From Pacificibacter marinus (GTDB lineage Bacteria > Pseudomonadota > Alphaproteobacteria > Rhodobacterales > Rhodobacteraceae), in contig NZ_FNZV01000003.1 in NCBI RefSeq assembly GCF_900109555.1, positions 1 through 64,000 on the forward strand: a stretch of 64,000 nucleotides of DNA, in the 5' to 3' direction. Position numbers and translations under genes: made by a program. Below the pieces are notes generated by a model that was not told the origin of the DNA, ran no database searches, and saw nothing but the letters and a program-made list of their open reading frames with translations. Shown here in pieces: positions 1-64,000 of this stretch. Every line of letters begins with the position of its first letter. Within the stretch, counting starts at the first letter, position 1.

Positions 1-1
1 C

Positions 2-274
2 GGCGATTTCGACAATCTTGGCATGTGGCTGGACGTGAACGGCGAGCGGATGCAAGACGGATCATCGTCCACAATGGTCTACCGCGTGCCGTTTTTGATC
101 TCGTACTTGTCGCAATTCTTCACGCTGCACCCCGGCGATATCATCTCGACAGGCACGCCTCCCGGCGTTGGTTTGGGATTCAACCCGCCCAAATATCTCA
201 AAGCGGGCGATGTGGTTGAACTAGGGATCGATAAACTCGGCACTCAAAAACAAACCTGCGTCAACGACGCGTAA
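2..274 (+). CDS. Fumarylacetoacetate hydrolase (FAH) family protein, C-terminal part
   Basis: The reading frame is already open at the window edge, so only the last 90 residues are present and the start lies upstream. The motif GDIISTGTPPGVG near the middle and the closing KAGDVVELGIDKLG stretch are hallmarks of the C-terminal half of the FAH fold. Members of the family are metal-dependent C-C bond hydrolases, decarboxylases or hydratases acting on 2-oxo acids in aromatic or sugar catabolism. The exact substrate cannot be told from this fragment. It runs towards a CoA-transferase gene and is separated from it by a strong hairpin. Confidence 0.85.
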   Translation, partial: GDFDNLGMWLDVNGERMQDGSSSTMVYRVPFLISYLSQFFTLHPGDIISTGTPPGVGLGFNPPKYLKAGDVVELGIDKLGTQKQTCVNDA

Positions 275-309
275 AAAGCGACGTGTAAAATAAGGCACTT
301 TGCCTGAAA

Positions 310-341
310 CCCCAAGGCCGCGGACCCCCGCGGCCTTGGGG
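310..341. terminator. GC-rich hairpin between convergent genes
   Basis: A perfect 14-bp inverted repeat (arm CCCCAAGGCCGCGG, loop ACCC) lies between two converging genes. There is no clear T-run on either side, so it may act as a transcription stop or mRNA 3' end stabiliser for both rather than as a textbook intrinsic terminator. Confidence 0.6.
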
Positions 342-351
342 TGGGGAAATC

Positions 352-1485
352 TTACCAGCCTTGCGTTAAAATATGGTTCGCATCGCCAAGTTCGGGGGCG
401 GCTGTGGACGAGGCTGGACGGATACCATCAATGCGTAAAGGCAATTTTGTGGTGCGCATTTTGACATCGCCACGCGAAATCTCTTGCACCATATCCAAAG
501 TTTCAAGCACGCCACTGTCCATCAGATCTTGCCAGTTCATGATTGGCGCAGCCCAAATATCGGCGGCAACAAAGGCTTCCATCCAAGCTGCGTTGCCTTG
601 GGTTTGTAAGCGCTCTGCCAGGCCGGCTTTGATTTCATCGCGTTGTGTAAAGGTATCAAGTGTTGCAATCTCTGAGGCGAGACCTGTCAGTTCGGCCAAA
701 ATGTCCAGCTTTCCCATGGCAATCGCAATATGGCCATCCGCCGTTTCATAGACACCGTAAGGGGCCGCCAGATAGGCATGGGCCGCATTATTGGCACTGC
801 GTTTCGGTGTGCGCCCACCATCATTGAACCACGTTGTCAAAAGTTCAAATTGCAGGTCTGCAAGGCTTTCTATGAGTGAGGTTTCAACATAGCCGCCAAT
901 CCCATGGCGTTCGCGACGAAACAACAATGCCAAAATGCCATGCGCCAAAGCGGCCCCTGCAAGGACATCGGCAACGGGCAATCCCATTGGTGTCGGTCCA
1001 TCGTTTGCGCCACCAGACAACCACATCACGCCAGCGCGCGCCTGAGCGAGCAAATCTTGCCCCGGTAAATCCACCCAAGGGCCGTCGGAACCGTACCCCG
1101 TGACTGTGCCATAAACGATCTTGGGATTGATGGCTCTGACGGCTTCATACCCGAACCCAAGGCGTTCCATCACTCCGGGGCGAAAGTTTTGTAACACCAC
1201 ATCGGCCTCTGCAATCAAAGCACGCAAGGCTGCTTTGTCATCGTCGGATTTTAGGTTTACAGCAACAGAGCGTTTATTGCGATTGATCGCGTGAAAAATG
1301 GTACTTTCTCCTGCGATTTTGGTGTCGGTCAAATAGAGATAGCGTGACAGATCACCCATCCCTGCGCGTTCGACTTTGACAACATCAGCCCCTAAATCTG
1401 CAAGCTTTAGGGCGCAGTAGGGGCCTGCAAGAAATTGCGAAAAATCGAGAACTTTCAGGCCTTCAAGGGGAAGAATATCGCTCAT
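352..1485 (-). CDS. CaiB/BaiF family (class III) CoA-transferase
   Basis: The 377-residue protein has the standard layout of class III CoA-transferases. An N-terminal segment reads LKVLDFSQFLAGPYCALKLADLGADVVKVE. The conserved aspartate that forms the acyl-enzyme anhydride lies in GQDLLAQARAG (about Asp144). The family moves CoA between carboxylic acids as interlocked dimers; the acid used here is unknown. The start ATG overlaps the stop of the upstream gene by 4 bases (ATGA), so the two are translationally coupled. The length is slightly under the usual 390-430 residues. The context (binding-protein-like gene, IclR regulator, FAH enzyme) points to activation and breakdown of an organic acid. 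Confidence 0.88.
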   Translation of the reverse strand: MSDILPLEGLKVLDFSQFLAGPYCALKLADLGADVVKVERAGMGDLSRYLYLTDTKIAGESTIFHAINRNKRSVAVNLKSDDDKAALRALIAEADVVLQNFRPGVMERLGFGYEAVRAINPKIVYGTVTGYGSDGPWVDLPGQDLLAQARAGVMWLSGGANDGPTPMGLPVADVLAGAALAHGILALLFRRERHGIGGYVETSLIESLADLQFELLTTWFNDGGRTPKRSANNAAHAYLAAPYGVYETADGHIAIAMGKLDILAELTGLASEIATLDTFTQRDEIKAGLAERLQTQGNAAWMEAFVAADIWAAPIMNWQDLMDSGVLETLDMVQEISRGDVKMRTTKLPLRIDGIRPASSTAAPELGDANHILTQGW

Positions 1486-2621
1486 GCAGGGAAACTTTCA
1501 TTAAAACATATGTCGAGTGCATCAAGCACGGTGTCGTGGGGTGTTTTGCCGTCGAGTGCATCAAGCAGCATGTGTGATCCCTCTTCTTGGAACTGCATAT
1601 ACCCCGCATGGCGGGGGCGCAGCCAAGCGGCCTCATGGGTCATTCGGGTCTGTGCGTATGCATTGCCTTTTGCAGCGTTGACTTGTGCATCCCCCCAGGC
1701 CATCGCATTGCCCGGTTGGCCTGTATGACTTGCGTAAAGGCCGCGCTGAACATCGGCAGAGGCGAGCCAAAGGGCGAACTCTGTACATAATTCAGGCTGT
1801 GCCGTGCGGGCCGATACCGCACAGCCTGTGCCTCCCAAAGCTGACCCCAGTGGACCGTTGCTGCCTAGCGCTGGCATGTCATGAAAGGCGATGGTGTGCG
1901 TCTTGTATCCTTGTGCGCCATAGGGGGCATATAGATAGACGAGGGGGCAGACGGAAAATGTGTTGCCTTCTGCCAACGCGTCAAGTGCTGCGATGGGGTC
2001 CATTTCGCGGCAGGCGGGGTCAAGCAGGCCGTAGACTCGCTGCAAAAATGCCAAAACCTTTTGGCCTGCGTTGCGGTCCAGTAAAGGTCCCGGTGTGACA
2101 GCGCAGGGCGATCCTATGTTGGCTGCGAGCGTGAAGAACGACATCAAAACATGCGGTGGACGCATGGGCCAAACCACGTGACCAGCTTGCGCTGCGACCA
2201 AAACATCTGACATGTTGCGCAGCGGGGCAGGGCACAGATCTGGTCTGATGGCTTGCACTTGGGTCGCGGCATCAATTGGAGTAGCCCATTGATGCCCTTG
2301 GTAAAAATAGCTTTGGTAGCTTTTCCCAACAGTCTCTGCCTGCAGGCGGGCCAATGTTGCAGCAGGGGCGTATTTGTCCAAAGGCAGCAGGCAGTTTTCC
2401 GACACAACCGCCCCCATATGGGGGTGATCGACCACAATGAAATCGTAGGTCGCAGCAAGCTCATCAACAGGTGTGCTTTCAAAACCCTGCAACGAACGCT
2501 TGTCCCATGTGATGGACACGTGCGGATATTTTTTTTGGAATTCAGACGCGGCTGCAACAACAGGATCAAAGCCCCGTGGATCGGACCATGTCATGCCACG
2601 CAATGAAATTTTCTCAGCCAT
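1482..2621 (-). CDS. Solute-binding-protein-like protein without signal peptide
   Basis: A 379-residue protein resembling type II extracellular solute-binding proteins of carbohydrate ABC importers. The N-terminal strand (KISLRGMTWSDPRGFDPVVAAASEFQKKYP) is followed by the usual alternation of lobes and a C-terminal ALDALDICFNE-like tail. I chose the ATG at 2621 rather than the upstream one at 2654 because GGAGGA lies 7 bases before it. The chosen start gives MAEKISLRG, and neither start gives a hydrophobic export signal. No permease or ATPase gene accompanies it; it is instead coupled by a 4-base overlap to the CoA-transferase gene. It may bind a metabolite inside the cell or serve the transferase, but no function is proven. 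The fold assignment is moderate. Confidence 0.65.
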   Translation of the reverse strand: MAEKISLRGMTWSDPRGFDPVVAAASEFQKKYPHVSITWDKRSLQGFESTPVDELAATYDFIVVDHPHMGAVVSENCLLPLDKYAPAATLARLQAETVGKSYQSYFYQGHQWATPIDAATQVQAIRPDLCPAPLRNMSDVLVAAQAGHVVWPMRPPHVLMSFFTLAANIGSPCAVTPGPLLDRNAGQKVLAFLQRVYGLLDPACREMDPIAALDALAEGNTFSVCPLVYLYAPYGAQGYKTHTIAFHDMPALGSNGPLGSALGGTGCAVSARTAQPELCTEFALWLASADVQRGLYASHTGQPGNAMAWGDAQVNAAKGNAYAQTRMTHEAAWLRPRHAGYMQFQEEGSHMLLDALDGKTPHDTVLDALDICFNESFPA

Positions 2622-2654
2622 ATCTTCCTCCGTTTCGGGTAAGAATAACGGCAT

Positions 2655-2673
2655 AACTTTACAAGTAAAAGTT
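2655..2673. promoter_or_regulatory. Inverted repeat upstream of the binding-protein-like gene
   Basis: AACTTT and AAAGTT face each other across 7 bases, 34 bp upstream of the start codon at 2621, in the short divergent spacer with the IclR-type gene. Its position fits an operator for that regulator. This is inferred from symmetry only. Confidence 0.3.
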
Positions 2674-2756
2674 TATTTTATATTTTAAACCCCATAAAGT
2701 GAACAGACTTATCAATGAACGCGCTTTTCCCATCTTGCAAAAGACTCTATGGTGGC

Positions 2757-2770
2757 TTTCACATATGAAA
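2757..2770. promoter_or_regulatory. Inverted repeat upstream of the iclR-type gene
   Basis: TTTCA and TGAAA face each other across four bases (CATA), 19 bp before the IclR-type start codon. It may be an autoregulatory operator. The evidence is symmetry and position only. Confidence 0.3.
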
Positions 2771-2789
2771 TTTAACGACGTGAGGCCCT

Positions 2790-3578
2790 ATGTCTTCCAA
2801 CATTGATGATCCGATCGACGATGAGAAATACCGCGCCCCTGCGCTGTCTAAGGGATTGGATATTCTCGAACTTTTGGCATCTAAAGCCGAAGGCATGACC
2901 CAAGTCGACATCGCCAAAACGCTTGGACGCACCACATCTGAAATCTTTCGTATGCTGATGGTGTTGCGCACGCGCGGTTATGTTGAATTGGCCGAGGACG
3001 GAGATCGGTATTCTTTGACGACAAAAATGTTTGAGGTTGCCCACCGTCATCCCCCTATCAAACGTTTGACCTCTATTGCGGGCGAGGCGATGCAACGTCT
3101 TGCGGATCGGATCAACCAGTCCCTTCATTTAGGGATCTTGCATTCGGGTAAAATCTTGGTTGTTGCGCAGGTGGATTGCCAAGACAATAACGTCACATCG
3201 GTGCGTCTTGGGGCGCATATTCCAATTGTCGAAACAGCATCTGGTCGCGTGATGGCGTCTACGATGGATGACGATGCGCTACAAAAATTGTTGACTGAAG
3301 CGGGGGATGTGCCTGCTGATAAATACGCTGCCTTTATGGGGGATTTGCCGGATGTTGCAAAAAAGGGCTATTGCGAAAGCCCCTCGCTGACAATCGAAGG
3401 CGTTTTGAATATCTCTGCACCGATTTACGACTTTTCAGGCCGTGCTGTCGGTGCCATCACCATTCCGTTCATTCGCCGTTTGTCTGGCACCTCAATCGTC
3501 TCTGCTGAAGAAAGCAGAGAGGCATTGATCCTTATGTGTGCGAATATTTCACGCAAACTCGGTGCGGGCGTGCGCTAA
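2790..3578 (+). CDS. IclR family transcriptional regulator
   Basis: The protein has 262 residues. An N-terminal winged helix-turn-helix covers roughly residues 15-75 (LSKGLDILELLASKAEGMTQ, then DIAKTLGRTTSEIFRMLMVLRTRGYV). The IclR effector-binding domain follows to the end, with the typical HLGILHSGKILVVAQVD and ETASGRVMAS segments. The start ATG has GAGG five bases upstream. It is divergent from the binding-protein-like/CoA-transferase operon and is its most likely regulator, responding to a small aromatic or organic acid as family members do. It also faces the downstream sugar operon tail-to-tail and could act there. The ligand cannot be inferred. Confidence 0.9.
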   Translation: MSSNIDDPIDDEKYRAPALSKGLDILELLASKAEGMTQVDIAKTLGRTTSEIFRMLMVLRTRGYVELAEDGDRYSLTTKMFEVAHRHPPIKRLTSIAGEAMQRLADRINQSLHLGILHSGKILVVAQVDCQDNNVTSVRLGAHIPIVETASGRVMASTMDDDALQKLLTEAGDVPADKYAAFMGDLPDVAKKGYCESPSLTIEGVLNISAPIYDFSGRAVGAITIPFIRRLSGTSIVSAEESREALILMCANISRKLGAGVR

Positions 3579-3612
3579 GCGCGCGTCACAGTGCAGACAT
3601 TTTTGGCGTGGT

Positions 3613-4542
3613 TTATTGGTGCGACCGCGTCCAAGGTTCTGCGCCTTTGATGTCAACAAACACTCGATAGACAGATGTGGTTGCCGTGATGAAAAGCCGT
3701 TGCCCGTCTGGCCCGCCAAAACACAGGTTGGCGACAGTTTCGGGTACAAGAATTTTCCCCAAAAGCGTGCCGTCTGGTGCAAAACAGTGCACCCCATCGC
3801 CTGCCGACGACCACAGGTTTCCGGCGGTGTCGACACGCATCCCGTCAGGTAAGCCGCAGTCAAGTGTGGCGAACACGCCAGCATCGTGTATCTGCGCGCC
3901 ATCCACGTCGAATTGTCGGATCATCGCAGGCACGTCGACGCTGTGGCTTGACCCGCTTTCTGCAATATAAAGCCGCGTTTCATCGGGCGAAAACACCAAC
4001 CCATTGGGCTGGGTGAAATCGGATACAACGGCTTCAATAACTCCGCTCTGGGGGTCTATGCGAAACACGTGATTTGCGGATTGTTCGCTTGGTGCGCGGA
4101 AACCCTCAAAGTTGGACATGATTCCATAGGTGGGATCGGTAAACCACACAGCGTCATCCGAGGACACGATAACATCGTTTGGCGAATTGAGACGCTTGCC
4201 CTGATATTGATCGGCGAGCACAGTCAACGATCCGTTGTGGTCTGTGCGCACCACATCCCGTGCACCATGACGACAGCCGATGAGGCGCCCTTGGTTGTCA
4301 CGGGTGTTGCCATTGTTGAACTGTGATCCGTTACGATAGGTGGATAGGCCTTCGGCTTCGCTCCAGCGCATGATCCGTTGTGTCGGAATATCAGAAAATA
4401 ACAAAGCGCCTTGATCGCCAAACCACACAGGGCCTTCGGTCCATGTGAACCCTGTGGCAATTTGATCGAGCTGCGACATCGGGTGGACCAGTTCAAAAAA
4501 ACGATCATCCAGAGCGACGAGATGCGGGGGAAGATTAATCAT
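3613..4542 (-). CDS. SMP-30/gluconolactonase family protein
   Basis: A 309-residue six-bladed propeller hydrolase. Family marks are TEGPVW near residue 36 (metal-binding Glu), LNSPNDVIV, WFTDPTYG and QPNGLVFSPDE, which carry metal ligands and the catalytic Asp region. Such enzymes open sugar lactones, which suits its place as last gene of a sugar importer operon. The frame stays open far upstream, but ATG at 4542 (MINLPPHLVALDD) is preceded by AAGGAG at good spacing and overlaps the permease stop by 4 bases (ATGA), so it is the start. The substrate sugar lactone is unknown. Confidence 0.88.
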   Translation of the reverse strand: MINLPPHLVALDDRFFELVHPMSQLDQIATGFTWTEGPVWFGDQGALLFSDIPTQRIMRWSEAEGLSTYRNGSQFNNGNTRDNQGRLIGCRHGARDVVRTDHNGSLTVLADQYQGKRLNSPNDVIVSSDDAVWFTDPTYGIMSNFEGFRAPSEQSANHVFRIDPQSGVIEAVVSDFTQPNGLVFSPDETRLYIAESGSSHSVDVPAMIRQFDVDGAQIHDAGVFATLDCGLPDGMRVDTAGNLWSSAGDGVHCFAPDGTLLGKILVPETVANLCFGGPDGQRLFITATTSVYRVFVDIKGAEPWTRSHQ

Positions 4543-5486
4543 GCTCGGGTTCTCCTTGTGCTGGCTGCGATGACAATGCCGATGATGATCGTCCCTGTAA
4601 GCATCATGCGTACGCCAGCGCCAAGGCCGTAGGAATTGAGCATAGAAACCACCAAGAACATGAACAGTGATGCGCCCCAAACACCGGGAACATTCGACAT
4701 GCCTCCCGCAATGGACGTGCCGCCGATGACCACCACAGCGATCGAGGTCAGCAGATATTCTTGCCCCATATTCAACGCGGCACCGCCTGAGAAACTGGAC
4801 AAAAAGAACCCCGCGATAGAGGCAAAAACAGCGACGGTAATATAAGTGGTCGCACGAACAAATTCCACGGGAATGCCCGCAAGACGTGCAGCGCGCAGAT
4901 TTTGACCCGCGGCCAACAACCATCGCCCAAATACAGTGCGCTCCAACACGATCCAAACAAGGATCGATAGTCCAAGACCAACCAGCGCCACATTGGGCAA
5001 ACCAAAAGTCCGCCCCGTGGCAAAATCGGCCAAGCCCTCAGGTGGTTTGATCCGCAAACCACGGTTGGACCAAATTGCAATGGATTGGAAAATCAATGAC
5101 GCGGCCAGCGTTGCAATAATTGGGGGCAAGCGCAGCAAATAGATCAGCGCAAAGTTCATCATCCCCGCTAAGATCCCGACGCCGATGGCAACGGTAAACC
5201 CCAAGATTGCGGTGTTCGGATCCGACCCCATGGTTTTCAGCGCCAGTGTGCCAGCAAGGGTCATTGTGGCCGGAATGGACAGGTCAACATTGCCAGGTCC
5301 AAGCGTGATTACAAGCATCTGCCCCAGACCAACGATGGCAGCAAAGGCCCCAAAAGACAGCGCAGCATAGGCCAATTCGCTGGCCCCACGCCCTTGCGTG
5401 AGCGCCATGACCATCATAAATGCGCCAGCGGCAGCCACCCATGACCAAATCCAAGTGCGCGATAGAATGAATTTTACAATGGGCAT
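4539..5486 (-). CDS. Sugar ABC transporter permease (RbsC type)
   Basis: A 315-residue membrane protein of the RbsC/BPD_transp_2 type with about nine to ten hydrophobic segments. The family motif region is NVDLSIPATMTLAGTLA, and a Gly-rich C-terminal segment reads VVVIGGTSIAGGMSNVPGV. It is the second of two permeases, probably pairing with the product of the gene at 5486-6421 to form a heterodimeric channel in the inner membrane. Its start overlaps the stop of that gene by one base, and its stop overlaps the SMP-30 gene start by 4 bases, so the operon is tightly coupled. Confidence 0.9.
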   Translation of the reverse strand: MPIVKFILSRTWIWSWVAAAGAFMMVMALTQGRGASELAYAALSFGAFAAIVGLGQMLVITLGPGNVDLSIPATMTLAGTLALKTMGSDPNTAILGFTVAIGVGILAGMMNFALIYLLRLPPIIATLAASLIFQSIAIWSNRGLRIKPPEGLADFATGRTFGLPNVALVGLGLSILVWIVLERTVFGRWLLAAGQNLRAARLAGIPVEFVRATTYITVAVFASIAGFFLSSFSGGAALNMGQEYLLTSIAVVVIGGTSIAGGMSNVPGVWGASLFMFLVVSMLNSYGLGAGVRMMLTGTIIIGIVIAASTRRTRA

Positions 5487-6421
5487 CAGCTTTGCTCCTT
5501 ATCGCGGCGAGTGAAAATCAAACGCGCCGTGAGCACGAGGATCAAAATTGCACCTTGTGCGCCGATCTGCCAATCAGGGCTGAGGCGCATAAAGGAAAGA
5601 AATGAGGCGGCCAAGGCCAGTGTTAAAGCGCCGATCACAGCGCCAACAGCACTGACGCGCCCGCCTACAAATTCGCCACCGCCCAAGATCACACCAGCAA
5701 TCGACAACAGCGTATAGCGCAACGCGATATTGGCATCAGCCGCAGTGGTGAGCCCGACCAGAGCCATGCCGGACAGCACGCCGAAAAATCCCGCAAGGCC
5801 GTAAGCCCCTGCTTTGAGACGCAAAACAGGCCATCCAGCGCGCACGACTGAGGTGGCGTTGCCCCCCACACCGCGCAACACGGTGCCGATCCCGGAACGC
5901 ATGATTAGCAGATGCGTGAGACCTGCGATCAAGATCGCTGCCACGACAGCCATAGGCAAAAGCGGCGGTTTGACGGTCATCAAGCTTCGCAGCCACGTTG
6001 GTGCGGCGCCCCCAGGTGAGGGCAAGATCATCACAGCAAGGCCGCCCCAAACGAAAGACATCCCAAGAGTCACAACGATTGCTGGTAAATCAAACCGATG
6101 GATTAATGCGCCAATGCCCGCATATGCGACGATCAATCCTGCAAGGATCGCCACGCCTAAAACAGGCGTGTCATGTAAAAACGTTGCTGTGACACAAGCC
6201 ACCAAGCTGACAAACGCGCCCAGCGATAAGTCGATGTCATTGACCATAATGATCATCATTTGTGCGACGGTTGCCAAAGCAATTGGCACGGCCAGATTGA
6301 ACAAAAGATTGACGCCAAAGTAACTCATGGCGCGAGGTTGCATGTAAAATGTCGCGGCCAAGAGCACGGCCAAAGACACCACGGGCAGCAAAATACGGTG
6401 GGTAGCGAACAAACGGATCAT
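5486..6421 (-). CDS. Sugar ABC transporter permease (RbsC type)
   Basis: A 311-residue inner-membrane permease of the RbsC family. It has hydrophobic segments throughout, the conserved NDIDLSLGAFVSLVA segment, and GGGEFVGGRVSAVGAVIGAL near the C-terminus. It is sandwiched between the ATPase gene (4-base overlap) and the second permease gene (1-base overlap). Two different permeases in one operon are common for sugar importers of this class in Rhodobacterales and imply a heterodimer. Confidence 0.9.
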   Translation of the reverse strand: MIRLFATHRILLPVVSLAVLLAATFYMQPRAMSYFGVNLLFNLAVPIALATVAQMMIIMVNDIDLSLGAFVSLVACVTATFLHDTPVLGVAILAGLIVAYAGIGALIHRFDLPAIVVTLGMSFVWGGLAVMILPSPGGAAPTWLRSLMTVKPPLLPMAVVAAILIAGLTHLLIMRSGIGTVLRGVGGNATSVVRAGWPVLRLKAGAYGLAGFFGVLSGMALVGLTTAADANIALRYTLLSIAGVILGGGEFVGGRVSAVGAVIGALTLALAASFLSFMRLSPDWQIGAQGAILILVLTARLIFTRRDKEQS

Positions 6422-7863
6422 GCGCTGGCCTCCTGCATTTCGAATGAGGCTTCTAGAATGCGATCTTCCGTGATGTCATCGCCGGTCAATTCGGCTGAAA
6501 TTTTGCCATCGCGAAACACAAACACGCGGTCGCATTGGCACACTTCTTCGGTCTCAGTCGAATACCACAGAAAGGTACGGCCTGTTGCTGCCTCAGTTTG
6601 GATCATGTCGTAGACGTCCTGTTTTGTGCCAACATCGACACCGCGCATCGGATCATCCATAATGATGATCGAGGCGTGTGAGGCCAAGGCGCGGGCGAAA
6701 AGCACTTTTTGTTGGTTGCCGCCAGACAGCGATAAAATCGGGTTGTCGACATCATCTGTACGAATGCCGATTCGTGTTTTCCAATCCGCTGCTGTGCGTT
6801 TTTCTGCATCGCGATCTACAAGGCCGCGACGCGCGGTTTGGGGCAAGATCGACACGGTCATATTGCGCAAGATGGACCACAACGGCAAAACACCGTCGCG
6901 CCCGCGGTCGCCCGCGACGAACACCATGTTTGATGCTTTGCCCATGCGCCATGACGATGTGTTGCTGAAATACAGACGGGCCAAAGCTTCGGCTTGGCCG
7001 TGTCCGGCCAGTCCTGCAAGGCCAATGATTTCGCCGCGTCGTGCCGTTAGCCCGTCTTTAGATTTTAGTACTTCTTCGCCAAAATCGCTTGCTTGACGGC
7101 GTACGGCAGCTTTTGAATTTTTCACGCCAACATGACCCATGGCTTCGACCAAAGATGCGCGAGAGAATTGAGAGGTGGGTTTGTTGGCGACAATTTTGCC
7201 GTCTTTCATCACGATGATGTTGGAGGCGACATCAAAAATCTCACCCATCATGTGCGAGATAAAAATGACCGCGCCGCCATCAGCGCAAAACTGGCGGATG
7301 TGAGCTAAAAGTTGTTGGGCAATACCAGCATCCAGCGAAGATGTGGGTTCATCTAGAATAACAAGGCGCGCATCGCGTCCACGTGGGGCAAACCCGATTG
7401 CGATTTCAACCATTTGACGTTCTGCAATTGTGAGACGATCCACGCTGGTGTCAGCGCCAATGCCGTGATCAGGGAACACTGCATCAAGGCTTTGAATAAT
7501 TTCAGCACGGGCTTTTTTACGCCATCCAGCGCCTTTGAGATCACTGTGCGAAATACGTAAATTCTCTGCCACGCTGAGATTGGGACATAGAGAAAGCTCT
7601 TGAAAGACTGACCGCACCCCAGCGCTGAGCGCACGGGATTCGCCAGAGGCAGGAAAGGTTACGCTGCCGCCTGTGGGGGCCAAGCCGCCATTGATCAAAT
7701 TCACCAATGTCGATTTGCCAGCACCGTTGTGACCGACAAGCCCGATACATTCGCCTGGCGCAATAGAAAGGCTCACACCATCAAGCGCCCTGACCGCACC
7801 GAAATGTTTTTCGGCATGGTTCAGGGCAACTATAGGCGTGCCGTTTTGAAAGGCACTTTGCAT
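6418..7863 (-). CDS. Sugar ABC transporter ATP-binding protein (RbsA type, two NBDs)
   Basis: A 481-residue protein with two fused nucleotide-binding domains. The first has Walker A GHNGAGKS (about 44-51), Walker B LVILDEP and an intact H-loop (FISHMMGE), but a weak signature (LTIAERQM). The second lacks a true Walker A (GLAGHGQAEAL), as is normal for RbsA/MglA. It keeps LSGGNQQK and reads IIIMDDPMRG at Walker B, with Asp where the catalytic Glu normally sits. It powers the importer formed with the two permeases and the periplasmic protein encoded just upstream (5-bp gap). The sugar is unknown. Confidence 0.92.
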   Translation of the reverse strand: MQSAFQNGTPIVALNHAEKHFGAVRALDGVSLSIAPGECIGLVGHNGAGKSTLVNLINGGLAPTGGSVTFPASGESRALSAGVRSVFQELSLCPNLSVAENLRISHSDLKGAGWRKKARAEIIQSLDAVFPDHGIGADTSVDRLTIAERQMVEIAIGFAPRGRDARLVILDEPTSSLDAGIAQQLLAHIRQFCADGGAVIFISHMMGEIFDVASNIIVMKDGKIVANKPTSQFSRASLVEAMGHVGVKNSKAAVRRQASDFGEEVLKSKDGLTARRGEIIGLAGLAGHGQAEALARLYFSNTSSWRMGKASNMVFVAGDRGRDGVLPLWSILRNMTVSILPQTARRGLVDRDAEKRTAADWKTRIGIRTDDVDNPILSLSGGNQQKVLFARALASHASIIIMDDPMRGVDVGTKQDVYDMIQTEAATGRTFLWYSTETEEVCQCDRVFVFRDGKISAELTGDDITEDRILEASFEMQEASA

Positions 7864-7868
7864 TTGGG

Positions 7869-8873
7869 TTACATCGCTCCGGCGATGACGCCTTTGGCAT
7901 CGTCAAGTGAGTAATCAATCGTGGCAACTGAGCCTTCTGGCGTGCCTTCCAAAGTGGTATCAAGCGTGTCTTGAGTCACTTTTAGAAATGGTACGCTCAG
8001 GTCTTTAGGCACTTCAGCGCCATCAAGGATTTGTTGGGCCACCCAAAAGGATAGGGACGCAACACCAGGTGCGATGGACAGTGACATGGTTTCATAACCG
8101 TTGTCCGCATGTTGTTCGGACCACCACGCCATTTCATCTTGGCGGTTGCCCAAAACGATCAAAGGTGTATCGCGTCCTGCAGCTTTAAACGCTTGTGCTG
8201 CACCGTAACCATCACCGCCTTGTGTCACGACACCGACAACGTCTGGCAAAGATGGCAGCAAACCTGCGACGGCTTTTTGTGCTACGTCTTGTGCCCAATC
8301 GCCGTGAACCGCGCCAGCGATTTCGAACTGTGGGAATTCTTCGATGCCTTTGTGGATACCTGCAGAGATTTCATCATCGACAAACACGCCTGCAAGGCCG
8401 CGAATTTCAAGCAACTTCCCACCATCAGGAATGCGACCCGCAAGGTATTCAACTTGCAAACGACCCATTTCTTGGAAATCTACAGCGATGCGCCAAGCAC
8501 AAGGCTCGGTGACAATGCCGTCAAAAGAGACGACCACAAGACCTGCATCACAAGCTTCTTTAACTGCACCATTCAAGGCGGTCGGCGAAGCTGCGTTGAC
8601 GACAATCGCGTCGTAGCCTTGCAAGATCATATTCTGAATTTGCGCCGCTTGTTCTGTGGCTTGGTTTTCAGAGGTGGTGAATGCATCGGCGGCGGCAACA
8701 GTGCCTGCCGCAACTGCGGTTTCTGCCACGTCTTCCCACGAGTGCAGCATGGCTTGGCGCCATGAGTTTCCAGCGTAGTTGTTGGACAGGGCAATGCGTT
8801 TGCCCGATGTATCGGCGTGAACTGCGGTTGTGGCCATCGCAATGGCCGCCGCGCTGAGCAGCAATGATTTCAT
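7869..8873 (-). CDS. Periplasmic sugar-binding protein of ABC importer
   Basis: A 334-residue protein with a classical signal peptide (MKSLLLSAAAIAMATTAVHA, cleavage near residue 20). A ribose/galactose-binding-protein fold (Peripla_BP_4 type) follows, with ALSNNYAGNSWRQAML, DAIVVNAASPTALNG and VVGVVTQGGDGYGAAQAF. It is the first gene of the minus-strand importer operon (binding protein, ATPase, two permeases, lactonase). An AGGAGG-like ribosome site precedes the ATG. Trp and other aromatic residues in the cleft fit a sugar ligand, but the identity cannot be read from sequence. Confidence 0.9.
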   Translation of the reverse strand: MKSLLLSAAAIAMATTAVHADTSGKRIALSNNYAGNSWRQAMLHSWEDVAETAVAAGTVAAADAFTTSENQATEQAAQIQNMILQGYDAIVVNAASPTALNGAVKEACDAGLVVVSFDGIVTEPCAWRIAVDFQEMGRLQVEYLAGRIPDGGKLLEIRGLAGVFVDDEISAGIHKGIEEFPQFEIAGAVHGDWAQDVAQKAVAGLLPSLPDVVGVVTQGGDGYGAAQAFKAAGRDTPLIVLGNRQDEMAWWSEQHADNGYETMSLSIAPGVASLSFWVAQQILDGAEVPKDLSVPFLKVTQDTLDTTLEGTPEGSVATIDYSLDDAKGVIAGAM

Positions 8874-9095
8874 TCGAAGAAGTCCTCCCTAAGTGCGCCC
8901 GTTTGTGAGGCGCGGTTTTGGTGCCGCCCTCCACAGCGACAATCCGGCATGATGGTCTGCTTGATTGCGCGCTGTGTAAAGCGCGCTCCCCGCAGATATG
9001 GTGCGGGTTCCCGCATGCGCTGTGCGGACTTCGCGGTATTCGTCAGCGTATTCGCGCGCTAGGGTGGCAGATATAGCAGGCACGGGAGGGCAGGC

Positions 9096-10304
9096 ATGGG
9101 AGTTCCACTGCAAACTGAGGCCGATGCACCTCAGCGCAATATATTTTTGCGGATATCCGCACATCTTGCCACTGAGACCGATATTCAGTCGGCGTTGGTT
9201 TCTGTGGCCGCTGAAATTGCTGAGGTGTTGCCGCACACGCATTTCGACATTTGTCTGATCGACGGGCCGCAGTGGTGTGTGTCGTATGAAGTCGGTATTA
9301 AAACGCGCTGGTCGCGACGGCGCACCCGTCTTGAGGTGTCGCCTGTGCGTGATTTGCTGAAAGGCAAGCTGGCGTACATGATGTGCACCAATGCAATGAC
9401 CGACCCGCGTCAAACCTTTGCTGGGGCCACAAGCGAACCGATCTTTAACCACAATCTGCGGTCGCGGGTGCATGTGGGGATGAAAGTGATGGGGCAGCTT
9501 ATCGGGACTTTGAATATCTCCCATAGTGAAACGGGGCTGTTCGATGAGAAATCTCTAGAATTGGCCCAGCATTTGGCCGATTTGCTTGCGCCATATTTTC
9601 ATGCTTTGCGGTTGATTGAAAAAGCCCAGCGGGATTCTATTGAGCGCGCTGAAGTCCATTCGCGTGAAGAGGGACTGCGGCACGGGGCCTCTCGATTGAC
9701 GCAGGCACTTGAACAAGAACGCCAAAGGATCGGTATGGATCTGCACGATCACACTTTGGCCGATCTAACGCGGCTTTTACGGTTGACCCGTAATGAAGCT
9801 GAGCCTGTGGACCGTGCGCTGGTCAACGCTCATTTGACGAGCTGCATTCGCGATCTGCGTATGATCATTGATGAAGCCGTTCCATCGCAGCTTGAACTGT
9901 TTGGATTCAGCCATGCGATTTCCGAGCATCTACAAAAAGCGGCGCAGACTGCGGACTTTGGTATGACCGTAAACGACATGACACAGGGGGAAATCGACAC
10001 GATAGATCCGACCGTGCGCACCGCGATTTTTCGTATCACCCAAGAGGCCACAAACAATGCCATGCGCCACGCCTCTGCAACGCAGATTGATGTGACGATG
10101 GATCATGCTTTAGATGGGGCCTTTCGGATCAGAGTGCGTGACAACGGGGTGGGTATGACTGGCAAGATAGGCACACGTAAATCCGGCTTGCTGCATATGG
10201 AAACCCGTGCACGTTTGATTTTGGCGCAGCTGGATATCACCCAGGATGCGGGAACTTGCGTGACCTTGCGCTTGCCTTTGGACCGAAAAGAGACACGCAT
10301 ATGA
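9096..10304 (+). CDS. GAF-domain sensor histidine kinase (NarL/DesK-like, soluble)
   Basis: A 402-residue kinase with no membrane segment or signal peptide. A GAF-like sensor domain occupies roughly residues 20-170. A HisKA_3 dimerisation/phosphoacceptor helix follows, with the phospho-His at about 217 (RIGMDLHDHTLADL). The HATPase domain has ITQEATNNAMRHA (N box) and VRDNGVGM (G box). GGGAGGG lies just before the ATG. The stop overlaps the response-regulator start by 4 bases, so the two form one system. It sits divergently next to the sugar-binding-protein gene, suggesting it controls that importer from a cytosolic cue. Confidence 0.9.
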   Translation: MGVPLQTEADAPQRNIFLRISAHLATETDIQSALVSVAAEIAEVLPHTHFDICLIDGPQWCVSYEVGIKTRWSRRRTRLEVSPVRDLLKGKLAYMMCTNAMTDPRQTFAGATSEPIFNHNLRSRVHVGMKVMGQLIGTLNISHSETGLFDEKSLELAQHLADLLAPYFHALRLIEKAQRDSIERAEVHSREEGLRHGASRLTQALEQERQRIGMDLHDHTLADLTRLLRLTRNEAEPVDRALVNAHLTSCIRDLRMIIDEAVPSQLELFGFSHAISEHLQKAAQTADFGMTVNDMTQGEIDTIDPTVRTAIFRITQEATNNAMRHASATQIDVTMDHALDGAFRIRVRDNGVGMTGKIGTRKSGLLHMETRARLILAQLDITQDAGTCVTLRLPLDRKETRI

Positions 10305-11026
10305 AGCTTTTGATTGTGGAAGATGATCAATTTCACGCGCATTTCATGTTGGATGCTGTGTCGGAAGCATTGCCTGAAGTTAGCGAGATCACACATATTG
10401 CAGACGGGGGCGAGGGCGAGGCGGAAGCCTGCAGTGGCGCGTATCCTGCTGTGGTTTTGGATTTACAAATGCCATCACGCAACGGGGTAGAAGCGGCACG
10501 CACGATTTGGGCCAAGCAACCTGAAACACGCATTTTATTTTGGACCAACTATGCGGATGAGGCATATTTGCGTGGAATTTCTAAAATCGTCCCTACGGAA
10601 AGTGCTTATGGGTATGTGCTCAAAACGGCGTCAACGTCGCGTCTGCATTTGGCATTGCGGGCGGTTTTGATCGAAGGTCAAATCATGGTTGATCGCGAGG
10701 TTCACAGATTTCAACAACGGGCAATCACACCGCGTGATGCGTTGACGGATAGTGAATATAATGTGTTGATTGATCTGGCATTGGGCATCACCGACAAAGC
10801 CATCGCCGATCGGCGGGCTATGTCATTGCGATCTGTTCAAAACCGTTTGATTTCTTTGTATCAAAAACTTGGGATTGAGGACGATGTGACAGGCGCAAGT
10901 CTGATCAACAAGCGCACTCGCGCAATCAATCGTGCTCTTGTCACGCGCACGTTAAATGTCGAAACTTTGGTCGCCGCAGAGCGTGAATTGGCGCAATGGT
11001 ATCGCAGTGCGCTTGGGAAGCCTTAG
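10301..11026 (+). CDS. LuxR/NarL-type response regulator
   Basis: A 241-residue protein starting MKLLIVEDDQ; the ATG overlaps the kinase stop (ATGA). The receiver domain covers about residues 1-125, with acidic pocket ED(8-9) and phospho-Asp at about 54 in VVLDLQMPSRNG. A C-terminal LuxR-type HTH (DALTDSEYNVLIDLALGITDKAIADR, then SLRSVQNRLISLYQKLGI) binds DNA. A C-terminal extension of about 45 residues after the HTH is longer than usual for NarL-type regulators. It is the partner of the kinase encoded upstream. Target genes are probably the divergent sugar operon (inferred). Confidence 0.9.
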   Translation: MKLLIVEDDQFHAHFMLDAVSEALPEVSEITHIADGGEGEAEACSGAYPAVVLDLQMPSRNGVEAARTIWAKQPETRILFWTNYADEAYLRGISKIVPTESAYGYVLKTASTSRLHLALRAVLIEGQIMVDREVHRFQQRAITPRDALTDSEYNVLIDLALGITDKAIADRRAMSLRSVQNRLISLYQKLGIEDDVTGASLINKRTRAINRALVTRTLNVETLVAAERELAQWYRSALGKP

Positions 11027-11346
11027 CCTGCAGAGTACGCAAGAGGCCGCGGTTCTATGGTGCGCGCATATCACGATGCGCCCCTCGATTTGAAAGAAGA
11101 CGTTGCTATCTTTGGAAAAACTGTGCTTTAAAATATGTCACACGGGTCTTTCATGCGCGAAAGGCAAGGTATCTTCGTTTCCGATCTGCATCTCGTTTGG
11201 GGGCAGGCCTTGCATGAAAGCGATTGTTGCGTTGCTTGACTATGTTTGCGCGGCATGTGCGATCTGTCGCACGCGTGTCATGTCGGTACCCGTCACTCTT
11301 GGTGGGTTAAGTGTTTAATAAACGGTGTGCTTTAGCAGGTTAACAT
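11027..11346. other. 320-bp intergenic region, no gene seen
   Basis: No convincing coding frame is present. It separates the response regulator from the stand-alone receiver gene. The only structure I see is a perfect 6-bp dyad (GTGCGA / TCGCAC, 4-base loop) at 11257-11272, about 75 bp before the receiver start codon. The promoter of that gene should lie here. Confidence 0.5.
11257..11272. promoter_or_regulatory. Dyad in front of stand-alone receiver gene
   Basis: GTGCGA and TCGCAC are separated by TCTG, a perfect short inverted repeat about 75 bp upstream of the ATG at 11347. It could be an operator or a small hairpin. No known consensus is matched. Confidence 0.25.
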
Positions 11347-11754
11347 ATGTATCAACTTTATATTGCTGACGATAATGTTGAATTCGCGACATTGTTATCA
11401 ACCATTGCCAAGTCCCAAGGATGGCAAGCCGAAGTTTTCAGAAATGGGCGTGAGCTGATTGAAGCTTTGAAAAACGGCAGCGGCCCTGCTTTTTTGGTTG
11501 TTGATATTAACATGCCAGTAATGGATGGGATTGAGACTATTGATGGTCTGCAATTTATTGATCGACCTATGCGGGTACGGTTTATCACCGGCGGTGCTGA
11601 TACCTCTTTGATTGCCGCAACCATGATTGCAACCGCCCGCAGTTTTGAAGTGGGGCGCAGTCTGTTCAAACCTGTTTCGCGGGCTGATTTTACAGCGGTT
11701 CTAGCGGAAGAGAGTGTGTTGCTTGATGAATCTTTCAAAACAAAAAACGATTGA
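11347..11754 (+). CDS. Single-domain response regulator (receiver only)
   Basis: A 135-residue CheY-like protein with nothing beyond the receiver fold. It has acidic residues DD (8-9), phospho-Asp at about 53 (VVDINMPVMDG), the switch Thr region in FITGGADT and the conserved Lys in LFKPVSRADF. All key residues are intact, so it should be phosphorylated. With no output domain it may act by protein contact or as a phosphate sink. It lies 320 bp from the kinase/regulator pair, which is one possible phosphodonor. It is transcribed from its own region and converges on the YcaQ-like gene. Confidence 0.85.
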   Translation: MYQLYIADDNVEFATLLSTIAKSQGWQAEVFRNGRELIEALKNGSGPAFLVVDINMPVMDGIETIDGLQFIDRPMRVRFITGGADTSLIAATMIATARSFEVGRSLFKPVSRADFTAVLAEESVLLDESFKTKND

Positions 11755-11803
11755 GATTACTTATCTTACGGGGGACATCCGGCTTTAGGTCAGCATGAAA
11801 ATG

Positions 11804-12976
11804 CTAGCGTGGGCAATCCCAAACAATGGTGGTTAGGCCAGCAAGACGGGCAAAGCGTTCGAGTTCCGCATCTAATTTACTTGCTTGTTTTGCCGTGAAA
11901 GTGACGTCTGCCTCCGCCCAAAGGTTGAGCACATTTAGCGTAGTTTTCGCACGATCGGCTTTCACTTCGATCCGACCAATAAAGCGGCTGCCTTCTAGCA
12001 GGGGAAATACATAGTATCCCCATTTGCGTTTGGCGGCAGGCACAAACATTTCCACAGTATAGTCAAATCCAAACAGCCGTTTTAGGCGGGTTCGGTCCCG
12101 AATGGCGGGGTCAAAGGGGTTCAAAATACGCAATCGGGATGTCGGTGCAGATAGAGTTTGCAACTGTGCTTCTATACCGGCGCTGGCGATTGCTTTGGTC
12201 CAACTGCCATCAGCGCCTTGGACCTCAACAGGGACCAAGTCTGCCGCATCGCGTTTTGCCCATGCATTCACATCTTTGCTGTCCGTGGCATCCCAAAACT
12301 TGCGAATTTCCCCGAGCGATCCAAAACCAATGCGGTCAAGCGCGGCGCGGCAAAGCCAATCAACCTGCGCCAGGTCACCGATGTCTTGGGTATGTAAATC
12401 GTTTGGAAAGACGCGTTCGCTCAGATCGTAAAACTTGGTAAACCCTGTGCGGTGACTGGTTGCCAATGTGCCTGAATACCATAGATAATCCAATGCTTGC
12501 TTATGGGGTGGTTTGCGCCACATTTGCTTTGGGCCTTTGATTTTCGTGTCAAAGTCGCGGGTGGACAGCGGGCCTTCTTGCGTGATTTTGTGTTTGATGC
12601 TGTTGAGTAAATCTGCATCCAGCGCGTTGCCATACCACGATGATGCGCTGACTTTGTCTTTCATCCGCTGAAATTGTCGCTGCCACATAGGTAAAAATTC
12701 CATGGGCAGGACAGAGGCATCATGAGTGAAATGTTCAAACACGGACCTGTCTTTGGCCAGCAGCGTATCTAACATTGGTTCGCGGTAATTTTGGTTGCGA
12801 CTCCATAGAATGTGGTGATGCGCCCGCGAGACGACTTGGATCGTATCCAATTGAACAAATCCAAGGCTTCGGATCAATGCAAGCGTGTCCAATGGCCCTG
12901 TTGGTGTGCGCGCCAAGCCGTTGACACTAAGCCAAAGATGTTTCGCATCGCGGTTTGAAATTTTCAGAACGCTCAT
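11804..12976 (-). CDS. YcaQ-like winged-helix DNA-binding protein (possible crosslink DNA glycosylase)
   Basis: A 390-residue protein of the HTH_42/YcaQ family. Near the N-terminus, SLGFVQLDTIQVVSRAHHHILWSRN contains a Q-x-D motif at the place where E. coli YcaQ, an interstrand-crosslink DNA glycosylase, carries its catalytic QxD. The ATG at 12976 (MSVLKISN) is chosen over an upstream in-frame start because GGAG lies just before it and the resulting N-terminus fits the family. It is divergent from SbcD/SbcC-like genes, consistent with a DNA repair neighbourhood. Glycosylase activity is inferred from family only. Confidence 0.8.
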   Translation of the reverse strand: MSVLKISNRDAKHLWLSVNGLARTPTGPLDTLALIRSLGFVQLDTIQVVSRAHHHILWSRNQNYREPMLDTLLAKDRSVFEHFTHDASVLPMEFLPMWQRQFQRMKDKVSASSWYGNALDADLLNSIKHKITQEGPLSTRDFDTKIKGPKQMWRKPPHKQALDYLWYSGTLATSHRTGFTKFYDLSERVFPNDLHTQDIGDLAQVDWLCRAALDRIGFGSLGEIRKFWDATDSKDVNAWAKRDAADLVPVEVQGADGSWTKAIASAGIEAQLQTLSAPTSRLRILNPFDPAIRDRTRLKRLFGFDYTVEMFVPAAKRKWGYYVFPLLEGSRFIGRIEVKADRAKTTLNVLNLWAEADVTFTAKQASKLDAELERFARLAGLTTIVWDCPR

Positions 12977-13197
12977 AGACACTCCAGCCTTATTCGGTGT
13001 GGGGTTTATTCTTAGGTATTCGCCCGCAGACCGCCAAGCTCTAAACACTGTGGCACATAATGACATCGTGCGTCTTGTCCCCAAAGTTCAAATTGCAGGC
13101 GCCTACAACGCTAGACTTTCACGCGCAGAAACGGTTCAGTGATTTAAGACGCCTGCCCAATCATTTTCACTTCAGTTCCGTAAAGAGATGCCCCTTC

Positions 13198-14331
13198 GTG
13201 TTCAAATTCATCCATTCTTCTGATCTACATCTGGGCAAACCTTTTGGGCGCTTTCCTGAAGATGTGCGGGTACGTTTACGCCAAGCGCGTGCAGATACAT
13301 TGCCGCGATTGGCCGCGCTTGCGAAAGACCATGATGCCAGTCACATCTTGTTAGCAGGGGATACGTTTGACCAAACCACGCCTGCACCAACAGTGGTGCG
13401 CCAAGCGTTGAATGTGATGCGGGCGGCGGATCATGTGACATGGATTTTGATGCCCGGAAACCATGATCACGCAAACGCTACAGAGCTTTGGCGGCAAGTG
13501 GAACAAGACTGCCCGCCCAATGTGGCGTTGCAGTTGACGCCTGAACCATATGCCTTAACCCCGCAGGCCACCTTGCTGCCTGCCCCCCCGACAGAACGCC
13601 ATCCTGGTCGCGATTTGACTGACTGGTTCGACACGGCTGAAACCCCGTCAGGCACCTTGCGTATCGGACTTGCGCACGGGTCAGTGACTGATTTTGACAG
13701 CAGCGAAGAGGGCGCGTCATCCATCATCGCACCAGATCGTGCGCGCCGTGCGAGGCTGAATTATCTGGCCTTGGGGGATTGGCATGGGCAGCTGCAAATC
13801 GGCCCCGAAACATGGTACTCAGGTGCGCCTGAATGCGATGGGTTTAAGCACGCGCAGCCGCCTTGCGCTTTGTTGGTTGAAATTACTGCGCCAAATGCGC
13901 CCGCCAAAGTGACTCCCTTGCCGACTGCCGCACTTCAGTGGCACCGCGTTCAGCTTGAATTGACGGATGATTTGACAGGCGAAGACGCTTGCATCGCCGC
14001 GCATCTGGCCACCTTACCTGCCTTGCCAGAACGGGCGTCGACCTTGTTTGATCTTGTCGTTACGGGGCGCGCGGGGCCTCTAGACCGCGTGGCACTTGAA
14101 CAGTCGGTCGCTCAAATTGCCCCTGATTTTTTGTGGCACCGTGCTGATTTAAGTGGCTTGGGGTTTGTGCATGACACAGCAGACCTTGACGCGATTGACA
14201 GACAAGGTGCGCTGCGGGCCGCGGCCGAAGTCTTGTCGCACGAGGCCGCAGATGAAAGCCTGTCGCCAGACACGCGCGCTGCCGCTCAAGCTGCGTTATC
14301 GCATTTGTTTTCTTTTGCATTGGAGGCTTGA
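13198..14331 (+). CDS. SbcD-like DNA repair metallophosphoesterase
   Basis: A 377-residue calcineurin-like nuclease. The phosphoesterase motifs are HSSDLHLGK near the start, LLAGDTFDQ, MPGNHDHA and LGDWHGQ, which supply the two-metal site. The frame extends upstream to 13060, but homology begins at FKFIHSSDLHLG. I therefore take the GTG at 13198 as start; the ribosome site there is weak (AAAGAG). The next gene starts directly after its stop, and GGAGG for that gene lies inside this one. Together they form an SbcCD/Mre11-Rad50-like pair processing DNA ends. Confidence 0.85.
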   Translation: MFKFIHSSDLHLGKPFGRFPEDVRVRLRQARADTLPRLAALAKDHDASHILLAGDTFDQTTPAPTVVRQALNVMRAADHVTWILMPGNHDHANATELWRQVEQDCPPNVALQLTPEPYALTPQATLLPAPPTERHPGRDLTDWFDTAETPSGTLRIGLAHGSVTDFDSSEEGASSIIAPDRARRARLNYLALGDWHGQLQIGPETWYSGAPECDGFKHAQPPCALLVEITAPNAPAKVTPLPTAALQWHRVQLELTDDLTGEDACIAAHLATLPALPERASTLFDLVVTGRAGPLDRVALEQSVAQIAPDFLWHRADLSGLGFVHDTADLDAIDRQGALRAAAEVLSHEAADESLSPDTRAAAQAALSHLFSFALEA

Positions 14332-16962
14332 ATGAAACTGCTCGCGCTTCACCTCACCAATGTTCGAAAGTTTACCGGAAAACGCGCGTCTATAACGGGC
14401 ATAGGTTCTGGAATCACAGTGGTTTCAGAGGCGAATGAATTTGGTAAATCAACGTTTTTCGATGCCATACATGCGCTGTTCTTTGAAAAATACAGTTCGT
14501 CCGGCAAGCCCGTAAAATCACTGCAACCCTATGCGGGGGGCGGGGTCGAAGTTGCCGCGGATATTGAGGCGGACGGCGGCACTTTCCGTGTTGAAAAGCG
14601 ATTTTTGTCGCGTAAGTCTGCAACAATTACGCGTCTGCCGGATGGCGTGGTGATTGCTCAAGATGATGAAGCGGAACGTTGGATTGCAACTCTTTTGGGC
14701 GGCGCAGGTGATGGCCCCGCGGGACTTTTGTGGGTGCGCCAAGGATTGGTCGGTCTAGAGCCCACTGGTACGAAAGAAAAATCACAGTTGATGGAAACGC
14801 GTCGTGATCTGTTGTCGTCTGTGGCGGGGGAAATTGATGCGATGACAGGCGGGCGCCGCATGGACCGCGTGATGCGGCGGGCTGCTGAAAGTTTTAGTGA
14901 GATTGCTACCAAAACAGGACGCAAGTCAGGGCCATGGAAGGCGGCCGCGGACGAGGCTGAAGCTTTGGGCGCCGAACTGGCCACTGTGACCATGCAAGTT
15001 CAAGCACTTGAGGGGGCGTTGCAAAAGCGTAAATTGGCTGAGGCTGCCTTGGCGCGGTTGGATAATATCGATGCCAAAACGCGCAGAGATAACGCGTTGG
15101 CTGCGGCGAGGTTGGCATTGGAAAAGGCGCAAGCTCATGTTGGTGCGGTTACATCAGCACGTCAAAAACGCGATTTGGCGGCTTTGAAAGCTGGTGCGGC
15201 GCAGTCTGATTTAGATGCTTTTTTGGCTGCACTACAATCCTTGGAGACAACGAAGACGCAAGCGCAAAGCAGTCTTGCGGCGCTACACGATGCTAAACTT
15301 GATGCGGATCAACTGTATGCTTTGCTTGAGGCTGCGCGGATCAAACATGAACAGACAACGACGGCTTTGATGACTGCCCGAGCCGATCTTGATGCTGCAC
15401 GTCGTCAAACTGCCGCGCGAAAAGCCAAGGCCGAAGCGGCGCAGTTGGAACAAAATATCAAAAAAGCTGAAACAGTTTTAGGTGAAAGGGATGTCGCTCG
15501 GGCGGTTGTCAAAGCGTCCTTTGCGACGCCCGATTGGCTTAGACGTGTAGAGGCCGCCGCCGCTGATGTCGCTCAACAAAACGCCACTTTACAGGCGCAG
15601 GCGACAACGCTGAGCATGGCGTATGACGGCGCACTACGCATCACATTAAATGGCGCGCCAGTCCCTGAAAATCAGCCTGTTCAGCTTGACGGCGTGACCC
15701 ATCTTGATGTGCCAAATGTTGGGCGGATGACCGTTTTTGCGCAAGGGATCGGTGAGGTTGCTAAGCAGAAATTGATAACAGCTCATGAAAAGCTCAATGA
15801 GTTGTTATCAACTGGTGGTGTTGCGACGGTTGAACAAGCGCGCACGTTGGCCGCCGCGCGCACAGAGGCGCAAACTCGGGTGAATTTGGCGCAAGCTGTT
15901 TTGGATACGTTGACGCCCAACGGTATTGAAACGTTGCGCAGTGCCAAGGCGGATGCGGATTTGGCGGCAAGTGAGGCGCATGATAATGCGTTGCCCCAGT
16001 TGGCAGATTTAGAGGCCCAGCTCGTACAGGCAGAACTGGTAGAAGACACTGCACGGCAAGCTTTTAACCATGCGAAAACCCCTCATGACGCGGCACGTGA
16101 ATTGTATATTAAAACACAAGCAGCCGCCCAGACCGCGCAACTTGCCTTTGAGCAAGCGACTGCGCATGCGAACACGTTGGCGGGACCGGAAATCGAGCGC
16201 GCTGATAGCCGTGCGGTGCGTTTGCGTGCGCAGGCCAGCGCGCAAGAGGCACACAAACAAGCAGAGATTGAGCTGCAAGAATTGGTATCCGCAGCTCCTG
16301 ATCTGGACACTGCGCGGGCTGAAATGAAACGGGCCGAGGATGCTGTGACTGCAGTGCAAGCGCAGCGGGCGCAACTTTGCGAACAGTTGGCAGCGTTGAG
16401 TTCTGAAATCCGCACATTGGCTGGCAATGGTATAGAAGAGCGGCGCGATGATTTGGCTGGGCAATTGGAGGCTGTGCAAGCGCGCGAGACGCGTTTTGCC
16501 CGCCAAGCTGCAGCTTTGACGCGATTGCAAATAGCATTGGAAGCCGAGCGTGACGCAGCACGGGATACGTATTTTGGACCTGTTCAAGAAGAACTGAAGC
16601 CACTTTTATCCATTTTACATCGCGATGCGGCGCTGCATTTCGACAGTGAAAGTCTATTACCCACAGGTTTGGTGCGTGATCAGGGGCAAGAAACGCTTGA
16701 TGATTTGTCTGGTGGCACACAAGAACAAATTGCCATTTTGACGCGCTTGGCTTTTGCGCGTTTGTTTGCACGACAAGGGCGGCATATGCCGATCGTTTTG
16801 GATGACGCGCTGGTGTATTCTGACGATGACAGGATTATCAAGATGTTCACTGCACTGACACGTGTTGCGCAAGATCAACAGATCATTGTGTTTTCTTGTC
16901 GTCAGTTGGCATTTCAAGATCTGGGCGGCGCGCGGCCACAGGTCACTGTCGAACCAGTATAG
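14332..16962 (+). CDS. SbcC/Rad50-like (YhaN-type) AAA ATPase
   Basis: An 876-residue SMC-like protein with an N-terminal ATPase half (to about residue 170), a long Ala/Gln/Glu-rich coiled coil (about 180-760) and a C-terminal half with signature LSGGTQEQ and Walker B MPIVLDDAL. The Walker A reads SEANEFGKST; the first Gly of the usual GxxxxGKS is replaced by Glu, although GKST is intact. It starts right at the stop of the SbcD-like gene and should form a complex with it for repair of DNA ends. It is shorter than E. coli SbcC (about 1050 residues). Confidence 0.85.
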   Translation: MKLLALHLTNVRKFTGKRASITGIGSGITVVSEANEFGKSTFFDAIHALFFEKYSSSGKPVKSLQPYAGGGVEVAADIEADGGTFRVEKRFLSRKSATITRLPDGVVIAQDDEAERWIATLLGGAGDGPAGLLWVRQGLVGLEPTGTKEKSQLMETRRDLLSSVAGEIDAMTGGRRMDRVMRRAAESFSEIATKTGRKSGPWKAAADEAEALGAELATVTMQVQALEGALQKRKLAEAALARLDNIDAKTRRDNALAAARLALEKAQAHVGAVTSARQKRDLAALKAGAAQSDLDAFLAALQSLETTKTQAQSSLAALHDAKLDADQLYALLEAARIKHEQTTTALMTARADLDAARRQTAARKAKAEAAQLEQNIKKAETVLGERDVARAVVKASFATPDWLRRVEAAAADVAQQNATLQAQATTLSMAYDGALRITLNGAPVPENQPVQLDGVTHLDVPNVGRMTVFAQGIGEVAKQKLITAHEKLNELLSTGGVATVEQARTLAAARTEAQTRVNLAQAVLDTLTPNGIETLRSAKADADLAASEAHDNALPQLADLEAQLVQAELVEDTARQAFNHAKTPHDAARELYIKTQAAAQTAQLAFEQATAHANTLAGPEIERADSRAVRLRAQASAQEAHKQAEIELQELVSAAPDLDTARAEMKRAEDAVTAVQAQRAQLCEQLAALSSEIRTLAGNGIEERRDDLAGQLEAVQARETRFARQAAALTRLQIALEAERDAARDTYFGPVQEELKPLLSILHRDAALHFDSESLLPTGLVRDQGQETLDDLSGGTQEQIAILTRLAFARLFARQGRHMPIVLDDALVYSDDDRIIKMFTALTRVAQDQQIIVFSCRQLAFQDLGGARPQVTVEPV

Positions 16963-17003
16963 GTGGCGGCAGACAATGCCGCATTGTTGTAAATTTTCTG
17001 CGG

Positions 17004-17762
17004 CTAGGCGTATAAAACTTTGGTTTTTGCTTCGTTGCAAACGCGGGCACATGCAGGTGGCAGGCCGCGATCCGTAACGAAAATATCGACATCCGCCACT
17101 GAGGCGATCCGTGCAGGGGCTTTGCGTTCGAATTTCGAGCTGTCCGAGACCAACAAAACAGTTTCGCTTTGCCGAATGATGGTTTTACTGACGCCGACCT
17201 CTTGGATGTCAAAATCCAAAATATCGCCGCTTTCGTGTAGGGCAGAACACCCAATGACGGCATAGTCAAAACGAAATTGCTGGATCGTTGCGCGGGCAAC
17301 TTCGCCGATAAGACCCCCGTCCGAGCGGCGTAAATGCCCCCCGGTTAAGATGACTTCAACCTCAGAATTCGCAGATAGGATCGTTGCAATATTGATGTTG
17401 TTGGTGACGACCAAAAGCCCGCGATGGTGCAGCAATTCAGTTGCGACAGCTTCTGTTGTCGTGCCGATGTTCAAAAAGATGGAACAATCGTTGGGAATTT
17501 GTTTGGCGCAAACGCGTGCAATATCGACTTTGGTGGCATGGTTGAGCTCACGGCGCTCACTGTAACCTATATTGACGGTGGTCGAGGGCAAAATAGCCCC
17601 GCCATGCACCCGCTCAAGTTGGCCGGACTCTGCCAGTTCGGTTAAGTCACGTCGGATTGTCTGCGGAGTCACGCCAAAATGTGAGACCAGCCCATCAACA
17701 GTCACAGTGCCTTCGCGCCGTGCGATGTTGATAATTTCAGGTTTACGAAACACGTGAACCAT
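17004..17762 (-). CDS. glpR: DeoR family regulator, GlpR type
   Basis: A 252-residue protein. The DeoR HTH is at about residues 3-55 (KPEIINIARREGTVTVDGLV, then FGVTPQTIRRDLTELAESGQLERVHGGA). A DeoRC sugar-phosphate sensor domain follows, with FLNIGTTTEAVA. I prefer the ATG at 17762 (MVHVFRKPE) because AAGGA lies 8 bases before it; the ATG nine bases further upstream overlaps that site. Divergence from glpD and the glycerol importer makes it the probable glycerol-3-phosphate-responsive repressor of that operon. It converges on the SbcC-like gene with a 41-bp gap. Confidence 0.88.
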   Translation of the reverse strand: MVHVFRKPEIINIARREGTVTVDGLVSHFGVTPQTIRRDLTELAESGQLERVHGGAILPSTTVNIGYSERRELNHATKVDIARVCAKQIPNDCSIFLNIGTTTEAVATELLHHRGLLVVTNNINIATILSANSEVEVILTGGHLRRSDGGLIGEVARATIQQFRFDYAVIGCSALHESGDILDFDIQEVGVSKTIIRQSETVLLVSDSSKFERKAPARIASVADVDIFVTDRGLPPACARVCNEAKTKVLYA

Positions 17763-17834
17763 AGAGTGCATTCCTTGATTGTTCTTGTTTCTTTTAGCGC
17801 GATTCCAAGTAAAGTCACGTGATTTGAGGTTCGG

Positions 17835-17950
17835 TTTCGTTCGTAGGTAGCGAATTTAGCCAGATAAAAGTGAAAAACGAACACGGAATATATAAATATT
17901 TCCTTTCAAATTCAGGTAAATACGACAAAGCGATGCGAAACGAACATTTT
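17835..17950. promoter_or_regulatory. Candidate GlpR operators (ACGAAC repeats)
   Basis: Three copies of ACGAAC or its complement lie in the glpR-glpD divergent spacer: GTTCGT at 17839-17844, ACGAAC at 17877-17882 and ACGAAC at 17940-17945. The last two are 63 bp apart. The third is embedded in GAAACGAACATTTT, which matches the right half of the E. coli GlpR operator as I remember it. The positions suit control of both directions. Confidence 0.45.
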
Positions 17951-18026
17951 ATCCTTCCATTGATATGCGTTTGTCGTCATGTTTTGCCAAAGGGGCGCAA
18001 GGGTTGAACTTGCGTGGGAGGACACT

Positions 18027-19622
18027 ATGGAACCGGATTTCGACTTATTGGTCATCGGCGGCGGCATAAATGGCTGTGGCATTGCGCGTGATGCGAGTGG
18101 CCGTGGGCTATCTGTGTGTCTGGCTGAGATGAATGACATCGCGTCCGCCACGTCCGCGTCTTCAACCAAACTGTTTCACGGCGGCTTGCGCTATCTCGAA
18201 TATTTTGAATTTCGGCTCGTGCGTGAAGCGCTGATCGAGCGCGAGGTGTTGCTTAAAGCCATGCCGCACATCGCTTGGCCGATGCGCTTTGTATTGCCGT
18301 ATCACAAAAGCATGCGGTTTGATCTGTCGACGCCAACCTCTAAAATTCTCAGCGCTGTCATGCCATGGATGAAGGGGCGTCGCCCAGCTTGGCTGATCCG
18401 ACTTGGGCTTTTTATGTACGATAACCTTGGTGGGCGTGAAATTTTGCCCGGGACGACGCGCCTTGATCTGCGCAGCGCGCCTGAGGGTAAGCCTTTGAAA
18501 AAGCGTTTTGAAAAGGCTTACGAGTATTCTGATTGCTGGGTCGAAGATTCGCGATTGGTTGTTTTGAATGCGCGCGATGCAGAGCAGCGCGGCGCGTCTA
18601 TTCGCACCCGTGAAAAGGTTGTGAGCGCCAATGTGGTGGACGGTGTCTGGCACGTTGAGATGCAAAATACGTTGACTGGCGCGGGGACAAAAGTAACCGC
18701 TGGCATGGTTGTAAATGCGGCTGGCCCGTGGGTCGGGGATGTGTTGCGCGGGACGTTGAAAAGCAATCAACAGGGCAATGTGCGTTTGGTGCGTGGCAGT
18801 CATATTGTAACCAAGCGCTTGTTTGAGCACGACAAATGCTATTTCTTCCAAGGTACCGATGGGCGGATCATTTTTGCGATCCCTTATGAAACGGATTTCA
18901 CGCTGATTGGTACAACCGATGCTGATCATCCTGACCCATCTCAAAAACCAGAATGCACGCCCGAAGAGTGCGACTATTTGATCAATTTCATCAACGAATA
19001 TCTTGAAAACCCGATCGAGGCAGTTGATGTGGTTTGGTCTTATTCAGGGGTTCGTCCGCTGTATGATGATGGCGCAAGCAGTGCTTCTGCCGCGACGCGT
19101 GATTATGTGTTGAAGCTGGATAAAAGTCGCGGTGCCCCGTCTTTGAATGTGTTTGGCGGAAAGATTACGACCTACAGACGTCTTGCCGAAAGTGCGCTTG
19201 ATCTTGTGAGCGAGGTATACCCTAAGACTCCAAAATCATGGACTGCAGGTGTTGCTTTGCCGGGCGGGGATTTTCCTGTCGATGGTGTCGACAATCTGAT
19301 TAAGGCCGCAACGTCGCGGTATCCGTTTTTGACAAATCGTTGGGCAAAACGGCTTGTGCGGGCCTATGGTTGTGAAGTGCACGACATTTTGGGTGATGCA
19401 AATAGTGTTGCAGATTTGGGTGTCGATTTCGGCGCTGACCTGACTGAACGTGAGGTCATCTGGCTGATTGATAAAGAATATGCGCGTTCGGCAGAAGATG
19501 TCGTTTGGCGCCGTTCCAAGCTTGGTCTGCGCATGACAAAAGCGCAAATCACAAACTTGGACATATGGATACAGAGCCATTTGCAGGCGGATCAGTCTGC
19601 AGTCGCTCAGGGAGGGCAATGA
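18027..19622 (+). CDS. glpD: Aerobic glycerol-3-phosphate dehydrogenase
   Basis: A 531-residue FAD enzyme oxidising glycerol-3-phosphate to dihydroxyacetone phosphate at the membrane, passing electrons to quinone. It has the FAD-binding motif LVIGGGINGCGIARDASGRG at residues 8-27, the family segment TKLFHGGLRYLEYFE, IPYETDFTLIGTTD and a C-terminal DAO_C region. The start ATG (MEPDFDLLV) follows GGGAGG at good spacing; the frame extends further upstream without homology. It heads the glycerol operon, one base before the first ABC ATPase gene, divergent from glpR. Confidence 0.95.
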   Translation: MEPDFDLLVIGGGINGCGIARDASGRGLSVCLAEMNDIASATSASSTKLFHGGLRYLEYFEFRLVREALIEREVLLKAMPHIAWPMRFVLPYHKSMRFDLSTPTSKILSAVMPWMKGRRPAWLIRLGLFMYDNLGGREILPGTTRLDLRSAPEGKPLKKRFEKAYEYSDCWVEDSRLVVLNARDAEQRGASIRTREKVVSANVVDGVWHVEMQNTLTGAGTKVTAGMVVNAAGPWVGDVLRGTLKSNQQGNVRLVRGSHIVTKRLFEHDKCYFFQGTDGRIIFAIPYETDFTLIGTTDADHPDPSQKPECTPEECDYLINFINEYLENPIEAVDVVWSYSGVRPLYDDGASSASAATRDYVLKLDKSRGAPSLNVFGGKITTYRRLAESALDLVSEVYPKTPKSWTAGVALPGGDFPVDGVDNLIKAATSRYPFLTNRWAKRLVRAYGCEVHDILGDANSVADLGVDFGADLTEREVIWLIDKEYARSAEDVVWRRSKLGLRMTKAQITNLDIWIQSHLQADQSAVAQGGQ

Positions 19623-19623
19623 T

Positions 19624-20712
19624 ATGACGCTGGAACTACGCAGTGTGTCCAAAGTGGTTGATGGTGTGACGCATATCCATCCAACCAATTTGACGCTGAA
19701 CAAAGGGACGATGAACGTTCTGCTAGGAGCGACGTCATCGGGTAAAACATCATTGATGCGCCTGATGGCGGGTCTTGATGTGCCGACCACAGGGCGTGTG
19801 TTTTGGGATGGAACCGATGTTACAGGGCAGCGGGTCCAAGACCGAAAAGTTGCCATGGTGTACCAGCAATTCATCAATTATCCTTCGATGAATGTTTACA
19901 ATAATATCGCATCGCCTCTGCGTTTGATGGGCAAATCGGCACAAGAAATTGATGTCGCTGTCAAAAAGGCCGCAGACCTGATGCAACTCTCGCCGATGCT
20001 TGATCGCAAGCCATTAGAATTGTCGGGCGGGCAACAACAGCGCTGCGCATTGGCGCGCGCTTTGGTCAAAGACGCTGGACTGGTTTTGTTGGATGAACCG
20101 CTTGCCAACTTGGATTACAAGCTGCGCGAAGAGTTGCGTGTTGAGATCCCTAAAATCTTTGAAGAAGCCGGATCAATTTTCGTTTACGCGACAACCGAAC
20201 CCGAAGAAGCCCTTTTGCTAGGCGGTAACACAGCTGCGCTGTTTGAGGGCAAGGTGACGCAATTTGATTTGACGCCAACCGTATATCGCCACCCGATTGA
20301 TGCCACCACGGCGCGGGTCTTTAGCGATCCGCCGATGAACTTTCTCAATATTGTCAAAGCTGGCAATCAGATCACGTTTGGTGACGGGCAATCCACAGGT
20401 GCATCTGGCGAATTTTCGACCTTGGCTGATGGGCGGTATGTTGCAGGGTTTCGACCAAATCATGTTGAAATTACACAAAAAACTGCAGGCATGATGACGT
20501 TTGCGACACGTTTAATGGTGACGGAATTGACGGGGTCAGAAACCTTTATTCACCTTGATCACCACGGCGACAAATGGGTCGGGTTGGTGCATGGCGTGCA
20601 CAGTCTTGAACTTGGCGCACCGCTGAATGTCTACCTTGATCCAAGCCACGTTTACATTTTCAGCGAGACTGGCGACTTGGTTGCGCCTGCCTCTTACGCG
20701 CAGGCAGCATAG
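19624..20712 (+). CDS. glpS: Glycerol ABC importer ATPase GlpS
   Basis: A 362-residue MalK-like ATPase with a C-terminal regulatory/TOBE-like region. Walker A GATSSGKT is at 35-42, the Q-loop is in VYQQFINYPS, the intact signature LSGGQ at 133-137, and Walker B LVLLDE at 153-158. The H-loop His is replaced by Thr at about 191 (VYATTEPEEA, where MalK has THD). In the rhizobial glycerol system two ATPases, GlpS and GlpT, form a heterodimer; this protein supplies the good signature to the partner's site. It is preceded by GGGAGGG and sits one base after glpD. Confidence 0.88.
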   Translation: MTLELRSVSKVVDGVTHIHPTNLTLNKGTMNVLLGATSSGKTSLMRLMAGLDVPTTGRVFWDGTDVTGQRVQDRKVAMVYQQFINYPSMNVYNNIASPLRLMGKSAQEIDVAVKKAADLMQLSPMLDRKPLELSGGQQQRCALARALVKDAGLVLLDEPLANLDYKLREELRVEIPKIFEEAGSIFVYATTEPEEALLLGGNTAALFEGKVTQFDLTPTVYRHPIDATTARVFSDPPMNFLNIVKAGNQITFGDGQSTGASGEFSTLADGRYVAGFRPNHVEITQKTAGMMTFATRLMVTELTGSETFIHLDHHGDKWVGLVHGVHSLELGAPLNVYLDPSHVYIFSETGDLVAPASYAQAA

Positions 20713-20723
20713 GGAAGTAAACC

Positions 20724-21800
20724 ATGGCAAAAATCACCTTAGATAACCTTGCGCATTCCTATTATCCAAACCCCAAAAGCGAAGATGATTTTGCTTTGAA
20801 GGAATTGAATCACGTTTGGGCAGATGGCGAAGCCTATGCTTTGTTAGGGTCATCGGGCTGCGGCAAATCTACCTTGTTGAACATCATTTCAGGCCTGTTG
20901 CACCCAAGCCAAGGGCGTATTTTGTTTGATGGCGTGGATGTGACAAACGCATCCACCGCGGATCGCAATATCGCGCAAGTGTTTCAGTTTCCTGTCGTTT
21001 ACGACACCATGACAGTGCGCGCGAACCTTGCGTTTCCGTTGAAAAACCGTGGTGCGAGTCCGCAATATATCGCGCAGCGTGTGCAAGAAATCGGTGCGAT
21101 GATCGGCATGGAAGCCGAGCTTGATAAGCGCGCGCGGGGCCTGACTGCGGATGCCAAACAAAAGATCAGCCTAGGTCGCGGTATGGTGCGCGAAGACGTG
21201 AATGCGTTGTTGTTTGACGAACCGCTGACCGTGATCGACCCGCATATGAAATGGGAATTGCGCACACAGTTGAAATCACTGCACCACGAATTTGGCCATA
21301 CGATGATCTATGTGACTCATGACCAAACCGAAGCACTGACCTTCGCTGATAAGGTTGTGGTGATGTACGATGGACGTGTGGTGCAAATCGGTACGCCCGA
21401 AGAGCTGTTCAACAAACCTGAACATACATTTGTTGGCTACTTTATTGGCTCGCCAGGCATGAATGTGATCCCTGCAACTGTGTCTGGCACCACTGCAACT
21501 GTTCACGGGACACAGGTGCAACTTGACCAAGGCTACGGTGATCTGAGCGGCAAAGTTGAGCTTGGAATACGGCCCGAATTTGTCACGTTGACCGAAACCG
21601 ATGGCCTGCCAGTACAAGTGCGCCGGGTGGAAGACGTTGGGCGGCACAAGATTGTGCGCGCCGAGTTGTTTGGCAAAGAGATCAATATTTTGGCCGAAGA
21701 AGGCCAATCGATTTCCCCTGATATGAATCGCATCGCGTTCGATCCAAGTCGAATAAATGTTTATGTCAACGATTGGCTTAAAACTGGAAAGGCTGCCTGA
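20724..21800 (+). CDS. glpT: Glycerol ABC importer ATPase GlpT
   Basis: A 358-residue MalK-like ATPase (this GlpT is the ABC subunit, not the E. coli glycerol-3-phosphate antiporter). Walker A GSSGCGKST is at about 42-50, Walker B ALLFDE at 161-166, and the H-loop is intact (YVTHDQTEAL, His199). The signature is degraded to LTADAKQK at about 140, where LSGGQ is expected. This complements GlpS, which has the opposite defects. The start follows a GGGAAG site 11 bp after glpS, and the last base overlaps the first permease ATG. Confidence 0.88.
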   Translation: MAKITLDNLAHSYYPNPKSEDDFALKELNHVWADGEAYALLGSSGCGKSTLLNIISGLLHPSQGRILFDGVDVTNASTADRNIAQVFQFPVVYDTMTVRANLAFPLKNRGASPQYIAQRVQEIGAMIGMEAELDKRARGLTADAKQKISLGRGMVREDVNALLFDEPLTVIDPHMKWELRTQLKSLHHEFGHTMIYVTHDQTEALTFADKVVVMYDGRVVQIGTPEELFNKPEHTFVGYFIGSPGMNVIPATVSGTTATVHGTQVQLDQGYGDLSGKVELGIRPEFVTLTETDGLPVQVRRVEDVGRHKIVRAELFGKEINILAEEGQSISPDMNRIAFDPSRINVYVNDWLKTGKAA

Positions 21801-22669
21801 TGGAAAAGACTCTTAATCAAAAAGCATGGTTCTTGGTCCTTCCGGTTCTCGTTCTTGTGGCGTTTTCTGCGGTGATCCCGTTGATGACTGTGGTGAACTA
21901 TTCTGTGCAAGATACGTTCGGGAACAACCAGTTCTTTTGGGCCGGCCTAGAATGGTTTGAAGACATGCTGCATTCGGAACGGATGTGGGATGCGCTGGGG
22001 CGTCAGGTGATGTTCTCTGCAATCATTTTAACCATTCAGGTGCCTCTTGGTGTTTTCATTGCGCTGAACATGCCGAAAAGTGGATTTTGGTCTAGCTTTT
22101 GTTTGGTGATGATGTCCTTGCCTTTGTTGATCCCATGGAACGTTGTGGGCACGATTTGGCAGATCTTTGGTCGCGTTGATATCGGGCTTTTGGGCTACAC
22201 GTTGGACGCGCTTGGCATTCCATACAACTACACACAAAACACCATTGCGGCTTGGGCTACGATCATCGTGATGGATGTCTGGCATTGGACATCGCTTGTG
22301 GCGTTGCTGGCATTTGCAGGACTTAAATCCATCCCAGATGCCTATTATCAAGCGGCCAAAATCGACCAAGCCAGCCGATTTGCAATCTTTCGTTACATCG
22401 AGTTGCCAAAGATGATGGGCGTTTTGATGATCGCTATTTTGCTGCGCTTTATGGACAGTTTTATGATCTACACCGAACCGTTCGTTGTGACGGGGGGTGG
22501 GCCTGGCAATGCGACAACGCTGTTGTCCATTGATTTGGTGAAAATGGCGTTGGGTCAGTTTGATCTTGGACCTGCCGCAGCCTTTTCGATCATGTACTAC
22601 CTTGTAATTTTGCTCATTTCTTGGGTGTTCTACACCGTGATGACAACCATAGAAAAAAAGGAGGGATGA
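21800..22669 (+). CDS. glpP: Glycerol ABC importer permease GlpP
   Basis: A 289-residue MalF-type inner-membrane permease with about six transmembrane segments. The ATPase-contact EAA-like loop lies around ALLAFAGLKSIPDAYYQAAKID (middle of the protein), followed by the family's MGVLMIAILLRFMDSF and TGGGPGNATTLLSI. Its ATG overlaps the glpT stop by one base, so translation is coupled. It pairs with GlpQ to form the glycerol channel. Confidence 0.9.
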   Translation: MEKTLNQKAWFLVLPVLVLVAFSAVIPLMTVVNYSVQDTFGNNQFFWAGLEWFEDMLHSERMWDALGRQVMFSAIILTIQVPLGVFIALNMPKSGFWSSFCLVMMSLPLLIPWNVVGTIWQIFGRVDIGLLGYTLDALGIPYNYTQNTIAAWATIIVMDVWHWTSLVALLAFAGLKSIPDAYYQAAKIDQASRFAIFRYIELPKMMGVLMIAILLRFMDSFMIYTEPFVVTGGGPGNATTLLSIDLVKMALGQFDLGPAAAFSIMYYLVILLISWVFYTVMTTIEKKEG

Positions 22670-22672
22670 GCG

Positions 22673-23539
22673 ATGACTGACGCAACCACCACGACTGCGC
22701 CTGAACAAAAATTCGCGGCGCCCCCTAAAAAGCGGATTAAAATCAAAGGGTCCGTCATTGTGATGACCGTCTACTTGCTGTTTTTGATGTTGCCAATCTA
22801 TTGGCTTCTCAACATGAGCTTGAAGACAAATACTGAAATTCTCAATGAGTTCACGCTGTTTCCGCGCAATCTGACCTTTGCCAATTACGCGACAATTCTG
22901 ACGGATGCATCATGGTACAGTGGTTATATCAACTCGATGATTTACGTCGTTATGAACACGGTTATCAGTTTGGCTGTTGCGCTGCCTGCGGCCTATGCGT
23001 TTAGTCGCTATCGGTTTATGGGCGACAACCAGTTGTTCTTTTGGTTGTTGACCAATCGCATGGCACCGCCTGCTGTGTTTGCTTTGCCGTTTTTCCAGCT
23101 CTATTCATCCGTCGGTCTGTTTGACACACATATCGCTGTCGCCTTGGCACATTGTTTGTTTAACGTGCCGTTGGCAGTGTGGATTTTGGAAGGCTTCATG
23201 CGCGGCGTGCCCAAAGAGATTGACGAGACGGCCTATATTGATGGTTACAGCTTTGGCCGGTTTTTCGTGAAAATCTTTACGCCTTTGATTGCCTCAGGCA
23301 TCGGCGTGGCCGCGTTCTTTTGTTTCATGTTTTCGTGGGTTGAATTGCTGCTCAGCCGGACGTTGACGACTGTGGACGCAAAACCCATTGGCGCGATCAT
23401 GACCAGAACGCAAGGGGCTGCTGGTGTCGACTGGGGCGTGTTAGCGGCAGCCGGGATTTTGACGATCGTACCCGGCGCTTTGGTCATTTATTTTGTTCGC
23501 AATTACATCGCCAAAGGCTTTGCCTTGGGCCGCGTGTAA
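22673..23539 (+). CDS. glpQ: Glycerol ABC importer permease GlpQ
   Basis: A 288-residue MalG-type permease. It has a charged N-terminal tail, about six membrane segments, and an EAA-like loop in ILEGFMRGVPKEIDETAYID followed by GYSFGRFFVKIFTPL. GGAGGG precedes the ATG, 3 bases after the glpP stop. GlpQ here is the rhizobial ABC permease name, not the phosphodiesterase of E. coli. It forms the membrane channel together with GlpP. Confidence 0.9.
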   Translation: MTDATTTTAPEQKFAAPPKKRIKIKGSVIVMTVYLLFLMLPIYWLLNMSLKTNTEILNEFTLFPRNLTFANYATILTDASWYSGYINSMIYVVMNTVISLAVALPAAYAFSRYRFMGDNQLFFWLLTNRMAPPAVFALPFFQLYSSVGLFDTHIAVALAHCLFNVPLAVWILEGFMRGVPKEIDETAYIDGYSFGRFFVKIFTPLIASGIGVAAFFCFMFSWVELLLSRTLTTVDAKPIGAIMTRTQGAAGVDWGVLAAAGILTIVPGALVIYFVRNYIAKGFALGRV

Positions 23540-23564
23540 CAGCGCGAAAACGGAGGAGATCGAT

Positions 23565-23837
23565 ATGGATTGGATGGCTTGGACGTGGCCCACCGCCGCA
23601 TTCTTCATCATCATTGGCTGCACTTTGACAGTGTTCACTGTGCTTGCGATCAAGTTTCCAGAGACACCTCGAAAAGGTGTTCTACAAATTGAGACGACCC
23701 GCGGGGACCGTCTCTTTATAACACTCCTCGGCTCTGCTTTTATCAACTTGGCATGGCTGGGACTTGTCGGTGCAAATCAACCATATGCGCTGATTGTGTG
23801 CTTTGCTTATGCGCTCGCGGTGTTCCGCTGGGTGTAG
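23565..23837 (+). CDS. glpU: Small membrane protein of glycerol importer operon (DUF2160, GlpU)
   Basis: A 90-residue protein with two to three hydrophobic segments (WPTAAFFIIIGCTLTVFTVLAI and LFITLLGSAFINLAWLGLVG). This fits the DUF2160 family, found between the permease and binding-protein genes of glycerol ABC operons. An upstream in-frame ATG at 23493 would overlap glpQ; the ATG at 23565 has GGAGGAG before it and is chosen. Its role in transport is not defined. Confidence 0.85.
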   Translation: MDWMAWTWPTAAFFIIIGCTLTVFTVLAIKFPETPRKGVLQIETTRGDRLFITLLGSAFINLAWLGLVGANQPYALIVCFAYALAVFRWV

Positions 23838-23911
23838 GCAAATGGGGCATTGGGTACGCCTAGAGAGGGGCCTGATGTTCAGTCTAAAAACAAATTTCCA
23901 GGGAGGAAATT

Positions 23912-25633
23912 ATGAACCTAACGCTTAAATCGAGTACAGCACTGGCGCTGGCTCTTGGGGTTTTGAGTGCCCCAGCTTTTGCTGATATGGATGCTGCCAA
24001 AGCATTCCTAGACAGTGAAATTAATGGCATGTCTGTTTTGTCACGCGCAGAACAAGAAGCTGAAATGCAGTTTTTTGTCGATGCAGCAGCACCCTATACA
24101 GACCTCGAAATCAAAGTCGTTTCTGAAACGATTGCGACACATGAATATGAAAGCACGGTCTTGGCCCCTGCTTTTGAAGCCATCACCGGCATTAAGATCA
24201 CACACGATTTGATCGGTGAAGGCGATGTTGTTGAAAAGCTGCAAACACAAATGCAGTCTGGCGAGAACATCTATGACGCGTACATCAACGACTCTGATTT
24301 GATCGGTACGCATTGGCGCTACAAACAAGTGCGCAACCTGACTGATTGGATGGTAGGCGAAGGCGCTGCCGTGACACTGCCAACGCTGGATATCGAAGAC
24401 TTTGTTGGTAAATCCTTTACCACTGGGCCAGATGGTAAACTGTACCAGTTGCCAACACAGCAGTTCGCGAACTTGTACTGGTTCCGGTACGATTGGTTCA
24501 ACGACGAGAAAAACAAAGCCGATTTTAAAGCGGCCTATGGCTATGATCTTGGTGTGCCTGTCAACTGGACGGCCTACGAAGACATCGCTGAATTCTTTAC
24601 AGGACGTGACCTAGGTTATCTTGGTGTCGAAGGCGAAGTCTTTGGCAACATGGACTACGGTAAAAAAGACCCGTCTTTGGGCTGGCGCTACACTGACGCG
24701 TGGATGTCCATGGCTGGCATGGGTGATGTGGGTGAACCAAACGGTTTGCCCGTGGATGAATGGGGTATTCGTGTAAACGAAAAATCCCAACCTACAGGAT
24801 CATGTGTCGCACGCGGCGGGGCTACCAACGCGCCTGCAGCAGTCTACGCTGTGACCAAAGCGATTGAATGGCTTGAAAAATACTCACCTCCTGCGGCGGC
24901 TGGTATGACATTCTCTGAAGCTGGCCCAATCCCAGCCCAAGGCAATGTCGCACAGCAAATGTTCTGGTACACTGCCTTTACAGCTGCAACAGTTGAGCCT
25001 GATCTACCTGTGATGAACGAAGACGGCACGCCAAAATGGCGTATGGCGCCATCTCCACACGGTGCATATTGGAAAGACGGCCAAAAAATTGGCTACCAAG
25101 ATGCTGGTTCTTGGACTTTGATGGAATCCACTCCAGTTGATCGTGCGCAGGCTGCTTGGCTTTACGCCCAGTTCGTTGTGTCTAAAACGGTTGATATGAA
25201 AAAGTCTGATGTTGGTTTGACCTTTATCCGCAAATCCACAATCGACTCTGAGCACTTCACAGAGCGCGCGCCACGTCTTGGCGGTTTGGTCGAGTTCTAC
25301 CGCTCACCAGCCAGCAAGCAGTGGTCGCCAACTGGTACAAACGTACCTGACTACCCCAAGTTGGCCCAGTTGTGGTGGCAGAACATCGGCGATGCAATGT
25401 CCGGTGCGAAAACACCACAAGAAGCTTTGGACACATTGTGTGCAGACCAAGAGAAGATCCTCTCACGTCTTGAGCGTGCAGGCGTTCAAGGTGAACTTGG
25501 CCCTGTTCTCAACGAAGAGCAAAGTGCAGAGTACTGGTTCGCCCAGCCGGGTGCGCCATATGCTAAACTTGCCAATGAAGAAGAAGCACCTCAGACCATC
25601 GAATACGATGAGCTGATCAAATCTTGGCAGTAA
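23912..25633 (+). CDS. glpV: Periplasmic glycerol-binding protein GlpV
   Basis: A 573-residue type II solute-binding protein, longer than most (about 420). The signal peptide is MNLTLKSSTALALALGVLSA with cleavage around APAFA-D (residue 24-25). The mature protein carries ITHDLIGEGDVVEKLQTQMQ and LYQLPTQQFANLYWFRYDWF, typical of large glycerol-type binding proteins. CAGGGAGGAA is an excellent ribosome site. It is followed by a strong intrinsic terminator, so much of the transcription of the importer genes probably ends here before glpK. Confidence 0.9.
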   Translation: MNLTLKSSTALALALGVLSAPAFADMDAAKAFLDSEINGMSVLSRAEQEAEMQFFVDAAAPYTDLEIKVVSETIATHEYESTVLAPAFEAITGIKITHDLIGEGDVVEKLQTQMQSGENIYDAYINDSDLIGTHWRYKQVRNLTDWMVGEGAAVTLPTLDIEDFVGKSFTTGPDGKLYQLPTQQFANLYWFRYDWFNDEKNKADFKAAYGYDLGVPVNWTAYEDIAEFFTGRDLGYLGVEGEVFGNMDYGKKDPSLGWRYTDAWMSMAGMGDVGEPNGLPVDEWGIRVNEKSQPTGSCVARGGATNAPAAVYAVTKAIEWLEKYSPPAAAGMTFSEAGPIPAQGNVAQQMFWYTAFTAATVEPDLPVMNEDGTPKWRMAPSPHGAYWKDGQKIGYQDAGSWTLMESTPVDRAQAAWLYAQFVVSKTVDMKKSDVGLTFIRKSTIDSEHFTERAPRLGGLVEFYRSPASKQWSPTGTNVPDYPKLAQLWWQNIGDAMSGAKTPQEALDTLCADQEKILSRLERAGVQGELGPVLNEEQSAEYWFAQPGAPYAKLANEEEAPQTIEYDELIKSWQ

Positions 25634-25653
25634 GTTAAACGATACCATACTTT

Positions 25654-25681
25654 AAAACTGGGCGTTTCGGCGCCCAGTTTT
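25654..25681 (+). terminator. Intrinsic terminator after glpV
   Basis: A perfect 11-bp stem (AAAACTGGGCG paired with CGCCCAGTTTT, loop TTTCGG) lies 20 bp after the glpV stop, with T-rich sequence in the 3' arm. It would cut or dampen transcription before glpK. Confidence 0.85.
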
Positions 25682-25779
25682 GCCAAAATCCTTTTTCTGA
25701 ATGGCTTGCACGGCCCGTCGCAGGTGGTATTTTGACCACCTTTGTACCTTTCAGCCACTTGATATCAGCGAGACACACT

Positions 25780-27273
25780 ATGAAATATGTACTGGCAATC
25801 GACCAAGGGACGACCTCAACCCGTGCGATTTTATTCGATGAATCCCTCGTGCCCGTGGCAAACTCACAAGAAGAATTCCAACAATATTTCCCTCAATCTG
25901 GTTGGGTTGAACATGACCCTAGCGACCTTTGGGGCACCACGGCTGGCACATGCCGCGCAGTGATTGAACGTGCAAATATTGACGCAAAAAATATCGTGTC
26001 CATCGGCATCACCAATCAACGCGAAACGACTTTGGTGTGGAACCGATCCACAGGCCAACCCATTCACAATGCGATTGTTTGGCAAGACCGCCGCACGGCT
26101 GAGTATTGCAAACAACTGCGCGACGAAGGCCATTCCGAAATGTTTGCGGATCGCACCGGTCTTTTGATCGATCCGTATTTTTCCGCAACCAAGCTCAAAT
26201 GGATTTTAGACCACGTTGATGGCGCCCGCGATATGGCGCGCCGTGGTGAACTTATGTTTGGCACCGTGGATACGTTTTTGATCTGGAAACTGACGGGCGG
26301 AACATCGCATGTCACCGACGCCACGAATGCGGCACGCACCATGCTGTACGACATTCGTAAGGGCCGTTGGAGCCAAACGATTTGTAATCTGTTCGATATC
26401 CCAATGGATATGCTGCCAGAGGTCAAAGACAGCGCTGACACATTTGGCGAAAGCCGCGCTGATTTGTTTGGCCGTCCTATTCCGATTTGCGGTGTGGCGG
26501 GGGACCAACAGGCCGCAACGATCGGCCAAGCCTGTTTCGAGCCGGGCATGTTGAAATCTACCTATGGGACGGGGTGTTTCGCTTTGCTGAACACAGGTGA
26601 CACGCCCGTCAGATCAAGCAACAAAATGTTGACAACCATAGCCTATCAGCTTGATGGCAAGCCGACTTATGCACTTGAAGGCTCTATTTTTATTGCTGGC
26701 GCGGTTGTGCAATGGTTGCGCGATGGGTTGAAAATCATTCGCGACGCGTCCGAAACACAGCCCTTGGCAGAGGCCGCGGATGACACGCAATCGTTGATCC
26801 TTGTGCCAGCCTTTACGGGGCTTGGTGCGCCCTATTGGAATCCAGAGTGCCGTGGTGCGGTGTTTGGATTGACGCGCAATTCAGGTCCAAATGAATTCGC
26901 CAAGGCTGCCTTGGAAAGTGTCGGCTTTCAAACGCGGGATCTCTTAGATGCGATGCGCGCAGATTGGGGCGCGTCAGAGGCCACAAGCGTGCTGCGCGTT
27001 GATGGCGGTATGAGTGCTTCGGATTGGACCATGCAATTCTTAGCGGACATCACTGGCGCGCCTGTGGACAGACCTAAAGTGGTGGAAACAACAGCGCTTG
27101 GTGTGGCGTGGCTGGCTGGTATGAAAATTGGTGCGATGCCCGGCCAAGATGAATTCGCCAAACAATGGGCTCTAGATAGACAATTTTCACCCTCAATGGA
27201 TGTGGATGTTCGGGATAAGAAATACGCTAATTGGCAACGTGCCGTGGCCGCGACGATTGGTGTCACAGCCTGA
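25780..27273 (+). CDS. glpK: Glycerol kinase
   Basis: A 497-residue FGGY kinase phosphorylating glycerol to glycerol-3-phosphate in the cytosol, the substrate of GlpD. Motifs are [18 protein letters not shown] at the N-terminus, [38 protein letters not shown] and the C-terminal [20 protein letters not shown]. The ATG at 25780 is chosen because homology begins at [10 protein letters not shown]; an in-frame upstream ATG at 25732 would add 16 unrelated residues. The length matches the family. It lies behind a terminator, so it may have its own promoter or depend on read-through. Confidence 0.95.
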
Positions 27274-27389
27274 CGCCAAACCGCTGACATTAGATGCGCC
27301 GCACGAAGCCTATGGCGTGCGCCATTTCACACGGCTTTACAGTATGTGAAAGATCACAAGCCGTCTTAATGTGCGTATTTTCAGAGGAA

Positions 27390-27465
<76 letters not shown>

Positions 27466-27500
27466 TGAAACCAATGCAGTTTTGCAACTGCGGTGATCTG

Positions 27501-27525
27501 CGGCGGGCGATGTCGCCCTGCCGCG
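27501..27525. other. GC-rich hairpin between FYDLN gene and tRNA
   Basis: GCGGC and GGGCGA on one side pair with TCGCCC and GCCGC on the other, with a single bulged T and a 2-base apex. It is placed between the FYDLN gene and the downstream tRNA, both on the minus strand. It may mark the 3' end of the first or a processing point. No T-run follows. Confidence 0.35.
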
Positions 27526-27582
27526 CTTGGTATTGTGACTTTGCTTGGAGATCAAGCTAAAAAAGCCGCTTTCGATACGATT

Positions 27583-27891
27583 TTAGCTGTCGTCGTCGTC
27601 AGCTGCAACGTCAGCGATTTCATCAAGTGAAACGTTGTCGTCGTCATCGTCTTCGAGCAGATCATCATCGATATCGATGTCTTCGTCGTCATCGACGACC
27701 AACAGCTCATCGACTTCTTCTTCTGGGTCGGGCGTTTTCTTTTCAGCTACGGCAACGCGCGATTTATTATTCGCGTCAAAGGTCACCACTTCGCCAGTGT
27801 ATGGCGAAACGATTGGGTCTTTGTTGAGGTCGTAAAACCGTTTGCCGCTTGTTGGGCAGAGGCGCTTAACGCCCCATTCTTCGTTGGGCAT
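27583..27891 (-). CDS. FYDLN-acid (TIGR02300) family protein
   Basis: A 102-residue protein. The first half (MPNEEWGVKRLCPTSGKRFY, then DLNKDPIVSPYTG) carries the FYDLN motif at about residue 20 and has the look of a small zinc-ribbon-like fold. The second half is an extreme acidic tail, almost all Asp/Glu with Val, Ile and Leu from about residue 55. This architecture is typical of an alphaproteobacterial family of unknown function. The ATG at 27891 is preceded by AAGGGA; an upstream in-frame ATG at 27957 adds residues not seen in the family. Confidence 0.85.
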   Translation of the reverse strand: MPNEEWGVKRLCPTSGKRFYDLNKDPIVSPYTGEVVTFDANNKSRVAVAEKKTPDPEEEVDELLVVDDDEDIDIDDDLLEDDDDDNVSLDEIADVAADDDDS

Positions 27892-28050
27892 GACAATCCC
27901 TTTCGTCGTGTAGATCCATTTCGGAGATGACGCGCCATGCCATACCATTTGAGACATGTCAAAGGCTTTTCGGATTTATAGGTGTTTTGCTGTGGCCTGT
28001 TGTGAAGCTGAGCGATACTCTGACCATTCAAGCCCTGTATAGGGTGTACA

Positions 28051-28776
28051 ATGGCGCACAGCCCCGCAGACAGGCGTTTCGCAATGGACCAAGCAATCTT
28101 AGATGGAGACCCGCCCGTGGCGGTGCTTTTGCGGCGCTCAGCGCGCGCACGTCGACTGTCGTTGCGTGTGTCTCGTTTGGATGGGCGTGTAACGCTGTCT
28201 TTGCCGCCTCGTGCCAGCGAACGCGCCGCTTTGGCGTTTCTACATGAAAAGGAAAGTTGGATTCGCGCCAATCTTGCTGACGTGCCGCAAGATCGTGTTG
28301 CGGCTCTTGGGGTCGCCATTCCGTTCTTGGGTCAAGACAGGATTGTGGTGGCCGGAACTGGGCGTGCCGCACGTGCTGAAGGCGATGTTTTGGTGGTCCC
28401 GAGCGCGGCGCATATGGTTGGGGTGCGGCTTGAGGCCTTTTTGAAGCTTCAGGCCAAAACGCGTTTGCGCGCGGCCTCTGATAAATACGCGCAGGCGCTT
28501 GGTACAGATTACGGTCGTTTGACTATTCGCGATACTCGGTCTCGTTGGGGATCCTGCACCAGCGATGGCAATCTTATGTATTCTTGGCGGCTTGTAATGG
28601 CCCCTGCGCCAGTGCTTGATTACGTTGCTGCCCATGAAGTTGCGCACCGTCTTGAGATGAACCACTCCAATCGATTTTGGGCGCATGTCGAACGCGTGTG
28701 TCCCGAATATGCCACGCACCGAGATTGGTTGCGTACCGAGGGGCAGGGGTTGCATGCGTGGCGGTTTAAAGATTAG
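28051..28776 (+). CDS. YgjP-like (M48-type, DUF45) metallopeptidase
   Basis: A 241-residue protein of the YgjP/SprT-like family. The zinc motif HEVAH is at about residue 195, followed by a third ligand in MNHSNRFW, the family signature. The central segment TIRDTRSRWGSCTSDGNLMYSWRL is diagnostic. The start is uncertain: ATG at 28051 or the in-frame ATG at 28084 (MDQAILDGD), neither with a strong ribosome site. The substrate is unknown. It is divergent from the FYDLN gene, and the 159-bp spacer should hold both promoters. Confidence 0.85.
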   Translation: MAHSPADRRFAMDQAILDGDPPVAVLLRRSARARRLSLRVSRLDGRVTLSLPPRASERAALAFLHEKESWIRANLADVPQDRVAALGVAIPFLGQDRIVVAGTGRAARAEGDVLVVPSAAHMVGVRLEAFLKLQAKTRLRAASDKYAQALGTDYGRLTIRDTRSRWGSCTSDGNLMYSWRLVMAPAPVLDYVAAHEVAHRLEMNHSNRFWAHVERVCPEYATHRDWLRTEGQGLHAWRFKD

Positions 28777-28839
28777 CCAAGCTTGAACGCATTGCTTGCG
28801 ATCCAATGTTTCGCTTCAACAATTGACCTTTCCTATTTT

Positions 28840-28849
28840 TGTGATCACA
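28840..28849. promoter_or_regulatory. TGTGATCACA palindrome upstream of gntR-type gene
   Basis: A perfect 10-bp palindrome in the context TTTTTGTGATCACATT, ending 8 bases before the GntR-type ATG. The same element stands in front of sucC and sdhC. Its position on or near the transcription start fits autorepression by the GntR-family product. Confidence 0.55.
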
Positions 28850-28857
28850 TTAGCGCC

Positions 28858-29526
28858 ATGATACCACAGACCCCCATACATCAACCACCCAAAGTGGGGG
28901 ATACCGCGACCTCTGCCCATGATCGTGTGTACCGGACGTTGCGCACGCAAATCATGCATGGTGAGTTTCGCCCCGGACAGTCCATGACCCTGCGTGGGAT
29001 TGGTAAAACTTTTGGTGTGTCTATGACGCCTGCGCGCGAAGCTGTGCGGCGCCTTGTTGCAGAGGGAGGCTTGTCTTTGTCGTCTTCTGGCCGTGTCGCA
29101 ACGCCAGAACTGTCAAGTGAACGTATCGAAGAACTGGCATCCTTGCGGGCGCTTTTAGAGCCAGAGCTGGCCTCGCGCGCTTTACCTCGCGCGCACCTTG
29201 CACTGATAGACCGGCTACAAGCCATCAACGCTACTATTGCGGAATGCGCTGCCAAACACGATGATGTGGGGTACATTCGCACCAATCTCGAATTTCATCG
29301 GACCCTATATCTACGCGCCCAAGCGCCTGCGATGCTGGCCCTAACTGAAACTGTTTGGCTGCAATTGGGGCCGACTATGCGCGCGCTGTATGCACGGCTC
29401 AATCGTACTGAAGTGCCGCACAATCACCGGCTTATTGTGTCTGCGTTGCGCGCGGGGGATGAACCCAGTTTGCGCCTTGCGCTGCGCTCTGATGTGACCC
29501 AAGGGCTGCGGCTGCTTGTCGTTTAG
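28858..29526 (+). CDS. GntR family (FadR/FCD subfamily) regulator, candidate TCA-cycle regulator
   Basis: A 222-residue protein. The winged HTH is at about residues 20-85 (HDRVYRTLRTQIMHGEFRPG, then GIGKTFGVSMTPAREAVRRL). An all-helical FCD effector domain follows (SLRALLEPELASRAL; NLEFHRTLYLRA; VPHNHRLIVSALRAGD), keeping two of the usual metal-ligand His positions. FCD domains sense carboxylates. The ATG at 28858 (MIPQTPIHQ) has no ribosome site, so the mRNA may have a very short leader; the frame extends upstream to 28783 without homology. The TGTGATCACA element just upstream recurs before sucC and sdhC, so I infer control of the TCA cycle. The ligand is unknown. Confidence 0.85.
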   Translation: MIPQTPIHQPPKVGDTATSAHDRVYRTLRTQIMHGEFRPGQSMTLRGIGKTFGVSMTPAREAVRRLVAEGGLSLSSSGRVATPELSSERIEELASLRALLEPELASRALPRAHLALIDRLQAINATIAECAAKHDDVGYIRTNLEFHRTLYLRAQAPAMLALTETVWLQLGPTMRALYARLNRTEVPHNHRLIVSALRAGDEPSLRLALRSDVTQGLRLLVV

Positions 29527-29576
29527 CCCTAAATTTTTCGCCCTAAACCGATACCCCCTAGGTAAAATGAGACCCC

Positions 29577-30056
29577 ATGGACAACGCACGCTTTCTTGAA
29601 ATGACTGAACTTATGACCCCTGAAATGGCCAACTTTTCAGGCAAAGTGCATGGCGGTGCTTTGCTTAAAATTCTCGATTTGGTCGCCTTTTCCTGTGCGT
29701 CTCGCTATTCGGCAAAATATGCAGTGACCTTGTCGGTGGATCAGGTGGTGTTCAAAGAGCCCATACATGTGGGCGAATTGGTGCATTTTCGTGCCTCTGT
29801 AAATCATGTGGGGCGCAGTTCGATGGAAATTGGCATGCGGGTCGAAGCGGAAAATATTCGCACCCGTCAAGTGCGCCACACCAACAGTTGTTATTTCACC
29901 ATGATTGCTGTGGATGATGACGGCAAACCTGTTGCTGCACCGCAGTTTCAGCCGATGACCGAACTTGATCGCAGGCGTTGGCGCGCTGCGGAATTACGCA
30001 AAGAGCTGCGCAAAGAACATGCGGCGCGGATGCAGGAAATTTCGCAACTGCCGTGA
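29577..30056 (+). CDS. Acyl-CoA thioesterase (hotdog fold, YciA-like)
   Basis: A 159-residue single hotdog-domain enzyme. The helix motif SGKVHGGALLKILDLVAF supplies the usual catalytic Asp region, followed by YAVTLSVDQVVFKEPIHVGE and a conserved NSCYFTMIAVDDDGKP segment. It hydrolyses acyl-CoA to free acid and CoA in the cytosol; chain length is not readable. It stands alone, 50 bp after the GntR gene on the same strand, and is followed by a bidirectional terminator shared with lpd. Confidence 0.9.
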   Translation: MDNARFLEMTELMTPEMANFSGKVHGGALLKILDLVAFSCASRYSAKYAVTLSVDQVVFKEPIHVGELVHFRASVNHVGRSSMEIGMRVEAENIRTRQVRHTNSCYFTMIAVDDDGKPVAAPQFQPMTELDRRRWRAAELRKELRKEHAARMQEISQLP

Positions 30057-30085
30057 CACAACACGGCATTGTAAGCACAGAAACA

Positions 30086-30116
30086 AAAAAGGCACCCCAA
30101 AATGAGGTGCCTTTTT
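30086..30116. terminator. Bidirectional intrinsic terminator
   Basis: A perfect 11-bp stem, AAAAAGGCACC with GGTGCCTTTTT and a 9-base loop, flanked by A and T runs. It lies between the convergent thioesterase and lpd genes, serving both. Confidence 0.88.
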
Positions 30117-30136
30117 CTATGAATATAACCAAGAGT

Positions 30137-31531
30137 TTACGCGTGGATTGGACCATCACCAAGCGCAAGCGCTGCTTCGCGTACAGCTTCGGAATAAGTC
30201 GGGTGTGCGTGACATGTCATCGCCACGTCTTGGGCAGATCCACCATATTCCATAGCCACACAAATCTCGTGGATCATGTCGCCCGCTGATGGCCCGATGA
30301 TCGCTGCGCCAAGCAGACGATCTGTGTCCGCGTCAGCGATAAGTTTCACGAAACCCTCGCCTTGGAACACAGCTTTGGCCCGCGCGTTGCCCATAAAGGA
30401 AAACTTGCCGACTTTGACTTTGCGGCCTTCCGCTTTCAACTGCGCTTCGGTTTTGCCGACGGTTGCGACCTCTGGCGATGTGTAGATCACACCTGGGATC
30501 ACGTCGTAGTTCACGTGGCCATGTTTGCCTGCAAGAACTTCTGCGACGGCCATACCTTCGTCTTCGGCTTTGTGCGCCAACATTGGCCCGACGATCGCGT
30601 CACCAATGGCGTAAATGCCCGCCACATTGGTTGCCCAATGCGCGTCGGTTTTGACCTGACCGCGCTCTGTGAATTCAACGCCAACCTCAGCCAAACCCAA
30701 GCCGTCAGTAAAGGCTTTGCGGCCTGTCGCGACCAAGACAACATCTGCGTCAAGAACGTGCTCTGACTCGTCTTTCTTGAGTTTGTACGACACTTTCGCT
30801 TTGGATTTCGTGGCTTCCACGCCTTGAACTGCAGCGCCCATAATGAAAGTAAGGCCCTGTTTTTCAAGCAGCCTTTTGAACGCGCGTTGAACATCTGCGT
30901 CCATGCCTGGGGTGATGGCATCCATGTATTCGACGACGGTCACCTCTGTGCCCAAGCGTGCGTAGACTGAACCAAGCTCAAGCCCGATGACGCCTGCGCC
31001 GATCACGGTCATTTTCTTTGGCACTTTCGGCAACTCAAGCGCGCCTGTGCTGTCGACCACAACGCCTGCGTCATTGTCCACTGTGATGCCTGGCAGCGAT
31101 GAAGGAACGGAACCTGATGCGATAACGATATTTTTCGCGTCATGGATGTCGTCGCCTACTTTGACTTTGCCCGCAACAGGGATCGAAGCCCAGCCTTTGA
31201 TCCAGTCGATCTTGTTCTTTTTAAACAAGAATTCGATGCCGCCGGTGTTTTGGCCAACAACGTCATCTTTGTAGGCTTTCATCTGGGGCCAGTCGACGGA
31301 TGGCGATTTGCCTTTGAGACCCATTTTCGCAAAGTTGTGCTCTGCTTCATGCAAGTGATGCGTCGCGTTGAGCAGCGCTTTGGAGGGGATACAGCCCACG
31401 TTGAGGCATGTCCCGCCAAGGGTGTCGCGGCCTTCAACAACTGCCGTTTTCAGGCCGAGTTGTGAACAGCGAATTGCGGACACATAGCCGCCAGGGCCTG
31501 CACCGATGATGATTACGTCGTAAGAAGCCAT
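30137..31531 (-). CDS. lpd: Dihydrolipoyl dehydrogenase (E3)
   Basis: A 464-residue FAD/NAD oxidoreductase. It has the FAD motif [17 protein letters not shown] at the N-terminus, the redox disulphide [16 protein letters not shown], the NAD-binding [19 protein letters not shown], and the C-terminal active-site His in [15 protein letters not shown]. It reoxidises dihydrolipoamide of 2-oxoglutarate dehydrogenase (SucAB upstream). The ATG at 31531 (MASYDVII) has AGGA before it; the upstream in-frame start at 31564 is less likely. It is the last gene of the suc cluster, ending at a strong terminator. Confidence 0.95.
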
Positions 31532-31567
31532 TGGGGTCCTCAATTCTTGTTGTGACTGTGACAAGCC

Positions 31568-32437
31568 CTATTGGGCGTTTGCCTGTGTTGAAGTTGGTGT
31601 ATCAACCCCGAAGGCTCGGTTCAATACATTGGATAATTCGCCAATCTCGCGCAGGTGAAAGGCGACGGGATGCCTTTTGTAATCATGCGGAACAAGCATG
31701 ACGTTCGAACAGTCTTCGACGCGCTGCATTTGCTGAGTGTCGAAGGGATTGTGTTCGGCGTAGTGAAGTTCGGCTTTTCCCGCGAAAGGTTCATCGCGCA
31801 ATAGGGGCAACAGATCGTTGCTGGGATCATTGAGATCAAAACCAATTTCCCAAGGTTTCTGCCCCGCGAATTTCACAACAGATCGCCTGTTTACTAGGGT
31901 TTGCGCACCAAATGTGACGATGCCGTCAGCTTTAAGTTGATGCCCAAGATACAGCGCCATATAGCCGCCCGCACTGGCACCAATGAAGTGCCATGGACGT
32001 GGCATATCTTTGAGAAAATCACCCATCCATGTGACTGTTTCAGCACGGTTTTCGGTGATACCCAAGAGGCCGCGTTGATACCAGACTTGTTCGTAGTCCT
32101 TGAGAAAAACTTGGTTCATTTGCGCGCTTTCCAGAACGCGGGAGAATTCGCGTTTGGGGGCCGCGGGGCCGTTTAAAAGACTGCCAAGACTGATGATTGT
32201 GCCTTGAGGTGCCTCGACGATTTTACGCTCGACAGGCATGAATGGTGCAATTGCGGGGTCTTCGGAAAAGCCGCCGTAAGCATTAGACAATAGCGCTTGA
32301 GTCGTGAGGCGCATGGCGCGCTCTTTCTCAAAACTCTTGAACGCTCCCTCGAAATCTTGAGGGGCATGGGGTTGCCTAAACACGTCCACCTTTCGGCTCT
32401 CCTTGGTCTTTTTTTGCGGTCTGATAACAATCGGCAC
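31568..32437 (-). CDS. Predicted alpha/beta hydrolase in suc-lpd cluster
   Basis: The nucleophile elbow FIGASAGGYMALYLG (Ser about 155, GxSxG) and the preceding YEQVWYQRGLLGITENRAETV support an alpha/beta hydrolase fold in this 289-residue protein. A C-terminal LVPHDYKRHPVAFHLREIG offers a possible catalytic His. There is no signal peptide. The start shown is GTG without a ribosome site; an internal ATG at 32312 (MRLTTQ) is possible. It lies between sucB and lpd on the same strand, 36 bp before lpd. I do not recognise a specific function, and the location may simply be co-transcription with TCA genes. Confidence 0.65.
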   Translation of the reverse strand: MPIVIRPQKKTKESRKVDVFRQPHAPQDFEGAFKSFEKERAMRLTTQALLSNAYGGFSEDPAIAPFMPVERKIVEAPQGTIISLGSLLNGPAAPKREFSRVLESAQMNQVFLKDYEQVWYQRGLLGITENRAETVTWMGDFLKDMPRPWHFIGASAGGYMALYLGHQLKADGIVTFGAQTLVNRRSVVKFAGQKPWEIGFDLNDPSNDLLPLLRDEPFAGKAELHYAEHNPFDTQQMQRVEDCSNVMLVPHDYKRHPVAFHLREIGELSNVLNRAFGVDTPTSTQANAQ

Positions 32438-32568
32438 TTGGTCTGCGCAGGGTCTGCTATGTGTCGGTTATCTGTATGTCATCTATTTTAGTTGGAATTC
32501 TAGGCGATGACTGTCGCGCTTTTGCTCTAGGCGGTCTCTGGCGCGGTGTTGATCGCATGGATGGATAG

Positions 32569-32586
32569 GAGGCCGCGAACGGCCCC
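32569..32586 (-). terminator. Hairpin with TTCG tetraloop after sucB
   Basis: Read on the minus strand, GGGGCCG pairs with CGGCCTC around a TTCG loop, about 20 bp after the sucB stop. No T-run follows, so it may protect the sucAB transcript end or cause partial termination. Confidence 0.4.
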
Positions 32587-32607
32587 CTAAAACTGGAGTG
32601 TGTTGTC

Positions 32608-34092
32608 TTACAGATCCATCAACAAACGACGTGGATCTTCCAGCGCTTCTTTGACGCGCACGAGGAAGGTCACGGCACCTTTGCCGTCAACGATGCGGTG
32701 ATCGTAGGACAGGGCAAGGTACATCATCGGGCGGATCACAACTTGACCTTTGATCGCCATGGGGCGGTCTTGGATTTTGTGCATGCCGAGGATGCCGGAC
32801 TGTGGAGGGTTCAAGATCGGTGAAGACATCAACGACCCGTAAACTCCACCGTTAGAGATGGTGAATGTCCCGCCTTGCATTTCTGCCATAGACAGTTTGC
32901 CGTCACGCGCACGTGCACCTTTTTCAGCGATCGCTTTTTCAATACCCGCGAAAGACATCTGATCGGCGTCACGGATCACAGGAACAACAAGCCCCTGAGG
33001 TGTGCCAGCGGCGATGCCCATGTTAACGTAGTTTTTGTAAACCACATCTGTGCCGTCAATTTCGGCGTTCACTTCGGGCACTTCGTTCAAAGCGTGAATA
33101 CAAGCTTTGGTGAAGAAGGACATAAAGCCCAATTTCACGCCGTGTTTTTTCAAGAACAGGTCTTTGTATTCATTCCGCAGCGCCATGACTTCGGTCATGT
33201 CGACTTCGTTGTAGGTGGTCAGCATCGCGGCAGTGTTTTGCGATTCTTTCAAACGGCGCGCAATCGTCTGGCGCAGTTTGGTCATTTTTACACGCTCTTC
33301 GCGGGCAGCATCTTGAGGTGCTGATGCGGCACGCGGGGCGGCAGCGGCTGCGGGGGCTGCTTTCGGGGCAGCCATCGCTTTGAGCACATCGTCTTTCATG
33401 ATGCGACCATCTTTGCCTGTGCCTGAAACAGACGCGGCATCGACACCGTTTTCAGCCATCAGTTTGTTGGCTGATGGGGCGTTTTCAATGTCTTTGCCTG
33501 TGGATGCGGCGGGGGCTGCAGTTGCAGCAGCGGCAGGCGCGGCAGCAGATGCGCCTGAGCCAGATGAGATGACCGCAAGTTTGGCAGAGGCATCAACAGT
33601 TGCGCCCTCGGCCGCGACGATTGCAGTCAATGTGCCAGCCGCAGGGGAGGGCACTTCGACAGAGACTTTGTCGGTTTCAAGTTCGCACAGCATTTCGTCT
33701 TGCGCGACTGTGTCACCCACGGCTTTGAACCATGTGGCCACTGTGGCCTCGGTCACGGATTCGCCAAGCGTTGGCACCATAACGTCAACATCAGCGCCGC
33801 CAGTGGCAGGGGCTTGGGTCGGGGCAGATGCGGCTGGTGCAGGTGCTTCGCCTGAACCAGCGTTCAAGGTGGCGAGCAGGGCATCAACGCCAACTGTTTC
33901 ACCTTCGGCGACGATGATTTCGCCGAGTGTGCCCGCAGCAGGTGAGGGCACTTCGACAGTCACTTTATCGGTTTCGAGTTCGCAAAGCATTTCATCAACG
34001 GCAACGGCATCGCCTGGTTTTTTGAACCAAGTTGCAACAGTGGCCTCGGTGACGCTTTCGCCTAGGGTTGGAACGCGGACTTCAACAGACAT
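32608..34092 (-). CDS. sucB: 2-Oxoglutarate dehydrogenase E2 (dihydrolipoyl succinyltransferase), two lipoyl domains
   Basis: A 494-residue acyltransferase. Two tandem lipoyl domains carry lipoyl-Lys at about 43 and 142 ([11 protein letters not shown] and [11 protein letters not shown]), each followed by an Ala/Pro linker. A peripheral-subunit-binding domain follows ([20 protein letters not shown]). The C-terminal catalytic domain ends with [16 protein letters not shown], the active-site His/Asp motif. E. coli SucB has a single lipoyl domain and is about 405 residues. It transfers succinyl groups to CoA in the 2-oxoglutarate dehydrogenase complex. It starts 4 bp after sucA. Confidence 0.96.
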
Positions 34093-34096
34093 GGGA

Positions 34097-37060
34097 TTAC
34101 CCTTCGATATTCAGCGCGTCGTTCACGAGCGCCAGTTGTTGTGCTTTGTGTTGGGATGCGAGGCCAGTGGCGGGCGACGCGGAGGCGGCGCGGCCGGCAT
34201 AGACCGGACGCGTGTGTTTGGATTTGATGCGTGTGAGCACCCATTCGATGTTTGGCTCGACAAAGGTCCAGCCGCCTTGGTTTTTGGGCTCTTCTTGGCA
34301 CCAAACAACTTCGGCACCTTTGAAGCGTTCCAATTCTTTGACCATGGACAGGGCTGGGAATGGGTAGAATTGTTCAAGACGCAAGATGTAGGTGTCGTCT
34401 TTTCCAGCGGCATCGCGCGCTTCTAACAGGTCGTAGTAGACTTTGCCTGAACAGATCACGACGCGTTTGATTTTGTCGTCGGTTTTGAGCGTGATGTCGG
34501 ATTTTCCGGTGCGGTGGCCTGCATCGGCGTCATCCCAAAGAACGCGGTGGAAGGATGAGCCTTCGGTGAAGTCGGCAGCAACCGAGGTCGCAAGTTTGTG
34601 ACGCAACAGCGATTTTGGTGTCATCAAAACAAGTGGTTTGCGGAAAGACCGGTGGATTTGGCGGCGCAGGATGTGGAAGTAATTCGCCGGTGTTGTACAG
34701 TTCGCCACGATCCAGTTGTCTTGGCCACACATTTGCAAGAAACGCTCGAGGCGGGCTGAGGAGTGCTCTGGGCCTTGGCCTTCATAGCCGTGTGGCAAGA
34801 GCATCACGAGACCGGACATGCGCAACCATTTGCTTTCACCGGATGAGATGAATTGGTCGAACATGATTTGCGCGCCGTTGGCGAAATCGCCGAACTGTGC
34901 TTCCCACATGACCAGTGAGTTTGGCTCGGCCAATGAATAGCCGTATTCAAACCCCAGAACCGCATATTCAGATAGCATGGAGTCGATGACTTCGTACTGG
35001 GCCTGACCTTCGCGCACGTTGTTGAGCGGGTAGTAGCGGTCTTCGGTTTTTTGGTCGATCAGCGCCGAGTGGCGGTGCGAAAATGTGCCGCGTGTGGAAT
35101 CTTGGCCGGACAGACGTACAGGGTAGCCTTCGGTCAAAAGCGATCCGAATGCCAAAGCTTCGCCGGTCGCCCAGTCAAATCCTTTGCCCTCAGCGAACAT
35201 TTTGGATTTGGCTTCCAGTTGGCGTATCACGGTTTTGTGGACAGTGACGTTATCGGGTTTATGTGACAGCGATTTGCCAACTTCGGCCATTGTGTCAGCT
35301 GAGATAGACGTTTGACCGCGCTGATACTCTTCGCCTTCTTTGTTGATGTGCGACCAGCGTCCATCAAGCCAGTCAGCTTTGTTTGGCTTAAAGTTTTTGC
35401 CTGCTTCAAACTCATCATTCAGATGCGCTTGGAACGCGGCTTTCATGTCTTCGATTTCGCCCTCTGGGATCAGGCCGTCTTTGACCAAGCGCTCTGTGTA
35501 GAGTTGCAATGTGGTCTTGTGGCGTTTGATCGTTGTGTACATCGCCGGGTTGGTGAACATCGGCTCGTCGCCTTCGTTGTGACCAAAGCGGCGGTAACAG
35601 AAGATGTCGATGACAACGTCTTTGTGGAATTTCTGGCGGAACTCAGTCGCCACTTTCGCCGCGTGCACAACCGCTTCGGGATCGTCGCCGTTGACGTGAA
35701 AAATCGGCGCTTCAACAACCAATGCGTTGTCGGTTGGGTAAGGGGATGAGCGCGAGAAATGCGGTGCTGTTGTAAACCCGATTTGGTTGTTCACAACGAT
35801 ATGGATGGTGCCGCCTGTGCGGTGACCACGCAAGCCAGACAGACCGAAACATTCCGCCACAACACCTTGGCCCGCAAATGCAGCATCGCCGTGCAGCAAT
35901 ATTGGGATCACAGACGTGCGCTCTGGATCTTTATTTTGGTCAGTTTTCGCACGCACTTTACCAAGCACAACGGGATTCACCGCCTCAAGGTGCGAAGGGT
36001 TCGCGGTCAAGGACAGGTGCACTTCGTTGCCGTCGAATTCACGGTCAGAAGACGCGCCGAGGTGGTATTTCACATCGCCAGAACCGTCGACATCTTCGGG
36101 TTTGTAGGACCCGCCTTGGAATTCGTGGAAGATCGCGCGGAACGGTTTGGACATCACGTTGGACAGCACGCTGAGGCGACCGCGGTGCGGCATGCCGATG
36201 ATGATCTCTTTGACGCCCAAATTACCGCCGCGTTTGATGATTTGTTCCATCGCAGGGATCAAAGACTCACCGCCATCAAGACCGAAACGTTTCGTGCCCA
36301 TGTATTTGACGTGCAGGAATTTTTCAAACCCTTCGGCTTCGACCAGCTTGTTCAAAATGGCTTTGCGGCCTTCACGTGTGAACTGGATTTCTTTGCCGTA
36401 GCCTTCGATACGTTCTTTCAGCCAGCCCGCTTGTTCTGGGTCTGAAATGTGCATGTATTGCATCGCGAATGTGCCACAGTATGTGCGCTGCACAATATCC
36501 ATGATCTGACGCATAGAGGCCATTTGCAGGCCAAGCACATTGTCGATGAAAATCGGGCGATCCATGTCGGCATCTGTGAAGCCGTATGATTTTGGATCAA
36601 GCTCGGGGTGTGGTGTTTCGGCTTTCATCTTGAGCGGGTCAAGATCGGCAATCAAGTGGCCGCGAATACGGTAGGCGCGAATGATCATCAGCGCGCGGAT
36701 GGAATCCAGCACAGCGCGTTTGATTTGGTCGTCAGTGACCTCAACGCCTTTTTCAACAGCTTTGGCTTTGATTTTTTTCTCGGCTGCGGCAGGTTCTGCG
36801 GCCCATTGGCCATCCATGGCCGCTGTTAGATCGTCGTTTGGCACGGGAGGCCAATCGGCGCGACCCCATGAAGGACCAGCAGCTTCGGCTTGTGCATCAG
36901 CCGGTGCATCGCCCAAGCTTTTGAAAAACTCTCCCCAAGCAGCATCCACAGAAGATGGGTCGGTGGCGTAGCGGGCATACATCTGTTCGAGGTATTCCGC
37001 ATTGTGCCCTTGCATAAAGGAAGAGGCGTGGAGGATGTCGTTGTCGCTGTGGTCTGACAT
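34097..37060 (-). CDS. sucA: 2-Oxoglutarate dehydrogenase E1
   Basis: A 987-residue thiamine-diphosphate enzyme, decarboxylating 2-oxoglutarate and passing the succinyl group to SucB. The N-terminal E2-interacting tail has [20 protein letters not shown]. The middle has [17 protein letters not shown], and ThDP-site residues lie around [20 protein letters not shown] and [13 protein letters not shown]. The C-terminal half has the transketolase-like [18 protein letters not shown] precedes the ATG. It lies 136 bp after sucD with a hairpin between, so expression may be adjusted there, and 4 bp before sucB. Confidence 0.97.
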
Positions 37061-37143
37061 GAGGGTGACCTTGGGTTGGGTATCGGTGCGGGTTTCGGTA
37101 TCGTTTGGCTCACACGTAAATGCGTGCCATCTTATATGGGTAA

Positions 37144-37172
37144 GCCTGCGCCCTTAAGTGAGGGGCGCAGGC
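37144..37172 (-). other. Intercistronic hairpin between sucD and sucA
   Basis: A perfect 10-bp stem (GCCTGCGCCC / GGGCGCAGGC, 9-base loop) in the 136-bp gap. It lacks a T-run on the minus strand. It could be a partial terminator or an RNA processing/stability element setting the SucCD to SucAB ratio. Confidence 0.5.
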
Positions 37173-37196
37173 ACTATTTTGGCTCAAAGCCAATGC

Positions 37197-38081
37197 TTAG
37201 GCTTTGATTGCTGCCATAACAGCTTCGCCGAGTGTCGCAGGGCTGTCTGCCACAACGATACCAGCGGATTTCATAGCTTCGATTTTGCTTTCCGCATCAC
37301 CTTTACCACCAGCAACAATCGCGCCAGCGTGGCCCATACGACGGCCGGGAGGAGCTGTGCGACCAGCGATAAAGCCAGCTGTTGGTTTCCAACGGCCTTT
37401 TTTGCGCTGCTCTGCGAGGAATTCAGCTGCTTCTTCTTCTGCGGAGCCGCCGATTTCGCCGATCATGATGATGGACTGCGTTTCGTCATCGTTGAGGAAC
37501 ATGTCCAAGATGTCGATGTGCTCTGACCCTTTGATGGGGTCGCCGCCGATGCCCACAGCTGTGGATTGGCCAAGGCCCAGATCAGATGTCTGTTTCACAG
37601 CTTCGTATGTGAGCGTACCTGAACGGGACACAACGCCAACAGACCCACGGTTGTGGATGTGGCCCGGCATGATGCCGATTTTACAGGCGTCAGGTGTGAT
37701 AACACCTGGGCAGTTTGGTCCGATGAGACGTGATTTGGAGCCTTCCAAAGCGCGTTTCACTTTCATCATATCGAGAACTGGGATGCCCTCAGTGATACAG
37801 ATGATCAATTCCATTTCAGCGTCGATCGCCTCAAGGATTGAATCGGCTGCAAAGGGGGGAGGCACGTAGATCACAGAAGCATTTGCTTCTGTCACGTGGC
37901 GTGCTTCGTGGACAGAGTTGAACACTGGCAGGTCAAGGTGGGTCATGCCGCCTTTGCCGGGTGTTACGCCGCCAACCATTTTGGTGCCGTAAGCAATCGC
38001 TTGCTCTGAGTGGAATGTGCCTTGTGAGCCAGTGAGGCCCTGACAGATAACGCGGGTGTTTTCGTCTACGAGAATGGCCAT
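37197..38081 (-). CDS. sucD: Succinyl-CoA synthetase alpha subunit
   Basis: A 294-residue subunit carrying the CoA-binding Rossmann domain ([22 protein letters not shown]) and the phospho-histidine loop in [18 protein letters not shown]. With SucC it converts succinyl-CoA to succinate, making ATP or GTP. The length equals the family's usual size. It starts 4 bp after sucC and is followed by a hairpin. Confidence 0.97.
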
Positions 38082-38085
38082 GGTA

Positions 38086-39282
38086 TTATCCTTTCACCGC
38101 TTTAACGATTTTCTGCGCGCCGTCTTTCAGGTCGTCAGCAGCAATCACGTTCAAACCGGAGTTCTTGATGATGTCTTTGCCAAGCTCAACGTTTGTGCCT
38201 TCAAGACGCACAACGAGAGGCACCTGCAAGCCAACTTCTTTCACAGCCGCGATCACGCCTTCTGCGATCACATCACACCGCATGATGCCGCCGAAGATGT
38301 TGACCAAGATGCCTTTGACGTTTGGATCAGAGGTGATGATTTTGAAAGCTTCTGTCACTTTCTCTTTGGTTGCACCGCCACCAACATCAAGGAAGTTCGC
38401 AGGCTCAGCGCCGTAGAGTTTGATGATGTCCATAGTAGCCATCGCAAGACCAGCACCGTTCACCATGCAACCGATTTCGCCATCAAGAGCGATGTAGTTG
38501 AGGTCGTGCTTGGACGCTGCGAGTTCTTTTGGATCTTCTTCGGTTTCGTCGCGCAATTCTGCGATGTCCGCGTGGCGGTACATGGCGTTGCCGTCGAAAG
38601 ACACTTTCGCGTCGAGCACTTTAAGATCAAGTGTTTTTTCTAGAACGATCAGTGGGTTGATTTCGAGCATTTCCATGTCTTTCTCAACGAAAGCACGGTA
38701 GAGGTTGCCCATCAACTGAACGCATTGTTTCACTTGCGCGCCTTTGAGGCCCAAAGCGAATGCAACACGACGACCGTGGAATGCTTGGTAACCACAAGCT
38801 GGGTCAACAGAGAAAGACAAGATTTTCTCAGGTGTGTTGGCTGCAACTTCTTCGATATCCATGCCGCCCTCAGTGGAGCACACGAAAGACACGCGAGATG
38901 TTTGACGATCTACGAGCAGAGCCAAGTACAATTCTGTTTCAATGTCAGACCCATCTTCGATGTAGATGCGGTTGACTTGTTTGCCAGCAGGGCCAGTTTG
39001 GTGCGTGACCAAAGTTTGACCAAGCATTTGCTTGGCGTGCTGTGCAGCTTCTTCAACGGAAAACGCCAAACGCACGCCGCCTTTTTCGCCAGCTTCCGCT
39101 TCAACGAATTTGCCTTTGCCGCGTCCACCAGCGTGGATCTGCGCTTTGACAACCCAAAGAGGTCCGTCAAGTTCACCAGCTGCCGCTTTGGCATCTGCTG
39201 CATTCAAAACAGCACGTCCGTCAGAAACCGGTGCGCCATATGTGCGAAGCAATGCTTTCGCCTGATACTCATGAATATTCAT
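38086..39282 (-). CDS. sucC: Succinyl-CoA synthetase beta subunit
   Basis: A 398-residue ATP-grasp subunit: [19 protein letters not shown] at the start, an ATP-binding region with [20 protein letters not shown], and the C-terminal ligase domain with [17 protein letters not shown] and [16 protein letters not shown]. It is the first gene of the sucC-sucD-sucA-sucB-hydrolase-lpd cluster on the minus strand. AAGGATGGG precedes the ATG. Two TGTGATCACA palindromes lie 110-140 bp upstream. Confidence 0.97.
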
Positions 39283-39391
39283 GAATGTGTCCCATCCTTA
39301 GTTTTATTCTCTTAAGACATGACACACACTATAAGGATTAAGGAACAGTTTTTTCCCTATAAATGAGTGATAGGCCGTTTTTTCGACATTT

Positions 39392-39422
39392 TGTGATCAC
39401 ACGTCTGAATGCTGTGATCACA
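39392..39422. promoter_or_regulatory. Pair of TGTGATCACA palindromes upstream of sucC
   Basis: Two perfect copies at 39392-39401 and 39413-39422, 21 bp centre to centre, i.e. about two helical turns. They lie 110-140 bp upstream of the sucC start in the spacer shared with the divergent glycosyltransferase gene. The same sequence precedes sdhC and the GntR gene. Confidence 0.6.
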
Positions 39423-39849
39423 AAAATCGTAAAGCATGAACTTTGCTTGGATCGCCTTGTGTACTTGACGGATTCGCAACACAGGCTTTCGGGTTTTTCA
39501 TTTTTCCCATTTCTAGAACATACCAAGCGTGGTGCGTTTGGCCAAATCTTGGTGCCACCAAAATGCATGCGGTTCGCCGTGTCGTGTAAAATTTTAGGAC
39601 GAGACATGAGCACAGGCTTGCGCGCAGGGATGAATTTACAAAACGTATTTGGGTCCAAACTGCCTCCCAAATGCTGTCTCAAACATGACCATGAGCACGC
39701 AAGACGTCGACTGCGCTTTGGCCTTTGATAAAAATAACTTGAAATATCAGACCAAAATATATGACACTCAGAAAAGCCTGATTGTGGCTTTTCTAGTCGC
39801 GTTTTGCGGTGGATCACAAAAGACGATCATAAGCGAAAGGCGCGGCGAT
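39423..39849. other. Intergenic region upstream of glycosyltransferase gene
   Basis: About 430 bp without a convincing gene. It contains TTTGGCCAAA at about 39538 and a hairpin at 39770-39794. Open frames here on both strands are compositionally random and run through the operator region, so I do not call them genes. Confidence 0.5.
39770..39794. other. Hairpin before glycosyltransferase gene
   Basis: A perfect 9-bp stem (AGAAAAGCC / GGCTTTTCT) with 7-base loop, 55 bp upstream of the glycosyltransferase start. It resembles an intrinsic terminator without a long T-run, and may attenuate transcription or be a relic. Confidence 0.4.
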
Positions 39850-40944
39850 ATGAGTGGAACTGAACCGACATGGGGTGTCGTGGCCACAGTCGATGAGCCT
39901 GCCGTTTTGGTCGCGGCGTTTGTGCGGCATCATTTGGCGATTGGGGCCAGTGAAGTACACTTGTTTCTTGATCGTCCGCATCCGGGTTTGGCGCCTTTGG
40001 TCGAGGGACTAAAGGGATGCTTTGTGACGCTGTGCGATGCGCAATATTGGGAAAAGTCATCAATCGGATTTAGGCCTGAATATCATATCAGGCGGCAAAA
40101 ACATAATGCCAACATAGCCTTTCACCATACCCAATGCGACTGGCTTTTGCATTGTGATGCAGATGAATTTGTAGACAATGGTGATAGGATTAAGGCGAGT
40201 TTGGCCTTGTTTCATGACGCCCAACAGGATGCTGTGATCCCATATTTGGGGATTAAACTTCGCAACAACGAACGCGTTTGGTGCCCAGATGCAAAGCCAA
40301 ACACATCGTCTGACAGTTCATGGGGGCAGACCACGGTGTTCGATGGTGGGTTTCGGTTTTCGACGACCCTTTATGATGATGTGATCCGTGAAAAATTTAA
40401 ACCATTCGGGATGTATTTGAAGCACGGGTTAAGCGGGCATTGCTCCGGAAAAACGATGTCTCCCGTTGGTGCGGATTTGGAATTGGGCATCCACCGTGCG
40501 TTTAAAACAGGTACTCATGATCCGGTAAACCGGACTAGCAGCACTGCCATTTTGCATCACTTTGATGGCTTAACGCCGCTGCATTATATTTTAAAAATGC
40601 TCAAGCGAGGGTACGAAACCCCAAATGGGCCGCGGTCGCGCCAAGCGCCGCATAGGTCTGGCACACCACCCAGAAAGGGATCGCACAGGCGGATGGATCA
40701 AGCGCTGTTCATTCGCAAAAACGCGAGTGACGGGGCCAAAATGAAGCGGTTTGTACGGATGGTAAAATCGGTCAATGCTGCGCAAATCGAGCGCTACAAT
40801 GCATTTTTGGCGTTTGATACGACACCTTTCGATCTGCGCGGTTGTGCCGAGCTTGATCTGAGTGCCGCGTCGTTTGATGCAGCCCTTTTGGCAGAAAATA
40901 TGGAATTTTTTGAAATGGCAGGCTTGGCGTATTGGGGCGATTAG
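39850..40944 (+). CDS. Glycosyltransferase family 2-like protein
   Basis: A 364-residue protein. The N-terminus (TWGVVATVDEPAVLVAAFVRHHLAIGASEVHLFLD) matches the nucleotide-sugar-binding start of GT-A enzymes of the type that carry a DxD-like motif. Such a motif is visible here as LLHCDADEFVDN (Asp103/Asp105). There are no membrane segments. The ATG at 39850 follows AAAGG. The acceptor and sugar are unknown; relatives in Rhodobacterales are surface-polysaccharide-type transferases. It is a lone gene on the plus strand between sucC and mdh. Confidence 0.75.
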   Translation: MSGTEPTWGVVATVDEPAVLVAAFVRHHLAIGASEVHLFLDRPHPGLAPLVEGLKGCFVTLCDAQYWEKSSIGFRPEYHIRRQKHNANIAFHHTQCDWLLHCDADEFVDNGDRIKASLALFHDAQQDAVIPYLGIKLRNNERVWCPDAKPNTSSDSSWGQTTVFDGGFRFSTTLYDDVIREKFKPFGMYLKHGLSGHCSGKTMSPVGADLELGIHRAFKTGTHDPVNRTSSTAILHHFDGLTPLHYILKMLKRGYETPNGPRSRQAPHRSGTPPRKGSHRRMDQALFIRKNASDGAKMKRFVRMVKSVNAAQIERYNAFLAFDTTPFDLRGCAELDLSAASFDAALLAENMEFFEMAGLAYWGD

Positions 40945-40984
40945 ACTGCGTGGCTCGTAGGGAAAACACAATCGGTGAGACATA

Positions 40985-41011
40985 AAAAAGGCCCGCGCAA
41001 ATGCACGGGCC
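40985..41011 (-). terminator. Intrinsic terminator of mdh
   Basis: Read on the minus strand, GGCCCGTGC pairs with GCGCGGGCC (one G-T) around ATTT, followed by a run of six T. It lies 25 bp after the mdh stop and could also slow plus-strand transcription from the glycosyltransferase gene. Confidence 0.85.
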
Positions 41012-41036
41012 GATTATATTTTGGGTGTCGAAAGAC

Positions 41037-42044
<1,008 letters not shown>

Positions 42045-42162
42045 TCATTTGCGAGCCATCGCGCAAGTGCGCTGCAGTGCAGAGGGCCAGTCAATTTTTC
42101 TGGTGTTAGCGTAAACGTAGGTCTAGCGTGCTGCAAAATCAGTTCAAATAAGTGAAAATATC

Positions 42163-42915
42163 ATGACATTAGATTTATATTTTTTCGCCTTTGCGATCCC
42201 CGCAGTGGTCTTTGCCGGCATGTCTAAGGGGGGATTTGGCTCTGCTGCGGCCTTTGCTGCGACGCCTTTTTTGGCACTGATTCTCACGCCGGGGCAGGCA
42301 ATCGGGCTGATGTTGCCTTTGTTGATGATCATGGATGTCACTGCGATCAAGGTCTATTGGCGTAAATGGGATTGGCGGGTGGCGCGCACGCTGATCATCG
42401 GTGCTGTGCCGGGGATTTTGCTGGGCGGGGCGCTGTACGGATTTGCTGATCCTGATGTGTTTCGGTTCTTGATCGGGGTCGTGGCCGTTGGATTTGTGAT
42501 CTATCAACTGGCCAAATCCAGAGGGCTGATCGCACCACCAAAAGCACAAATGAGTCCGTGCGCAGGGTTCTTTTGGGGGACTGTGACAGGGTTTACGAGC
42601 TTTATTTCCCATGCGGGCGGGCCGCCTGCTGCGGTTTATTTGCTATCGCAAAAGCTGGACAAAACCACGTATCAAGCCACCAGTGTGATTGTGTTCTGGG
42701 CCATCAATTTACTTAAGTTTATCCCATATTTCGCCGTTGGAATTTTTTCCAAAGAGACGTTTCACGCGGATCTGATGTTGATCCCAGCAGCCATCGCAGG
42801 CGTTTTTATTGGGGCATATCTACACAAGAAAATGTCGGAAAAGCTGTTTTTTGGCCTGACATATGTGTTTCTCGTTGTGACGGGCGTCAAGCTTATCTTT
42901 GATGCGCTGACTTAG
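42163..42915 (+). CDS. TauE/SafE family sulfite/organosulfonate exporter-like membrane protein
   Basis: A 250-residue protein with about seven hydrophobic segments, the duplicated TauE/SafE pattern, and Gly-rich turns GMSKGGFGSAAAFAATPFLAL and SFISHAGGPPAAVYLLSQKL. The family moves sulfite, sulfoacetate or other anions across the inner membrane; the substrate here is unknown. The ribosome site is weak. It is divergent from mdh. Confidence 0.85.
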   Translation: MTLDLYFFAFAIPAVVFAGMSKGGFGSAAAFAATPFLALILTPGQAIGLMLPLLMIMDVTAIKVYWRKWDWRVARTLIIGAVPGILLGGALYGFADPDVFRFLIGVVAVGFVIYQLAKSRGLIAPPKAQMSPCAGFFWGTVTGFTSFISHAGGPPAAVYLLSQKLDKTTYQATSVIVFWAINLLKFIPYFAVGIFSKETFHADLMLIPAAIAGVFIGAYLHKKMSEKLFFGLTYVFLVVTGVKLIFDALT

Positions 42916-43140
42916 AACTGGACCCTAAATCAGTCACATTTTCCTTGAGTACTTTATTGGACATGGGTCTGCTGGCTGTGTCGGGTGTCGTATCGTATGC
43001 TTGGTATGGTTTAGGGGCGCTTGGCTGCGGTCATTGTGATGTTAAGTCGGGCGTCTTTCTGCGCTGCGGAATTTTTATACTTGCGTAATGGTGCGTTTTT
43101 GTGCCCTTTTGCGCAAGAATATTTCGGAGTGAAAGAATCA

Positions 43141-44010
43141 ATGACCCAAGCCTCTCCTCAGTCGACAGCAGCCCGCCCATACCGTTCTGCGCTTTATATT
43201 CCAGGTGCCAAAGAACGAGCATTGGAAAAGGCCAAGGGGTTGGCGTGCGATGTGATTTTATTCGATCTTGAAGACGCTGTGGTGCCCGACGAAAAGATTG
43301 CGGCACGTGCCACGTTGAAAGCGGCGATCGCGGCTGGCGGTTACGGCGCACGGGCGAAAATCGTGCGGGTGAACGGGTTTGATACGGCTTGGGGCGCAGA
43401 TGATGTCGCGGCCTTTGTCGGCACTGGCATTGACGGTATTTTATTGCCCAAAGTCGAAAGTGCGGCCATGGTTGATGCGCTTGCCGAGGCCATTCCAGAT
43501 GTGCCGCTTTGGGCGATGATGGAAACACCGCTGGGTCTGCTGAACGCGGCCGAAATAGCGGCACATCCACGTATGGCGGGGTTTGTGCTGGGCACCAATG
43601 ATTTGGCCAAAGAATTGAATGCTCGGTTTCGCCAAGATCGCTTGCCGATGATGGGCGGCCTGCATTTGGCACTGCTGGCGGCGCGGGCGTATGGTTTGGT
43701 GGCACTGGATGGGGTGTACAACGCCTTTAAAGACGATGCGGGGCTGCAATTTGAATGTGAGCAGGGCCGCGATATGGGCTTTGACGGTAAAACGTTGATC
43801 CATCCCGCACAGCTTGCCATTGCCAATGCAGCGTTTGCCCCAAGTGCAGATGAGATCGATTTGGCCACACGCCAGATCGCAGCGTTTGAAGCATCTGAGG
43901 CAAAAGGCGAAGGTGTTGCAGTTGTCGATGGTAAGATTGTGGAAAATCTTCATATTGTGACGGCACGGGCCACTTTAGAAAAGGCGCGTGCGATCAAAGC
44001 AATGGAGTAA
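43141..44010 (+). CDS. mcl2: CitE-like (3S)-malyl-CoA thioesterase (Mcl2 type)
   Basis: A 289-residue HpcH/HpaI aldolase-like protein: YRSALYIPGAKERALEKAKG, DVILFDLEDAVVPDEK (metal-binding Glu/Asp), LLPKVESA, METPLGLLNA and GFDGKTLIHPAQ. Malyl-CoA lyase and malyl-CoA thioesterase are close relatives. The YRSALYIPG start and the setting beside mesaconyl-CoA hydratase match the (3S)-malyl-CoA thioesterase described in Rhodobacter sphaeroides, which splits malyl-CoA to malate and CoA in the ethylmalonyl-CoA pathway. The ATG at 43141 has GGAG 11 bases upstream; in-frame codons from 43021 lack homology. Confidence 0.8.
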   Translation: MTQASPQSTAARPYRSALYIPGAKERALEKAKGLACDVILFDLEDAVVPDEKIAARATLKAAIAAGGYGARAKIVRVNGFDTAWGADDVAAFVGTGIDGILLPKVESAAMVDALAEAIPDVPLWAMMETPLGLLNAAEIAAHPRMAGFVLGTNDLAKELNARFRQDRLPMMGGLHLALLAARAYGLVALDGVYNAFKDDAGLQFECEQGRDMGFDGKTLIHPAQLAIANAAFAPSADEIDLATRQIAAFEASEAKGEGVAVVDGKIVENLHIVTARATLEKARAIKAME

Positions 44011-44013
44011 GCC

Positions 44014-44559
44014 ATGATCCTTATCATTCTCGGGGTGCTGCTGTGGAGCGGCGCACATTTTTTTAAATTCATTGCGCCAGATGCGCGGGCCAAACTCGGG
44101 GACAAGGGCAAGGGCATTGTCGCGATCTTGTGTATTGTGGCCATTGTTTTAATGGTCGTGGGCTATCGCAGCGCCGAAGGGCCCGTTTTTTGGGGCCGCA
44201 GTGCAGCGCTTGTCGGCATTAATAATCTACTGATGTTGTTGGCAGTTTATTTGTTCGCGGCCTCTGGTGCGAAAACTTGGATCACGTCCAAGGTGAAAAA
44301 TCCGCAACTGACGGCTGTTAAAGTTTGGGCCTTGGCGCATTTGTTGGTGAACGGCGCATTGGAAGACATTCTTTTGTTTGGCGGCATGATCGTATGGGCT
44401 GTTGTGACTGTCATTGTCTTGAAGCGCACAGGTGCCGAGCGGGCAGTCTATCAGCCAGTTGGGACCAAGAAAGAGATCACCACATCGCTGATAGCTGTTG
44501 TTGTCACAGTGATCCTTATGGGGCTTCACGCGGCGCTTGGCGCAACACCTTGGGGGTAA
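44014..44559 (+). CDS. NnrU family membrane protein
   Basis: A 181-residue integral membrane protein with about five hydrophobic segments and the NnrU family pattern (ILGVLLWSGAHFFKFIAPDAR; VWALAHLLVNGALEDILLFGGMIVWAV). Named from a denitrification gene, but widely present next to central-metabolism genes in Rhodobacterales with no proven function. It starts 3 bases after mcl2 and is likely in the same transcript. Confidence 0.88.
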   Translation: MILIILGVLLWSGAHFFKFIAPDARAKLGDKGKGIVAILCIVAIVLMVVGYRSAEGPVFWGRSAALVGINNLLMLLAVYLFAASGAKTWITSKVKNPQLTAVKVWALAHLLVNGALEDILLFGGMIVWAVVTVIVLKRTGAERAVYQPVGTKKEITTSLIAVVVTVILMGLHAALGATPWG

Positions 44560-44563
44560 TGTG

Positions 44564-44767
44564 ATGAAAGCGTACCGATTGTTGACCGCAGATGACACAT
44601 CTGACTTTTGCCACAAGGTGACTGAGGCATTGAGCAAGGGATGGGAGCTCTACGGAGATCCTGCCTACGCCTATGACGCAGCGAATGGGACGATGCGATG
44701 TGCTCAGGCTGTGACCAAAGACGCGGATGGTGACTATTCGCGCGATATCAAACTGGGGGCCCTGTAA
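44564..44767 (+). CDS. DUF1737 small protein
   Basis: A 67-residue protein matching the DUF1737 pattern: KAYRLLTADDTSDFCHKVTEAL followed by SKGWELYGDPAYAYD. It is predicted cytosolic. It starts 4 bases after the nnrU-type gene stop and lies 33 bp before mesaconyl-CoA hydratase, so it is part of the same unit. Function unknown. The ATG at 44564 is preferred to an in-frame one at 44537 that overlaps the neighbour. Confidence 0.82.
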   Translation: MKAYRLLTADDTSDFCHKVTEALSKGWELYGDPAYAYDAANGTMRCAQAVTKDADGDYSRDIKLGAL

Positions 44768-44800
44768 CCGCGGGGGCTTTGCACTTGGGAGCTTGCACAG

Positions 44801-45832
44801 ATGAAGACCAATTCGGGACGCTTTTTTGAAGATTACACCGTAGGCCAAGTGATTGCGCACGCTGTGCCGCGCACTTTGTCAGGGGGTGAACGGGCACTGT
44901 ATCATGCGCTCTACCCTGCGCGTCACGCGTTGTATTCGTCAGATGAGTTCGCAGAAAGCTGTGGGCTTGCGGCCGCGCCGATGGATGATCTGATCGCTTT
45001 TCACACGGTGTTTGGCAAAACGGTCCCTGATATTTCGCTTAATGCCATCGCGAACTTGGGCTATGCCGAAGGGCGGTTTTTGAAGCCTGTATTTGCTGGT
45101 GATACACTGCGGTCTGTGTCCGAAGTTATTGGATTAAAGCAAAACTCAAACGGCAAATCCGGTGTCGTTTGGGTGCGCACCAAGGGCATCAATCAACATG
45201 GTGAGACTGTGTTAGAGTATGTGCGTTGGGTAATGGTGCGCAAAGCCAATTTGGATGCGCCCGCGCCGGACACTGTGATCCCGAAACTGAGTGATGTGGT
45301 GGACCCAAGCACGCTGGCCGTGCCCGAAGGTTTAGAGTTTCTGCGGTATGACTTCACAGCTGCGGGCGAAGAGCATCGCTTGGCCGACTATGAGATTGGC
45401 GAGAAAATAGATCACGTGGACGGGGTTACGATTGAAGATGCCGAGCACATGATGGCGACGCGGCTTTGGCAAAATACGGCTAAAGTGCATTTTGATCGCA
45501 CCAATCGGCCAGACGGCCAGCGACTTATATATGGCGGTCATGTGATATCGTTGGCGCGGGCTTTGTCCTTTAATGGTTTGGCCAACGCGCAAATGATCGC
45601 GGCGATCAACGCTGGCGCGCATGCCAATCCGTGCTTTGCAGGCGATACTGTGCGGGCGTGGTCCGAGGTTTTGGACAAAGCTGAAACGCGAGCGCCCGGA
45701 GTGGGGACTATGCGGTTGCGCTTGGTTGCGGTCAAACATGGCGCGCCTGATTTTGCGCTGAAAGGGGATGACGGAAAGTATCATCCTGATGTGCTTTTGG
45801 ATCTCGACTACTGGGTGTTCATGCCGCTTTAA
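44801..45832 (+). CDS. mch: Mesaconyl-CoA hydratase (beta-methylmalyl-CoA dehydratase)
   Basis: A 343-residue double-hotdog MaoC-like hydratase. The first half has FFEDYTVGQVIAHAVPRTLS and HALYSSDEFAESCGLAAAPMDDLIAFH; the second has ENTAKVHF-like QNTAKVHFDRTNRP and IYGGHVISLARALSFNGLAN. The size and double-hotdog plan match mesaconyl-CoA hydratase of the ethylmalonyl-CoA pathway, which interconverts mesaconyl-CoA and erythro-beta-methylmalyl-CoA. GGGAG precedes the ATG. It is the last gene of the mcl2-nnrU-DUF1737-mch run, upstream of the sdh promoter. Confidence 0.9.
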   Translation: MKTNSGRFFEDYTVGQVIAHAVPRTLSGGERALYHALYPARHALYSSDEFAESCGLAAAPMDDLIAFHTVFGKTVPDISLNAIANLGYAEGRFLKPVFAGDTLRSVSEVIGLKQNSNGKSGVVWVRTKGINQHGETVLEYVRWVMVRKANLDAPAPDTVIPKLSDVVDPSTLAVPEGLEFLRYDFTAAGEEHRLADYEIGEKIDHVDGVTIEDAEHMMATRLWQNTAKVHFDRTNRPDGQRLIYGGHVISLARALSFNGLANAQMIAAINAGAHANPCFAGDTVRAWSEVLDKAETRAPGVGTMRLRLVAVKHGAPDFALKGDDGKYHPDVLLDLDYWVFMPL

Positions 45833-46168
45833 TCCGATTTTTACGACATGCATATCTGTGTGTTCTGGCTGCATGTATTGATCGCCTTGCGGTTTGCGCA
45901 TGACGTTTTCGGTGCTGATGTTTTCATATGACCTTGTGATGCGAGGCGCTAAATATGTGTAAACCCTACAAAAAAAGTCAGAATATTTGTGACCTCAATT
46001 TGTGATCACGACAAAATATTTGTGATCACAGAGGCCATTTTTTTGATCATTTTGTACGGAATGCCCCCAGATTCACCTTTCGTTAGCGCACACAAAGGAT
46101 GACTCTGGCCCAGAACTTGTTACAACATCAAAGAACAATCACCGCATCATTCGTGAAAGGAATTCGCC
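45833..46168. promoter_or_regulatory. sdh promoter region
   Basis: A 336-bp gene-free spacer between mch and sdhC. It contains two TGTGATCAC-type elements (46001-46030), an AATATTTGTGA direct repeat (45982-45992 and 46015-46025), and TTTGATCATTTTG just downstream. The last 90 bp before sdhC form the probable leader. Confidence 0.55.
46001..46030. promoter_or_regulatory. Pair of TGTGATCACA-type elements upstream of sdhC
   Basis: TGTGATCACG at 46001-46010 (one mismatch from the perfect palindrome) and TGTGATCACA at 46021-46030, 20 bp apart, about 140-170 bp upstream of sdhC. A further TGTGA half-site is at 45988. The element is shared with sucC and the GntR gene. Confidence 0.6.
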
Positions 46169-46558
46169 ATGGCTGATGTGAACCGAGGCAACCGTCCTCT
46201 GTCGCCCTTTATGTTTGGGACGTACTATCGTCCCCAGATGACCTCGATGTCATCTATTCTTGTCCGCATCACAGGCAACGCTTTGATCGTTGCCGTTTTG
46301 ATGATCGTCTGGTGGCTTGTTGCCGCAGCCGTGTCGCCGGAATGCTTTGCCACAGCTGACGCATTTTTGCGCTCTTGGTTCGGTGATCTGGTGTTCCTTG
46401 GGTCCACTTGGGCGCTTTGGTATCACTTTGGTGGTGGCTTGCGTCACCTTGCATGGGACTTTGGCTACTGTTTGAATGTTGAGACATCCGAGAAACTCGG
46501 TTGGGCCATGCTGATTGGCGCAACTGTTCTTACGTTCATCACCATGATCGTCACATAA
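46169..46558 (+). CDS. sdhC: Succinate dehydrogenase cytochrome b556 subunit
   Basis: A 129-residue membrane anchor with three transmembrane helices. The NRPLSPFMFGTYY start is typical, and the heme-ligand His lies in WYHFGGGLRHLAWD. It binds heme b and quinone with SdhD. AAAGGAA precedes the ATG. It heads the sdhCDA-lipoprotein-sdhB operon. Confidence 0.95.
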   Translation: MADVNRGNRPLSPFMFGTYYRPQMTSMSSILVRITGNALIVAVLMIVWWLVAAAVSPECFATADAFLRSWFGDLVFLGSTWALWYHFGGGLRHLAWDFGYCLNVETSEKLGWAMLIGATVLTFITMIVT

Positions 46559-46573
46559 GGGAAGGGAACAGAT

Positions 46574-46945
46574 ATGTCTTTTCGCACTGATCGCCAGCGC
46601 GCAGTAGGTCTTGGCGCTGCCAAAACTGGCTCCGAGCATCACTGGCACATGATCACATCGTCTATTGCGCTGTTGATCCTTGTCCCCTTGTTCGTTTTGT
46701 CTTTTGGCAACGCGCTGGGCGGCACATACGAAGAAGTTCTCGCGACTTACAGCAGACCTTATCCCTCTATCATCGCAGGCCTCACATTGGTGGTTGGTCT
46801 TATTCACTTTAAAAACGGCGCACAGGTTCTCATCGAGGATTATGTCGGCGGGTTGAAACGCAAGCTCACAATCATCGCTGTGAACATGATGTCATACACC
46901 CTCATCGCCGTTGGGCTTTTCGCCCTCGTCAAACTCGCGCTGTAA
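46574..46945 (+). CDS. sdhD: Succinate dehydrogenase membrane anchor subunit
   Basis: A 123-residue hydrophobic protein with three helices. The GSEHHWHMITSSIALLILVPLF segment and LIHFKNGAQVLIEDYVGG (second heme-ligand His region) fit alphaproteobacterial SdhD. GGGAAGGG-type ribosome site, 15 bp after sdhC. Confidence 0.93.
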   Translation: MSFRTDRQRAVGLGAAKTGSEHHWHMITSSIALLILVPLFVLSFGNALGGTYEEVLATYSRPYPSIIAGLTLVVGLIHFKNGAQVLIEDYVGGLKRKLTIIAVNMMSYTLIAVGLFALVKLAL

Positions 46946-46957
46946 GGAGCACCCCCC

Positions 46958-48766
46958 ATGGCAGCAGCTTATGAATATGAAACACACGACTACGACGTCG
47001 TTGTGATCGGCGCTGGTGGCGCTGGCTTGCGTGCGACTCTCGGCATGGCCGAACAGGGTTTGCGCACAGCTTGTGTGACCAAAGTTTTCCCAACCCGTTC
47101 GCACACTGTTGCGGCGCAGGGCGGCATCGCGGCGTCATTGGGCAACATGGGGCCAGACAACTGGCAGTGGCACATGTTTGACACGGTCAAAGGCTCTGAC
47201 TGGCTTGGCGACACAGATGCGATGGAATATCTCGCGCGTGAAGCACCAAAAGCGGTTTACGAGCTTGAGCACTACGGCGTGCCATTCTCGCGCACTGAAG
47301 AGGGCAAAATCTATCAGCGTCCTTTCGGCGGTCACACCACTGAATTCGGCGAAGGCCCCCCCGTACAGCGCACCTGTGCTGCAGCTGACCGGACGGGTCA
47401 CGCGATCTTGCACACGCTGTACGGTCAGTCTTTGAAAAACAACGCTGAGTTCTACATCGAATATTTCGCCATCGATTTGATCATGTCCGAAGACGGGCAA
47501 TGTCAGGGCGTTGTGTGTTGGAAACTCGATGACGGCACGATGCACATCTTTAACGCTAAGATGGTTGTTCTGGCGACAGGCGGCTATGGCCGTGCTTACT
47601 TCTCAGCCACATCCGCGCACACCTGTACAGGTGACGGCGGCGGTATGGTGGCGCGGGCTGGCTTGGCTTTGCAGGATATGGAATTCGTGCAATTCCACCC
47701 AACAGGCATCTACGGCTCTGGCTGTTTGATCACTGAAGGCGCGCGCGGCGAAGGCGGTTATTTGACCAACTCCGAAGGCGAGCGTTTCATGGAACGCTAC
47801 GCCCCGACCTATAAAGACCTTGCCCCACGTGATTACGTGTCTCGGTCTATGACGATGGAAATTCGCGAAGGTCGCGGTGTCGGTGCTGAGGGTGATCACA
47901 TTCACCTCAACCTCGCGCACTTGCCACCGGAAGCTTTGGCAGAACGTCTGCCTGGTATTTCCGAGTCCGCGAAAATCTTTGCTGGCGTTGATGTCACCAA
48001 AGAACCGATCCCTGTTTTGCCGACGGTGCATTACAATATGGGCGGCATTCCAACCAACTATTGGGGTGAAGTGCTTAATCCGAACGCCAAAGATCAAAAC
48101 GCTGTTGTTCCGGGTCTTATGGCTGTGGGCGAAGCGGGCTGTGCCTCTGTTCATGGTGCGAACCGTTTGGGGTCTAACTCTTTGATCGACCTCGTGGTGT
48201 TTGGCCGTGCAGCTGCGATCAAAGCGGGTAAAGTTGTGGATGCGGATGCGCCAAATCCAGTGCTCAACCAAGCATCCATCGACAAAGCCTTTGATCGTTT
48301 CGACGGTCTGCGCAATGCATCTGGTGCGATCAAAACGGCTGAGCTGCGTCTTGAGATGCAAAAAACAATGCAAGCCGACGCGGCTGTGTTCCGGACTGAT
48401 AAGACGCTGAAAGAAGGCGTTGAAAAGATGACTGCGATTGCAGGCAAAATGGGTGATCTACAAGTCACCGATCGCAGCCTCGTGTGGAACTCTGATCTGA
48501 TGGAAACACTGGAACTTGCCAACTTGATGCCAAATGCGATGGCAACAATTGTCGGTGCCGAAGCACGTAAAGAATCTCGTGGTGCACATGCCCACGAAGA
48601 TTATCCTAAACGTGATGACAAAGACTGGCGTGTTCACACCGTTGCCCATGTTGATGGCAACAAAGTGACACTGTCGCACCGTGATGTGGTCAAAGAACCT
48701 TTGTCGACAGAAGCAGAAGGCGGCATCAGCCTGAAAACCATCGCGCCAAAAGCGCGGACATTCTGA
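46958..48766 (+). CDS. sdhA: Succinate dehydrogenase flavoprotein subunit
   Basis: A 602-residue FAD subunit. The FAD motif [21 protein letters not shown] is near the N-terminus, with covalent FAD His in [17 protein letters not shown]. Active-site segments are [25 protein letters not shown] and [22 protein letters not shown]. It oxidises succinate to fumarate. AAGGAG precedes the ATG. Its stop overlaps the next (lipoprotein) gene by one base, TGATG. Confidence 0.97.
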
Positions 48767-49086
48767 TGCGTCTTTTGGGAATCATAACGGCAACCGTTCT
48801 TTTGAGCGGTTGTCTTGCCCCCGAAGCGGCTGTCCAACAGACGGCGCGTTCGGCGGCCAAGGGCGTCATCAACACTGTGATTTCCCAAAAGCTGCCCGGC
48901 GTGAACGCTGAGCCTTATGTGGATTGCATTGTCGATCAGGCCACAACCGATGAGCTGATCACACTCGCCAAAGCCGCCGTGACAGGTATCGATAATTCTA
49001 CGGTGAACATCGTCATAACGATTGCCAGCCAGCCCGAAACCATCTCTTGCATCGCCCAAAACGGACTGGGCGTCGTGCTCGGATAG
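48766..49086 (+). CDS. Small lipoprotein encoded inside the sdh operon
   Basis: A 106-residue protein. The signal peptide ends in a lipobox, VLLSGC (Cys16), so a periplasmic lipid-anchored protein of about 90 residues is predicted. The rest is unfamiliar, with two Cys (CIVDQATT and SCIAQNG) that could form a disulphide. It starts on the last base of sdhA and ends 9 bp before sdhB, so it is translated with the complex. I know no assigned function; a role in assembly or stability of succinate dehydrogenase is inference from position. Confidence 0.8.
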   Translation: MRLLGIITATVLLSGCLAPEAAVQQTARSAAKGVINTVISQKLPGVNAEPYVDCIVDQATTDELITLAKAAVTGIDNSTVNIVITIASQPETISCIAQNGLGVVLG

Positions 49087-49095
49087 GAGACATCC

Positions 49096-49875
49096 ATGGT
49101 ACAACTTACTCTGCCAAAGAACTCTAAGATCACTACTGGTAAAACTTGGCCAAAGCCCGAAGGCGCGACCAATGTGCGCAAGTTTCAGATCTACCGGTAC
49201 AATCCAGACGCGGGTAAAAACCCAAGCGTGGACACATATTTTGTCGATATGGACAAATGTGGCCCGATGGTTTTGGACGCGCTGATCAAGATCAAAAACG
49301 AAATTGATGCGACTCTCACATTCCGCCGCTCTTGCCGTGAAGGCATCTGTGGGTCTTGTGCGATGAATATCGATGGCATCAACACTCTGGCCTGTATTTA
49401 TGGCATGGATGAGATCAAGGGCGATGTGAAAATATATCCTTTGCCACACATGCCCGTGGTCAAAGATTTGATCCCAGACCTAACGCATTTCTACGCACAA
49501 CATGCGTCGATCATGCCGTGGCTTGAGACCAAAACAAACAAGCCTGCCAAAGAATGGCGTCAGTCTATCGATGATCGTAAGAAACTTGATGGCCTGTACG
49601 AATGTGTGATGTGTGCGTGTTGTTCCACATCTTGCCCATCTTACTGGTGGAATGGTGATAAATACCTAGGACCAGCAGCTTTGTTGCACGCGTACCGTTG
49701 GATCATCGACAGCCGTGATGAGGCGACAGGCGAACGTTTAGACGAGTTGGAAGATCCGTTCAAATTGTACCGCTGCCACACGATTATGAACTGTTCCAAA
49801 ACATGTCCTAAGGGTTTGAACCCAGCGAAAGCTATCGCGTCTATCAAAGGCATGATGCTTGAGCGTGCGCACTAA
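49096..49875 (+). CDS. sdhB: Succinate dehydrogenase iron-sulfur subunit
   Basis: A 259-residue Fe-S subunit. The [2Fe-2S] cluster ligands are in [12 protein letters not shown] with a further Cys in ACIYG. The [4Fe-4S]/[3Fe-4S] ligands are in [16 protein letters not shown] and [23 protein letters not shown] precedes the ATG. It passes electrons from SdhA to the quinone site. It is the last gene of the operon, followed by a terminator. Confidence 0.97.
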
Positions 49876-49934
49876 CCCATTCGTTAGATTCTAAAATTGA
49901 TCTATGCAGTTGCGTATGACTGTGTTGAATTACG

Positions 49935-49962
49935 AAAGCCTCGCAATCTGCGGGGCTTTTTT
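49935..49962 (+). terminator. Intrinsic terminator after sdhB
   Basis: AAAGCCTCGCA pairs with TGCGGGGCTTT (one G-T wobble) around a short loop and is followed by a T-run, about 60 bp after the sdhB stop. Confidence 0.85.
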
Positions 49963-50043
49963 ATGACGAGCGTCAGATATTCCACACCTTGACGCTCGGC
50001 CATTGGGCGGACATGGTGGCCAAAATTATTGGTGAGGAATGGT

Positions 50044-51498
50044 ATGCGCGACGCTATTGGAATGCGGTTTTTAATCGTGGGTCTGTTGACCCTTTTGATG
50101 TTTATCCCTTTGTTTTTCGTCTCAGAAATTGTGCAAAGCCGCAAATTCTATTCGCAAGAAACTCTGCGGGATGTGGGCCGTGAATGGGGCGGAGATCAGG
50201 TGATATCTGGACCCGTACTTGTCGTGCCGGTTCAAGAAACCATCGATCAGACGTCTTCTGAACAAGTGTTTGACACTCTAACGGGCGAAGCTAAATTCGA
50301 TGAAAATGGCAACACAGTTTTGAAACAAGTCACGCGCCGCGTCACTGTTTCGCGCACACCCATCTATGTGTACCCCGGTCAATTTGATGTTGCTGTAGAT
50401 ACAAAAACCCAAGTGCGTCATCGCGGTATATTCAACGTGCCTGTGTATCAAGCGGACATGTCGGTTGCCTTTGACTTTCCTGTAAATCAGATCGCAAGCA
50501 TGGCCGTAAACGAAGAAGTCATTCTGTGGGATGACACCGCGATGATGGTGGATTTGTCTAACAATGCCGCCTTGCGTGGAGTGGCCGTTTTGACCTTGGA
50601 CGGCAAAGAACTACCGCTTGAACCGATAGCATCTGCCGAGCGCCGTGCGGGTATCACAGCCGCGATTGGTGATCCGCGCGATGCGACGTCGTATGATTTG
50701 CACCTTGGTTTGAACGGGGCGCAGTCGTTGATGATCGCACCCGTTGGCCGTCAGACATCGGTTAAGGTTACATCGGACTGGACGAATCCCAGCTTTGGTG
50801 GAGCGTTCTTGCCAGATGGATCTGAGATTTCCGAAGCAGGTTTTTCTGCGACATGGACCATTCCGCATTTGGCGCGGACTTTGCCGCAGCTGTCACGTGA
50901 AAACTATGCGCAAACCTTGCGTCGCGACATGGCTTTTGGGGTCGATTTCATTGAACCTAATGATTTCTATCAAAAATCTTATCGTGCCGCCAAATACGCA
51001 ATCCTGTTTATCGCTTTGACGTTCTTGACGGTTTTGTTGATCGAAAAAGGCACCAAACGCCCTGCACACCCAGTGCAATATTTGCTGATCGGCTTGGCGC
51101 AATCCATTTTCGTGTTGTTGATGGTGGCCTATTCCGAACAATTCGGCTTTGCCGTCGCTTACGGTATTTCAGCTGGGGCGACGATCATTTTGCTAACGTT
51201 CTTTGGGCACTTTGGATTGAACTTGGGCAAACGCACAGCCGTTTTGGCGCTGATGCTTTTGGTGCTCTACGGCGTGCTTTACCTGATTTTGCAATCCGAA
51301 GACTATGCGCTTTTGGCTGGGGCAACGCTGGCCTTTGTGGCTTTGGCTGCGACCATGTACTTCACACGCAATGAAGATTGGTATGGGCCAGAAGGCAAAG
51401 GGCTGTTTGCGAAAAAAGTCAAAGCGCCCGCGCCTGAAAGTATAGAGGCTAAAGCCGCGCGAACTGCTGCTGCTAAAACGGCAGAGGTCCAAACGTAA
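50044..51498 (+). CDS. creD: CreD family inner membrane protein
   Basis: A 484-residue protein. The N-terminal membrane helix is FLIVGLLTLLMFIPLFFV, followed by a large extracytoplasmic domain (REWGGDQVISGPVLVVPVQE), then about five C-terminal helices and an Ala/Lys-rich tail. This is the CreD plan. In E. coli it belongs to the CreBC regulon and affects envelope stress and colicin tolerance. The ATG at 50044 has GAGG six bases upstream; a TTG five codons earlier is less likely. No CreBC genes are beside it. Confidence 0.9.
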   Translation: MRDAIGMRFLIVGLLTLLMFIPLFFVSEIVQSRKFYSQETLRDVGREWGGDQVISGPVLVVPVQETIDQTSSEQVFDTLTGEAKFDENGNTVLKQVTRRVTVSRTPIYVYPGQFDVAVDTKTQVRHRGIFNVPVYQADMSVAFDFPVNQIASMAVNEEVILWDDTAMMVDLSNNAALRGVAVLTLDGKELPLEPIASAERRAGITAAIGDPRDATSYDLHLGLNGAQSLMIAPVGRQTSVKVTSDWTNPSFGGAFLPDGSEISEAGFSATWTIPHLARTLPQLSRENYAQTLRRDMAFGVDFIEPNDFYQKSYRAAKYAILFIALTFLTVLLIEKGTKRPAHPVQYLLIGLAQSIFVLLMVAYSEQFGFAVAYGISAGATIILLTFFGHFGLNLGKRTAVLALMLLVLYGVLYLILQSEDYALLAGATLAFVALAATMYFTRNEDWYGPEGKGLFAKKVKAPAPESIEAKAARTAAAKTAEVQT

Positions 51499-51522
51499 TA
51501 CGGCTTTGGTCGATCTTAAATA

Positions 51523-51553
51523 AAAGAGCCGTCAAGTGATTTGGCGGCTCTTT
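51523..51553. terminator. Bidirectional terminator between creD and aldo/keto reductase
   Basis: AAAGAGCCG and CGGCTCTTT (9 bp, 13-base loop), flanked by A-rich and T-rich sequence. It lies between convergent genes. Confidence 0.8.
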
Positions 51554-51558
51554 GCGTT

Positions 51559-52548
51559 TCAACAGTAGCGTTCAACACCGGCCATTTGCATATCACCGTA
51601 GCGATCTCCATGAGCCCATCCCACAGGTAAAATGCGTTCAATTTCAGTGATATGGTCTGGGCTCAACACGATGTTTGCGGCGTTCGCCCACTCATTCAAA
51701 TGTGCGGTTGTGCGCGTGCCCGGAATAGGCAGGCTGGTTGGTGATTTGTGCAAAATCCATGCCATCGCCAACTCGGGCAGGGTCCATCCATTTGTGTTTG
51801 CATAGGCCCGCAATATATTGATTTGCGCAAGGTTGGCGCTGTAATTGGGTTCTGTAAAACGCGGGTTCACACGGCGAAAGTCGGTGTCGTCCATTTCGGC
51901 TGGGGCGGGCGGGTTAGACCCAAACATCCCGCGCGCCAAAGGGGAAAACGGCACGAATGTGATCCCGAGTTCTTCGCAGGTTTGCAGCACGCCCAGTTCC
52001 GGCTGGCGGGACCAAAGCGAATATTCGTTTTGCACGGCAGTGACAGGATGAACTGCATGCGCGCGGCGAATGGTCGAGGGGGCAACTTCTGATAAACCAT
52101 AGCCGTCAATCAGCCCTTCGGCGATGAATTTGGCAAGGGTTTCGGCGACCTCTTCGACGGGGCGGTCCGCTTCGCGGCGGTGGATATAAAACAATTCAAC
52201 TTTGTCACGCCCAAGCCGCTTCAAAGAGGCATCCAGTTCACTGCGCAAGTGGTCTTCGTCATTGCGAAAATGACGTGGCGGACCGTTCACGATGGAGGCT
52301 TTGGTGGCGATCACCATGTCGTCCGGTGCACCTGAAAGATAGCGCCCGATGATGGTTTCGCAGTGGCCCATGCCGTAAATATTGGCTACGTCCCAAAAAT
52401 CGATCCCTGCGGCCCGTGCGCTGGCCAGTGTTTCAAGGCTGGTGTCATCATTGGCCGCACCAAAGATGCCGCCAAAGCTCATACACCCAAGTCCGATGGC
52501 GCCGACTTCAGGGCCGTTTGCGCCAAGTTTTCGTTTCGGCATGGTCAT
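51559..52548 (-). CDS. Aldo/keto reductase
   Basis: A 329-residue NADPH-dependent reductase. It has the N-terminal LGCMSFGGIFG, the catalytic Asp/Tyr in DVANIYGMGHCE, Lys in VIATKAS and His in FYIHRREADRP. The C-terminal NADP-binding loop reads PIPGTRTTAHL. The standard tetrad is complete. AAGGAG precedes the ATG. The substrate is unknown. Confidence 0.92.
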   Translation of the reverse strand: MTMPKRKLGANGPEVGAIGLGCMSFGGIFGAANDDTSLETLASARAAGIDFWDVANIYGMGHCETIIGRYLSGAPDDMVIATKASIVNGPPRHFRNDEDHLRSELDASLKRLGRDKVELFYIHRREADRPVEEVAETLAKFIAEGLIDGYGLSEVAPSTIRRAHAVHPVTAVQNEYSLWSRQPELGVLQTCEELGITFVPFSPLARGMFGSNPPAPAEMDDTDFRRVNPRFTEPNYSANLAQINILRAYANTNGWTLPELAMAWILHKSPTSLPIPGTRTTAHLNEWANAANIVLSPDHITEIERILPVGWAHGDRYGDMQMAGVERYC

Positions 52549-52635
52549 AGGTCAGCTCCTTGTCTGGATTGCAAAGGCCGCCCAGTGGGCGACCTAAGGT
52601 ATGTTAGGGTCTACAGCACTTTTGCAAAGCGGCGC

Positions 52636-53343
52636 TTATGCAAAGGCGGCTTGCAGCGCGATCTCAACCATATCGCCAAATGAACTTTCTCGTTCAGAGG
52701 ATGGCAAAGCTTCATGTGTGATCAGATGGTCTGAGACTGTGAGCACTGCCAACGCACGACAACCGTGACGGGCCGCGAGGTTGTACAATTCTGCGGCTTC
52801 CATTTCGACACCCAAGATGCCGTGACGGATCATGATTTCGTTTAAATCTGGGCGCTCGTCATAGAACACATCTGCGGAATAGATGTTGCCAACATGGGTT
52901 GTTGTGCCTTTGGCGCGGGCGGCTGCAACGGCTTTTTCCAGTAGGCCGTAGTCAGCACAGGGGGCGAAATTGATCTCTTTGAAAATCCCGCGTGACGGCG
53001 TGGAAAGCGTTGTGGCGCTCATGCCAATGATCACATCGCGCACGTTGATGTTCTTTTGCATTGCGCCACAGGACCCAATGCGGATTAGCGTTTTTGCACC
53101 GTATTCGGTGATCAATTCATTGGCGTAAATCGACAAAGACGGCATGCCCATGCCTGAGCCATGGATGGTCACAGGGTTGCCTTTGTAGGTGCCTGTAAAG
53201 CCAAACATCCCGCGCACTTCGTTCACGAGTTTTGGATTGTCTAAAAACGTTTCTGCCGCCCATTTGGCGCGGTACGGATCACCGGGCAACAGTACGGTTT
53301 CGGCAATGTCGCCTTTTGCGGCGGAAATATGTGGGGTTGGCAT
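52636..53343 (-). CDS. deoD: Purine-nucleoside phosphorylase (DeoD type)
   Basis: A 235-residue hexameric-type phosphorylase. It has [11 protein letters not shown] (His5), [11 protein letters not shown] (phosphate Arg), [20 protein letters not shown] and VSDHLITHE (the catalytic Asp). It splits purine (deoxy)nucleosides to base and (deoxy)ribose-1-phosphate. AAAGG precedes the ATG. The nucleoside-type ABC importer at the right end of the window could supply its substrate, though it is 9 kb away. Confidence 0.95.
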
Positions 53344-53404
53344 CTAAGCACCTTTATGTCTGGAGATGCCGCAACTATACCCACGATTTTGCCGCGCGCC
53401 AGTG

Positions 53405-55372
53405 TTACCTTGCGGGGGGGCTGTCTGGATCTGCAAGGTGCACAATGTCAAACATGATGCGATTCAATTCGAAATCTTTGGGGGTATAGACCCGCGCGAC
53501 GCCCATGGCCAAAAGCGCTTGTGCGTCTGCGTCAGGAATGATGCCGCCCACGACCACGGGGATGTGCGCCACATCGCTTGCCTTCATACGTTCCATTAGG
53601 TCAGCGATCAACGGCAGGTGTGAACCGGACAAAATCGACAAGCCAACCACATGGGCCTCATCGCGGACCGCTGCATCGACGATTTCTGTTGAGGTCAGGC
53701 GAATGCCTTCATAGGTGATGTCCATTCCGCAATCGCGGGCGCGGGCGGCGATTTGTTCGGCACCGTTTGAGTGCCCATCAAGTCCAGGTTTGCCGACCAA
53801 AAACTTGAGCTGACGCCCAAGTGATTTTGACACGCGGGCGACGTCGGCGCGAATATCATCCAAGCCCTCGGTACGGTTAGACGCGTTGGCGGACACGCCT
53901 GTGGGGCCACGATATTGCCCAAAGGCCGCGCGCACCATATCGCCCCATTCGCCCGTGGTTGCGCCCGCTTTTGCTGCTGCAATCGACGGTGGCATGATAT
54001 TGGCACCAGAGGCAGCCGCTTTACGAAGAGCGTTCAGCGCTTTTTGTACCGCGACCTCATCACGCGCAGCACGCCAAGCAGATAGGCGCGCAATCTGGTC
54101 GGCTTCGGCATCAGGATCGGATTTCATAATCGCGCCGTCACCAGTGGTTAGCGGAGAGGGTTCTGCTTCGAGCCATTTGTTCACACCGACAACTGTGGTG
54201 GACCCGGTTTCGATATGCCCGATGCGTTCTGCATTGGCCTCGACCAATCGCGATTTCATATAATCAATCGCATCAATCGCGCCGCCCATGCTGTCGAGCG
54301 TATCCAATTCTGCGCGCGCGCCTTCTTTCAAAGCGGCCACTTTGCGGTCAATCGCAGGATTGCCATCGAATAGGTCATCGTATTCTAAAAGGTCTGTTTC
54401 ATAGGCAAGGATTTGTTGCATACGTAAAGACCACTGCTGATCAAATGGGCGAGGCAGGCCCAGTGCTTCGTTCCATGCAGGCAGTTGCACAGCGCGGGCG
54501 CGGGCATTTTTACTTAAGGTGACGGCCAACATTTCGATCAAGATCCGGTAGACGTTATTTTCGGGTTGTTGTTCGGTCAGGCCAAGCGAGTTGACCTGAA
54601 CACCATAGCGAAACCGACGAAATTTGGGATCATCGATGCCATAGCGCTCGCGCGTGATTTCATCCCACAACTCAACAAAGGCGCGCATTTTACAAAGCTC
54701 GGTGACAAAACGAATGCCTGCATTCACAAAAAATGAAATACGTCCGACCATGGCGGGAAAGGCCTCGGTGGGCACTTTGTCTTTCAGATCATCCAGCACG
54801 GCAATTGCTGTCGCAAGGGCAAAGGCCAGTTCTTGTTCAGGCGTCGCACCCGCTTCTTGCAGGTGGTAAGAACAGATGTTCATCGGGTTCCATTTGGGCA
54901 GATGTTTTTGCGTGTAAGCCGCCACATCTGTGATCATCCGCATCGAGGGACGCGGCGGGCAAACATAGGTGCCGCGCGATAAGTATTCTTTGATGATATC
55001 GTTTTGAACCGTGCCTCGCAGCTTGGAAATGTCAGCGCCTTGTTCTTCGGCGGCGGCAATATAGAGCGCCAAAAGCCATGGTGCTGTGGCGTTGATTGTC
55101 ATCGAAGTGTTCATTTGTTCCAGAGGGATGCTGTCGAACAACATGCGCATATCGCCAAGGTGCGACACTGGCACACCTACCTTGCCCACTTCACCTTTGG
55201 CCAACTCGTGATCACTGTCATAGCCCGTTTGGGTGGGTAGATCGAATGCGACCGAAAGCCCCGTTTGCCCTTTGGCTAAGTTGCCACGGTACAGCGTGTT
55301 TGACGCCTTGGCTGTCGAGTGCCCCGCGTAGGTACGAAAAAGCCAAGGCTTGTCTTTTGGGGTCTCGGTCAT
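53405..55372 (-). CDS. ecm: Ethylmalonyl-CoA mutase
   Basis: A 655-residue B12-dependent mutase. The N-terminal barrel has SVAFDLPTQTGYDSDHELAKGEVGKVGVPV. The C-terminal cobalamin-binding domain has DGHSNG (about residue 532) and GLSILSGSHLPL. The length is below the about 710 of methylmalonyl-CoA mutase and equals ethylmalonyl-CoA mutase. Divergence from ccr supports this. It turns ethylmalonyl-CoA into methylsuccinyl-CoA in the ethylmalonyl-CoA pathway. Methylmalonyl-CoA mutase is the alternative, less likely. Confidence 0.9.
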   Translation of the reverse strand: MTETPKDKPWLFRTYAGHSTAKASNTLYRGNLAKGQTGLSVAFDLPTQTGYDSDHELAKGEVGKVGVPVSHLGDMRMLFDSIPLEQMNTSMTINATAPWLLALYIAAAEEQGADISKLRGTVQNDIIKEYLSRGTYVCPPRPSMRMITDVAAYTQKHLPKWNPMNICSYHLQEAGATPEQELAFALATAIAVLDDLKDKVPTEAFPAMVGRISFFVNAGIRFVTELCKMRAFVELWDEITRERYGIDDPKFRRFRYGVQVNSLGLTEQQPENNVYRILIEMLAVTLSKNARARAVQLPAWNEALGLPRPFDQQWSLRMQQILAYETDLLEYDDLFDGNPAIDRKVAALKEGARAELDTLDSMGGAIDAIDYMKSRLVEANAERIGHIETGSTTVVGVNKWLEAEPSPLTTGDGAIMKSDPDAEADQIARLSAWRAARDEVAVQKALNALRKAAASGANIMPPSIAAAKAGATTGEWGDMVRAAFGQYRGPTGVSANASNRTEGLDDIRADVARVSKSLGRQLKFLVGKPGLDGHSNGAEQIAARARDCGMDITYEGIRLTSTEIVDAAVRDEAHVVGLSILSGSHLPLIADLMERMKASDVAHIPVVVGGIIPDADAQALLAMGVARVYTPKDFELNRIMFDIVHLADPDSPPAR

Positions 55373-55391
55373 GGCAAAGGTTCCGTTTGTG

Positions 55392-55406
55392 TGAAACTAT
55401 ATTTCA
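55392..55406. promoter_or_regulatory. Inverted repeat just upstream of ecm
   Basis: TGAAA and TTTCA flank CTATA, 20 bp upstream of the ecm start. It is a possible operator or hairpin in the leader; no consensus known to me is matched. Confidence 0.25.
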
Positions 55407-55620
55407 ATATGTATAACTATATCGGAATAATAGTCCAACAGTAAATATTGCGGCGCAGCGTTAAATTTTTCCAATTAACAACAGTGTGTTGATCGTATTA
55501 CCGCATTGTATTCACAGGGATTTCGCGTGGGTATGCATGAATTAATCCATTTTACAAAGTTATTAAATTACAAAATATACCATAAATATGTTGCATAATT
55601 ACTTTTCAATTTGTATCGCT
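55407..55620. other. AT-rich core of ecm-ccr divergent region
   Basis: Clearly AT-rich compared with the flanking genes and without an open frame of note; both promoters should lie here. Short symmetric elements (e.g. ATAT-N8-ATAT near 55408) are present, but I cannot assign a regulator. Confidence 0.45.
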
Positions 55621-55631
55621 AAGGCAGAGAG

Positions 55632-55709
55632 GCCGCGATTCTGCGTCGCGGCATAGAGCAACTTTCCCCGAGGCCCACCGGGGAAACTGACGTTCGCAAC
55701 TCGTTTGCG
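55632..55709 (+). ncRNA. Structured leader of ccr: three tandem hairpins
   Basis: Three perfect inverted repeats follow each other before the ribosome site of ccr. GCCGCGA/TCGCGGC is at 55632-55652, TTTCCCCG/CGGGGAAA at 55663-55686, and CGCAA/TTGCG at 55695-55709. Gaps are 8-10 bases, and the AAGAGGA ribosome site follows. It could be a 5' UTR regulatory element or a processed small RNA. No known riboswitch pattern is recognised. Confidence 0.45.
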
Positions 55710-55737
55710 CGGCGGATAAAACGAAGAGGATACTGAT

Positions 55738-57030
55738 ATGGCGCTTGATGAAATGCATGCATTGACCAAATACGATGCAGTTGAAAAAGACCTGTATGAG
55801 ATCGGCGAAATTCCCCCGATGGGACATGCTCCAAAGCAAATGTATGCTTGGGCTATTCGTCGTGATCGCCATGGTGCGCCAGACAAAAGTTTTCAGGTTG
55901 AAGTCGTAGACACCCCTGAAATTGATGCCAACGAAGTGCTTGTGCTCGTGATGGCCGCCGGGGTGAACTACAACGGTGTTTGGGCTGGACTTGGCGTTCC
56001 TATTTCACCGTTTGATGTGCATGGGGCGGATTACCATATCGCGGGATCTGATGCGTCAGGCATCGTTTGGAAGGTTGGCTCTAAAGTTAAAAACTGGAAA
56101 ATTGGCGATGAAGTTGTAATCCATTGCAACCAAGATGACGGCGATGATGAAGAGTGCAACGGTGGCGATCCGATGTATTCTCCATCGCAACGCATTTGGG
56201 GCTACGAGACGCCAGATGGGTCTTTCGCGCAGTTCACGCGTGTGCAAGCTCAACAGCTTTTGCCGCGCCCAAAGCATCTGACATGGGAAGAAAGTGCATG
56301 TTACACACTGACACTTGCCACCGCCTATCGCATGTTGTTCGGCCACGCGCCACATGACATCAAGCCGGGTCAGAACGTATTGGTTTGGGGAGCGTCTGGG
56401 GGGCTTGGGTCTTTTGCGATCCAGCTTGCCAAGGCTGCAGGTGCTCATGCGATTGGCGTTATATCTGACGAAAGCAAACGCGATTTTGTGATGTCTTTAG
56501 GCGCAAAAGGCGTGATCAACCGCAAAGATTTCAAGTGCTGGGGGCAATTGCCCACCGTGAACACGCCCGAATATGCCGCGTGGTTTGCCGAGGCACGCCG
56601 GTTTGGCAAAGCGATCTGGGAGTTCACAGGCAAGGGCAATAACGTTGACATCGTGTTCGAACATCCCGGTGAAGCGACGTTTCCTGTGTCTTCTTTTGTG
56701 TGCAAAAAGGGTGGCATGATCGTGATTTGTGCAGGCACTTCAGGGTTCAACTGTACCTTTGATGTGCGTTATATCTGGATGCATCAAAAACGTATCCAAG
56801 GGTCGCATTTTGCGCATTTGAAGCAAGCGGCGGCTGCCAATCGCTTGATGTGCGAGGGTTTGATTGATCCGTGCATGTCGGAAGTGTTCCCGTGGAATGA
56901 AATTCCCGATGCTCACACCAAGATGCATCAAAACGCACATAAGCCAGGCAATATGTCTGTGCTCGTGCAATCTCCAAAAGCAGGTTTAAAGACGCTGGAA
57001 GATGCGTTGGCAGTAGGGCCCGTCGTATAA
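55738..57030 (+). CDS. ccr: Crotonyl-CoA carboxylase/reductase
   Basis: A 430-residue MDR-family enzyme that reductively carboxylates crotonyl-CoA to ethylmalonyl-CoA with NADPH and CO2. The N-terminal catalytic domain has the family hallmarks MYAWAIRRDRHG and VNYNGVWAGLGVPISPFDVHG. The nucleotide-binding segment is VLVWGASGGLGSFAIQLAKAAG. The C-terminal part has FCKK-like VCKKGGMIVICAGTSGFN and MHQKRIQGSHFAHL. The size is normal. It is divergent from ecm and followed by a terminator. It is a defining enzyme of the ethylmalonyl-CoA pathway. Confidence 0.96.
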   Translation: MALDEMHALTKYDAVEKDLYEIGEIPPMGHAPKQMYAWAIRRDRHGAPDKSFQVEVVDTPEIDANEVLVLVMAAGVNYNGVWAGLGVPISPFDVHGADYHIAGSDASGIVWKVGSKVKNWKIGDEVVIHCNQDDGDDEECNGGDPMYSPSQRIWGYETPDGSFAQFTRVQAQQLLPRPKHLTWEESACYTLTLATAYRMLFGHAPHDIKPGQNVLVWGASGGLGSFAIQLAKAAGAHAIGVISDESKRDFVMSLGAKGVINRKDFKCWGQLPTVNTPEYAAWFAEARRFGKAIWEFTGKGNNVDIVFEHPGEATFPVSSFVCKKGGMIVICAGTSGFNCTFDVRYIWMHQKRIQGSHFAHLKQAAAANRLMCEGLIDPCMSEVFPWNEIPDAHTKMHQNAHKPGNMSVLVQSPKAGLKTLEDALAVGPVV

Positions 57031-57334
57031 ATCCCATCATGGTTTCCATCGACGAAAGGCCCGTGTTCTTGCACGGGTCTTTCGCCGTTTTGAGCTGTTG
57101 TTATTATGCAACTTTAGGTTGATGTACTTTTATAGATGCGATTGTGGCACAGGTACAGATTCGCGTAGCAGTTTGACGGTGGTTTTATCAATATATACGC
57201 ATACTTATAACTTTCAGGACTTTATATTTTATAGCCTCACTATTTTAGGGGAGGATGAAACGGCGATTTTTCGTCTGCGGTTTCACATGTTAAAGTTGAA
57301 ACAACAACGGAAACATGAACGGATGAGGCTTTAC
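57031..57334. other. Intergenic region between ccr and the luxR unit
   Basis: It holds the ccr terminator (57054-57083), then about 250 bp of AT-rich sequence where the promoter for the small protein and luxR should lie. No gene is seen; a longer open frame crossing it has non-coding character before 57335. Confidence 0.5.
57054..57083 (+). terminator. Intrinsic terminator after ccr
   Basis: GAAAGGCCCGTG pairs with CACGGGTCTTTC (one G-T) around a 6-base loop, 24 bp after the ccr stop. The 3' arm ends in CTTTC rather than a long T-run. Confidence 0.7.
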
Positions 57335-57544
57335 ATGCGGAACGATTGGATACTTGATGTACTGACAGATCTTCGGACTTTTGCCGAACTGAACGGTATG
57401 CCCGCAACAGCAGATCATCTTTCTGATGCTTGCTTAGTGGTTGCTGTTGAGCTTGCGAACAAAAGTCCTGAGACCCAAGTAGGTCAGGCACGTAGGCATG
57501 AAGTTGAAATTGGAACACTTTCTGGAAGTCATCCAGCAAGTTGA
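57335..57544 (+). CDS. Small protein overlapping luxR
   Basis: A 69-residue protein, MRNDWILDVLTDLRTFAELN, then GMPATADHLSDACLVVAVEL. It resembles, as I recall, a short conserved protein often found next to luxR genes in Rhodobacteraceae. GAGG lies six bases before the ATG at 57335. The frame runs upstream to 57098 and another ATG is at 57323, but the sequence before 57335 looks non-coding. Its last 47 bases overlap the luxR start, so the two are translated in a linked fashion. It is predicted helical and cytosolic; function unknown. Confidence 0.65.
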   Translation: MRNDWILDVLTDLRTFAELNGMPATADHLSDACLVVAVELANKSPETQVGQARRHEVEIGTLSGSHPAS

Positions 57545-58211
57545 CACACTAGAGGCGTTTCAAGACGCGACGGAAACGTTGCGCGATGCCCTTGAGCTTG
57601 AACATGTCGTTTATCACTGGGTCAACAGCGTTGGAGAACGCTTTGGCGCAGGCACTTACTCCTCCGAGTGGGTCGATCGCTATCTCGACAAAGAATACCT
57701 GCGGATGGATCCGGTTATATTTGGGTGCTTTCAACGATTTACTCCCGTGAATTGGAAGCAGCTTGACTGGTCTTCAAAGGCAGCAAAGGTTTTTCTTGTT
57801 GAGGCGATCGACTTCGGAGTGGGGAACCAAGGATACACAATCCCGATCCGCGGCCCGCATGGGCAGTTTGCTTTGTTCACTGTGAACAACACGGCGGCAG
57901 ATGAAGATTGGGAACATTTCATAGAAATCCACGGGCGAGATTTGATCATCGTTGCGCATGAGTTCAACAAAAAAGCTCTGCACTTTGAAGCCGGTGGTAC
58001 GGTTTTGCCAACACCAACTTTATCGCCTCGTGAATTGATGGCAATTTCAAATCTAGCCAAAGGGCTCTCGCGGGCGCAGGCGGCCCAAGAAATGGGAATT
58101 TCAGAGCATACCCTGCGCGTTTATATCGAAGCTGCGCGTCATAAACTTGGCGCACTTAACACGACGCATGCTGTCGCGCGTGCAATGTCGACTGGCGTGA
58201 TTATCGTTTAA
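57498..58211 (+). CDS. luxR: LuxR family quorum-sensing regulator
   Basis: A 237-residue protein. The autoinducer-binding domain covers about residues 10-165 (VVYHWVNSVGERFGAGTYSSEW with the conserved aromatic and Asp positions YLRMDPVI, and IPIRGPHGQFALFTVN). The LuxR-type HTH covers about 170-235 (LSPRELMAISNLAKGLSRAQ, then MGISEHTLRVYIEAARHKLG). Followed 162 bp later by a LuxI synthase gene, so it is the likely receptor for that signal. The gene symbol is generic. The ribosome site is weak, and the start lies inside the preceding small gene. Confidence 0.92.
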   Translation: MKLKLEHFLEVIQQVDTLEAFQDATETLRDALELEHVVYHWVNSVGERFGAGTYSSEWVDRYLDKEYLRMDPVIFGCFQRFTPVNWKQLDWSSKAAKVFLVEAIDFGVGNQGYTIPIRGPHGQFALFTVNNTAADEDWEHFIEIHGRDLIIVAHEFNKKALHFEAGGTVLPTPTLSPRELMAISNLAKGLSRAQAAQEMGISEHTLRVYIEAARHKLGALNTTHAVARAMSTGVIIV

Positions 58212-58315
58212 CATTGCCTTTAACGACGCATCATAACCTGCTGTGTGTTGCGTTTTCGGCTGAGTACCGCACGCTTGCGAAAGACACTGATATCCCGTGC
58301 GCGCGCTGTAAAAAG

Positions 58316-58364
58316 CCTGTGGTGACGCTTGCCATCTAGCTATTAGGCCACAGACGGTCACAGG
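58316..58364 (+). promoter_or_regulatory. Possible hairpin masking the luxI ribosome site
   Basis: CCTGTG at 58316-58321 can pair with CACAGG at 58359-58364, whose last bases begin the AGGAG ribosome site. Alternatively CTGTGG at 58317-58322 pairs with CCACAG at 58348-58353. The two pairings exclude each other, as expected for a switch. This is seen in sequence, not tested. Confidence 0.3.
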
Positions 58365-58373
58365 AGCTAGCAC

Positions 58374-59027
58374 ATGCTGCGTTACATTTACGGCGATTCC
58401 CTTCACCTTTTTCCTCTTTTACGCGACACGATGTTTCGGGATCGTGCTGATCAATTCAAGACCCGCCTTGGCTGGGCTGTGCGCGTCAATGACGCCGGCT
58501 TTGAACGCGATGAATATGATGATTGCAATCCGTTGTATGTGATTTGGGAAAACCCCAATGGCACACATGGCGGGTCCATGCGATTTTTGCCAACAACTGG
58601 CAGCACGATGGTCAATGATCACTTTTCACACCTCACGGATGGGGTGCGCATCGAAAGTCCACTCATTTGGGAATGCACGCGATTTTGCCTTGCTCCTAAT
58701 GCTGATCGCAAAGTGACTGCTGCTTTGACGCTGGGGGCTGGCGAGGTGATGGATGAGTTCAAACTGGACCACTTTGTGGGCGTGTTTGATCCCCGTATGG
58801 AACGCATCTATCGTCTTATGGGCTTGTCGCCTGATGTGATTGGTCGTGCGGGCGAGGGGCGTGAAGAGATAGGCGTTGGGCTTTGGCAAATGCATTCAGA
58901 TGCGTTTGGGCCAACACTCGCAAAGGTGGGGATTGAGCGCGGTACATCAAAAGCGTGGTTGCGTCGCGCCTTTGCCCCCATCGGGCCAAGGTCAGTTGTA
59001 CAAACACCTATGCAAGCGGTTGCTTGA
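58374..59027 (+). CDS. luxI: Acyl-homoserine lactone synthase (LuxI family)
   Basis: A 217-residue autoinducer synthase: FRDRADQFKTRLGWAVRVND, ERDEYDDCNPLYVIWENPNG, the family's GGSMRFLPTTGSTMVNDHFSHL, and ESPLIWECTRFCLAP with the conserved Glu/Cys-Thr-Arg pattern. The Arg, Phe, Trp, Asp, Arg and Glu positions typical of LuxI are present. It uses SAM and acyl-ACP or acyl-CoA; the chain is unknown. An AGGAG ribosome site precedes the ATG. It pairs with the upstream luxR gene. Confidence 0.93.
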   Translation: MLRYIYGDSLHLFPLLRDTMFRDRADQFKTRLGWAVRVNDAGFERDEYDDCNPLYVIWENPNGTHGGSMRFLPTTGSTMVNDHFSHLTDGVRIESPLIWECTRFCLAPNADRKVTAALTLGAGEVMDEFKLDHFVGVFDPRMERIYRLMGLSPDVIGRAGEGREEIGVGLWQMHSDAFGPTLAKVGIERGTSKAWLRRAFAPIGPRSVVQTPMQAVA

Positions 59028-59064
59028 TTTTTGATTGGGTGGTTGATCCACTCTGGTGCCTGTG

Positions 59065-59088
59065 GCGCGGTCCCTATAGGGTCCGCGC
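59065..59088. promoter_or_regulatory. 24-nt palindrome abutting start codon
   Basis: GCGCGG and CCGCGC form the outer arms, each separated by one T from the central palindrome CCCTATAGGG. The element ends at base 59088, directly before the ATG of the RecD-like gene, where no ribosome site is visible. It could be an operator or a stable 5' hairpin. Confidence 0.5.
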
Positions 59089-60630
59089 ATGTCAAAAAAC
59101 GTTGTTACATTTTCCGATGATCAGGCAGAAGCCTTTGATGCTGTCAGTAGCGTTCTTAAACGTGTTGGCGTTGATTTGGATGACGGCTTTATTGCGCCGC
59201 TCGAAGAGGGGCATTCTAATGTACGTGCGGTGATCGGCAAGGCCGGGTCAGGCAAAACCTTGCTTTTGGCCGAGCTTTACAAGGCGTTGGACGAGGCGGG
59301 TGTTGATATCGTTTCGGGCGATTATGAAGGCAAAAAGCGTGCAGACAGGCGTACGCTGGCCATCTTGGCACCGACCAATAAAGCCGCCTCGGTGCTGCGC
59401 AACCGCGGTGTGCCTGCCACGACGATCCACCGTATTTTGTACACACCAGTTTATGATCCAGACTATGAAAGAATTGCGGAATGGCTTGCAGGCGAAGCTG
59501 ACCGACCCGAGATGGAAGGGTTGGGTCCTGACGCATTAGACCGCGCATATGCTTTCTATCAACTGAACAAATCTATCCCTGGGGCTTTGGCTGCAGCGGG
59601 TTTGCGCGGCTCTGATTTCATCACAGGATGGAAACGCCGCGAAGACCCTTTGGATATTGGGTTTGTTGATGAATCCTCAATGCTTGATAAAAAGCAATTT
59701 GAAGACCTACAGGAAATTTTTCCAACCCTTGTTTTATTTGGCGATCCCGCTCAGCTTGCGCCTGTGAACCAAGCGGGTTCGATGGTATTCGAACAACTTC
59801 CCAAGCCTGATATCCATATCTTGAGCCGTATTCACCGACAAGAAAATGACAGTCCAATTTTGGATCTTGCCCATGCTTTGGCTGATCCTGCGCTAAGCTA
59901 CGACGATTTTGAGCGTATGGTTGAAGACGCATCAAAGCGTGATGATCGCGTGGTCTATGCAACGCGAGTTGAAAGCGATTTGATGGCGCGCTCGCCAGCT
60001 TTGGTGTGGCGCAATGCAACACGCATTCGGTTGATTCAAGCGTTCCGTAATGTATATGGTGCGCCTGCTGATGAACTTATGGCGGGGGAACCGTTGATCT
60101 GTGACGGCATCGAATTACCCGCCAAGCACCGCAAAAAACGGCTCGACTTAGAGGCGCGGGGTTTGATCAAGGGCGCGCAGGTTGTCTATCTTGGACCTGG
60201 GCGCAAACCTGGTTTTTCTCGTCTGCATGTGATGGGCGCCCAAGATCCAAATATTTCTGCCGCTTCTATCGTCAAAATTGAATTTCCTGGCGAAGAAGAG
60301 CCCTTTATTCCCTTTGCAGCGCGCATGGGGGCCGCATTTTTGCATGGTGCAGCTGTGACCATTCACAAAGCGCAGGGGTCGCAGTGGGAAAATGTTCAGG
60401 TGTTTGCGCCAGATATTTTCGCTGCCGCACGCGCAGGGCGGATGGAAGCTGGGATTCCTTTGTGGAAGCGACTGACATATGTTGCGATCACGCGGGCTGA
60501 AAAGCGTCTATTTTGGGTGACCCGCGCGCGTCTGGCCAAACCAGAAAATGCGTTGAGTGTCGCGGACCTTAAGGCGATTGAAGCCGCGCCATTGTCGCTG
60601 CAAATGCAAGACGATGATACGTTGATTTAA
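59089..60630 (+). CDS. RecD-like ATP-dependent DNA helicase
   Basis: A 513-residue SF1B helicase. Walker A GKAGSGKT is at about 50-57, LAPTNKAASVLRNRG (motif Ia), Walker B IGFVDESSML, and motif III LVLFGDPAQLAPV. The C-terminal UvrD_C_2-type motifs are VTIHKAQGSQWENVQVF and LTYVAITRAEKRLFWV. It is too short for RecD of RecBCD (about 600) and lacks RecB/C neighbours; it resembles stand-alone RecD-like helicases. No ribosome site is seen and a palindrome touches the ATG. The stop overlaps the convergent TIGR02186 gene by 4 bases. Confidence 0.9.
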   Translation: MSKNVVTFSDDQAEAFDAVSSVLKRVGVDLDDGFIAPLEEGHSNVRAVIGKAGSGKTLLLAELYKALDEAGVDIVSGDYEGKKRADRRTLAILAPTNKAASVLRNRGVPATTIHRILYTPVYDPDYERIAEWLAGEADRPEMEGLGPDALDRAYAFYQLNKSIPGALAAAGLRGSDFITGWKRREDPLDIGFVDESSMLDKKQFEDLQEIFPTLVLFGDPAQLAPVNQAGSMVFEQLPKPDIHILSRIHRQENDSPILDLAHALADPALSYDDFERMVEDASKRDDRVVYATRVESDLMARSPALVWRNATRIRLIQAFRNVYGAPADELMAGEPLICDGIELPAKHRKKRLDLEARGLIKGAQVVYLGPGRKPGFSRLHVMGAQDPNISAASIVKIEFPGEEEPFIPFAARMGAAFLHGAAVTIHKAQGSQWENVQVFAPDIFAAARAGRMEAGIPLWKRLTYVAITRAEKRLFWVTRARLAKPENALSVADLKAIEAAPLSLQMQDDDTLI

Positions 60631-61370
60631 CGACGTAAAATGCGAAAGGCTTCGGACGCGCCCCAGCCTGCAAGTGCTGCCAAAACGAGCGATAGCAAGC
60701 CGTAGAGCAATGCATTGTTGTGCGCGAGATTGTACAGCCAGCGTTCGATTCCAACTTTTTGCACATTAATTGCAGTGCTGTAGTCATCTAAAACCGCTCC
60801 GTCACGAACCAGCAGAATTCTGGTGATGTAGTCGCCTTCGACAAGGTTCGCGGGCAAAGCGATTGAGGTGTTGAATAATGTGTTTTCAGTTAAAACAACG
60901 CCTGCATTTGCGCGACGGTATAGTCCATTGTCTGTGCGAATTCTAAGCAAGGCTTCTCGAGCTGCCAGACCTCGGCGTGCGCTTAAAATTTGCGCGTCTG
61001 CAGTGATTTTCCACAACGAATCCGTTTTGGAGGCCACAATATCTTCAACGGGACGCGTCGCTGCCACGCTGTAAAAGCTCGGAGCATGGCCAAGGCGTTC
61101 GGTTTCGACATTCACCCAGATGCCAAAGCGTCGAGCTTTGCGCAGAATGGTTTCCAGTTTGCGCGGACCTGTCACCGTGACAATCACGTCAAGGGCGCTG
61201 TTTTCCGGTACAGCTTCGGTACGTTTTATTGCACCAAATACCAAAATTTCAGAGCCATCAAAATTGGCAGTGATTGAAATGCGATTTTGGCTGAGCGCGG
61301 CCACAACCTGTTCGGCGGCCAAGCTGAGTGGTGCGACCCATAGGGCGAGTATGACGATAAGAAACCGCAT
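60627..61370 (-). CDS. TIGR02186 family membrane protein
   Basis: A 247-residue protein. The signal peptide is MRFLIVILALWVAPLSLAAE, followed by a beta-rich periplasmic domain (ISITANFDGSEILVFGAIKR) and a single C-terminal helix (LLYGLLSLVLAALAGWGASEA). This is the TIGR02186 pattern, an alphaproteobacterial family of unknown function commonly found beside a TauE/SafE transporter, as here. Its start overlaps the TauE stop by one base (TAATG), so the two are coupled; it may be a periplasmic partner of the transporter (inferred). Confidence 0.88.
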   Translation of the reverse strand: MRFLIVILALWVAPLSLAAEQVVAALSQNRISITANFDGSEILVFGAIKRTEAVPENSALDVIVTVTGPRKLETILRKARRFGIWVNVETERLGHAPSFYSVAATRPVEDIVASKTDSLWKITADAQILSARRGLAAREALLRIRTDNGLYRRANAGVVLTENTLFNTSIALPANLVEGDYITRILLVRDGAVLDDYSTAINVQKVGIERWLYNLAHNNALLYGLLSLVLAALAGWGASEAFRILRR

Positions 61371-62281
61371 TAGATCACACCGATTGAATAAAGTTCGCTT
61401 GGGCGAATAAGTAAATCAAGGCCAAGTTTCAAGCACACAATCAGCACCAAAAGTGCCAGCATGATGCGCAGTTGTTCTGCTTTGAGTTTCAACCCGATTT
61501 GCGTGCCTATTTGTGCGCCTACGACCCCACCAACAAGCAATATCATTGCCAGCATCATGTCCACCGTGTGGTTGGTATAGGCGTGTAACATTGTGTTGAA
61601 GGAGGTGACAAAAATGATCTGAAACAACGAGGTTCCAATCACGACTTTCGTCGGCATTCCAAGGATATAGATCATGGCTGGCACCATAATAAACCCGCCA
61701 CCAACGCCCATAATTGCGCCAAGCATACCGACCAATATGCCGACAACAATTGGCGGGATCACAGAAATATACAGGCCCGAGGCGCGAAATTTCATTTTAA
61801 ACGGTAGGTTGTGAACCCATGTGTGTTTGGTGCGCTCGCGCGCTTTGCCTACACGCCCTTTGGCGCGGCGTAGGGCGCGCAGTGATTCCACCAACATCAA
61901 TGCACCGATGATCCCTAAAAACACCACGTAGCACAGTGTCACCAGCAGATCGACTTGGCCAAGTGCTTTCAACATATTGAAGATTTGCATGCCAATAGCC
62001 GAGCCGATAAGCCCCCCAATCAGCAGCACTGAGCCCATGCGCAGATCAACTGTTTTGCGCTTAAAGTGGGCCAGGACCCCCGACACTGATGAGGCGACGA
62101 TTTGATTGGCAGACGTGGCCACCGCGACGGCGGGCGGGATGCCGACGAAAAACAACAGAGGCGTGATCAAAAATCCACCACCAACGCCAAACATGCCGGA
62201 TAAAATACCCACAAGTCCGCCCAATCCCAAAAGAACAAAGGCGTTCACCGATACCTCGGCGATGGGTAGGAAGATTTGCAT
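61370..62281 (-). CDS. TauE/SafE family transporter
   Basis: A 303-residue inner-membrane protein with about eight hydrophobic segments. The repeated Gly-rich motif appears twice (GMFGVGGGFLITPLLFFVGI and GAIMGVGGGFIMVPAMIYIL), the TauE/SafE signature. A central polar loop is rich in Arg/Lys. It is longer than the 250-residue paralogue at 42163-42915 and of a different subtype. The exported anion is unknown. It is the first gene of a two-gene unit with TIGR02186. Confidence 0.9.
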   Translation of the reverse strand: MQIFLPIAEVSVNAFVLLGLGGLVGILSGMFGVGGGFLITPLLFFVGIPPAVAVATSANQIVASSVSGVLAHFKRKTVDLRMGSVLLIGGLIGSAIGMQIFNMLKALGQVDLLVTLCYVVFLGIIGALMLVESLRALRRAKGRVGKARERTKHTWVHNLPFKMKFRASGLYISVIPPIVVGILVGMLGAIMGVGGGFIMVPAMIYILGMPTKVVIGTSLFQIIFVTSFNTMLHAYTNHTVDMMLAMILLVGGVVGAQIGTQIGLKLKAEQLRIMLALLVLIVCLKLGLDLLIRPSELYSIGVI

Positions 62282-62359
62282 AGACGGGATCTCGCGGTTT
62301 TTGTGGCTATGGATGCAATTGTTTCGGGGTCACATCCAAGAGTGTGGCGGGATAAAAGT

Positions 62360-62389
62360 AAAAATGCGACCCCAAAGGCTCGCATTTTT
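62360..62389 (-). terminator. Intrinsic terminator of nucleoside ABC permease operon
   Basis: AAAAATGCGA and TCGCATTTTT form a perfect 10-bp stem with a 10-base loop, flanked by A and T runs. It lies just after the last permease gene on the minus strand and is usable in both directions. Confidence 0.85.
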
Positions 62390-62415
62390 TTGATTTGTAC
62401 AGATTAGGGCGGTGT

Positions 62416-63384
62416 TTACCGCTCTTTTACATAGGGTGTGCCGCCTGCGCGTGGCGGAATGGCTTTTCCTATGAAGCCAGCCAAGATGACGACTGTCAAA
62501 ATATAGGGCAAGGCTTGCATGAATTGCACTGGTATAACAAAGTCGCCGATTGCGATGGATTGGTATCTGTTGCCAATGGCCTCTAATAGCCCAAACAGCA
62601 GGGTTGCTGATAGCGCATACCATGGCCGCCATTTGGCAAAGATAAGCGCTGCCAGCGCGATATAGCCACGCCCCGCTGACATGTCTTTGACAAAACCAGC
62701 GGCAAGAGACGCCAGATATGTGCCCGCAAGCCCGCAAAGCACACCTGCAATCACCAGCGCAAGATAGCGCAGTCGCACCACTGATACGCCAGCTGTGTCA
62801 ACCGCGCTGGGGTTTTCACCGACGGCACGCAGACGCAATCCAAAACGTGTACGATAGAGCACCCACCATGACACAGGCACCGCCAAAATCGCGATGTATG
62901 TGAGCGCTGTGTGACCTGAAATCAATTCGTTATAGGTTGGTCCAAAAACAGGAATTTTCGACCAAGCATCTGAAAATGGTAGGTTCCATTCACCAAAACG
63001 CCCGTTGCCGGACAGGGATGGCGTGCGCCCGCCTAAAGCAAACCAGCTTTGGCCGATCACGACTGTCAGCCCCGCAGCCAAAAAATTCAGCGCCACGCCA
63101 GAGATCAGTTGGTCGCCTTTGAAGGTGATGGACGCAAGGCCATGCAGCATAGAAAACGCCAAAGATGCTGCAACACCTGCCAAAAGCCCAAGCCAGATTG
63201 AGCCCGTTACATAGGCCACTGCGCCCGACATGAACGCTGCAGCCAGAAGTTTCCCTTCGAGACCAATATCGACGATACCGGCACGCTCAGAGAATAGACC
63301 CGCAAGGCAGGTCAGCAACAGCGGTGTGGCAAGGCGCACGGTGCTGTCGAGGATTTGTAGGATGGTCAGGTAGTCCATGATCAC
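62416..63384 (-). CDS. BMP-type nucleoside ABC transporter permease (second permease)
   Basis: A 322-residue permease of the BPD_transp_2 family, close to the NupQ/YufQ type. It has about nine helices, RAGIVDIGLEGKLLAAAFMSG near the N-terminus, and GYIALAALIFAKWRPWYALSATLLFG. These belong to importers with BMP/PnrA-like lipoproteins for nucleosides. It is the last gene of the operon with a terminator after it. Its start overlaps the stop of the first permease gene by 4 bases. Confidence 0.9.
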   Translation of the reverse strand: MIMDYLTILQILDSTVRLATPLLLTCLAGLFSERAGIVDIGLEGKLLAAAFMSGAVAYVTGSIWLGLLAGVAASLAFSMLHGLASITFKGDQLISGVALNFLAAGLTVVIGQSWFALGGRTPSLSGNGRFGEWNLPFSDAWSKIPVFGPTYNELISGHTALTYIAILAVPVSWWVLYRTRFGLRLRAVGENPSAVDTAGVSVVRLRYLALVIAGVLCGLAGTYLASLAAGFVKDMSAGRGYIALAALIFAKWRPWYALSATLLFGLLEAIGNRYQSIAIGDFVIPVQFMQALPYILTVVILAGFIGKAIPPRAGGTPYVKER

Positions 63385-64000
63385 GCCTCCTTTGTCTTGC
63401 GCAGAGCAAGAAACAATTTTTCGAGTGGCGCGCGGACCATATTATCAAGTGCGCCAGTGAACATGATGACAAGACCTTGGATCACCACGATCAATTCGCG
63501 GGGAATGGCTTCCCAAAATGTCAATTCAGCGCCGCCTTGATATAAAAACCCAAACAACAGTGCCGCTAAAACGATGCCAATGGGGTGATTACGCCCCATC
63601 AACGCCACGGCGATGCCGATGAATCCCGCGCCTTCGGGGGCATTGTCGATCAGACGTTCTGCTTCGCCCATCACGTTGTTGATTGCCATCAATCCACACA
63701 GCGCGCCGGAAATCATCATCGCGATGATGGTGATGCGCACAGGGTTGATACCTGCATATTTTGCAGCGGTTTCTGATGCGCCGAATGAGCGAATTTCATA
63801 TCCCAAGCGGGTTTTCCAGATCAGCACCCAAAACCCGAAAGCGGCCAAGAGGGCGATCAAGAATGAAATATTCGCAGGGGCATTTTTGCTGAAATTGATG
63901 CCAAAAGGTGCAAGCATTTCGTGGAACGTGGGCAGATGTGCGCCCGCTGAAAAGCCAGCGCTTTCCGTTGACATCGATCCCGGGACTTTGAGGTAGTTCA
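63381..64000 (-). CDS. BMP-type nucleoside ABC transporter permease (first permease), N-terminus cut by window
   Basis: The C-terminal 206 residues are in the window. The frame is still open at base 64000 (upstream codons read NYLKVPGS before MSTESAG), so the start lies outside and the in-frame ATG at 63974 is not taken as the start. NPVRITIIAMMISGALCGLMAINNV and GAGFIGIAVALMGRNHPIGIVLAALLFG are typical of the NupP/YufP-type permease. It pairs with the permease at 62416-63384. The ATPase and binding protein are expected further right. Confidence 0.88.
   Translation of the reverse strand, partial: NYLKVPGSMSTESAGFSAGAHLPTFHEMLAPFGINFSKNAPANISFLIALLAAFGFWVLIWKTRLGYEIRSFGASETAAKYAGINPVRITIIAMMISGALCGLMAINNVMGEAERLIDNAPEGAGFIGIAVALMGRNHPIGIVLAALLFGFLYQGGAELTFWEAIPRELIVVIQGLVIMFTGALDNMVRAPLEKLFLALRKTKEA

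Follow-up and report, generated by a model that had tools for sequence, protein, structure and literature searches.

The palindrome TGTGATCACA, which recurs in a 64,000-nucleotide stretch of the Pacificibacter marinus genome (contig NZ_FNZV01000003.1, positions 1 to 64,000; the window), is very probably, judging from sequence comparison, the binding site of the already named regulator AkgR. We are confident of a reading in which the palindrome is the AkgR operator, paired AkgR dimers would activate the sucCDAB-lpd and sdhCDAB operons, and a single site would limit the expression of akgR. The first-pass annotation grouped a GntR protein and the two operons into one regulon, and the sequence bears this grouping out. 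Its view that the protein matches no named regulator has to be given up, as the protein is an orthologue of AkgR from Rhodobacter (Cereibacter) sphaeroides, which we take to be RSP_0981 of that species. The features of the regulon in the window are as follows.

28840..28849, no strand: single predicted AkgR operator before akgR, 8 bp 5' of the ATG; possible autorepression site
28858..29526, plus strand: akgR, GntR-family FCD regulator of 222 aa (Pfam GntR 2e-13, FCD 2e-18)
30137..31564, minus strand: lpd, dihydrolipoamide dehydrogenase, start codon uncertain; open reading frame named by reading the sequence
31568-32437: further open reading frame between lpd and sucB
32608..34092, minus strand: sucB (E2, two lipoyl domains); open reading frame named by reading the sequence
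34097..37060, minus strand: sucA, alpha-ketoglutarate dehydrogenase E1; open reading frame named by reading the sequence
37197..38081, minus strand: sucD; open reading frame named by reading the sequence, adjoins sucC in relatives
38086..39282, minus strand: sucC, first gene of the target operon; matched in 30/30 genomes searched, although G021 and G037 have only a paralogue or remnant
39392..39422, no strand: paired predicted AkgR operators (39392-39401 and 39413-39422), 109 bp before the sucC start codon
46001..46030, no strand: paired predicted AkgR operators (46001-46010 with one mismatch, and 46021-46030) upstream of sdhC
46169..46558, plus strand: sdhC, first gene of the second target operon; open reading frame, supported by relatives
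46574-46945, plus strand: sdhD; open reading frame
46958-48766, plus strand: sdhA; open reading frame, used to search relatives
49096-49875, plus strand: sdhB; open reading frame, used to search relatives

The akgR product belongs to the GntR/FCD proteins, with an N-terminal GntR winged helix (50.2 bits, Pfam cut-off 27) and a C-terminal FCD domain (67.4 bits, cut-off 24.3). A search of NCBIfam with this protein returned nothing above a curated cut-off. The metal- and carboxylate-binding pocket of FCD domains is formed by a D..FH motif, a later histidine and a final histidine. Compared by eye with this motif, the window's AkgR has N at the first position (NLEFH) and no evident final histidine (SDVTQGL), and relatives from the window-nearest akgR loci look similar. 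The protein shares 74.9% identity over 215 aa with the akgR product of genome G051, the best named match of which is from Cereibacter ovatus (94%). The gene order in G051 is lpd-sucA-sucD-sucC-mdh-...-sdhCDAB-akgR, with operator pairs at sucC and sdhC, and from this order we presume that G051 is R. sphaeroides. A study by Imam, Noguera and Donohue (2015, mBio 6:e02461-14) is said to be the primary account of AkgR in that species. The order in G051 fits the numbering from RSP_0962 to RSP_0981 in the available text of PMC4344238, which supports the orthology. The window thus combines orthology to RSP_0981, by way of G051, with the GTGATCAC palindrome and with sites at the sucCD/alpha-ketoglutarate dehydrogenase and sdh operons.

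In the available parts of the literature, the GntR protein RSP_0981 is predicted to control sucCD, sdh and the alpha-ketoglutarate dehydrogenase genes (2015, PMC4344238), and AkgR is called a transcriptional activator with GTGATCAC among its sites (2019, PMC6365646). As a named AkgR with predicted targets and a motif is in print there, the core regulon is already known. Neither the near-fixed pair spacing of 20-21 bp nor a clade-specific operator before akgR was met in the available text of published AkgR accounts. A literature text search for the full 10-mer TGTGATCACA found no regulator work by title.

The window contains four perfect TGTGATCACA sites at 28840-28849, 39392-39401, 39413-39422 and 46021-46030, exactly where they had first been reported. 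The one-mismatch copy reported at 46001-46010 is also present and reads TGTGATCACG, and the site ending at 28849 lies 8 bp from the ATG at 28858, as had been claimed. The start-to-start spacing within the pairs, a point absent from the first-pass annotation, is 21 bp at sucC and 20 bp at sdhC. With up to one mismatch allowed, the window holds 11 matches to TGTGATCACA, against a mean of 2.66 and a maximum of 8 in 100 shuffles. The 3.87-Mb genome contains eight exact copies, half of them (4/8) within the window. Three of the four outside lie within open reading frames, and the fourth sits between genes, 5' of a DegP/HtrA-like one. As pairs, the motif is not randomly scattered: only two GTGATCAC pairs at 20-22 bp exist in the whole genome, those at sucC and sdhC, and on this count we rejected a wider regulon defined by paired sites in this genome. 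Single TGTGATCAC sites gave 44 forward and 46 reverse matches. Thirty of these loci were fetched, among which 22 distinct sites lie outside the window, 20 inside open reading frames and 2 between them by a mechanical test.

The paired sites are conserved upstream of orthologous sucC and sdhC across the Rhodobacteraceae. The exact 31-bp pair (TGTGATCACA, 11 bp, TGTGATCACA) occurs in 88 of 149 genomes of the family, and its reversed control in none. Among 30 fetched exact pairs, one per genome and the window's included, 24 are upstream of sucC, five of sdhC and one of sucA; in locus L072 the paired operator directly precedes sucA. The relaxed pair GTGATCAC-N12-14-GTGATCAC was found in 133 of the 149 genomes, 106 of which carry two such pairs; the reversed control again gave 0, but it is a lenient control, because the CTAG within it is scarce in many bacterial genomes. 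A third pair is found in genomes G042 and G135; that of G042 is on another contig. In a class-wide draw, the exact pair occurred in 3 of 385 genomes, all three among the five from the window's family. Of the 29 other akgR loci, 11 include lpd in the stretch that was fetched. The 31-bp signature allows AkgR control of the TCA cycle to be read from sequence alone, and a regulon described in one species is now confirmed at this level over 149 genomes of one family.

The pairs follow the presence of akgR. A close akgR, by our own threshold a best E of 1e-50 or better, is present in 133 genomes, 130 of which have paired sites, versus 3 of the 16 that lack it (one-sided Fisher p 1.8e-13, computed ignoring the relatedness of the genomes). 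The proposed tie between motif and GntR protein therefore stands for most genomes without a close orthologue, where pairs are absent, and fails for three, G019, G096 and G114, which keep pairs with no close akgR detected. We suppose that assembly gaps explain these exceptions; the completeness of the assemblies is 91%, 77% and 100%, in about 210, 50 and 320 contigs, respectively. Conversely, G040, G122 and G147 contain akgR and no GTGATCAC-N12-14-GTGATCAC pair. A site with up to one mismatch is located upstream of sdhC in 14 of 14 hand-picked genomes with akgR versus 2 of 14 readable genomes without it, within a scored region 600-1500 bp upstream of sdhA. For the sucC promoter test, 14 akgR-positive genomes were chosen for being without the exact pair. 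In the akgR-negative sets, G021 was unreadable, its sucC match being a paralogue at 51% and its sdhA locus lacking upstream DNA, and no sdhA match was obtained in G019. Despite the presence of akgR, the sites at sucC of G058 and at sdhC of G009 do not form pairs with a spacing of 19-21 bp.

The operator before akgR itself has a narrower distribution. Of the 30 loci closest to the window's AkgR, with the window counted among them, 22 have it exactly; the other eight comprise one with one mismatch, one with two, and six without the operator. Among the best 80 loci listed as nearest to the G051 protein, of which L206 has no upstream DNA, the operator is missing (at least 3 mismatches) in 63 of the remaining 79. 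It occurs in the lineage of the window and in several named roseobacters, and is mostly missing on the Cereibacter/Tabrizicola side; no operator was found upstream of akgR at the G051 locus. The autoregulation proposed earlier is thus plausible in the window, where akgR has a site in its own promoter, and is not general, because most Cereibacter-side loci, including that of G051, lack the operator. We lean slightly towards a near-fixed device of two 10-bp palindromes, 20-21 bp apart, that recurs at two promoters and goes with akgR, with feedback on akgR in a roseobacter-like branch that is largely missing from the Rhodobacter branch. AkgR would then run as an autoregulated switch in the first branch and as an open loop in the second. 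The clade-specific operator allows one regulator to be compared in nature with feedback and without it.

We hypothesize that AkgR dimers bind the two palindromes, two helical turns (20-21 bp) apart, upstream of sucC and sdhC, probably on one face of the DNA. The bound dimers would activate sucCDAB-lpd and sdhCDAB, as is reported for R. sphaeroides AkgR in the available text. The target operons would cover the part of the TCA cycle from alpha-ketoglutarate to fumarate, and a TCA-cycle metabolite may be the signal. The single operator before the akgR ATG lies downstream of a -35-like TTGAC (28823-28827) and may let AkgR limit its own synthesis.

The placement of this site between TTGAC and the start codon is repressor-like, and GntR/FCD proteins are mostly repressors. 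It is nevertheless unlikely that AkgR represses sucC and sdhC, since the available text of PMC6365646 names it a transcriptional activator; for the same reason, the self-repression assumed in the first-pass annotation does not carry over to the suc and sdh operons. In 26 aligned promoters, the distance from the end of the pair to the sucC start codon is 95-165 bp; this would suit an upstream activator, although it does not prove one. A sigma-70-like scan downstream of the 26 sucC pairs scored no better than shuffles (6.56 vs 6.50), so the geometry from operator to start is not established.

Another GntR/FCD paralogue might read the palindrome at sucC and sdhC instead of AkgR, which we consider highly improbable. 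The window's genome has 16 further matches to AkgR, and the upstream region of the best paralogue (34% identity) holds TATGATCACA, one mismatch from the operator. Moreover, GTGATCAC is also the proposed site of a regulator from Pseudomonas with 32% identity to AkgR (PMC6365646, available text), so this specificity is not unique to AkgR. However, the sites at sucC and sdhC track the close AkgR orthologue: G054 (best E 3.4e-47, 39% identity) and G101 (best E 1.4e-32), with more distant relatives only, have no site in the regions scored at sucC or sdhC, G054 having a one-mismatch site nearer to sdhA than the scored region. In addition, the akgR promoter itself carries the operator, with up to two mismatches, in 24 of the 30 window-nearest loci. 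That the palindromes are CRP/FNR-like or chance sequences unrelated to the GntR gene is the least probable reading, with hardly any weight. CRP half-sites are TGTGA and TCACA, spaced as TGTGA-N6-TCACA, and a CRP-like site was rejected because the half-sites of TGTGATCACA abut with no 6-bp spacer. Chance origin is ruled out by the window shuffles and, leniently, the reversed controls. Furthermore, all 30 fetched pairs are at suc or sdh operons, pairs follow akgR, and the class-wide draw confines the exact pair to the window's family.

AkgR as the reader of the palindrome agrees with R. sphaeroides AkgR, as described in the available text, in the orthologous GntR/FCD protein, the GTGATCAC motif, and the targets sucCD, sdh and alpha-ketoglutarate dehydrogenase. 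The two systems differ in the location of akgR, near lpd with one open reading frame between in the window and near sdhB in G051, and in the akgR promoter operator, present in the window and absent in G051. The LacI-family protein RSP_1663 is presumably CceR. It is also predicted on the R. sphaeroides sdh and mdh genes, whereas it belongs to a different family than AkgR and has a different motif, GTT N6-8 AAC (PMC4344238, available text). The Pseudomonas regulator, PS417_07240 of Pseudomonas simiae, shares the palindrome with AkgR, but comes from another lineage and is proposed to control a deoxyribose catabolism cluster (PMC6365646, available text). The solved structure nearest by sequence is the GntR/FCD protein McbR/YncC of E. 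coli (PDB 4p9f, E 1.6e-20), a distant relative. The targets and the operator of McbR/YncC differ from those of AkgR.

The protein encoded at 28858-29526 contains GntR and FCD domains and is 74.9% identical over 215 amino acids to AkgR of G051, the genome presumed to be Rhodobacter (Cereibacter) sphaeroides; we take AkgR to be RSP_0981. In Imam et al. 2015, AkgR reportedly activates TCA genes directly. The G051 genes are ordered lpd-sucA-sucD-sucC-mdh-...-sdhC-D-A-B-akgR, with akgR adjoining sdhB. Palindrome pairs precede sucC (one copy mismatched) and sdhC (both exact) in G051, and the region upstream of akgR has no site at ≤1 mismatch. Among the matches listed, Cereibacter ovatus has an akgR sharing 94% identity with the G051 gene product. 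Excerpts of PMC4344238 describe the GntR regulator RSP_0981 as predicted to control sucCD, sdh and the alpha-ketoglutarate dehydrogenase genes, and excerpts of PMC6365646, which cites Imam et al. 2015, present AkgR as an R. sphaeroides transcriptional activator with GTGATCAC among its binding sites. The regulator that the first-pass annotation had left without a matching name is, on this identity and the motif in these excerpts, the AkgR orthologue.

Counting the window's own genome, 133 of the 149 from Rhodobacteraceae encode a close AkgR relative (best E no worse than 1e-50, a threshold of our choice); such relatives are lacking in G004, G008, G014, G017, G019, G021, G029, G048, G054, G059, G083, G096, G101, G102, G109 and G114 (n=16). 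The listed orthologues in other genomes are 65-82% identical, except for 49% in G033 and G122. The usual metal-site motif of FCD domains is D..FH. Because the window's AkgR reads NLEFH instead and a final histidine is not evident, with relatives alike by eye, its pocket appears to be without two usual metal-site residues, and the protein may lack this metal site. A short way upstream of the nearest paralogue in the genome, L039 (G000:C42:670134-670757; 34% identity), lies TATGATCACA, which differs from the operator at one position; this paralogue may have a DNA specificity in common with AkgR.

A re-scan of the window recovers every palindrome that had been placed before the GntR/FCD gene, sucC and sdhC. 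Matches with ≤1 mismatch number 11, against a mean of 2.66 and a maximum of 8 in 100 shuffles; four of the eight exact copies in the genome lie within the 64-kb window; and GTGATCAC-N12-14-GTGATCAC pairs occur only twice in 3.87 Mb, at 39393 and 46002 of the window's contig. Shuffles, genome copy count and pairing therefore rule out a chance origin at three levels. Four exact 10-mers lie outside the window:

Three within ORFs: Smr-like, ornithine-cyclodeaminase-like and UvrA (names by reading the sequence)
One intergenic: G000:C25:96924-96933 (L001:1501-1510), ~130 bp upstream of a gene for a DegP/HtrA-like protease

The protease-like gene comes after HflK/HflC-like genes (named by eye), and its site is unpaired.

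The exact 31-bp pair, two full palindromes 11 bp apart with freely varying spacers, is found in 88 of 149 family genomes and its reversed control in none, a lenient control because it contains CTAG, which is rare in many bacteria. Relaxed pairs (8-bp cores, 12-14 bp between) are found in 133 of 149 (control 0): by our count, two in each of 106 genomes, one in 25 and three in G042 and G135. The third G042 pair (G042:C16:228293-228321) is on a contig other than that of the suc and akgR genes. Across a class-wide sample of 385 genomes, the exact pair turns up in three, all belonging to the five sampled from the window's family. The fetched pairs (one per genome, n=30) lie upstream of sucC in 24, the window's included, sdhC in five and sucA in one, and conservation before orthologous sucC and sdhC is borne out. 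At the sucA locus, L072 (G136:C1:87752), the pair lies directly upstream of sucA, after mdh, and sucC was not found in the fetched locus; here the operator remained with the operon.

Relaxed pairs occur in 130 of 133 genomes with akgR versus 3 of 16 without (one-sided Fisher 1.8e-13), and exact pairs in 87 of 133 versus 1 of 16 (5.2e-6), values that overstate independence because the genomes are related. G040, G122 and G147 have akgR and no relaxed pair. The motif's presence in genomes without the GntR gene had been named as evidence against the regulon: relaxed pairs are absent from 13 of 16, and G019, G096 and G114 keep relaxed pairs with no close akgR detected. We suppose that these three merely have assembly gaps at akgR. 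Sites at ≤1 mismatch precede sucC in 13 of 14 genomes with akgR (the exception is G037, whose match is a 37% paralogue) and in 4 of 16 without (G019, G096, G114, and G109 with a single TGTGATCAAA; G021 entered as a 51% paralogue only). For sdhC the counts are 14 of 14 versus 2 of 15 (G096, G114), of which 14 are readable, as G021 lacks upstream DNA; G019 has no sdhA match.

With akgR present, 12 of 14 sucC promoters (exceptions G037 and G058) and 12 of 14 sdhC promoters (19 bp in G045, unpaired in G009) carry site pairs spaced 20-21 bp. This spacing equals two DNA turns and would place two AkgR dimers on one face, which suggests cooperative binding. In 26 aligned promoters, the distance from the end of the pair to the sucC start codon is 95-165 bp, and a consensus scan of sucC promoters did not place the promoter. 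Activation of the targets is taken from the literature excerpts.

Of the 30 akgR loci whose proteins are closest to that of the window, 22 have an exact upstream site, 9-23 bp before the start used; of the others, one has one mismatch, one has two and six have none. TTGAC lies ≤75 bp upstream in 29 of these 30. Part of this recurrence may stem from the stop codon of a peptidase-like gene that precedes akgR; TTGAC is also present in L018 and L021, where that gene was not found. In 27 of the 29 other genomes, the fetched akgR locus also contains the peptidase-like gene (28051-28776 in the window; M48/YgjP type, named by eye). Among the matches listed, the 79 readable loci with proteins closest to G051 AkgR comprise 12 with an exact site, three with one mismatch, one with two and 63 with none, and 64 have TTGAC. 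Carriers among those matches include Ruegeria marina, Roseobacter sp. MED193, Phaeobacter sp., Cognatishimia sp. and some metagenome bins; Cereibacter, Gemmobacter and Tabrizicola are among those without a site. In a quick phylogeny built from 110 proteins, in which 54 of 102 inner branches are weakly supported (drawn open), site presence (≤2 mismatches) needs 6 changes versus 32.6 in shuffles. Judged from this distribution and the tree, the proposed autoregulation is probable for the lineage to which the window belongs and is not general. The position of the single akgR site, between TTGAC and the ATG, is consistent with repression.

The literature passages searched, taken from papers other than the primary AkgR paper, mention neither the near-fixed pair spacing nor the clade-specific akgR operator. 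The regulator, its motif and its targets are already known, and the finding as a whole is a known one with modest new detail.
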